Translations under genes and position numbers: made by a program
NCBI GenBank assembly: GCA_943704525.1
Contig: CALSCQ010002031.1
Coordinates: 1 to 38,942, forward strand
Length of the DNA stretch: 38,942 nt
Source of the DNA: Pigoraptor vietnamica
Lineage: Eukaryota; Opisthokonta; Filasterea
Direction of reading: 5' to 3'
Notes under the pieces: generated by a model
What the model saw: only the letters and a program-made list of their open reading frames with translations
Told to the model about the DNA's origin: nothing
The model's database searches: none
In this document: positions 1 to 38,942 of the stretch, one piece after another
Layout of the letters: every line of letters begins with the position of its first letter
How positions within the stretch are numbered: the first letter of the stretch is position 1

Positions 1-114
<114 letters not shown>

Positions 115-367
115 GTCAGTTGCGTGTGGGCGTTCGGCTGTCTGTGAGTGACAGTTGGGGCGTGCGCGCGTGTGAGCAGTGGGCCCCTTCGCCGATTCTT
201 TTGTGCGATGTTAGAGGCGACAATCGTACACTCACCGTCGCACCGAAAGCACTGCTGCAAAAAAATGTCAACGACAGCTCGTTCTCTGAGAACTCTGCCG
301 CTCTTGAACACGTGTGGTGCGTGGAGGAAAGAGTTGGGTGTGTGTGGGTGTGGGTCGTGGCCGTTTT

Positions 368-370
<3 letters not shown>

Positions 371-426
<56 letters not shown>
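371..426. repeat. Poly-T homopolymer run
   Basis: Fifty-six consecutive T bases. On the minus strand this is poly-A and lies about 700 bases beyond the integrin beta stop codon. No retroposon body or target-site duplication is visible beside it, so it is recorded as a simple repeat. Its length is likely to be assembly-uncertain. Confidence 0.95.
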
Positions 427-1110
427 CTCAGTTTCAGGTCGACGCCGGAGTTTGTGAGATAGGGTGGAGGCTACACCCTCTGTTACAGATGTAACAGTGC
501 TGCTGTTTAAACATGGGTGGTGGTTAGGGGCTGTGCGGACTGACATGCAGTGGAGCTGATGGTGGAGCTGATGTTTTTTCGTTTTAACGCCAACTCTGAA
601 GAATGGACGGGTGCACTCTCGACGGCACAACCTCAGCGGCTGTAAACAACTGAGGCGCGTTTGCTAGTCTGACGAGGGTTTGTGTTATAATACTTTGTGT
701 GTGTATGTATGCTTGTGTTTGCTGCTTTTTTTGTGCTTACGTGCGCGTGCGTACGAGTCATGTGTGTGTGTGCAAGAAAAACAGTGCTCCCACAACCAGG
801 GCCCCGCCATGCACGGCAAGTGAACGTCGGTGCACTTGCAATGAAGGGCACGCAGTCTATTGAATGGAAAACGCAAACGCGCGCAACGACGCGCACGCAA
901 TGGGGAAAGCGCAAAGAGAGCGTGGAGAGAAGGCGCACCGACGAGACCCTCTCGAGTCAACTCGTCCGGCGCTCATGCAGACGCACAAACAAACAGACGC
1001 CTTCGTAACATAGCGCCGTCGGGTCCAACAAAGCCACGAGACGGAAGGCGACCAAGCGCGCTCGCAATCGCTCTTGCACTAGTGCCGCACCGAGGGACGT
1101 CGAGCGCCGC
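427..1110. other. Intergenic flank downstream of integrin beta
   Basis: No supported gene. It holds an 18-base inverted repeat at 480-497 (CTGTTACA, two bases, TGTAACAG), short GT-rich tracts near 690-775, and presumably the 3' untranslated region of the minus-strand integrin beta gene. Open frames here have no recognisable domains and are read as noise. Confidence 0.6.
480..497. repeat. Inverted repeat CTGTTACA-GA-TGTAACAG
   Basis: Perfect 8-base arms around a 2-base centre. The half-site TGTAACA/TGTTACA recurs in several other intergenic regions of this window (15906, 28852, 36177 to 36240), so it may be a transcription-factor site rather than a terminator hairpin. Function is unknown. Confidence 0.6.
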
Positions 1111-3596
1111 TCACATTGTGAAGAGGTTGTCGTTGGCGAACATGATGTCGGCGGCCGCGGCCATCTCGTCCTGCTGCTGTTGCCGGAGCGGGTTCATCTC
1201 CATCGCCGTCGTGCGACCCGCCGCCGTCTCCTCCTCCGCGCGCTTCTTCCCCTGCGCCTTTTGACGCTTCTCCTCCTCCTTCTTGCGGTTTTTCGCGTTC
1301 TTCTTGGCGTCTTCTTCGTCCTGTTTGCGCTTCCGCTCCGCAGCCTCAATCACGGGCACGCGCACGCCCTCCGTCTTCTTCGCCGCGTAGTACGTCGTCG
1401 TGAACTGCGCCGCTGCCGCTGCCTCCTCGCTCCGCTTCTTCGCCTCCCAGTCCTTCGCGAGCGCCGCGTTCACGCCAACTTCCAGGCACTTGAACTCGAA
1501 CCGCTCCCACTCTTCCTTGTCGAGGTAGTACACAAACACGCGCCACAACAAGACAATAATGATGCCCGCGCCGATGCAGCAAGCAAACGATATGCCGATC
1601 GCGGGACCAGGCCTGCCAAGGGTAGGGAGGATGTCAGTATATGCGTGTGAATGCGGAGGTGTGTGCGCGTTTGCGTGAATGCACGTGTGTCGTAGCGGAA
1701 ACGAATGACTACGGAACGGGGCATTGCATACGCACTTCGTCTTATCCTTGCTGACGTCCGCATACGCCGTCTGCCCAACCGTTGTCCCGGCAGTGTACTG
1801 AAAGTACACGTCGTGGGGGCAGCCCTGTGCGCACCGGCACGCAGTCTGCGTCGCCAGCGTAATGGGCGCCCGGCACGTGGCCACAATGCTGTTGGGCAGA
1901 CAGGCCTGGACGTCGCTGCACCAGTGGCACGCCGTCCCGTTCAAAAACGCCACGCACGACGCACAGTCCGTCTGGAACGACTCGCACGTCGACTTGCCAT
2001 ACGGGCACGAAGGGTCCGTGGGATCGCACCGCGCGCAGCCCTCCCCGAACCACGGCGCCTTGCACTGGCACTTGCCGCACACGCATTCGGCGCGGCCGCC
2101 ATACGCCGCGTTGCAGTCCACGTCGCATTGCTTGAACGTTTCGCAGCCGCAATCGGCGCCGTCGAAGCCGGCGTAGCAGCGGCACTTCCCGCACACGCAG
2201 AGGCCGTTGCCGCTGCACTGCTTTCCGTTGGCGTCCGCCATGCAGGGGCTCGTCGGGCAGTCGCAAAACTGAGTCATGACGCGGCCTTCGTTGATCTGAA
2301 ACGTCCACCCGTCGTCGCACTTGCACCGGCCGTACCCCTCGCACGTGCCATGGCCACTGCATGGCACGCTGGCGCCCGTCGAGCACGAGCTGCTCGCGGT
2401 ATACTGCAGCGGGACGTTAACAGTCAGCAGGAGCACAACGACGAGTCTCTCACACATATGCAGGAGCGCTCACGCACGCGCACACGCACGCACACATGCC
2501 TCCCACAGCACATACCTGGCACTCGGTGCCGTCGTAGCCGGCAATGCAGTTTGTGCAGCGGCCGCAGTCGCATGTTCCTCGCCCGTTGCAGTCCTTCGGA
2601 CACGACAGCCCCGAGCAGCTCTCGCACGAGTACGTGTAGCCCTTGGTGACAGTGATGGTGAACGTGCCGGGATGTCCTGCCATGACGAGTGACACGGGGT
2701 CGGTAACCATCACGTGCGCGGGCGCGACGAGTGTAACAGCCACGGCTACGGTGGAGGTCCGCTTGGTCCCGGTCGCGTCAAGGAGGGACGCGACACGCGG
2801 ATTGATGCTGCGGTTCGGTGTGCGCGTGCGTGCGTAAGTAAAGCGTGTCCGAGCAGAGAGTAATGTTGCCGACGACGATGCATGTCACGCTACGAGTTGT
2901 TGGCACCACAGCAACACATGAAGAGCCGCGGAAGACGCACGGAAGACGCACGCACACACCTCGTGACCGACACCGTCGTCGTCTGCTTGGGGTCGGGATA
3001 GAGCTGCACCGTGTTGGCGATGCGTTTGAGGGCAAAATCGACCTCTGTCACAATGTCGCTGAAGTCGTCATTGAGGCCCATCTGCCAAAGTGACGTCACT
3101 GTGTGTCAGTGGCGCAACAACCACACGGACGCTTTTCGTTCTCGCGCACCTAGGGCCAGACTCGCACGCGCAATCACAGGCAGACAGCCCCACTCACAAA
3201 CACTTCACATTCGATCCAACTCTGATGCATGCATGAGCCCCCACACACACACACACGCACCGAAAAGCCCCTCCCTATCCGCCCGGACAGGCCCGTCGCC
3301 TCGCCATACGCCCAGTTGAGATTTGCAGACGAGCGCGCAAAGCCAAACACCGGCACAATGGCCGACTGGCGGTAGAAGCTGCTCAACATCTCAACGCTTG
3401 GATAGTCGCGATCAACAATGTTGGCGACATTGCCGGACAGGGCGCACTTGTCGTTCGCCGGGGCTTCGATGCCAGCGCGCAGCTGCGCAGATGGGGCACG
3501 CGGGCTGTGGATGAGACTAATGCGCACGGTGCTCCTCTGAATATCAGACGTCTGACGCGAAATTTGAGAGAGGTGACTGGTTGTGTGCGTGCGTGC

Positions 3597-3654
<58 letters not shown>

Positions 3655-4023
3655 GGTGTGCATGCACGCGAGCGATCACAACCGCACAGGGAGCCCTCTG
3701 AACCCACCCCATCCATGGCCACGTGATATCCGGCGTTTGTAAGAACAAACAGCTGCGCGTGAATTTCGACAATCAGCACTCAGGCCCAAATCGTCCAAGA
3801 CAGAGGCACACTCGGGCGCAAATTGTCTTTTGGGCTGAGGCACACTCGGGGCGTATATTCACATGTGGCACACACGGAACCGCGCGTATTCACACTGCAC
3901 GCATGAGAGATGCGGGACCAGCTAAAATCACAGACATGAGTCCATCCACAAACGCAAGGAAGACCTCAGTCGTGGCCGTCATAGGATCTCCCCCCCCCCC
4001 CCCCCCGCAATCGACTCTATCGT

Positions 4024-4054
<31 letters not shown>

Positions 4055-4182
4055 TAGAGAGAGAGATGCGCAACTCACCACGCGTCGGCTGTTTGACCGC
4101 CACTGAATGGCAGTGTCACACTGCACCACCTGGAGCATTGCGTCGAGGCCCGCCTACGGAGAGAGGGATTGCCTTAACGTCA

Positions 4183-4249
<67 letters not shown>

Positions 4250-5624
4250 CACACACAACACACACACACACACAAAACACACGTACACAGGGGACGCTGC
4301 GCACTCACGTGAGGGACGTCGTAGTCTCCGATCGGCCGCATGGCGCCCAACGCCGTCGCCCACGCCGTCTTGTCGCTCGTTAGGGGCACGTCGTTCTGGA
4401 ACATGTACGTCTTCTGCGCGCTGTCGCCGTTCGGCCACTCGTACGACGGGTCCGCGAAGGGCGCGATCGGCTTCTCCACAAAAGATCCGAGCCCGATCTG
4501 CACCGTGCCGTTCGTCGCGCTAGAGTTGAAGACGGCCGTGGCAATCGCACCCGCAAGCGAGCGGAGAGTGAACAGCTGGTTCGTCATTGCAGCCGTGCGG
4601 TCCACGAGGAAATACACGTCGACGTCAACGACGAGGCGGGGCGACACGTTCACCACGACCGTGCGCGGAATGCCTGCGTTACCCGCGCGTCAAACAAAGC
4701 AAAGGCGCCTTGAAATGGCGGGGGGCGTCGCTCAAAGCGAGCGCGCACATGCAACACGGCGCGCACCGACAAACAAATGGAATCGACTGCACGAGAATAT
4801 CTCACGGGAAAACGGAGAAAACCACGCACGCACCCCTTTCGCTATGAGAAAAACGGGCGCGCACACATGACTCCAGACAGAAGGCACACGCACCCTTTCG
4901 AAGGTTCATGGTCGCGGCCTTAGGGTCGAAAAGCGGGAGCACGGGGAGCCCAAACTGCGTGTCGTTCGTCCCCGCGGTGACGGCCGTAGTGCCGGTGGGA
5001 TACTTCCACCCATAGCCACAGAAGGTCGCCTCCGTCAGAGGCACGCACGACGACCACGACTGCGGAGACGACGGATCGGTTGTGGGCTTGTCAAAACATG
5101 CTGGGCGAATGCCGTTCCCGCGAACGCAACTCGACACATGGCACTCATGCACACACTCGCACACACGCAACGCACGTTAGACACCCATTAGTGAGTCGCA
5201 CCTCACACCAGCCGCATGTCGTTGTCTGACGGAGACAAGCATTGCATGTTTGAAGGTCCCATCGCGAGCAGTCTTCGCTCTGCGCTGCCACCAGAGACAC
5301 TGTGGCACACATTTGCGGCGATTAGCCATTCGTAGCCAATTCTACCACGTTCAATTGCCTCTCCACAACAAGCACACGCGCGCGCCCTTCCACTCTCTTC
5401 AATTGCCTCACACAACAACACACACACACACGCCCTTCCGCTCTATTGCTGTCTCGGACAAGGCATTGCTGTCTCGGACAAGTACAAAACAAACTGTCGC
5501 TCATACGCCCACAATCTGCTCAACAGAGGCGCATCGCAAGCCACACACACGCACCGCTCCCAAAGACTGCAATCAAGGCGACGATCGTCCTAATGGACGC
5601 GCTCGTTCGCGCGACGCGCGCCAT
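1111..5624 (-). CDS. Integrin beta subunit, divergent, 11 exons
   Basis: Single-pass adhesion receptor chain expected to pair with an integrin alpha. Exons on the minus strand: 5624-5555, 5299-5202, 5143-4894, 4673-4309, 4153-4079, 3752-3708, 3551-3261, 3081-2960, 2807-2516, 2403-1736, 1612-1111. They sum to 2778 nt, closing at 925 residues. The 3551 acceptor could instead be 3536. Order: signal peptide (MARVARTSASIRTIVALIAV), PSI-like domain with TCNACL and CGWC, I-like (beta-A) domain from about residue 155 with VDVYFLVD and IGLGSFVEK, at least four cysteine-rich I-EGF modules (CSGHGTC, CSGNGLCVCGKC), beta-tail-like cysteines, membrane span about 763-785, and a 140-residue tail. The I-like domain has T, A, H and N at four of the five MIDAS positions and N, Q at the ADMIDAS aspartates. 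The specificity-loop disulfide is absent. The tail keeps a membrane-proximal D..EW..F pattern, has no NPxY, and ends in a Lys/Glu/Ala-rich stretch. The start codon has a good context (gccgccATGG). Integrin beta identity is firm; the distal partner is inferred. Confidence 0.9.
3599..3651. repeat. (TG)n tract in integrin beta intron
   Basis: A TG run of about 50 bases lies in the intron between the 45-nt exon (3708-3752) and the exon at 3261-3551. Confidence 0.95.
3990..4066. repeat. Poly-C run followed by (GA)n in integrin beta intron
   Basis: A 17-base C run at 3990-4006, then a GA-rich stretch at about 4025-4066 that ends just short of the donor site at 4078. On the sense strand the intron therefore begins with a CT-rich segment directly after the donor. 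Confidence 0.95.
4184..4277. repeat. (CA)n tract in integrin beta intron
   Basis: A CA tract of about 90 bases with small interruptions fills most of the 154-nt intron at 4154-4308. On the sense strand it is TG-rich and lies 25 bases upstream of the acceptor. Confidence 0.95.
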
Positions 5625-6554
5625 GGCGGCGCTGACTTTTGCGGTTTTCTGTGTGTGCGATCACACTTCCATCGGCGACATTCAAACTTCGACCAAAACG
5701 CACACCACAAACGAACCAGTATTGCGATTTGCTGTGTTGAGACGTATGCGTCTATCACGGGGGAGAAATAAGGGTCCGCGAGTTGTGCTTGGGAGAGTGC
5801 GGAGGGTATATGTGCGTGGAGTGCGTGTGCGCGGAGATGTGGGGCATCCCTTGCACGCGCCGCGCCAAAAAAGCCATCGCACAACAATTGGTCGGGAGTG
5901 TGCGGGATGCATTTTCTACTTATTTGATACCAAAGAATAAACGACTAATGTATTACTAAAGCAATATTTTCATGGTTCTCATAATATGCATTATTCATCA
6001 TAATAAAGTATAATTGTACTATTTATCTTCTGAAAATAATTTACATAAACACGCTCCGCTCGGGATGATGATCCTCTGTTAATCATCCGTGGACACTTTT
6101 ATTCAATACAAACTTCATATATTTTAATAATCAAATAAATTCAGCGAGCCCGGTACACCCAAAGGTCCCCACCCTCTCAATAGCCACTGTTTACCCCCCT
6201 CTTTGTCCCCGTGCCTGCTCTGTCTCACACACGCACGCACACACACGCTACCACACACACACTGTCTCTCTCTCTCTTTCGCTTCCCTCTCGCACACTTA
6301 CCTTTGCCGTGTCCCCTCACTGCCAACCTCTCTTCTAAGAACACCACAATCTCCTTTATCTCTGTTGCTGGCGCGCTTTTCGGAGTGCGCGCGCGTGTCG
6401 ACTGTACAGCTCCTTTTTTTTTCCCCGCACACTATGTGGGCCCTCAGCAATTGAGTTTTCTTCGCATACGGACGTCCGCTTTGTCCCATCGGGCGGGATT
6501 CGCCCTCCCTTCATTTTGTTGTGAACATCAGCGCCGTCGTGCGCGCAGAGTGGG
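5625..6554. promoter_or_regulatory. Divergent intergenic region between integrin beta and alpha
   Basis: The start codons of the two integrin genes face away from each other across 930 bases, so this segment must hold both promoters. It contains an inverted CCAAT box (ATTGG at 5887-5891), a sharply AT-rich island at about 5930-6150, a CA-rich and CT-rich stretch at 6220-6300, and a pyrimidine run near 6410-6425 on the alpha side. No convincing TATA box position could be fixed. No gene is supported: the plus-strand frame starting near 5593 with a signal-like sequence is antisense to integrin beta exon 1. That the region is co-regulatory is inferred from geometry only. Confidence 0.6.
5930..6150. 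other. AT-rich island in divergent integrin promoter region
   Basis: About 220 bases rich in TAATA, ATTATT and AATAAA words stand out against GC-rich surroundings. It begins about 310 bases upstream of the integrin beta start and ends about 400 bases upstream of the integrin alpha start. It may be a nucleosome-poor promoter element or an old insertion. Nothing coding is seen in it. Confidence 0.7.
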
Positions 6555-9500
6555 ATGGGTAGCGTGCGCACCCTCCGCACGGCACTGTGGCTGGTATTCG
6601 CCGTCGCCGCGTGTTTTCGCGCGTCCTCCGCCACGTCGCCCTACTTTTTCACGGACCCCGAGTTTGTGATCGCGGGGCCTGTGAGTGGATCGGGCGATGA
6701 TTTTGCCAAATCGCTCGTGGCCGTTGAGAGGTCAGTAGCGCACTTTGCGACGGCGCGTTTTTCATTCCCTTTCTTGATGTCTTCCACCCTGGTTCGATAC
6801 CTCTCTCCCACCCCTCTTTTCCTTCACACTCCAAGCACACACACACACACACGCTCCCTTTTTTTTTTAATTTCCCGTCCCTAACTGTGCGTCTGCGCCT
6901 ATTTGCGCAGGACGGGCGACCACGACGACGAAACCAACGCCATGGTCTACGTCGCCGCGCCCCGCGCAAACAACGGCGTCGGCGCACTCTACGCTTACCG
7001 CGTGGAGAACGTCATCTTCACGGCCGCCTCGCGCTTTAGTGCGATGGCCGCGCTGATGCCCAACGCGACGACGGACCTCTATTCCCCCGGCAACGTGACG
7101 ATGCTGGGCGTCGATCTCGTGCCGGGCACGTTCATTCCTGGCGGTCTCAACCAGCACATTCTCACGGGGGCGCCCTTTGTCGCGCGTCACTCGCCCGAAA
7201 ACATTGTCGTGAACGCGACCCGCCTCGGCTACGCGCGCGGCACGTGCATGTACCTCAGCAGCGGAGCCGCTCCGCCCGTTCCGCCGGTCGCAGCCGCCAG
7301 CAGTGCGGCGCAGTCGTCGTCGGCGGCCGCCGCTACGCCGTCGTCCACTGCGCAGGCCTCGTCCACGTGGGCCTCGGTGTCTTCGTCGTCGTTCACCGCC
7401 ACCATGTCCGCAACGGCATCTTCTGCGAGTGCCTCCGCCACCACCACCGGCGTCGCCCAGCCACCGCCGTTTGAGTGGGCGGTCCTCTCGTGCCCCGTAA
7501 CGACCCCTTCGGACGCGATCATGCAGGGCGACGTGTACGCCTTCCGCGCTGATCAGTACATTGGCTTCTCGAACGGCGGATCGTTCTTTGCGCCGTCGTC
7601 GTCCGTGTCGCTGTGCCGCAGCGTCCCAGGTGCCGTCGCACCGCTCACGGACTGCAACGCGCAGCTCGGCGCGTCGACAACCAAGGGCCGCCTGCGCGCA
7701 CGCGTGGACGCTTCGGACGCCGTCGACATTGTTGCGGGCGCGCCGCTTGCGGAGGCGGCGATTGCGTACTCGCTCCCCTCTGGATCCTACCCCGGATGGA
7801 CGGCTGCGATTCGGCCGTCGAGTGCCGGCGACGGCCCTCAGTACTTTGGGACGTCGGTTGCGTCGGGCGCTTCGATTGACGGGGACGGGCTGGACGGTGT
7901 GTGCGTGTGGAACTGTTTTCTTGTTTTGCGTCACCGTGTTGGGCGTTGCAGGGCGCTGAGGCGCGTTGTCTCGCTGTCGCTGACGCTCTTCTTGTTGTGC
8001 TCTGCGCAGACGTCGTGGTCGGGTCTCCCCGCGCCACTGATGAAGGCTCGATGGTGGCTTACGCGGGGTCGATTACAGGATATTCCCGTGGGTACCCTTG
8101 TCCAATTTCATGTGCTCGCGCGCACTACACACACATGCGCGTCAATGGCACCCCTGTCTCGCGGTCGCACTGCACACACGTGCGCGTAGCACCCCCTTGA
8201 GCGCTGCTTGATTTGGGGCGTGAACTTGCACAAACGCTTGGCTGACAAGCGCCTGTTACTCATGTTATGTGCAGTGTCCCCGAACCCCACGGAGATTTTC
8301 CGCGCATACGGCACGCAATCCGGCGCCTATTTTGGCTGGAAGGTCCTCTTGAGCGACGTGCTTGCGACGGACGCCGACTTCAGCGCGCGGTGAGTGCATC
8401 TCTATTTTTCAGCGTCGTGTGGCCACAACACTGGACCGTCGCCATATCCCAATATCTTTTTTTTCTAATCTCTGATTGTGGGCACTTTTATCTTTGCTGC
8501 TGTGAGGATCCCATGCTCACGAACGCCGTGCGTCCTTCTTTATAGCCTTGCGGACGTGGTCGTATCCGCGCCCCTCGAGTCCGTGTCGCTGACACCGGGC
8601 GCCGCGCCCTCCCCGGATGTCGGATGCATCTACGTCTTCCTCGGATCCGGCGTCAAGTCAGGCCCCTTTGTCCCGTACGCCCACCGCATCTGCGGCACCG
8701 TTGCCGGCGGTCGCTTTGGCTATTCGCTCGCGTCTCTCGGTGACGTCGATCTCGACGGCCTCATGGGTGCGTGCAGAGCGCACTCGGCTGTTGTATGTTT
8801 CTCTCACGTGTGTATGTTTCTGTGGGCACGCGCGTGTCCTGTCATTTGTGCTGTTATGCCACGTGCGTTTTGCTCTAATGCGCCTCGCGCGTTCAGACTT
8901 TGCCGTCGGCGCGCCGTTCTCGAGCAACTCGAACGGCGACATGAACGCGGGCTGCGTGCACGTGTTCTTCGGCCGCAAGGGTACGCTTCCGTCCACCGCC
9001 GACCAGGTCATTTGCGGTGCTGTGGCGCAGGCGCGGTACGGCCTCTCTATGGGCGGCGGTATCGACCTCACCAAGATGGACGGCTTTGACAAGGCGTACA
9101 ACGGTGCGTGTCTAGACTGGCGTCGCCTGTCCTTGTATTGCTTGGGAACGTCGCTTGTTGTTATATGTTGCAATTTCCCCATTTGTTCTTAAAAAAATGC
9201 GCGCTTTCTTTTTTCTGCCCCCAGATCTAATTGTTGGCAGTGTCGGCGAGCGCAAAGTCCGCGTGTTCCGCGCAAAGGCCGTGGCGAAGCTCAGCGTCGC
9301 TGCGTCGGCAGACACCGTTTCGTACGTCTGGGACGGACGCTTCCCCAAGTTCACGTTCACGGTGTCCAACGAGGGCCCTTCTGCGGCGACGCGCGTTATT
9401 GTCGATTACACGGCGCGCTACACGTGCGGCGACCAGAGTGGCGTGTGCCGTCCAGAGTCGGGCACGCTTGCGCTTCCCACCATTGACGTCGGAGGGTCCA

Positions 9501-12259
9501 AATCGGCCTCTACTCTGCTGACGCGAGCGTATAATTCGACGTGCTGCGACCTCGTCCTGACGGCGACGCTGAGCGATCGCAACGCAGGCGCGGAGATGGT
9601 CATCTCGCGCGATTCGCGGACGACGCTCACGCCTCCCCTGCGCCTGGCGGGTTGCGTCAATACGACGCTGTCGCCCGTGTCCGCGTGCTCGGTCGCCGAG
9701 CTCTCGCTCAGGGACTTTGTCATGCGCCCTGCACCGGCCATTCTTGGGCAGCCCGTCGTCGTCGCCGGCACCGTCTCTCTCGACTCGTGGCGCGGCATTG
9801 GCGATTCAATCGGTCGCGTGCACGTGTCGCTCAAGGTGCCGGCGGGCGCCACCGTCAAGACGGACGCGAGCACGAACGTCGACTGCCGCGTCGCGAGTCC
9901 CTCGGTGCCTTCGTCGTCGTCTGACAACGTTGGCGTGGGAGCCGGCGTCGTGGCCATCGACTGCTACCTCCAATCTGAGCCAGGACCCGCGCGCCGCCTG
10001 CACCCCTTTGAGGTGTCGCTGGACACGTCCCGTGTGGACCTCGTGTCGAAGGCGATCGCCGTCTCTGCCACGCTGATTGCGAACATACGGGAGACTCGCC
10101 TCGACGACAATGTCGGTTCGGCTTCTGTCGACGTCGCTCCGGCGAAGGTGGTTCTCACGAGCGCGCCCTCCGCGTCGCGCGTCGTCGGCAGCTACCCCTT
10201 CTCGTTTGTCGCGATCGCGCTGAACAAGGGCGGGCGCGGCGCGTTTGGAATGGGCGTGTCGCTCGTGTTTCCCGTCTTGGACGCCTACGTCGGCGCTATT
10301 GCCGTGGATGGCGGCTCGTGCGGCGACATGTCTTCCGGCGGTGTGCTAGTGTGCACCGCGGACGTAATTCCTCCCGGCGGTGCGCTGACCGTGCGCGTGT
10401 CTGGCGTGCCGCGCGGCGTCTCTGACAAGGACGGCGCGATTTCCATGACTGCGTCCATCTCGAGCGATCGCGAGGGGTCGGCAGATCCTACGGCGGCGTC
10501 GTCGTTGACGTCACTGAGGCGAACTCTGCCCAAGTCGGCCTACACGACTCCGCGTCAGACGGACGACAGTGACGTTGGGTGGGCTTTGTTTATCGGCGTG
10601 TTCTGCGGCCTCATTTTTCTGGTCCTATTCTTCGCGGGCCTCTACTATCTCGGGCTGCTGCACCGCCGCCCTTCGCCGCCCTGGGAGATGCTCTTCACGC
10701 CGGAAGAGCGCGCCAAGGACGAGGAGAAGCGGCGCAAGAAGGAGGAGGCGAGACTTGCCGCCAAGCTGGCCGAGGAGGAGCGCAAGGCGGAGCTGCTTGC
10801 GCGGAAGCGGCGCGGGTCCGACACGGACTACGGACGTGGCGTCGGGGATATCACCGTGTCCGCCGCCGAGATCGCGATGGAACCCGGCACGCTCCAGCGC
10901 CGGTTCTCGATCGGCGCGCTCCCCTCCGCCGTCATGCGCTCGCAGGAGGAGCACGAGGAGAAGAAAATGCGCCGCGCGTCGTCGGTGCCGGATTTCATTG
11001 CGCTGTTTGTGCCGCCCCCGCCGAAAGGCAAGGAGAGGGCCAAGGAACCGGAGGCCAAGCAGACCAAGGCCGCCCCGCACGTGTACGAGGACGTCGGCCC
11101 GTCGTCGACGCCCAAGGCCGCGCCGAAGGTCCACGTCTACGAGGACATTGGGCCGACGCCCGCAAAGGCGCCACCCGTGTACGAGGAAGTCGGGCCAGTG
11201 ATCGCTGCGGCAGCGGGGATAGCGGTGTCTCCGTCGGCCGCCAAGTCGCCCAAGAAGACTGTTGCGTTCAAAGGCACCATCAAGGACGACCCAAACAAGA
11301 AGCAGTTCCCGAAGGAGGGCAAGGAATCTGCGCCGCCGCCAATGACAGAGTCGCCGTCCGGCAGCGGCAGCGGCAGCGGCAGCGACGAGGAGGATGAGGG
11401 CCGCCGCCTCCCCACGGGGGCCGTTGACGTGGCGTTGGCCTTGCGCGTCAAGGCCGAGGAGATGTCTGGTACGCGCGAGCGCGTGGACACGAACGAGTTT
11501 GGGACGGTTGCGCGCGCTGCCGTCGCCGACTTCCGAAAGTCGATGGCTGCGCTCGAATCGCTCGATGGTGTCCTGACGGAGACGCTAGACGCGTCCGGTT
11601 CTTCTGCGCCGTCGACGCTTTCGAAGGCGCCCGCGGAGGTCTCCGCCGTGTCTGCCGCGGCACTGAGCGAGAAGCTGGAGAAGGAGAGCGCGCAACAGAA
11701 GGCGGCGTCGACGATGTACGCCACGCCCATCAAGCACAAGGGAGGAGACCACGCGTACGAGGAGCTCGATCCCTTGCCCGCACCTTCTGGCTATGCCCAG
11801 GTCGTCTTTGATAAGACGAAGGAGGGCTCGTCGTCGCCCGCACCCGCGCCAAAGGCGGATGCTGCGCCACTGCCACCGCCGCCCGCACCTAAAGTTGAAG
11901 AGCCGGCCGCTCCCCCGCCCCCTCCCCCGGCGCCCAAGATGGAAGAGCCTGTTGCAGCGCCTCCGCCTCCTCCACCCGCACCCAAAGTGGAGGAGCCGGT
12001 CGCTGCTCCCCCTCCCCCTCCCCCGGCGCCCAAGATGGAAGAGCCGGCCGCGGCGCCGCCTCCACCACCGCCCGCGCCTCCCGCTGCTGGTCCCCCTCCG
12101 CCACCAGCGCCGCCCGTTGCCGCTGGACCGCCGCCTCCCCCGGCACCTCCCGCTGCGGGTCCCCCTCCGCCTCCCCCGGCACCTCCTGCTGCTGGACCTC
12201 CGCCGCCCCCCGCGCCACCGGCCGCTGGACCGCCGCCTCCCCCGCCGCCGCCCATGTGA
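6555..12259 (+). CDS. Integrin alpha subunit with giant cytoplasmic tail
   Basis: Single-pass adhesion receptor chain. Exons: 6555-6730, 6911-7896, 8010-8087, 8275-8389, 8546-8766, 8897-9103, 9225-12259 (4818 nt, 1605 residues). Signal peptide about residues 1-26. FG-GAP propeller repeats follow with cation loops DGDGLDDVVVG (382-392) and DVDLDGLMDFAVGAP (518-532), plus less canonical loops such as DLTKMDGF near 585. A Ser/Ala/Thr-rich, mucin-like insertion covers about 183-240. After the propeller come beta-sandwich leg regions (about 610-1030), then a membrane span at about 1045-1072. The juxtamembrane GFFKR is degenerate (LGLLHRR). The tail of about 530 residues has a Lys/Glu-rich start, three VYE[D/E][V/I]GP motifs (Y1215, Y1233, Y1247), a related AYEELDP (Y1439), and a proline-rich end (about 1473-1605) of PAPK[V/M]EEP and AGPPPPPAPP repeats. 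Metazoan alpha tails are usually only tens of residues. The neighbour integrin beta is the natural partner. Family assignment is firm; tail function is inferred. Confidence 0.92.
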
Positions 12260-12811
12260 GGGCCGTGGAGGAGACTAGGATCGGTGTGAGGCATCTGTAG
12301 TATGTGCATAGTGCATTCTGCGTGATTTGAGCCAGACTTTTCAATCTGCATTAAAGCGCGCGCTTTCGTTTTGCCACAAAGAAAAAAATGTTTCCCCGCT
12401 CTCGGCAGAAAAAGCAGCCCGAGTGGGAGGGGCACGCTTAGTAAGGCCCCACCATTCCACAGATCTCGATATGGCAAAAAGAAGCGTCTAAGTTTGGGCG
12501 CGACGCCTTCCCCAAGTTCCTATTTTATACAGATATTTCTTGAGAAGCTTTATTAGGCAATTATTGGCAGGAAAAAAGAAGACATTTATGGCAAATATTG
12601 GGTCAAGTTGCCCATGTCTGTGACAACTGGAAGGCGTTTGTTCGGCGTGAAGGTGTGCGAAGACGAGAAAGCCGCAGACACTTCCGCACGCATGAACACC
12701 CCACACCCACACACACAGCAACACACACACAGACGCTGCACAGTATAGCGCGCGCGAAAGGGGCCACGCAGGCGCCATTTTCACGCGGTTCGATCGATCA
12801 AACGTCACTCA

Positions 12812-12839
12812 CTGTCAAAATTTTGACACATTTTGACAG
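12812..12839. repeat. Nested inverted repeats (TGTCAAAATTTTGACA)
   Basis: A perfect 16-base palindrome at 12813-12828 is followed at once by a second copy of its right arm (ATTTTGACAG at 12830-12839), so two alternative hairpins share the left arm CTGTCAAAAT. Role unknown. Confidence 0.6.
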
Positions 12840-13589
12840 CCGGGGGTTCTCAAGTGGCGGAAAACGCGAAGGTGCGTTGGCCGGGAACGTCCTTTACGGG
12901 CTTTGAAAATTCTGTGCATGATAGTGCGTGGTCCATAGTGTCGCGGGCCGCTTATCTCTGTCGGTGAATCTGTGTACTGATGAGCCCGGCCGGGGCTGTC
13001 GTGAGCGGGCTGCTCGAAACTGATTCAATTTTCTCCGTACGCCGCAGCGGGCTCCCGTAAGCTAAACTCGACGTGGGTTTCATAAAACAGGCCGCGACGG
13101 CCTCCGAGAACGAACTGTTGGTTGATTTGGTGAGTCCCTGAAACTGAAGCAGCCCCGCGCGGGCCGGCCGTGGGCCACCGGCGCCGCATGTCGACTGTGG
13201 GCTGCATATAAAAATTTCTTAATTACTGCAATCAGTTTGCACGGCTCCTGGGAGCGTCTGTGCACGTGTGTCGTAATGCGTTCCAAAGTTACTTCCGGCG
13301 GCATGAATGATGTCGTAAGTTTGTGTGCATGCTTCTTGCCGGCCCCGGCCCGGCGCATGCAGCTGCAGGACATGTTATCTGAATTCTAACTTACTCCGCT
13401 TCATTTGCCGTAGGTCTCCGGACTGCTTTGACCTTATGACGACGTCATTGCCGACTAAGGGGAGGAGACCGGCTCTTCTCGCTAGCGGCGCGCTGCGCGA
13501 CACGACGTGTAATGCTGCGTGACACATGAACCGACGTTTGTTGCGCGGGCACTAATAGGCCCAGTGCGGGCCGTTGGCCTCCGTGAGAG

Positions 13590-13594
13590 CCAAT
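13590..13594 (+). promoter_or_regulatory. CCAAT box upstream of GT49 gene
   Basis: GAGCCAATCAGCG matches the NF-Y consensus core (CCAATCA/G) and lies 49 bases before the first in-frame ATG. NF-Y binding to such boxes is established knowledge; its use here is inference. Confidence 0.45.
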
Positions 13595-13642
13595 CAGCGC
13601 CTGTCCTCGGCTGCCCTACAGTCCAGCGCGGAACGCGGACGG

Positions 13643-15638
13643 ATGGAATCGTGTCTCTGTGCCAGCATGGCACGCGCAGTGGCCGTGCGCGCCCTCAGGC
13701 TCCACGTGCAGGCGATCAAGATCTTCGTCGCGATCATCGCGCTCGGGCTCGTGCTCTTCTTCTACTCTGCGTCCCGCGAAGCCTCCGTGTCCACGCGCAT
13801 CACAATCTACCAGTTCTCGACAGCCATGCGACACCGCGCGCACGCCGCTGGCGGCACCGCGGTGATATCTCGGGACCCTTCTGCTGAAGCGTTGAACCAC
13901 GGCGAAGGGCAGAGCAGGATGGCGTCCGTCTCCGTGCGCCAGAACGACATGCCCGCCGTGTTGCCAGAGTCTACGGTCGTGCGTGTCGTCGAGGCCTTGA
14001 CGCACGTGCCCGTCTCCCCCTTTGAAGAGCGAGACACGGCAAAGCTGCCGCACCAAGCAGTGTGGCAGTCGATCGCCGACGCTTTTCGGACTGCGCCACC
14101 CCCGGGCCTTCCAGCAGTTGCCAGCGACGCCGTTGCATCAAACGATACGTCGGGCGTGGTCCCGGGATGGAACGGCCCTCACCCCCCTCCCCCGCGACTG
14201 CGTCTTTCGATTACAGAGCTCGCAAACGGCCTCACGCTCCTGCCGGACGACGTCGTCTTGTGTCTGTCGGCGACGGTCGACATGATCGACTCGATGGCGC
14301 GGGTGCGGGCGGGGTGGAACGGACCCGCCGCGCTCGGCATCTTCTGCACGCACCAGACGTGCGTGGACGAGGTGTACGCCAACTTGCTGCATCTCGCTGG
14401 CCGCGTGCGCAACACGGCCGTCGTCGTCGTGCTCGCCGACCCGAGCGTGCTCTATCCCATCAATGCGATGCGCAACATCGTCGCCGACTACGTCCCCGCT
14501 GGACGGGGGTACGGCGTGCTGTGGCTGGACTCCGACATGCTCCTTTCCGACGGCTCGTATGAGGTCATTCGCCGCGCGTACGTCGAAGGTCGCGCCGCCA
14601 ACGCCGTGGAGAGGCGCCTGCTGGTGATCCCCTGTTTTGAGTTCGGGACGAACTCGTACGACATTGACCACGCGAACCCCGACACGATACCGCGGAACAT
14701 GCTTGCGCTTATTCGCCTGGCGCGACAGGGCCTTCTGCGGCCATCCAAGATGCGGTACTACCCGCAGGGGCACAGGTGTGTTGGGGGCGCACTGCAGTTG
14801 CATCGCACGCTGAACTGACGAGCGCCGTGTGCCCGGCCGTCTGTGTCAGAAGCTGGTTCCCTCTGCATTCACCCTCTCGCCACGTTCACTCACCATCATT
14901 CCTTGTGTTCGTCGCGCTTGCAGTTGCACCGAGTATCGCCGGTGGGTTTTCGGCGACGACAAAGTGCCGTGGAAGCAGTCCACGTACAACTGGGAGTACG
15001 AGCCATTCTTCGTCGTTAACAAGACGGACGATCTGCCCGGTCTCGACGAATCGTACAGCTTTTGGGGCGGCGACAAGCAGTCCATGTGCCTGCTCCTCTA
15101 CTCGACCGGGTATCGCTTCTACACGGTACCGATGGTCTTCAGCGTGCACATGGCGCATCCCGACCGACGCAAGACGGCGACGGCCGCAGGCGAGGCGCAG
15201 ATCATCGCGAATCGTCGCATGTTCGCCGACTTCCGCCGAGAGGTCGCGCACCGCTACAAGATCGACGTCGACAGCCTCGCGTTCAAGCGCGTGGGCTTCC
15301 CCAAGTACACCATCCCGGAACGGCTGCGTGCTGTGGGAAGTGGCGTCCCACTCCGCGTCCGAGAAGCGCACAAGCCACAGTACTTGCAGCCCTCCGCCAA
15401 TGGCGCGGACGCACCGCAGGGGAACGAGTCGAGAGAGGGTGTGATGCCAATCACACTGAAGCGACGCCAGCGCGTGACAGGAGATGATGCGCGCGAAGGA
15501 TCTGCGGCGGACATTGGGCGCATCCCTCGTCGGCGCCTTGCTCGGCCTCCGCCTGCCGGGGTTGAGCCCGATCCCCCTCGAGATCTCGTGCACGTGCCTG
15601 CAGCGCACGACCCGGCTGAGGGAAAGAAGGAGCCGTGA
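13643..15638 (+). CDS. Type II membrane glycosyltransferase, GT49 (LARGE/B4GAT1-like)
   Basis: Exons 13643-14775 and 14924-15638, 615 residues. The start is the first ATG of the frame; a second ATG at 13667 has a slightly better context and would lose eight residues. A short basic N-terminus precedes a signal anchor at about residues 24-44, as in Golgi enzymes. A DxD-type motif, LWLDSDM (D296, D298), fits the metal-nucleotide-sugar site. After it come the family-like blocks YEPFFVV, DESYSFWGGDK and FSVHMAH, which resemble the acceptor half of GT49 proteins (WEP, YG.dk, H..H). In animals GT49 domains build the xylose-glucuronate chains on dystroglycan. The C-terminal 150 residues are basic, Pro-rich and not recognisable. 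It lies downstream of integrin alpha on the same strand. The GT49 call rests on remembered motif patterns; the acceptor here is unknown. Confidence 0.7.
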
Positions 15639-16205
15639 GGCTCGCGAAAACGCGGGAGCGCTATGTGATGGAATGAATAACCAACTGAATCTGACACGCT
15701 GATTAGAGTACCAGACAGTTCCGCTCCGTCGGCTGTGGACGCTTTTGGCCAATTCGTATTCGCTAAAGCATTTAGTTGACCCACGAGCTCGATGTGATAT
15801 GGCGACCCTGCAGAGCCTTGAAAGCGAGGAGGACACGCACAGGCACACGCGCACACAGTAAATGAGGACGGAGGACGCGGCACACACACACACACACTCT
15901 GCAAGTGTAACAGTGTCCCGAGGGTCCGATGGCTCGGGTTGTCACGTGACTTGCGCTTTCGGATTGGGGCAGAGGCGCGCGCTGTGATTGGTCCAAACAG
16001 CGGCAGTAATTTTTCCCTCTGCGTTCGGAGTGTGTCGGAGGCTAAAAATGTGCGCAGACACGCGCCCACACACACTCACACACATACACACGCATACCGC
16101 GCGCCTATTGTGTAACCCTCCCACGCAAGTACTTCTCTCGACCCGCCACCTATTTTTTATTTTTCTCTTTTGGCTTTTGCTTGTGCTTCGTCAGAAAGGC
16201 CAAAG
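15639..16205. promoter_or_regulatory. Intergenic region and presumed promoter of GH28-like gene
   Basis: No gene is supported. CCAAT core words occur at 15749-15753 and, inverted, at 15987-15991 (GTGATTGGTCC). TGTAACA lies at 15906-15912. Short CA tracts are at 15883-15896 and 16069-16090. A pyrimidine-rich run at 16150-16175 lies just before the start codon region, where transcription may begin. Confidence 0.45.
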
Positions 16206-17570
16206 ATGCGTGCCGCAGTGACTTTTGCGTGCGTCATTCTCGCGCTGTGCGCGGCGCACTCGCACGCGGCCGTGAACAACATTCTGGACTATGGCGCCGT
16301 GGCGAACGACGACAGCGATGCCGCGTGCACGGCCAATTCGAACGCGATTCTAAAGGCGCTCCTTGCGGCGAATGCAACCGCACCTTCGGATCCCGTGCGC
16401 GAGGCCCTCGTGCCCGCGGACGCAAAGTTCTGCGTGCGGAACACGACGGCGAGCGGCCTCTTCTCCGTGACGCTGCGCATTGACGGCTACCTCATCCTCT
16501 CCAACAATCGCAAGGCGTGGCCGAAGGACGGCGACGCCGGGTGCGGGCTCGCGGCGATCCAGATTGCCGACACGGTCGGTGTGACGATCACGGGCAACGG
16601 CCTTATCGACGGGCAGGGCTACAACTGGTGGTGGGACACGATTCTCACGGGGACGGACGACCGCCCGTCGCTGATTTGGCTGTACCAGTGCACGGATATT
16701 GTCATGACGGACCTCCGCATGCGCGACTCGCCGCTGTACCACGTCTACATGAACGACATTGTGCGCGCGCACGTGCGGAACGTCGACATTCGCGTCGACG
16801 TCACGAAGCAGAAGGAGCTTCTTGGACAGCACGGCCTCCTCTCGGAGCTCGGCATCCCTACTTTCCCGCTCAACACGGACGGCATCGACCCCGCGGGCAG
16901 CGACGTCCTGATCGAGAACGTGACGATCATCAACTTTGACGACGCCGTCGCCGTCAAGCCGACGCGCGTGGGCCGTCGTTACTCGTCGTGCAGCAGCAAC
17001 ATTACGGTGCGGGACGCGTACGTGGAGTACGGCGTCGGCATGACGATTGGCTCTGTGCCTCCCAACCCCAACGTCAACTGCGTGCGCAACGTGACCTTCG
17101 AGCGCATCCGCTTCAAGAACGCGCTCAAGGCCATCTACGTCAAGTCGAATCCGGGGACGGCGGGGACGGGCATCATCGACAACATCACGTATCGCGACAT
17201 CACGGTCGACGGGAGCCTCTGGTACCCGATCTTCATCGGTCCCCAGCAGCAGAAGCAGCCCCGCACCAACGGCACCGGCTGCTCGTTCCTCTTCCCCGTC
17301 GTCAAGGCGTGTCCCACGCAGCCGCGAGTCGCCATGACGAACATTCGTCTGGAGAACGTGCACATGACAGGCGGCGTCTTCCTTCCTGGCGTGATCCTCT
17401 GCGACCCCGCGCAGCCGTGCTCCGGTTTCGAGTTTTTGAACGTCACAAACACTGGCGAGTTTGTCGTTCAGAAGGACTACTATTGCCAGAACGTCGTGAG
17501 CTCGACGACGTCGAACTCGAAGCCGGCCGTGCCGTGCTTTAGCGAAGTGCCTCCGCCCAGCGACGACTGA
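16206..17570 (+). CDS. Secreted GH28-like (polygalacturonase-family) beta-helix protein
   Basis: Single exon, 454 residues. A clear signal peptide (about 1-20, hydrophobic VTFACVILALCAAHSHA) indicates secretion. The body has the parallel beta-helix pattern of the pectin-lyase-like superfamily, opening with ILDYGAVAND and a GNGLIDGQG turn. GH28 hydrolases cleave alpha-1,4-galacturonan or related polymers using NTD, DD, GHG and RIK motifs. NTDGID (N223-D225) and FDDAVAVK (D245, D246) are present, but the GHG site reads GVGMTIGS (G276-V277-G278) and the RIK site reads YVK (311-313), so the family's histidine and arginine are missing. Several N-x-S/T sequons suit a secreted glycoprotein. The intronless structure contrasts with most neighbours and could reflect retroposition or horizontal transfer. 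Family is confident; pectinolytic activity is doubtful. Confidence 0.85.
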   Translation: MRAAVTFACVILALCAAHSHAAVNNILDYGAVANDDSDAACTANSNAILKALLAANATAPSDPVREALVPADAKFCVRNTTASGLFSVTLRIDGYLILSNNRKAWPKDGDAGCGLAAIQIADTVGVTITGNGLIDGQGYNWWWDTILTGTDDRPSLIWLYQCTDIVMTDLRMRDSPLYHVYMNDIVRAHVRNVDIRVDVTKQKELLGQHGLLSELGIPTFPLNTDGIDPAGSDVLIENVTIINFDDAVAVKPTRVGRRYSSCSSNITVRDAYVEYGVGMTIGSVPPNPNVNCVRNVTFERIRFKNALKAIYVKSNPGTAGTGIIDNITYRDITVDGSLWYPIFIGPQQQKQPRTNGTGCSFLFPVVKACPTQPRVAMTNIRLENVHMTGGVFLPGVILCDPAQPCSGFEFLNVTNTGEFVVQKDYYCQNVVSSTTSNSKPAVPCFSEVPPPSDD

Positions 17571-18032
17571 TGAAAGGGCGGCGCTGCGTCACGTGTATAA
17601 AAGCAAATGTCACTGTCATGAGAGCAAAGTATGTCCCAACGCAAATCATGATCGCCGCTGCCATCTCAAACGCTCGTCGCACACACTTCACGCACATTCA
17701 TTCAACCCTCACCATGCATTACAATGTAACTTCCACCTACTGCGTACAACTGATGACGCAAAGACGTCTAATACCACAATTAAGCCGATTTTATCCTTGT
17801 AAAATTCTGTTTGAATCTAATAGTCAAGTCATATTCATGGAAAGGACAGAAGAACCTACTAATATTCAAATTTGAAAATCCACTCCATTTCACTCATTCC
17901 TCCCGTCGTCGGCGTTAACACATCTCTCTCTTCTCTGTGTGTCGCGAATTCCCTCTTCATTCGCAGTCCCATATCCGCGCCATTGTGCGTTATTGTGCGT
18001 TGTGCGTGCAAGCGCTCGTTATCTGAGAGAGG
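17571..18032. other. Intergenic region, AT-richer, between GH28-like and ATG14-like genes
   Basis: Nothing coding is seen. It holds the 3' end of the GH28-like gene and the promoter of the ATG14-like gene. The base composition drops to AT-rich at 17720-17880, and there is a small inverted repeat TTACAATGTAA at 17719-17729. The ATG14-like start has a leader rich in CT just upstream. Confidence 0.55.
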
Positions 18033-20227
18033 ATGCCGCAGTTCCCTCAGACGCCGCCGCAGAGCCCTCGCAACGGGGACACGGCCTCTACGACCGGCGA
18101 CTCGAACGAGGAGAAGAAGAAGACGAAGTTCGTGTGGCTGCCAGAGTGCGGCATCTGCGCGACTCACATTGCCAAGTTCGTATGCGCCGGCTGCATTCAG
18201 AGCAGGTGCGTGTGTTTGGGCACTGTCGTGGCGTGCGTGCTTCTTCGTGTTGTCTCTCCGTCATTTATTTGACGTTGTCGCGTTCACAGCGTTGCCGTGA
18301 AGAGGGACGAATGGAAAGCTGCGTGCGTAAGGCGAGATGAAACGGCAGAGGCCACCCTGCGGCGCATTCGGCGTCACGTGGACGCGCTCGCCTTCAAGCC
18401 CGAGATGTCACGGTGGGCTTGCCTTCGATGGTGGAGAGACGGGCCGCGGAGGCTTTGTGTGGGGCGTGGAGAACGTTGTTGCGGTGAAGAAAGGGAGGAG
18501 TGGACGCTGATGCGGGAAAGAGAGAGAGGAACGGCTAGAAAGGGCATGGGGAGGGAGGGCGTGGTGTTCGTATCCGAGTGGTAAATGCGAGGGGCGTTGA
18601 TGCAACGGGTGATATGGTCCGCTCTTGGTGCTCAAGTGAATGTGGGCGCTGCTTTTTTTCCGTCCAGGGTGACAGCCGAAGTGGAGAGCCTGAAGGCGTC
18701 CGTTGCGCAGATGCGGGCAGCGTGCGAAAAGGGTGCGCGGCACATGCGCGCATGGCCCTCTGCCGTGTGTCAGTCATTGGCCACTCCACTGTCGCCACAC
18801 TCCTCTTCTTTCCTTCCACTCTGTGGCCATTGTGCCGCTATTGCCCTCTCAACAACAATGCCACAGAGCATTCCTGACCCTGGTGTTACTCCACGGCAGA
18901 AAAACGCACGCTCAAGGCCGCGCAGGCTGCTCTCGCTGAGCGTGCGGCATCGATCGAGCGGCGGCGGCAGGCAATTGGGGCACGCGCACGAGCGGCCGAG
19001 GATAGAGTGCGCGCGGAACAGCTGGACGAGGCACGACAACGGTGTGTGTGCGCGCCCGTCGGTGGGCTTGGTGGCGTTCCCGCATGGCGTGCTGATGCTG
19101 ACCCGTCGCCCGTCGATGTCTTGTGGCGTTGCCCATGGCAAGCTTCGCCTGATGCTCACTCGACACGTGTGTGCCTTCACACCGTCCGCGCGTGCACAGG
19201 CTGTCCCTTCGGCTGCAGGAGGTCGCGGAAATGCGCCGCATTCGCGCGGGTGACCTGCTGGCCGTGTTCCCTGTCCGGGTGGCGTCCGAGTCGCACAGCC
19301 GCATTCTCACCATTGCCCTTCCAAACCACGGCGATTACTCGAGTGGGTTCACGGAGATGGCGTGTTTTGTGCGCCATTGAACCCACACATGCAACTTCAG
19401 TGTTAACTTCTGCCTCCGTGTAACACGGACTGTCCTCTCGCAGGCGTTACTCCCGAGCACCTCAGCGCGGCCATGTGCCACGGCGTGCAGGTTGTCTTCC
19501 ATCTCTCGCGCATTCTGGACGTGTGGATCCCGCAGGACTATCGCTACACTGACTTTTGCGGCGTCGATGGCAACACGGGCTTTGTGCCGCGTCCGTTCAG
19601 CAAGATATCCGTGTCGATCGCAAAGCTCAACGCGGCCGTCGCAGCTCTCTGCGCCTCGCAGGTCAGTGCGCTCTCGCGTTCAATTGTGTGTGCGATGGCC
19701 AATTATGACATGTGGCCTTTGTTGGTTTAAAGGGCTGTGCGGTTCGCGGTTCGGTGGCGGTTGCGCAAACGCTCAAGAACATTGTCGCGTGTACATCGTC
19801 ACCTCTCCTTGGACGGTAATGCGCTGTTGTGTGTGTGTGTGTGTGTGTGTGTGCTTGTGTGCGTGTATGTGTGTGTGGGCTTGCGTGTGTGTGTGTGTGC
19901 GTTTCTGTGCTTTGAACGCCCTAACGTCTTGTTTGTGACAGGGACGGGCCGTTTTCCACTTATTTGAAAATTGTGTCTGCCACCCCAACCACAAGAGAGT
20001 ATGTCGAGGTAACAGCGTTTTTTTTTTGTTTTTTTTTTTCCGGTACTTCCTACTGTTTCCACACACACAGGCTCTTATAGGCGGCGGCCTCCTGACGTTG
20101 TTTTTCGCAGGCGCCCATCGAGTCGCTCGAGGAGAGCGAGGACGAGACGCTCGACGGCTGGGAGACGGTCGACACGTCCGAAGTGCCGCACGAAGAGCCG
20201 TCGAGTCGGAGGGGTTCGGTTGTCTGA
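18033..20227 (+). CDS. ATG14: ATG14/Barkor-like autophagy subunit of class III PI3-kinase complex
   Basis: Directs the Vps34-Vps15-Beclin 1 lipid kinase to autophagosome formation sites. Exons 18033-18205, 18290-18412, 18668-18732, 18900-19041, 19200-19342, 19444-19661, 19733-19815, 19942-20008, 20111-20227; 1131 nt, 376 residues. The N-terminus has the paired cysteines typical of ATG14 (CGIC at 39-42, CAGC at 51-54, followed by IQS). A central coiled coil of about 100 residues (KRTLKAAQAALAERAAS and on) is followed by the conserved fold: DLLAVFPV, ALPNHGDYS, LSRILDVWIP, FCG and LGRDGPF, each matching blocks I recall from animal ATG14, as does the acidic DETLDGWETVD near the end. The protein stops soon after this, so the C-terminal BATS membrane-sensing segment of animal ATG14 is not seen. 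It is convergent with the GT54 gene, whose stop lies 70 bases away. UVRAG is the alternative, but the CxxC pair favours ATG14. Confidence 0.87.
19828..19898. repeat. (TG)n tract in ATG14-like intron
   Basis: TG-rich tract with interruptions that fills much of the intron at 19816-19941, starting a dozen bases after the donor. Confidence 0.9.
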
Positions 20228-20296
20228 GCGCGACGGTCACGCAACGGTGCACGACAGTCTCGAAATGGCACATCACGCGTTCCGTGGTGCGCCGCC

Positions 20297-22312
20297 TCAC
20301 GTGGCGATCGCTATGCTTGCGAGCACGTATTCGCTGTTCGGTTCCATCGATCCCTCGATTGCGATGCGCATCGCCGCAACAATCCGGCGGGGCACGTACT
20401 TAGTGACGGCGGTGCCGAGCACTCCAAAGCTCGCCGCACGTTCAAACTGCCTGCCATCGGCCGACACGAGCAGCGACGCACCGCTGATGCGTCCAGTGCT
20501 GGTGCCTGGCTCGCCCGTCTTGACCGTGATCGACGACACGGCGTGCGGCTTCGCGAATGTGAACTGGCAGTATTCGCCCGCCTCGCCGCGCGACAGTCGC
20601 ACGAGTCCGTCGCCGCCGTACATGGCGAGGGGGTCGCCGACGACGACGCCGACGCTGCACGTGGCCGTTGCGATGGGATTTCCGTTGTCGTATGCGGCTG
20701 TGGCCACCTTCACGAGGGAGCCGTCTTGGGCGACCTCCACCTTTGTGGGCGCCTCGACGAACTGCGTCTTGCCGACTAAGGAGCTCTCCTGCGCAAACGG
20801 AAGGTCTGGATGAGGCGAAGCACACGCCACGCGCACACAAGCGTGAATTGCGTCTCTGGTGCCGTCGACCACTGCGAGCAATTTGACCTGCACGTGATCC
20901 GGGTGACGCACCTTGCCGATGTGGTGGAATAGCTTCGGGACGTTTTTGACGTCGTCGAATTGGTAGCGCGTGACCTGCCACAGGTACATGAGGAGGTCGA
21001 CGGGGTGTTGGTTGTAGTACCGCGCCGTGAAGGAGGCAAAGTCGGCGGCGTCGGCGGCACGTAACAGCTTGCCGATAAACCCGTACGGCGAAAATGCGAG
21101 AATGACCCAGTTCCCGTGTGCGTGTTGGCCGACCGTGGAGCTGCGGGGCACGCGAAAGTGGAAGTAGGGCTTAGAGGGCGAAGCCCATTGCAAACAGGTT
21201 GTGTTACAGCGAAGAGGGGTGCTGTTCCAATTATATTCGGCGCCCCGCACGTAGACCCACCTTATCTGCAGCGGCCACCCCCTGTTCGCCAGGACGTCGT
21301 CCTCCATTTGCAGATAGTACTGCGGCGCATGCGTCGCGACGGCGTAATTGACGAGGAGCGCATAGTCCACGCACTGCTTGGACCGCCACTGACGGCGCGG
21401 CAGCGGGTCGTCGTAGTTGGGCGGAAGTGACGCCTCATCGAACTTCGGGTAGAATGAAGGGTGCGCCCGCACAAGGTCCAGCGCGCCCGATGCCACGAGT
21501 GACGGGTACCGCTGTGCAATTTCCGACAGCAGCGCCTGCGTCGACTCTTCGCGCCCGCCGGCATCCGCGACAAAAACCACGACCGAAACAACGCCCTTCT
21601 CAAGCTCGCGGTGCTCGCAGCCCTTCACGAGTGAGTCGAGTGTGGCGAAGAGGTATTCCCTCGTCTTGGTCGGCCGCGTGATTGTGGGCACTCCCACCGT
21701 TATAACCGGCTGTCGCACCCGCGCACGTGAAGTCGCTGTTCGCAGGAAGGCAGTTTTCTCTTCGTATTAGTACGTTACACGGCAAACACAGTCACGAGAT
21801 ACAAGTCGCAGTCATCGAGCACGGTTACGCAGACACGTCAACAGCAGCTGAGGGAAACAAAGGGCGCACCTCGTGTTTGCGAGATGAGAAGGGGTATGTT
21901 CGCCGAGGTGTCACCCCAGGGCAGGGTGGCCGCGAGCCCTTCCTCACGGGCCGCTGCTCGTTTGGCCGGGTGGGACGGCGGCCGTTGCTTGGGTTGCTGC
22001 ATCGACTGAAACATCGACGAAAGCGTTCCTGTCGAAAGAGGAAAGGACCGAGGGAAATATGAGAGAAACTCACGCGGGTAGCGAAGTAAGACAATGTCCT
22101 TTTGACGGGGGGCCTTCCTACGCAGCAGACGTCGGTGGTTCACTGGCTCCAGACTGTGACTGACACGGCTCTGAATGCTGCCGTCGCATCCCCTCACCAT
22201 CGCTGTAGAGAAAGACGAGAAGCAACACGGTCAGCGCAACTGCCGAGAGGGGCAGAAGGCGGCGGTCTCCGCGTGCGCAGCCACGACAGAAGCGAATGCT
22301 GGCCATCATCAT
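20297..22312 (-). CDS. MGAT4-like beta-1,4-GlcNAc transferase (GT54), type II membrane
   Basis: In animals MGAT4 enzymes add a GlcNAc branch to the alpha-1,3 mannose arm of N-glycans in the Golgi. Minus-strand exons 22312-22198, 22028-21870, 21735-20297; 1713 nt, 570 residues. The start is the first of three consecutive ATG codons. The signal anchor (LLPLSAVALTVLLLVFLYS) sits in exon 1 at about residues 17-37. Family blocks are ITVGVPTITRP at the start of the catalytic domain, YYLQMEDDV with the nucleotide-sugar/metal-site acids (E236, D237, D238), FSPYGFIGKLLRAAD and KLFHHIGKVRHP. The C-terminal 130 residues form a beta-sandwich-like module (GEYCQFTFAKP, ISGASLLVSADGRQFE) like the CBM32-type lectin domain of animal MGAT4. 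Two CCAAT words (22326-22330, 22334-22338) lie just upstream of the start. GT54 is well supported; branch specificity is inferred. Confidence 0.86.
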
Positions 22313-22759
22313 TCGCCACGACGCTCCAATCTCCCAATTACGGTGACCGAAGTAGGCGGCCTCGGGGGTTGAGAGGCACCGTAGGATGGTTCGGAGCACG
22401 GCGACAGTGGTCGGAGTAGCGCCTTCCTTTCTCCTTTTCCTCGTGTCCTTTTTTCTTCCCAGACCGATCCGGTCGACTAATGGCGGGTACCATGGGCCTG
22501 CCGAGAAATTTCCTTTCCCAGGGGACCACGCCGCCCCTCACGTGATCTCGAATTCCACAGTCACATTCAGACTAGTCCGCGCCCACGCTTGAGCCTCAAC
22601 ACGAGTTGCTTACACACAGTGGCTGAGAGAAACGGTGCGCGCGCGCGTTTTCATTTTTCAGAGCACTCAACGCCAACGCACAGCATGCCGAACGAAGGCT
22701 TCGCATCTCAGATACACCGGAGCGCCAGGCACACAGGAGCCACCAGACTCCATTCCACC
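22313..22759. other. Intergenic region between GT54 gene start and coatomer gamma stop
   Basis: Contains the presumed GT54 promoter (minus strand) with two closely spaced CCAAT words at 22326-22338, a pyrimidine-rich run at 22420-22460, and the coatomer gamma 3' untranslated region on the right. No gene seen. Confidence 0.5.
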
Positions 22760-23653
22760 TCACGCAATGGCCGCACAGATGATCTCGCTCGTGGCCGGGT
22801 TTGGCGAGCGCACCGTCAGCTGCATCGCGACACCGGTCGACGGCTCAAACGCGAGCTGGGCGCGCGCGAGGACCTGGTCGCCGCCCTTGAAAATCCCAGA
22901 GACGAGAAGCGTGTGCGTGTTCTTTCCCTTCGCCACGACGTCCGACTTCTTGCACGGGAACATGCCGAGGAAACCAATCACGCGCGACACGGCCTCTGCA
23001 AGCAGCGTCAAAGGGGCGGAAGTGAGCGAGGGCGTCATCGAACGGACATCAAAGAGCAAGTGGGGGTGCAGCAAAAAAGGGAATGGTGTAACGTATTGTC
23101 CAGTTGATGCGCCGATAGTAAACTTCACAGGCACGCGCGACCATGCCAGATACGCTGAACCCCGCGGTGCACGCACCCTCGAGGCTCTTCATCGACGATA
23201 GTGCAAACGTCTCCTCGACCTGGCCCTCGTCGCCCGCGGCCTCCCACGCCTGCTCAAACTCGCCGGTGACGTTGTGCGGCAGCATAAAGTCGGCCGTCGT
23301 AAGCTCCAGGTCCTCGATCTGCAGGTGGGTGGGTAGGAAGGTGAGCACGTATACATACACACATGACAATGCACACAAACCACACACACTTACATACACA
23401 CACATCACCATAACATTCATTCGCATCGGAGAGAACAGAGACACCCCACCAGATAAGAGTCCTCGTAGCCCTCTTCGTCCGGCTCGCCCGTGTTCGGATC
23501 GCAGTCCTTGACAATAAACTTGAGCGTGTTCGTCACCACGCCAGTCACTGCGGGGAGCAGCCACAAGTCAGCAGGTCATGCAGCGCACTCTACGGCACAG
23601 AGCACTCTTCGCAACAAAAAAGATACGAAGCGCATGCCCACAAAATTGTGTGT

Positions 23654-23689
<36 letters not shown>

Positions 23690-26600
23690 GTCCACGCACC
23701 GCTGCCGCCCTCCTCCGGGCCACGCAGCACGGCGTAGATTTGCGAAGGCGTGCCGTAGGGAAGCTTCTCGATGGGAATGACGCGCTCGAGGACAAAGGCG
23801 CCGTCAACGGCAAGGTCCACGCTCACGTGCTCCAGGAACTGAGACAAGAACAGAAGAGATGCGTCAGGGTCAGATGCACTTGCCCGCACACTCACACACT
23901 CACACGTTCGCAGCAAGCACGCGCGCAGATACATGCGGCTTCGAGTGTCTACACACACACATCAAATCCAGGCATATGAAATGGCACCCACCTGGTCGTT
24001 GAGCGTGTTCGTGACGTCGTACTGCAGCACGACGTGCGAGTTGAACGTGTGCTTGGTGCACGTGACCACATACTCCGTCTCGGCCTCCGTGAGCGGATGG
24101 GGTTTGGAAGACTTGAACAGCCCGCCGAGCGCTGCGGTGCGACAAGACCGGGGCGTAAGCTTCGACAGCAATGCACCGCACATTCGCGCGTCGCAAAAAA
24201 CACAGGCATTTACGCGTGAAATAACAACCGACTGTCAAAGGTTATAGAGGCAGACGACGACAGGGAGAAAGAGGTCGCGTACCGTTGATGGCGGGAATCG
24301 CGGCGAGGCGCGTGGCAGTGACTTCCTGCGAGTTGACCTCCGGCTTGGCCTTTGCAGGCGCCGCGAGCACCTCGGCCGTAGCTGCGCGGGTGAAGGTTTT
24401 GTGGTGAGACAGGGTACGAGGCAAGGAACGATTGTAGAAAGCGACACGCACACACACCGGCGCAACAGGAGCACACGGCCACATGCACGCCAGCGCTCCA
24501 CACAACACAGCAGCACGCACTCTTCTTGGCAACGGCCTCTGGCGTGACGTTCGTCACAATCGGCACCGTCTTGATGTTGAAGGGGACGTCCGCGGGCGAC
24601 CGGATGTACTCCTGGAGGGCGCGCTCGAGACCCGCCATCGACACCATGACGTCTGCGGCGCAGGGAAGTGCGATCAGAGAGGACACGGAACGCACGCACC
24701 CGCGCGAAAGCCGCACAATGGCATCGCACACTTCTGTTCGCACGCAACGGGCGCCGCACTCTAAAGCAGAGCCTCACAAGACCATAAACTCACCATCGAG
24801 GACGAAGCGGCGCGCAACGGCGGGGTCACCCTTGAGCAAGGTGAGTGCGAGCGTCGCCCTGTCGCGCACTTCGTCATCCTGGTCCTCGAGGCATCTGCGG
24901 GGCATCAACACGCACCGGGTGAGTAACAATTCGCAGTAACGAGCAGGCAACAACGCGGAAAACTTCTTAGAGCTCCGCCCACTGCGACTCTGTCGACGCT
25001 GACGTGTGTACCCACCGAGAGAGGAGAATGAGGATGCTCGGGAGAAGCTTCTCCGACTGCGCACCAAACTTCGCGAGGGCCGAAACGGCGGCCGCGCGCA
25101 CGGTTGCGTTCTCGAGAATGATCCTGAGGTCATCAATGAAAGAGAATCAGCGCTTGTTTACGCAAGGGCTCTAGTTTTCTCTCAGCAACCAATTCCATCG
25201 GAGAAAACGAACACCAGCGAACCCTGCGCGACCACGTAGGCACTTGTATGGCCGCACGTGACACCGAGAACACACAGCAAGGACGCACCGGTTGTAGATG
25301 TGGCGGATGTACTTCGACGGCGTCTTCGAGAGGGGCCCAAGGCGCCCGAGCAGCGCAAGCACGCGCGTGGAGAGGTTCGTGTACTCGCAGTCCTCGATAA
25401 ACTCGCTCAGGTGGGACAGGCCTGGCAGACGAAATGGCATAGTTAGGAAGGAGCATAACGCAACCCAGTCGCACTGACACAGATAGATCGGCGACACACA
25501 TCGACAGGAGCAACTATCAACAACCGGCCGCACACGAGCAACACATACGCATACACACACCACACCACACCACAAACACAACACACGCACCCGTCTCCTT
25601 CGCCTCGGGGATCTCGGCGATAATGCCCGAGATGGTGTCGACGATCGCCTTCTTGTACTCGTAGCCGCCCTCGTCGCGAAGGACGCCCGACAGGAATCCC
25701 ATCATGACGGCCTGCTTGCTGGGGAACTTGAGGCACAGCGAGCGGATGGCGTCAATGACGACAATCTTAAACTCGTCCGAAATCTCCGACATGAACGACG
25801 AGATCTGCTTCATGAGCCGCTCGATCGACCCCTCGCTGCCCGTCTTGAGTAGCGTCGTGATCGCAAGCGTCGCAATGCTCCGGTTCGAGTCGGTGATGAG
25901 ATTCTCCATGTCCAGATTGCATGACGTCACCGCCAGCGGACGCGTCAGGGCCACCTGCACAGCGCGCACGAAACGCACGGCCACGACACGGGTCAGCAGA
26001 CGAAAGGTGGCACTCGTTATACATGATACATCAGAGAGCGCACAGCCACAGTCCATAGGATCCAAGAGCGGAAGATACAAGGGACGCGGCCGCACCTTGT
26101 TGAGTGAGCGGACGGCGGCGAAGCGCAGCGTCGGCTTGGGCGAGCTGAGGAACATTTGGAGCACCGAGATGGCGGGAGTGAGTTCCCGCGCGGTGGCGCC
26201 AGAGAGGGAGCAGATGGCGCGCGCGGCCTCGTAGACGACCATTTCGCTCTTGTGGCGCAGGCACTGTTCGAGGAAATCAAAGAGCATCTTCATCGACTGT
26301 GCTCGGGAGAGAGAGGGAGAAAGAGGTAGAAAGAGGGAAAATTAGTGACTCGGGACGCAGGTTCATATGGAAAGCAGACGTGCACGCATTGCATCAACTG
26401 CTCATTGCATTCACCGCTCAACCACGCGCGAGACACACACAGACACTACAGATACACACACACGCGCGCGCGCACACACACACACACAGACACAGACACA
26501 AATACACACACAAAAACCCCACCTGCTCGTCGCCGTCGTCGAGCGCCTGCGACGCATAGCGGATAAGCAGGCAGTACGCGTGGGGCGACCGCAGCGAGCC

Positions 26601-27219
26601 CTTCATGAGGGACGAGAGCAGCTTCGAAACGGCCAGCTTGTCCTTCTGCTTGAGGTGGTAGAGGAGGCCGAGCGCATGGTACTGTCGTTGTGCGATTGTT
26701 ATGGGAAGAGAGGGAGCGAGTGAGTGGACGTTCATGTTGCACACACGCGACAACAACGTGACTACCGACGCGCAGCACTCTACACGCGCACAGAGCACAT
26801 CATTCGCAGCGGCGCCAAAGTCAGCAGTGACACGAACACGCAGCAACAAGGTAACTACGGGCGCGCACAGAGCACGACCAACGCACCTGGACCATGTTCG
26901 ATTTGGACTGCAGGGCCTCCTGGATCTCGTTCACCCAGCGCTTCACCACGTCAAAGTTGTCCTTCAGGAGGGCGACGGACGAGACGAGCGCGGCACTCGC
27001 GACGGTCGGGTTCTTGTCGACAATCGCCGTCTTCAGGTAGCGCTCAATGCCTTGCAACATGGTGCTCTGTGCGACAGACGAACACGAGTGAGATTAGGTC
27101 TTTGCCGCCAATTCAAACACAGGGGTCCGCTTCACGCAGCACAGCCACGACACACAGACACATACATACACAGACTCAACACAATGAAAATCCAGCCTAT
27201 AAACGAGACGTCAGCAATT

Positions 27220-27251
<32 letters not shown>

Positions 27252-28394
27252 GCACAAACACACACACACACACACACAACGCCAACAACAACAACAACAA
27301 CAACAAAAGCACGCCGCGACACCCACGTCTGTGATCTTGCAGAGGGCGCGGATTGCGTTGGCGCGGTAGAGGTCTTCCTTGGCCGTCATGTCCTTCGTGA
27401 GGCTGCTCGTGACGATGATGACGTCCTCAGCAATGGTCGAGAGCTCCTTGATGCTCAGATAAACCATACGCCTCAGCGTAATCTGCGCAAAACCAAAGGG
27501 AAAAAAACGCGAGGCGATTGAGCAAGATTCCTTTTGAGATCAGAGCGATCAGAGCGACGCACGAGCGCGATGCAAGAAGGGAATCGCGACAAAGAGAGGC
27601 GATTGAATATGGGATTTGTTCCAAAGAGCGAACAACGCACAAGGAAGGGATCGCAGCAAGCAGCCACTGAGGCGCGCAGACACCCACGTCCTTCGACTGG
27701 AAGAGCTTTGTGATCGCAAAGAAGGTCTCTGTCGCCTCGCGCGTCCCAATGGGCTCGCCCTGCACACAAAGTGCGCATTGCACGTGAGCACAACAGGCTG
27801 GGGAAAGAGAAAGGACTCACAATACGTTCTCATCCAGCCTCGCGCGACCGCGCAGTGCGTAAACGCCAAGCACGCACAACTCCCTAGACGCACAAGCACG
27901 CGCACAACTGCCACACATGACACGCAATGCAATGCACACAAAAAAGGGCGCGCAATGCCCCACCTGAGCAATGATGTAGAGGAGCTTCGTGAGCACGTGA
28001 ACGCACTTGCGCGGGTTGACGGCATTCTCGTTGAAGACCTGCCGCGCCTCCTGCAGCACGGCGCTCTTCTCAAGATTTGTAAAGACGGTCACGTCGCCTG
28101 AGGGTCGCAAGAGAAACACATTCATTAGTTTGCAAGATGGCACAAACGAGATGGCTTCTAAAAAAAAACAACGGCATCCACAACAATGCACCACGCACAA
28201 CCATTATCATTCCGCAAAGAAGGAAGCACAGAGAGCCAAAAAGTTCGAACTGGCAATACACTAGATTAGATGGATTCGCAGCAAGACCATCACACTCAAA
28301 GAAGATGCAACCAAGCCCTCGATTTCCACTCGAATCTTTCTGCAGCCTTGCTACGATGCACACCATTGTCCTCGTCCTTCTTGTCGCGGCGCAT
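22760..28394 (-). CDS. COPG: Coatomer subunit gamma (COPI coat)
   Basis: Subunit of the COPI vesicle coat that acts in Golgi-to-ER and intra-Golgi transport. It has 18 minus-strand exons: 28394-28364, 28097-27964, 27759-27688, 27482-27327, 27066-26887, 26681-26523, 26296-26096, 25954-25591, 25421-25289, 25123-25016, 24894-24794, 24652-24521, 24381-24283, 24131-23992, 23838-23700, 23547-23450, 23318-23177, 22995-22760. These total 2625 nt, 874 residues, the usual length of the family. The N-terminal alpha-solenoid trunk is strongly conserved ([79 protein letters not shown]). A linker is followed by the appendage ([37 protein letters not shown]) and the C-terminal platform ([15 protein letters not shown]). 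The whole chain reads without a break. Exon 1 encodes only ten full codons, and its DKKDED matches animal starts. Several introns are packed with CA repeats. Confidence 0.97.
23647..23690. repeat. Compound (TG)n(AG)n microsatellite in COPG intron
   Basis: TG run at about 23647-23668 passing directly into an AG run that ends at the intron donor (23699). On the sense strand the donor is thus followed at once by CT repeats, then CA repeats. Confidence 0.9.
26452..26513. repeat. (CA)n tract in COPG intron
   Basis: CA-rich tract with CG and GA interruptions just downstream of the donor at 26522 on the sense (minus) strand, where it reads as TG. Confidence 0.9.
27218..27282. repeat. (CA)n and (CAA)n tracts in COPG intron
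   Basis: CA tract followed at 27283-27306 by AAC/CAA trinucleotides, ending 20 bases before the donor position at 27326. Confidence 0.9.
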
Positions 28395-28693
28395 GGCTGC
28401 GAATAGAGGGGGCGCTCCCTCGTCGCCTCACGCCAAGTGACCCAAGACAACAGAAGAGGGCGGCCTCTCCTCTGGCAGTGACGCACCGCACCAGGGCGAG
28501 ATGCGAGATGCGTATGCGAGTCGATACGGCTAACCCCCCAATCCCAAGACAGAATGGAACACGGAAGACTTTCCTGTCTGCAGAGGCCACATCAAGCGTG
28601 CGTGTGTGTTGTGTGTGTGTGTGCCACGCTCATCGTATGACGGGGCAGACGGAACAGCTGTGGGCTTGCATGTTGCGTGGGCACCTCCATCGG

Positions 28694-28795
28694 CGCGAAT
28701 TAAATTGAAAGAGGGGCTCCATTTTATCCGTAGTTTTGGCCATTTCCTCAATTTAATTGAGGAGGCAGCCAAGAATTGTCAGACATTAAATTGAG
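28694..28795. repeat. Cluster of inverted AATTTAATT-type repeats
   Basis: The words GAATTAAATTGAAAG, CCTCAATTTAATTGAGG (near-palindrome at about 28745-28762) and CATTAAATTGAGG lie within 100 bases. The last is the inverse of the middle one's left arm. They form alternative stem-loops in an AT-rich promoter block. Could be transcription-factor sites or the remains of a small inverted-repeat element; no target-site duplication was recognised. Confidence 0.5.
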
Positions 28796-28851
28796 GAAAG
28801 GGCAAATTTCGACGCATTTGGCGAGAAACTCAATTCAAAATGCCGACAAAA

Positions 28852-28866
28852 GTAACACGGTGTTAC
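28852..28866. repeat. Inverted repeat GTAACAC-G-GTGTTAC
   Basis: Perfect 7-base arms around one base in the divergent COPG/eL13 region. The half-site recurs 15 bases later (GTAACACC) and in other intergenic segments of the window. Confidence 0.6.
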
Positions 28867-29505
28867 AATTTACACCAGAGTAACACCAGAGTGAACTCTG
28901 CATTGTAAGACCCCTTTTCATTAATCAAAAATAAATTTTCTTGTCTATGGATTGACTATGAAAACGGGCTGTTCCAATAATCGCCCATAGTGTGCCATAC
29001 AATCCCCTTGTGGCGCATGGAGAGAGGGCCGCTCAATCACACTGGGGCACTCGCCAATTCACTACATGAGATCGCATCCCTCTGCGACGGCTTCTCTCCT
29101 TTTCGTCCATCGTCTTCTGCCCGTCTCGTGGTCCTTAGGACAGGCATTGTACGAAGGTGAGGCTCTCGTTATGCGACGATGCAGGATGGCGGTGGATTGG
29201 GCGAGGAGATGCGTGGATGCTAAGCACCTGCGCTATATCGATGGATGCGTGATAGTAGCGTAGCATGTGCTGGTGCTTCGTGTGGCTGTGGCTGGGTTTA
29301 AGAGGTGTCAGTTGGACAGGGGGACGAGGCCATGACCCTCTCGAACCTTAAGCCAGTCGTGAGGATGTGTGCATCTTGTCACTGAGCTTGCTTCTCACGG
29401 TTGCTTTGCATCACACTCTTTCCTCTCGCAACGCACGCCCTCCCAACACAACTGCACACACGACCACTCTTTCCCTCTCTCTCGGTCGCTGCGCTTCGAG
29501 CACAG

Positions 29506-30527
29506 ATGGTGAAGCACAACAATATGGTGCCCAATGGGCACTTCCACAAGCAGTGGCAGCGCTACGTCAAGACGTGGTTCGACCAGCCAGGCCGCAAGAA
29601 GCGCAGGTGCGTGCCGTGCATCCACTGTGCACGAGCGAGTGCATCGTCTTACTTCGTGTTGTCACTTGCTTTGTCTTGATGGCATCAATTGCTTTCATTC
29701 TCTCTCGGTTTGTCGTCAAGGGCGTGTTGACGAAATGTTTTTTGGTACCACGTGGTTGGCTTCAATGGTTCTGATGTGGGCCGTGTCGTCTTGCTGTTCA
29801 GGCGTCTTGCGCGCCAGAAGAAGGCGCTCGCCATCGCGCCCCGCCCGACGGGTGGCGTTCTCCGCCCCGCCGTTCGCTCCCAGACGAACAAGTACAACAC
29901 GAAGATCCGCGCGGGCCGTGGCTTCACGCTTGAGGAGCTCAAGGTGGGCGCCGTGCTCGGGTCGGAATTGTGCGGCAGTGTTGGCATATTCTTCGGTGAT
30001 ATGTGTGTGTGTGGCGTGTGATTCATGGGGTCGCGTGTTCGGAGTATGGCCGGATGCACGGGCCATTCTGCTTGCTGTTGTGAAGTCGCGTGTCTGATGT
30101 GTGCGTGTGCGTGTGTGCGTCTTTGCAGGAGGCTGGCATCAACCGCCTCGTTGCGTCCACGATCGGCATTGCCGTGGACCACCGCCGGACGAACAAGTCT
30201 GTGGAGGGCCTCCAGGCCAACGTGGCGCGCCTCAAGGAGTACAAGAGCAAGCTCATTGTGTTCCCGCGCCGCGCCAACAAGCCCAAGGCCGGCGACGCGA
30301 CGCCCGCCGAGGTGAAGACGGCCGCCCAGCTCAAGGGCGAGCCCCTCCCCGTCGTGCAGGTGCACCCGCGCCTCAAGGCCCGCAAGATCACGGAGGACGA
30401 GGTCAAGCACTCTGCCTTCCGCACGCTGCGCATTGCCCGCGCCGACGCGCGCCTTGTCGGCATCCGCGAGAAGCGCCGCAAGCAGAAGGAGGAGGAGGAG
30501 AAGATGGCCAAGAAGTCGAAGGATTAG
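29506..30527 (+). CDS. RPL13: 60S ribosomal protein eL13 (RPL13)
   Basis: Structural protein of the large ribosomal subunit. Exons 29506-29606, 29802-29943, 30129-30527; 642 nt, 213 residues, close to the animal length of about 211. Conserved blocks are [16 protein letters not shown] with DQPGRKKRR at the N-terminus, [48 protein letters not shown], and [20 protein letters not shown], followed by a Lys/Glu-rich end. The start codon is immediately preceded by a pyrimidine-rich stretch and CACAG, so a 5' untranslated intron ending at 29505 is possible. It is divergent from coatomer gamma and convergent with RPS16, the second ribosomal protein gene of the window. Confidence 0.97.
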
Positions 30528-31356
30528 GCGGCCGCTTAACCCTCCGCCCACCCGCGCGCTGGTCACCGCGCGCAAATCAGCCCTCTGTATGTGCACGCCA
30601 TCGTTTGTACCGAAATGTAAGCGAGGCTGGCATTTATATCAAATTGCGCGGGGGCACTGTTCGCACGTGCGAGTGTTAGGACATTAGTGGCCTGCTACGA
30701 TAGTTGCAACAGTTTGCACATTGTGCGAATGACATCCAGTCTATCGCGCCATGGCCAAACGGCGCCGACTTCACGGCGCCGTGTGCTTGCTTCGCTTCGC
30801 CAACCTCCGTTGCACGACTATAGCTGTTAGAGCTGGTTGGCGATAAGGAAGCAACATGTACAGCCGTTTCGATCGACGGTCGGCTTCGAGACTGTCTTCT
30901 CATTCGTGGCGGAACACGGGATTGTTAGTCAAGTGTTCATGGCGTGCGCTAAGAGTGCTGCGCACGGGATACACGGGCGTGAAAGAGCTGTTGGCATTCG
31001 AGGGGATCCCTCGCCCTCTCAATGTGCAATTACTCACGTTCACGAAACACTCGTATGAAAACTCGCATTTATCACGAGCCGCAAACGGCCGCAACGTCAC
31101 GACCGCTCGCATAAGAGGAGCGGTGCAGAGAACCCCCGCTTTCGCAGTAAGGAGCTCCGCACTGTGGGAGCCTTCCGACCACCCACGCAAGATCACTGGC
31201 AGACACGCACACACAGCGCCATCCGCAACAGAGTGTCCCCGTACAGACAAACGAGCCAACGAGCCAGAAAAAACGCGCACACGCAAAAGGGCGCTCCAGC
31301 ACGCGGCGACGGCCAACATAGCACGCACGGCCGCCGCACACGCGACGAGACGCTCT
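30528..31356. other. Convergent intergenic region between eL13 and uS9 genes
   Basis: Both neighbouring genes end here, so it should contain two 3' untranslated regions. Nothing coding or structured was recognised over its 829 bases, and the open frames on both strands have no domain signature. Confidence 0.5.
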
Positions 31357-32324
31357 TTAACGGTACGACTTCTGGTAGCGGGCGCGGGCACCGGGACCGC
31401 CAAACTTCTTGGGCTCGGCGCGGCGCGGGTCGGCGACAAGGAGGGACCGGTCGTAGGCGAGGAGGACGTCCTTGATCTCCTTCTTGGAGGCCTCGTCGAC
31501 GTCTGCAAGAATCGCGTGGAGCAGGCGACAACAAAAAATGAGCGTGCGCCTCGTCAGAGTGAGGGGATAATCATAGATTCGTGCGCAGACCACACGCGTT
31601 GTCGCGGAATAGACGAAGAAACACACACGGGGAAGAGAAAAACACAATACAAGACGAGAGTTGCATGGGTGAGTGGGAGCCGACACATACTAGCACCCAT
31701 TTCCGCCACAGAAACATTCGTCAGTCTCGAGCCTTCTCCTCCTCTCCTCCTCTCTCAACTCCCACACAAACAAGCCACCCAAACAAGCCAGTAAATCGCG
31801 CGGCCGACACTCACACTTCTGGTAGTAGGCGACGATGGACTTGGCGATGGCCTGGCGGATGGCGTACACCTGGGCAGTGTGACCACCGCCGTTGACGCGC
31901 ACGCGAATGTCGACGCCGGCAAAGCGCTCCTTGCCGAGGAGGAGGACGGGCTCCATGATCTTAAAGCTGAGCGTGCGGGGCTCGAACAGCTCGATGGGCG
32001 AGCCGTTGACCTTGAGGAGGCCGCGGCCCTTCTTGCAGTGCGCAACGGCCGTGGCCGTCTTCTGCTCGCACACAAAAAGCGCACGCGCACGCAAGGCGTC
32101 AGCAAAGGCTGATGGTGATGGCCTACAACTGAACGGCGCACTCTACTGACAATAATGAGGGCAAGTCTGAAGACACGCCAAGAACACGAGCGACAACGGA
32201 TAATGGAAGATCAGGCGGGTAGAGATGCCATTTTCTCCCTCGCACACAGCATGATCAAATCAGACGCAAATCAGACGGCCACAGCGCCCACCTTGCGACC
32301 GAAAACCTGCACCGACTCCGCCAT
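31357..32324 (-). CDS. RPS16: 40S ribosomal protein uS9 (RPS16)
   Basis: Small-subunit ribosomal protein whose C-terminal tail reaches the P-site tRNA. Minus-strand exons 32324-32292, 32061-31815, 31502-31357; 426 nt, 141 residues, near the usual 140-146. Sequence runs [11 protein letters not shown] / [20 protein letters not shown] / [20 protein letters not shown] / [20 protein letters not shown] and ends with the invariant [14 protein letters not shown]. An inverted CCAAT word (plus-strand ATTGG at 32384-32388) lies 60 bases upstream of the start. The introns were checked for box C/D snoRNAs without a convincing hit. Confidence 0.98.
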
Positions 32325-33243
32325 CTTTGTCTACGGCAATGGAAATCGCAGCACAAGGCGCAATGAGACGACTATTACACTAAATTGGGCTCAATAAATC
32401 ACTTCCCGCCCGCTCAACACGGCTGAAACCACGCCTAAGGACAGACCATACAATTACTACACTATCGCGTGTGCGTGCGAAAGGCCTCCTTCCTCCCGCT
32501 ACCATCCACAGTACGACAAGTACGGAGTATCATCCCTCGACCACGACAACCCGCACTGCACAGAGGGCATGCATCGCCACGCGCATCCGCATGCTCACCA
32601 AGACCTCCCGCGGATGGTTTGCAGAGGGAAAGAGGGCGAGACCGGCGCGGATGGAGGTCTCTGCTTTGAGCAAACGAGGGATTGTGGCCAGCGATGGATA
32701 GTGAGCGACACACGGCACGCCATTTGGCTGGAAGACCATCCGGGGTGAGAAGTGTTTAAGCGAATCCTCGGAATAAATGAGTTCATGAGGTGACATCATT
32801 ATGACGTGATAATGGTTGGACCGAAATCTCGGCCGGATTTGAGTGTGTGCGCGGATTGGCGCCTTCTCCCTCCCTCGCTCTCTCTCCATTGGACGGCGCG
32901 GGAGTGCCTGTCACGGCCAGACACACACGCCCGAACACACGCACACATGCGCGCACACACAGACGAACGCGCTCAGACACTCGCAGACACCCTGTACTTG
33001 CGCAAAGTGCCCACTTTCGAGTCAATCATCACAGTGTTATCCGTTGTGTGTGTGTGCAAACGCAAATCTTTCGCCAACCTCGCTCGTAGTTGCCGTGACA
33101 GTTTAACGAAAGTAAGTTTCGTCGAGTGCCACCCGTTCAGTGACCGTCATGCAAGAACAATAGTGGCGCATATGCCCTCTCGCTGCAATGGGAACCGAAT
33201 AACGCTAAACGCGCGCCTCTCTCTCAATTGGCAAAAGAAGAAA
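32325..33243. promoter_or_regulatory. Divergent region between RPS16 and NF-YB genes
   Basis: About 920 bases between opposed start codons. ATTGG words occur at 32384-32388, near 32852, near 32886 and at 33227-33231. There is a short inverted repeat with a CRE-like centre near 32800 (CATTAT, GACGTG, ATAATG), and a CA-rich stretch at 32918-32960. No gene is supported. Confidence 0.5.
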
Positions 33244-34438
33244 ATGTCGGACGACGAGTCTAGCAGGCACGACGAACACAGCGACCGAAATGACTCGACG
33301 CAGTTGCGGGAGCAGGTGCGTCGGCATTCCAGTCGTATGGCCGTGTGTTTCGCTGCCCAGTGCGTCTGTTCTGCTCTGCAATTGGCCTTCTTATATTGAG
33401 ATGGCATGGTTGACCCTTTTCCCGTCTCGTGGCCTCCCTTTTTGCCTGAATTGGGCACGCAGGACCGCTTTTTGCCCATTGCGAACGTGAGCAAGATCAT
33501 GAAGAAGGCCATTCCCGACAACGGAAAGATTGCGAAGGACGCCAAGGAGTGCGTGCAGGAGTGCGTCTCCGAGTTTATCAGCTTCATCACCAGCGAATAT
33601 CCGCCATGATGGACCTTGTTCCGTGGCTCTTCTGTGGCCGCGTCGAAGCGTCTGTCGCATGCTTTATTTGTGAGTGAGTGAGTGCGAATGTGAGTGGCGA
33701 AACGTCTGTCGCATACCTTTGTGTGTGTGTGTGTGTGCATGTGTGTGCTGCGCGTGTGTGTGTGTGTGTGTGATGGGAGTTGGGCTTCAGCCTTAACGCT
33801 GTCTGTGCTTGCGACTGCCACGGCGAGCGATCGGTGCCACAATGAGAAGCGGAAAACTATCAACGGCGAGGACCTCTTGTGGGCCATGCAGAGCCTCGGG
33901 TTCGACAACTACATCGAGCCGCTCAAGGTCTATCTGCAGAAATATCGCGAGGTGCGTGCGTGTGTGTGTGTGCTCGTGCTGTGCACTGTCTGCTGGACTG
34001 GTGGTTTGGTGGGTCGTGACAAATGGTGCTGTTCATTCTCTGCAATATAATTGTGGTTGTGCTGTTCTTACGGGCGACGTCCCTTTTGAATTTGAACTCG
34101 ATTGCGCGCCGCAGAGTGTGAAGGGGGACAAGGGCATGGGCGACAAGAAGAAGGACGACGACGACATGTTTGCGGTGAGCAATTGTTGTTTGCAGAAGTG
34201 TGGAAAAGGGGCCTGATGTCTCTTTCGACGGCGTTCCTATTATGAGTACTTCAGCGTTACCGCACGCGCATTGCCGCTTGAGGAAATGAGGCCTGAGGGA
34301 GAAGGGAGAGGGGGGAGGGGGGGGAGGGGTTTATGTGTGTCTCTGGGGCGTACTGTGACTCGTGGCGCGGGCCACTCACGTTCCACTGCCTGGCGCCCGC
34401 AGCAAGTGCCGGGGTTGCACCACCCCGGATACCCCTGA
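33244..34438 (+). CDS. NFYB: NF-YB (CCAAT-binding factor subunit B) with a U12-type intron
   Basis: Histone-fold subunit of the NF-Y trimer that binds CCAAT boxes. Exons 33244-33315, 33463-33596, 33822-33951, 34115-34174, 34403-34438; 432 nt, 143 residues. A short acidic N-terminus precedes the very conserved core: [58 protein letters not shown] and [14 protein letters not shown]. No GT-AG pair can join exons 2 and 3, but splicing 33597-33821 from ATATCC to CAC gives [14 protein letters not shown], which matches the family exactly, so an AT-AC minor-spliceosome intron is called. The last exon is tentative: without that splice the frame reads on 14 residues from 34175. Core identity is certain; the 3' end is about 60 percent sure. 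Confidence 0.94.
33597..33821 (+). other. U12-type AT-AC intron in NF-YB
   Basis: The 5' end reads ATATCCGCC (consensus ATATCCTTT, first six match) and the 3' end reads TGCCAC. A CCTTAAC branch-site core lies at 33791-33797, with the candidate adenosine 25-26 bases from the 3' splice site, a little farther than usual. It interrupts phase 2 and restores the conserved NF-YB reading frame. A TG microsatellite (33719-33771) occupies the middle. Confidence 0.82.
33719..33771. repeat. (TG)n tract inside the AT-AC intron
   Basis: Two TG runs separated by a short GC-containing spacer, upstream of the branch-site-like sequence. Confidence 0.9.
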
Positions 34439-34863
34439 AGTTCCCAACGTCGTGCTCCATGCACTCGCGCGTTTCCCGCTGCGTTTGCGTCTGTCTCTTT
34501 CCGCGTGGCGTCGCACTGAATATACCACTCTTGCACTGGCCGCTCCGTGTAGTTTTCTTTTGCTTGCGCAGTGGAAATGATGCATGCGCGTGATACGAGC
34601 CCATCCGACAATTCCGCTGTCTCCTGGTGGTTGACCAGCCAGTGTTTTCCCTCTCGCACCTCTCTGAGTCGGTGGGGCTGAACCTATGGCTGCTTATTGA
34701 ACTGGGGTCGTTTTCACAAGTAAAATGAACGCCCCCCAGAGTCTATGTGGCGTCTCTCACACACACAGCGTCTATGTGCAACCCCCAGTCAATTCCCCCC
34801 CCCTCACACACACACACACACACTAAATGCGACACGCAGCTTTCGAATTGGGCGCGTTCACTT
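34439..34863. other. Convergent intergenic region between NF-YB and UBL4A-like genes
   Basis: The 3' ends of both neighbours should lie here. A short CA tract occurs at 34804-34823. Nothing else recognised. Confidence 0.5.
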
Positions 34864-36083
34864 TCATACTCGGTTTGCCCGCTCGGTCCACTTCTTCGCC
34901 AGGGCCTCAATGTCCGCCATCGTCATCGCACCCATGCGCGCGTCGTGCTCCCCGCGAAATTGTCGCAGCACCTTGTCCGCGTCGGCCTCGCTGAAGTGTT
35001 GGCGCAAAAACGCGCCAAGATGGGACCAAAAGTCCTGCGACGTCGCGCTGTCCGACGCAGCGGCCGCGGGGGGCGCTGTCGTTGTTGGCGCTGTTGCTGA
35101 TGGCGCTGTTGATGCCGCGCCGATTTTTGTGCGTGGCACGAGATTGACGCGTGCGTTTGGCTCCAAATGGCACTCGGCGAGTGTGAGACCGTCTGCAGGG
35201 CGTGTATGGTCAGCCTCAGCGATAATCTAGCAGTCATGGGGGCTTCGTCTATAAGAAACAGCAAGAGTGGGCCACATCGCGATAGCACAACCACGTGCGT
35301 GCGACACGAATGGTTGCAGAAATGTCGACAAGCGTGTCGTGCAAGACAGAGCTTCGGTTCCAATGCCATGGACAGGTGCCGTCACAGACTCCGCGACGCG
35401 ACAGACAGACCTCCCTTCACACCGCGAGAGAGGCGAGAACAAGACGCACCAAGACTGTTGTCATGGACTCACAGGGACGTCATTTCAGCACAGAGAAGTG
35501 GAACGCACCTTGCAAGGGCTTTCCCTTGTACACGAGGCTCTGTGCGGCCGGCGCAAGGCCCACGTCCGCCTCGAGTTTGCGCTTGATGTCCAAGACAGTC
35601 TCCGAAAGCACGGCCTGCTCAAACGAGTACAAAAGTGAGACCGAATAGAGCAGAATACGAGCATATGCATGGACTCACCTGCACGACGTGCTCCTTCCCC
35701 TTCAGTGGCCGCACAACGAACGTGATCGTTTCTCCGCTTGAAGCAGCGCCTGGGAACAAGCACGGATGGATTACGGCACAGCGGCAGATTGCGCGACGCA
35801 CAGCCAATCGAAGACACGCTAATGCTTTGAAGAACAAGATGCCCACCGGACTGAGAGGCGTCCTTCGCCTTTAACAACGCAGCGTATTTAGAAAAGAGGG
35901 CCGGGTCCACGACGGGCTTGACGGGATTTTGGCCTGCGGTGAGTGAAAGGCGAATGAATCGACTTGAGAGAGATGGACTCGTGGATAGTGCAAGCACGCC
36001 ATGACGTCTGTCGCACCTTCGTGGTCGGCCTGTCGCACCGTGCGGTACTTGAATAGCTCTCTTTCAAACTCCGACTCGTTCAT
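34864..36083 (-). CDS. UBL4A/GDX-like protein: ubiquitin-like domain plus TUGS-like C-terminus
   Basis: Minus-strand exons 36083-36017, 35933-35847, 35749-35679, 35614-35509, 35192-34864; 660 nt, 219 residues. An unrecognised N-terminal segment of about 55 residues (FERELFKYRTVRQADHEG, PVVDPALFSKYAALL) precedes a ubiquitin-like fold at about 57-131 (ETITFVVRPLKGKE, VLDIKRKLEADVG, LVYKGKPLQDGLTLAEC, VNLVPR). It has no C-terminal Gly-Gly, so it should not be conjugated. An Ala/Thr/Pro linker leads to a C-terminal helical segment (FWSHLGAFLRQHFSEADADK and MTMADIEALAKKW) that resembles the TUGS domain with which human UBL4A joins BAG6 in delivering tail-anchored proteins to the GET/TRC pathway. 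Animal UBL4A is about 157 residues and starts directly with the ubiquitin-like domain, so the N-terminal extension is unusual. It is divergent from the next gene across 365 bases. Confidence 0.72.
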
Positions 36084-36447
36084 GGTGACGCACTTTGCGT
36101 GGCCGCAACAACTAAAGATGCGTTGTTGGTTCCGTCATAAGGGGAAAAAAACCTTCGAACTTCGACAGCTGTTGTAGTAACACTTATCCTCCGAGATCTC
36201 GCTTGTTACACTCTTTGTGCGATAACCTCATTGTTACACCACCGTCACGCAACTGACACAGACACACACGCACACACTGACGCACACCCCTCACACACTC
36301 GCTCGCTCGCTCGAACCGTGCTCCAGTGCACATTCATCTCAACGATTTATGGAGAACTTCCCAAATCAAGTGAATCCAACCCCTTCCACTTGCTCCACTT
36401 GCCGACTGTACCTCCGCATCCTCAACAGCCACTCCGTTAACAGGAGG
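36084..36447. promoter_or_regulatory. Divergent promoter region with repeated TGTAACA-type motif
   Basis: Between the UBL4A-like start and the next gene's chosen start. GTAACAC at 36177-36183, TGTTACAC at 36204-36211 and TGTTACACC at 36232-36240 give three copies within 65 bases. A CA-rich stretch follows at 36255-36300. TTAACAG at about 36436-36442 could be a 3' splice site of a leader intron. Confidence 0.5.
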
Positions 36448-38907
36448 ATGGCAAATCGTCATAGCCCCACCTACCCGCGCGGCCTGGCCCCGCACGCCGT
36501 GGTCTTAATGCCCAACGACCACACCGATTCGCGCGAGATGACCCGCGTGCGCGGCGCTGCCACCGCACTGGCAGATCACCTGGGCATTACAAGCAACTTC
36601 ACGGATGCCGCGCCTCACTACGAGAGCGTCGGCTCCACGAGCCTCGGTAAGACGACCACAACGGAAGCCCTAGTCTTTCAGGAGGCAAACAGCCGCTACT
36701 CACACGACAAGGACCTGTTCGAGTTCCAACGCATCGGCAATGCGGACGCTGGTACGCTGGAGGACGTCGTCGAAAATGCACGCCGTGAGGCAAACAGTGC
36801 AGCGCGACGCGACGAATGCGACGCGGACCTGCGTTCGAAACGCCAGACGCACGGTAAAGACTTCGACTTCGGGCCCGGTTACTCGAACCCCCACGGTCAC
36901 GGCGGTTCGACACTCGTGGACGAGACATACGCTTACGAGACGACCCTGTTCTCGGAGCTCAAGACCGTGAGCATGGAAGAGCTGCGAGCGTCGGCCACGG
37001 CGCTCATCAAAATGCCCGGCAGTTCGGCGATGCCAAGCGAGGAGATTGAAACCGTGGCGTCCACGCGGCCCATCAAGGCAGCTATCAGTGCCCTGGAGGG
37101 TGTGGCCGCGGACATCGACGACGTGCTCAACAAGGCCGCTCCCCTTTGTGACGCGACGATCCGCTTCACACCCGAGTGCGAAAACATACGAGAGGGCCGC
37201 CTCAGCCTCTACCGCTTTCACGCGACGCTCCGCAAGAGCGACAACAAGTTGGTGCGGCTGCTCGGCGCGCTGGTCAAGACCATCCGACACGGCGTTCCTA
37301 CGGAGAGCCTCAAGGACTCGTCCGGAGCGGTTTTCGAGGCCGTCGACACCGAGGGATTGCAGGCGAGCAACAGCCGCGAGTACCTCGGCGACGGCACCCG
37401 CAGCCGCCCAGCGGCGGTTGCTCTCTATGTCGACCCCACGCATCTGCGCCCTGACACGTGGGATATCGCCAAGCATGTCGGCATCCTGCGCGATCTGGCG
37501 ACGGATCGCAGCAAGTGCCCGATCCTCATCGTGGTCGCGGTCCTCCAACTGCGCCCCGGGACGCTCACGCCGAAATACGTCGACGAGACGCGAAAGCTGC
37601 TGACGGTACGCATACGCGTGAGAGAGCGAGAGTGTGTGAGGCGTGGCATGTGCGTGTATGCATGTGTGATGCTCATGCAATTGAATGTCTTGCTTCGCCA
37701 TTTACCCACCATCCCTCCCCCCATCCCCCCCACCGACCACACACACACACACATCGTACGCACGCAGAAGTCCTTGCGCGACAACATCGAGGCAGAGATT
37801 CGCGAGAACAACGACGACGAGGACTCCGTTCAGGAGTCCATCAAGGACGCCATGAGCGCCATCCGCGTGTGCCCCATCATCACGTTCAAGACGCCGACCG
37901 TTAAGGACGACTTTGGCACGATGGCCGCGCTTCGCAGCGAAATCGTGCAGGCGATGGTGCGCCGAAGCATCGCGACGACGAGGGCCAATGTGGAGGACGT
38001 CAACAATCTCCTCGCTACGGCTCAGGAGCCGTACGCGACGGGGACTGTGCCGATCGCGGAGATAGAAGCTGTGCGAGCCGTGCGGCAGCACATCGTGGAA
38101 GCCGCCGTCGAAGCCGTCGCAACAGCGGTGGAAGCGAACTGCGCACACATCATTCGCAGTGACGAGGGCAAGTTGGAGAAGCGCCTGGCGGACATACGCA
38201 CCCAGATACAGCGGTTCACCGCGCAGCTCAACGACGCCGCGCGCCCAACGGAGAGTACTACGGCGGTGACAGAGGCGGACGTGCGCAACCACCTGCTCCG
38301 GCGACTCGTTGCGCCGTTGGTGGACATGGTCCCACTGATGCGGCTCGGCACGCCCGCGGAGACTGCGACACGTGGAGTCATCGAGAGGGAGTTCAGTAAC
38401 AGCGGACTCAACCGCAACAACCTTGCGCACCTGCGCGATGCGATTGCGAAGGACGTGAGCGCGATCGCCAGCGCCGTCAGCGGAGACAGCATCAAGTATG
38501 CGCTGCTTTGCGTGTCGCGAGTCGTCATGCAGGAATACGCGGCGGAGTGGCTAAAGGCACCGGCCAGCGGGAGGAAGACCGACTGGCGCGTTCAGCAGAT
38601 GGTCGAAACGCGGCGCGAATGGCAGACGCTCATCGGCCACAGGATCGTGGACGTCGTCAAGGCGACGCTGACGGAAAAGTTTGAGACCGCCATCGACCGC
38701 GTGCTCGAAGCCTTTGGAAGGTACGCTGCCCGACCTGACCCAGCACAGACGCACAGGCGCACAAAACGCACAGACGCACTCACACATGTCAAGATGGCGT
38801 ACCTTGCGCATGCAACCGAGAAGCAGAGCTGCTCACGTGCGCACGCAGTATGCTCGCGTGCCACTGACACGTACATGCCGACCACGCGTTGACACAGGAA
38901 ATATTAG
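36448..38907 (+). CDS. Unrecognised large protein with P-loop-like and DTEG motifs
   Basis: Not assigned to a known family. Exons 36448-37605 and 37768-38720, plus a short terminal exon placed tentatively at 38898-38907 (the frame is also open to 38892). About 706 residues. An in-frame ATG at 36349 would add 33 residues; 36448 is preferred because its context is better and a possible acceptor lies between them. The first third has a Walker A-like GSTSLGKTTTTEALV (G62 to V76), which resembles dynamin-type G1, and far downstream VDTEGL (D300), which resembles the G3 of GBP/atlastin proteins. The beta strand expected before the P-loop is weak. A hydrophobic strand CPILIVVAVLQL follows. The last 350 residues are charged, helix-rich and without membrane spans. 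A divergent large GTPase is the best guess but is weakly supported. Confidence 0.5.
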
Positions 38908-38918
38908 CACATTAAACC

Positions 38919-38942
38919 GCTCCCCCCCCCACCCCCCCCCCT
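38919..38942. repeat. Poly-C rich run at the right window edge
   Basis: Near-continuous C interrupted by one A, running to the last base. Such runs end contigs or stall assemblies, so the true length is uncertain. Confidence 0.8.

Follow-up and report, generated by a model that had tools for sequence, protein, structure and literature searches.

The window, the whole stretch of 38,942 nucleotides of Pigoraptor vietnamica DNA that we analysed (contig C829 in our numbering), carries an integrin beta gene and an integrin alpha gene arranged head-to-head. The beta gene (1111..5624, minus strand) has 11 exons and encodes 900 amino acids in a GT-AG splice model made by eye; exons 1–6 lie at 5555-5624, 5165-5299, 4894-5100, 4309-4673, 4079-4153 and 3708-3752, and exons 7–11 at 3261-3482, 2960-3081, 2516-2807, 1736-2403 and 1111-1612. 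The alpha gene (6555..12259, plus strand) encodes 1605 amino acids in seven exons, at 6555-6730, 6911-7896, 8010-8087, 8275-8389, 8546-8766, 8897-9103 and 9225-12259 (stop included). Both coding sequences, 2703 bases for beta and 4818 for alpha with stops included, are readable without an internal stop. The ends of the beta exons were set by eye at GT/AG with frame and homology as the criteria, so the GT-AG introns and the open frame are partly there by construction; the junction between exons 2 and 3, which has several options, is the least certain. The GC content of the beta coding sequence is 0.55, 0.52 and 0.81 at the three codon positions as against 0.56 in introns, and the third-position value lies below the 0.92 of a second beta gene on contig C661.

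Judged from its sequence, the beta chain is a full-length integrin beta by descent and architecture. It aligns to human beta-3 from the PSI domain to the membrane-proximal tail (HMMER, E 5.8e-49, residues 16-774), and the order of parts is collinear: PSI, hybrid, EGF repeats, transmembrane segment and membrane-proximal LDKEEWERFE. EGF_2 is above the Pfam cut-off, and the PSI and hybrid domains are recognized by alignment only. A sequence-only reading of this DNA had proposed an integrin beta I-like domain at 4079-4673. Indeed, the domain matches PF00362 (E 2.2e-40; score 139.4 bits, where 24.8 is the cut-off), the proposed span corresponds to two minus-strand exons (4309-4673 and 4079-4153), and the small exon that the same reading placed at 3708-3752 is present in our model. 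Exon 4 (4309..4673, minus strand) encodes the first half of the I-like domain, including H259 (4309-4311) and the altered metal-binding loop, which spans D162 (4600-4602) to Q170 (4576-4578). Exon 5 (4079..4153, minus strand; AGLDAMLQVVQC...SRRV) runs on from H259, and exon 6 (3708..3752, minus strand), only 45 bases long, encodes LFVLTNAGYHVAMDG with N290 at 3735-3737.

The head has lost residues at its metal sites. The MIDAS loop reads D162-R-T164-A-A166, H259 stands at the Glu of PEGG and N290 at the Asp of TTDA. Two of the five MIDAS side-chain ligands (D, S/T, S, E, D) are therefore kept, D162 and T164, and the other three are replaced by A166, H259 and N290. The ADMIDAS aspartate pair has become N169/Q170. 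The SyMBS is mostly retained, with the Glu of FVEKP (as in beta-6 and the paralogue on contig C373) and Asp217 in place; it shows Asp for Asn215 and His for Glu220, and may still be able to hold a cation. Our assignment of residues to these sites mostly follows beta-3 structures. The altered residues align to DLSYSMKDD, PEGG and TTDA of beta-3 with well-matched flanks, and at this level the losses are certain. MIDAS, ADMIDAS and SyMBS are the three sites named in the text available of PMC1538996.

The MIDAS and ADMIDAS substitutions listed in the sequence-only reading reappear in the HMMER alignment, at residue numbers two lower in the present model. Its wider statement that most of the MIDAS is lost holds for A166, H259 and N290 and goes too far for T164, which is conservative: the paralogues on C661 and C928 also read DVTGS. 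The missing specificity-loop cysteines, which it had counted as a peculiarity, are no such thing, because all three paralogues also have no cysteine in the loop. The residues themselves lend good support to its proposal about Mg2+ in the form that this head is unlikely to bind the ion as integrins usually do. Of the five MIDAS ligands three are replaced, both aspartates of the ADMIDAS are gone, and scanning the minus strand over 1001-6554 for motifs gave no plausible alternative exon that would restore the acidic residues. As the same reading suggested, such a head may bind ligand by another mechanism, or may act in assembly or signalling only.

The same genome retains canonical beta chains. 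Searched with the PF00362 profile, the whole genome (32.5 Mb in 1395 contigs) yields six matches at four loci: the window, C661, C928 and C373. The C373 match alone is below the Pfam cut-off, and its exons read as a beta chain. The chains on C661 and C928 have the motifs DVTGSMRDD, NIDYPE and TDADPH, and that on C373, spliced by eye, has DFSGSMGDD, NNDWAE and TDADYH. Thus the search for a second beta gene that keeps its MIDAS, which had been suggested beforehand, finds three, and all three keep the ADMIDAS as well.

We aligned the window beta chain with those on C661, C928 and C373 and with human beta-3 and beta-6. Among the other five sequences 44 columns are invariant; the window chain deviates at 18 of these, two of them as gaps. 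The 18 comprise 6 of the 8 columns at metal sites and 12 of the remaining 36, for which a Fisher test devised after the data had been seen gives a one-sided p = 0.039; if Asp for Asn215 is scored as kept, the metal-site count falls to 5 of 8 and p rises to 0.13. That losses are commoner at metal columns than elsewhere is only suggested by these aligned residues. Over 256 columns the window chain is 27–33% identical to each of the other five, and a FastTree analysis of the same columns gives it the longest of the six branches. The tree joins it with human beta-3 and beta-6 (support 0.88), apart from the paralogues. This grouping is possibly long-branch attraction, but the window pair may instead be old.

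The tails of both chains, which the sequence-only reading missed, are unusual too. In the beta gene, exon 11 (1111..1612, minus strand) encodes the transmembrane helix, LDKEEWERFE and the entire 137-residue tail, which begins at about 1524. The paralogue tails are short and each carries two NPxY motifs (NPLY/NPLY on C661, NPLY/NPLY on C928, NPLY/NPIY on C373). By contrast, NPxY/F is absent from the whole window tail, where NPLR is the only related motif; the chain keeps its membrane-proximal LDKEEWERFE and then runs into charged sequence. No Pfam family matches the tail at E up to 0.1. An AlphaFold2 prediction of exon 11 alone, run from the single sequence (mean pLDDT 66.7), makes the ER/K-rich stretch helical, with block pLDDT values of 85, 93 and 90 and then 76 at the end. 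We considered a heptad coiled coil for the charged stretches and dropped it, as a strong a/d pattern is absent; we prefer an ER/K-type helix. This ER/K reading, like the SH2-docking and polyproline readings below, draws on composition and on short, generally known motifs.

The alpha partner has diverged in a similar way. Integrin alpha chains have a seven-bladed FG-GAP propeller; here FG-GAP is above the Pfam cut-off (E 1.1e-8), and residues 366-620 align to alpha-5 (E 4.9e-19) and 359-618 to alpha-V (E 1.4e-18), with the N-terminal part outside both alignments. The cytoplasmic tail (10652..12259, plus strand) is 535 residues long, counted from GLLHRR, and includes a charged K/E/R stretch. The membrane-proximal sequence is GLLHRRPSPPWE, which retains the Gly and the Arg of GFFKR; the window chain reads GLLHR where three other complete alpha-like tails have an exact GFFKR. 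Further along, the tail carries the repeats VYEDVGP, VYEDIGP and VYEEVGP and the related AYEELDP; it also has 12 stretches of at least three consecutive prolines. Proline codons in its last part are varied (CCA 8, CCG 26, CCC 23, CCT 19), which argues against recent expansion of a simple repeat. Derivation of the tail from another gene was considered and rejected: its 334-residue middle part matches only itself in the genome.

At least four other alpha-like genes are present: one linked to the beta gene on C661, two on C928 and one on C1022. Counting the window gene there are five, which is a lower bound because the genome FG-GAP search (11 matches) missed the window alpha. Among the other four, only that on C1022 has an FG-GAP match and the remaining three were recognized by eye. 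The C928 chains have no FG-GAP match in the frames scanned against Pfam, where three frames gave a DUF11 match, a sub-threshold PLAT match and nothing, respectively. Complete readable tails, short and with GFFKR, are found for the two C928 genes and for C1022; the C661-linked gene is cut by the contig end. FG-GAP matches on C584 and C547 were rejected as alpha chains from their sequence, which we recognized as GPI-phospholipase-D-like.

Some features of these other alpha-like genes are worth recording in their own right. On C928 two alpha-like genes (L022, C928:20001-30000, and L023, C928:29001-38571), both with short tails and GFFKR, flank one beta gene, apparently and by eye one head-to-head and the other converging on the end of the beta gene. 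The C928- and C661-linked genes seem to have a long cysteine-bearing segment in common (L022 5680-7479 and L018 833-1921, both minus strand). It was not seen in the window alpha, and the PLAT match in the C928 copy is below cut-off.

The usual integrin machinery looks present in this genome, as talin, vinculin and SH2 matches are all found. Talin_middle has one genome match (E 4e-48). The vinculin profile has six, at two strong loci (C606 and C1369) and, weakly, on C232, the contig with talin. SH2 domains are matched in 27 stretches, which count exons and not genes. The Kindlin_2_N profile had no match, and its controls were equally silent.

Milder precedents for such changes exist in zebrafish beta1-3 and in human beta-4 and beta-8, the latter two of which, unlike the window beta, keep a MIDAS. 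Outside the integrin subunits, the A1 domain of von Willebrand factor, also of the A type, binds protein with no metal at a MIDAS; it has no partner alpha chain. In the text available of PMC6450878, human beta-4 and beta-8 have tails without the conserved NPxY/F and recruit no talin in an assay in which Capsaspora beta tails do; like the window chain, beta-4 also has a long tail, in its case an extraordinarily long one. Zebrafish beta1-3 is, as far as the accessible part of PMC1538996 goes, a divergent paralogue with both ADMIDAS aspartates replaced and with intact paralogues alongside. The likeness ends at the MIDAS, whose residues are kept there and in the truncated zebrafish beta1 paralogues; the latter have no membrane segment or tail, whereas the window chain has both. 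Coral AmItgbeta2 has EDL in place of DDL (PMC2397394, in the part available). Head-to-head alpha/beta pairs, four in Capsaspora and one in Corallochytrium, are reported in the available text of PMC5560861, where the arrangement is read as of likely holozoan origin; the window pair resembles them in gene arrangement, the one feature compared. An integrin chain that has lost MIDAS, ADMIDAS and NPxY together does not appear in the available parts of PMC1538996, PMC6450878 or PMC2397394. Nor is such a combined loss described among the literature matches listed, seen as titles and abstract starts; a mention in protist integrin papers of 2010 and 2021 is possible. Relative to canonical beta chains—human beta-3 and beta-6 and the paralogues on C661, C928 and C373—the window chain shares the I-like domain and EGF region, and with beta-3 the domain order. 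It departs from them at three MIDAS residues (Ser, Glu and Asp) and at both aspartates of the ADMIDAS, lacks NPxY and has a long charged tail.

Several explanations could account for these losses. An error in the gene model, with other exons or splice sites restoring the acidic residues, is very improbable. The gene does contain small exons, and two candidate motifs lie outside the modelled exons on the minus strand of 1001-6554: DFSWS, which fits DxSxS, at 3929 and SDA at 4732. However, both are out of order, DFSWS following the PEGG exon and SDA preceding the MIDAS exon; neither has integrin-like flanks, PExx(F/L/Y)(D/E)A does not occur on that strand of the interval, and H259 and N290 sit in exons that align well elsewhere. 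Relaxed constraint is a more serious rival, though still an unlikely one: the gene pair would be unneeded and in early decay, its key residues going. The long branch, the changes at 12 of 36 non-metal invariant columns, a metal-site enrichment that is not robust (p = 0.039 or 0.13, depending on one residue) and a third-position GC below that of the C661 gene (0.81 against 0.92) would all fit. Against this, both coding sequences are free of stops and have GT-AG introns, though with hand-picked exon ends; GC is strongly biased at third positions, the beta chain retains its EGF region, its transmembrane segment and the WERFE motif, and the alpha tail uses a variety of proline codons. Moreover, the two long tails are explained less well by decay than by a switch of mechanism.

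The two remaining rivals both grant the pair a function, and we consider each of them improbable, the second by a trifle more. The beta chain could be a decoy: by tying up alpha subunits in heterodimers that are inactive, it would tune the canonical integrins in a dominant-negative manner. The missing NPxY suits this role, and zebrafish beta1-3, with its ADMIDAS DD changed to SN, has been suggested as a possible dominant-negative (PMC1538996, in the part available). A linked alpha gene of its own, with a tail that has diverged just as far, would be superfluous for a decoy, and long tails on both chains suggest a gained function. Alternatively, the metal site could have been rebuilt, so that D162, T164, H259 and N290 hold a softer ion such as Zn2+, or the SyMBS Ca2+ takes over ligand contact, and binding stays metal-dependent. 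All four residues are possible metal ligands and the SyMBS acids are mostly retained; on the other side, the two acids of the ADMIDAS have gone, as have Ser and Glu of the MIDAS, and we know of no precedent for a D/T/H/N ligand set at these positions.

We prefer the reading that an intact-looking alpha/beta pair has been uncoupled from the metal-dependent head and the talin-binding tail alike, and we give it a little short of an even chance of being right. The head metal site, the beta NPxY and the Phe residues of GFFKR are all altered in one linked pair, which fits a pair changed as a unit better than a change of the head alone; three beta and three alpha-like paralogues keep the respective features. 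On this uncoupling account the head fold would be kept, and probably also the alpha partner and the structural SyMBS calcium. A ligand, if there is one, would be held without the usual MIDAS metal for an acidic residue. Talin switching and anchoring are probably absent from a beta chain without NPxY. In integrin structures the Arg of GFFKR and an Asp of the beta chain form a membrane clasp; with Gly and Arg kept in GLLHR and Asp kept in LDKEEW, the inner clasp of this pair may persist. Both chains extend past the membrane as charged stretches, and the alpha tail offers, besides FH1-like polyproline, tyrosines whose surroundings (YEDV/YEDI/YEEV) resemble Src-type SH2 sites. As a working picture, we think it likeliest that the two chains, presumably expressed, form a constitutive pair, a receptor or scaffold acting beside three canonical integrin beta chains, with signalling or actin contact made through SH2- or actin-linked partners of the alpha tail.

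A more detailed version is correspondingly more doubtful, and we advance it only tentatively. The pair would be a membrane-held heterodimer independent of metal and talin, in which alpha and not beta carries the effector: helical levers on both chains, tandem tyrosines for docking of Src-type SH2 domains, and FH1-like polyproline possibly engaging actin-assembly factors directly. If this version is true, the cell would have two ways of building an integrin, this one and the canonical one. Integrin function is commonly held to centre on the metal at the MIDAS and on the binding of talin. In a protist that also has canonical paralogues, a heterodimer apparently lacking both would be a case in which nature has parted assembly from adhesion and activation. 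Such a heterodimer makes the function of an integrin pair without metal or talin testable.

Other genes were noted in passing. Open frames at L019 (C661:14139-16711, minus strand), which shares its contig with the C661 integrin pair, suggest a SAM/PDZ-like protein; it has repeated YSxP-type motifs and is a possible tyrosine-kinase substrate. In the window, an 888-residue open frame at 36226-38892 (plus strand) has no Pfam match at E 0.001, and a glycosyl hydrolase family 28 (polygalacturonase-like) gene occupies one open frame at 16116-17570 (plus strand). An MGAT4-like glycosyltransferase is encoded in one open frame at 20297-21766 (minus strand), and at 13559-15638 (plus strand) a pair of neighbouring open frames corresponds to two parts of Glyco_transf_49, a family that Pfam associates with dystroglycan glycosylation.

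Follow-up and report, generated by a model that had tools for sequence, protein, structure and literature searches.

The contig of Pigoraptor vietnamica analyzed here (38,942 nucleotides, referred to as the window) encodes a chain that is an integrin beta by descent and fold but not a canonical MIDAS integrin, because three of its five MIDAS side chains are replaced (S123 by Ala, E220 by His and D251 by Asn, in beta3 numbering). These three residues are metal ligands in canonical integrin beta chains. That the chain has lost its usual Mg2+ site is a well-supported prediction, since it follows from the sequence and from conservation of the substitutions in two further proteins. The beta tail has lost the NPxY motifs, and the adjoining alpha gene encodes a chain with an altered GFFKR motif and a long tail; these points go beyond the first-pass annotation of this DNA.

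The beta gene (1111..5624, minus strand) comprises 11 exons, which form a single open frame of 874 residues, and all ten introns of the spliced model are of the GT..AG type. Its product is composed of a signal peptide, a PSI-like domain, a beta I (VWA) domain within a PSI/hybrid headpiece fold, a hybrid domain, a cysteine-rich stalk, a single transmembrane segment (TM) with a juxtamembrane D-x-x-E-W/F-x-R-F motif, and an atypical tail. The first-pass annotation had called the beta I domain unmistakable and, indeed, residues 129–328 match PF00362 (E 2.1e-40), while phmmer aligned residues 33–485 with PDB integrin beta-2 (E 3.5e-32). Pfam detected EGF_2 matches in the stalk; I-EGF_1 stayed under its cut-off. 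The interval proposed for the domain, 4079–4673, corresponds to exon 4 (4309..4673, minus strand) plus exon 5 (4079..4153, minus strand; AGLDAMLQVVQCDTAIQWRSNSRRV), and the small exon mentioned with it likewise matches our exon 6 (3708..3752, minus strand; LFVLTNAGYHVAMDG). Residue numbers given earlier are 28 above those of the 874-residue model throughout, so the earlier model had a longer N-terminus. Exon 7 (3261..3482, minus strand) starts with Leu274-Arg275, the latter being a basic residue offset by one from the position of beta3 Arg261, which we take to be an alpha/beta interface residue.

Exon 4 encodes the first half of the beta I domain, including D136-R-T138-A-A140, N143-Q144, E178, D228, D230, P232 and H233. 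According to the alignment, D-R-T-A-A occupies the DxSxS position (4588..4602, minus strand; codons of D136, T138 and A140 at 4600-4602, 4594-4596 and 4588-4590), and Asn-Gln stands in place of the ADMIDAS Asp-Asp pair (4576..4581, minus strand; N143 at 4579-4581, Q144 at 4576-4578). In the stretch D-Y-D-V-P-H (4309..4326, minus strand), the Glu220 position is taken by His (H233, 4309-4311) and the Asn215 position by Asp, while N264 in exon 6 (3735-3737) stands at the Asp251 position. Pairing by phmmer with the solved integrin beta-2 sets DRTAAM against DLSYSM, VPHAGLDAM against APEGGLDAM and TNAGYH against TDDGFH. The earlier claims that DxSxS reads D-R-T-A-A, that the Glu of PEGG is His, that the Asp of TTDA is Asn in the small exon and that the ADMIDAS aspartates are Asn and Gln are all borne out, and the wording that the domain "lacks most" of these residues was right: two of the five MIDAS side chains (D136 and T138) and neither of the two ADMIDAS acids remain. 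D228 at the Asn215 position is a further substitution that had escaped notice. With S123, E220 and D251 gone, the head would hold no Mg2+ at MIDAS, and it would likewise hold no Ca2+ at ADMIDAS; D136 and T138 may still permit weak metal binding.

An error of the gene model, with the acids supplied by alternative exons or other splice sites, would be conceivable in such an intron-rich gene, for which no P. vietnamica transcript was found, and alternative exons restoring the acids had been named in the first-pass annotation as an observation that would overturn the claim. Five introns were scanned for AG..GT segments carrying acid motifs: intron 3753-4078 contains 13 segments with a DxSxS-like string and intron 4674-4893 four TDA-like ones, while the other three gave none. 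The longest candidates, inspected by eye, lack flanking beta I sequence. Exon 4 ends with the His codon, the Asn lies inside exon 6, and two homologous proteins (P0001 and P0002, see below) carry the same residues, P0001 in the same spliced context. We therefore give this explanation practically no weight.

The losses were viewed against a site table of 45 rows, which were picked by similarity to the window chain; the last two of 44 protein-search matches (P0043 and P0044) were left out, and three incomplete sequences (P0010, P0041 and P0042) were excluded from the counts over 39 rows and from the tree. All 39 complete rows outside the trio formed by the window chain, P0001 and P0002 keep the five MIDAS positions, whereas 22 of them have both ADMIDAS acids and 11 have neither. 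Within this set, MIDAS loss is thus exceptional and ADMIDAS loss is not, and the latter was rejected as a diagnostic trait. The specificity-loop cysteines, reported as gone, are indeed absent, but their loss had to be dismissed as a special trait as well: 20 of 43 rows lack them, including Syssomonas P0026 and three further beta chains of the P. vietnamica genome (C661, C928 and C373, the last represented by P0012). As a side observation, an insect row (P0042, a flea beta-nu-like fragment) also carries Asn in place of Asp251, which may represent a separate loss within insects.

P0001 and P0002 are the best two of the 44 matches and score far above the rest. P0001, from P. chileana, covers 71% of the query at 71% identity, and P0002 covers 96% at 39%. 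E220>H, D251>N and N215>D are present in both, as in the window chain: DYDVPH is found in the window chain and P0001 and DFDAPH in P0002, and the Asn at position 251 lies in LTNAGYH in P0001 and in LTNEGYH in P0002. P0001 covers the chain from downstream of the DxSxS stretch onwards; in P0002 this stretch reads D-A-N-S-G and one ADMIDAS Asp is kept. A predicted fold was obtained for P0002, not for the window chain. In a tree computed with 18 trait columns removed and midpoint-rooted for drawing only, the trio forms a single clade (100/100, stem 1.46). The remaining four unicellular-holozoan rows form a clade of their own (99/91), and all seven are separate from the other 35 rows (100/98, under the midpoint root). 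This root leaves the sequence of the deepest branchings uncertain, and the letter composition is odd in the window chain, P0001 and P0020, while P0039 and P0016 have long branches. Since the clade holds with the trait columns removed, the shared residues probably arose once, as judged from these alignments, and then persisted as the DxSxS loop diverged. The branch is defined by three sequences: a search with a profile of the trio passed only P0001 and a trout beta, and thus yielded no fourth member. Protein, profile and alpha searches each scored about 8,000 candidates, those with the most words in common with the query; no matching row bears the name Capsaspora, Ministeria or Creolimax, many rows being unnamed.

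So many motif losses in one protein could also be a sign of relaxed selection or of a decaying gene. However, all 11 exons are intact, and the two Pigoraptor species are identical at 111 of 153 residues (73%) in the shared part of the I domain and at 182 of 242 (75%) in the stalk. Moreover, the same substitutions recur in a clade of three sequences, which speaks against decay, and we regard it as very improbable.

The third, synergistic metal site would persist in modified form, because E178, D228, D230 and the carbonyl of P232 remain, the carboxylate having shifted from position 220 to 215. With His entering position 220, a remodelled site composed of E178, D228, D230 and H233 likely survives, so that the head would keep one metal and its fold and lose the Glu that links this metal to the MIDAS ion. 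A bolder proposal is that the head still grips a different metal, Zn2+ or Mn2+, by D228, D230, E178 and H233, with N264 nearby, and that this ion serves ligand binding. N>D and E>H co-occur and are invariant in the trio although the MIDAS loop varies (DRTAA versus DANSG), and all 44 rows with a letter at position 217 keep Asp there. However, the site coincides with the synergistic one, which is not known to contact ligand in integrins studied so far, and we consider a ligand-serving ion unlikely.

Departure from the canonical state extends to the cytoplasmic end. Exon 11 (1111..1612, minus strand) encodes the TM, the juxtamembrane LDKEEWERFE, a charged segment and a tail with the C-terminus ADIMFANDNLFTM, which is held in common with P. 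chileana; 22 of the 28 aligned residues among the last 30 are conserved between the two species. No NPxY/F motif for talin and kindlin and no match to PF08725 was detected in this tail, and NPxY is likewise missing from the tail of P0002. The tetrapeptide NPLR within residues 845-852 was rejected as an NPxY motif; P. chileana has NVLR instead. According to the parts of PMC6450878 consulted, beta4 and beta8 also lack NPXY. The beta tail encoded in the window would not recruit talin.

Canonical components are encoded in the same genome (32.5 Mb, 1,395 contigs; the window is contig C829). A search for a second beta gene that keeps MIDAS had been suggested, and three were found: those on C661, C928 and C373 retain MIDAS, ADMIDAS and NPxY, their DKKEWERFE-type stretch being followed by two NP(L/I)Y motifs. 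Exons of the C373 gene score singly just below the PF00362 cut-off, while its protein P0012 reaches 139.6 bits. P0012 is listed under Opistho-1 and agrees with C373 at 98, 100 and 98% identity in three ungapped blocks within exons, which are 51, 56 and 44 residues long; longer blocks score lower since they run through introns. A talin gene is located on contig C232 (E 4.0e-48). The search for FG-GAP repeats gave 11 matches on 7 contigs, of which C584, C547, C1022 and C819 were read at larger extent and the other three as short first-look loci, among them C1014, whose match is on the minus strand and which was read on the plus strand. The genes on C584 and C547 look like GPI-specific phospholipase D, and C1022 is the single other alpha identified besides that of the window; its propeller as query retrieved C1022 itself and a weak match to C584. 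The number of alpha genes is a lower bound, because the window alpha is absent from the FG-GAP match list. PF08441 gave no match genome-wide, the controls included, so this negative is uninformative. As to names, Opistho-1 is P. vietnamica, Opistho-2 P. chileana and Colp-12 Syssomonas multiformis (PMC7147346, as far as seen), and the P. vietnamica genome is among those sequenced in PMC9492541, also seen in part.

An integrin alpha gene lies head-to-head with the beta gene (6555..12259, plus strand; 7 exons, 1605 residues). Residues 366-620 match PDB integrin alpha-5 (E 4.9e-19), and an FG-GAP propeller with Ca2+ loops is present (PF01839, E 3.3e-8). Its last exon (9225..12259, plus strand) encodes the stalk, the TM, GLLHR instead of GFFKR and a tail of 531 residues. 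KxGFFKR is thus absent after the TM, where YLGLLHRR is found, whereas the C1022 alpha, as read from its unjoined exons, has RYGFFKRK and a short tail. The long tail contains four Y-E-[DE]-hydrophobic motifs (YEDV, YEDI, YEEV and YEEL) and nine stretches of at least five prolines each; four such tyrosine motifs occurred in none of 10,000 shuffles of the tail. It might signal via phosphotyrosine (SH2) and proline-binding partners, as the motifs suggest, but these motifs could also belong to disordered sequence without signalling use. Among the named sequences of 41 matches to the alpha chain no filasterean was found, the best match being 34% identical over 20% of the query, and many of the 41 carry bacterial names. 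Both tails contain E/K/R-rich charged segments (alpha residues about 1088-1125, beta residues about 796-836), which are perhaps helical and could lie against each other.

The two start codons are separated by 930 bp (5625..6554) with an AT-rich, single-copy core: 5840-6199 has 35-38% GC with flanks of about 55%, and is a possible shared promoter region for both integrin genes. Elsewhere on the contig we noted a GT49/LARGE-type glycosyltransferase (13559-14818), a GH28 hydrolase (16116-17570) and an MGAT4-type glycosyltransferase (20297-21766). Housekeeping neighbours are an Adaptin-N/coatomer-type gene (25517-26341) and ribosomal proteins L13e (30084-30527) and S9/S16 (31690-32142); an open frame of 888 residues (36226-38892) gave no Pfam hit at E 1e-4.

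The beta chain retains its fold, stalk cysteines, TM and LDKEEWERFE but has lost both functional ends, as might be expected of an assembly partner, decoy or dominant-negative form that binds the canonical alpha (C1022) and sequesters it or escorts it along the secretory pathway, with no ligand of its own. However, an alpha gene that also departs from the canonical tail adjoins head-to-head, and the beta C-terminus is conserved between both Pigoraptor species, which makes such a role rather improbable. We favour, with some confidence, that the MIDAS-less beta pairs with the adjoining alpha, to which the gene arrangement and the departure of both chains from the canonical tail point, and that the pair would engage its partners without an Mg2+ bridge and signal via the alpha tail. 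The suggestion that the chain binds by another mechanism, or acts in assembly or signalling only, finds partial support, in that it would fit the predicted loss of the usual Mg2+ site. More tentatively, this may be a second, ancient type of integrin that diverged ahead of the separation of filastereans from Syssomonas and that dropped Mg2+ bridging and talin in favour of an Asp/Asp/Glu/His metal-remodelled receptor with phosphotyrosine/proline signalling by the alpha chain.

Integrins are usually known by metal-dependent ligand binding and talin linkage. A conserved branch without either trait, existing beside canonical integrins in a single-celled relative of animals, would show that the scaffold serves without them, and makes early integrin roles before, or besides, matrix adhesion testable. 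The literature consulted on MIDAS loss, protist integrins and Pigoraptor (including PMC7147346, PMC8061703, PMC2397394, PMC6889490, PMC6450878 and PMC9492541, seen in part and with subscription papers mostly outside its scope) did not mention any integrin beta devoid of MIDAS, and the word "integrin" does not occur in the main text of PMC9492541.

Among known systems, the C661, C928 and C373 chains resemble the window beta in domain order, in the DKKEWERFE-type juxtamembrane stretch and in the absence of specificity-loop cysteines, but differ in that MIDAS DxT/SxS, ADMIDAS DD, Glu220, TDAD and two NPxY motifs are intact. Several insect rows and Syssomonas P0026 have likewise lost the ADMIDAS acids, but keep all five MIDAS positions. 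The beta tails of Capsaspora owczarzaki, also a filasterean, recruit talin via NPXY/F, unlike the window tail (PMC6450878, in the parts seen; the comparison concerns tails). By analogy, the nearest precedent for the window beta is beta8 (ITGB8). Its D8/D9 residues are Asn, so that it is without the ADMIDAS acid pair and the ADMIDAS ion, and it has no NPXY and uses Band 4.1 instead of recruiting talin (PMC6889490 and PMC6450878, each as partly available). In contrast to the window chain with its replaced S123, E220 and D251, however, beta8 keeps its MIDAS, through which it binds RGD ligand.
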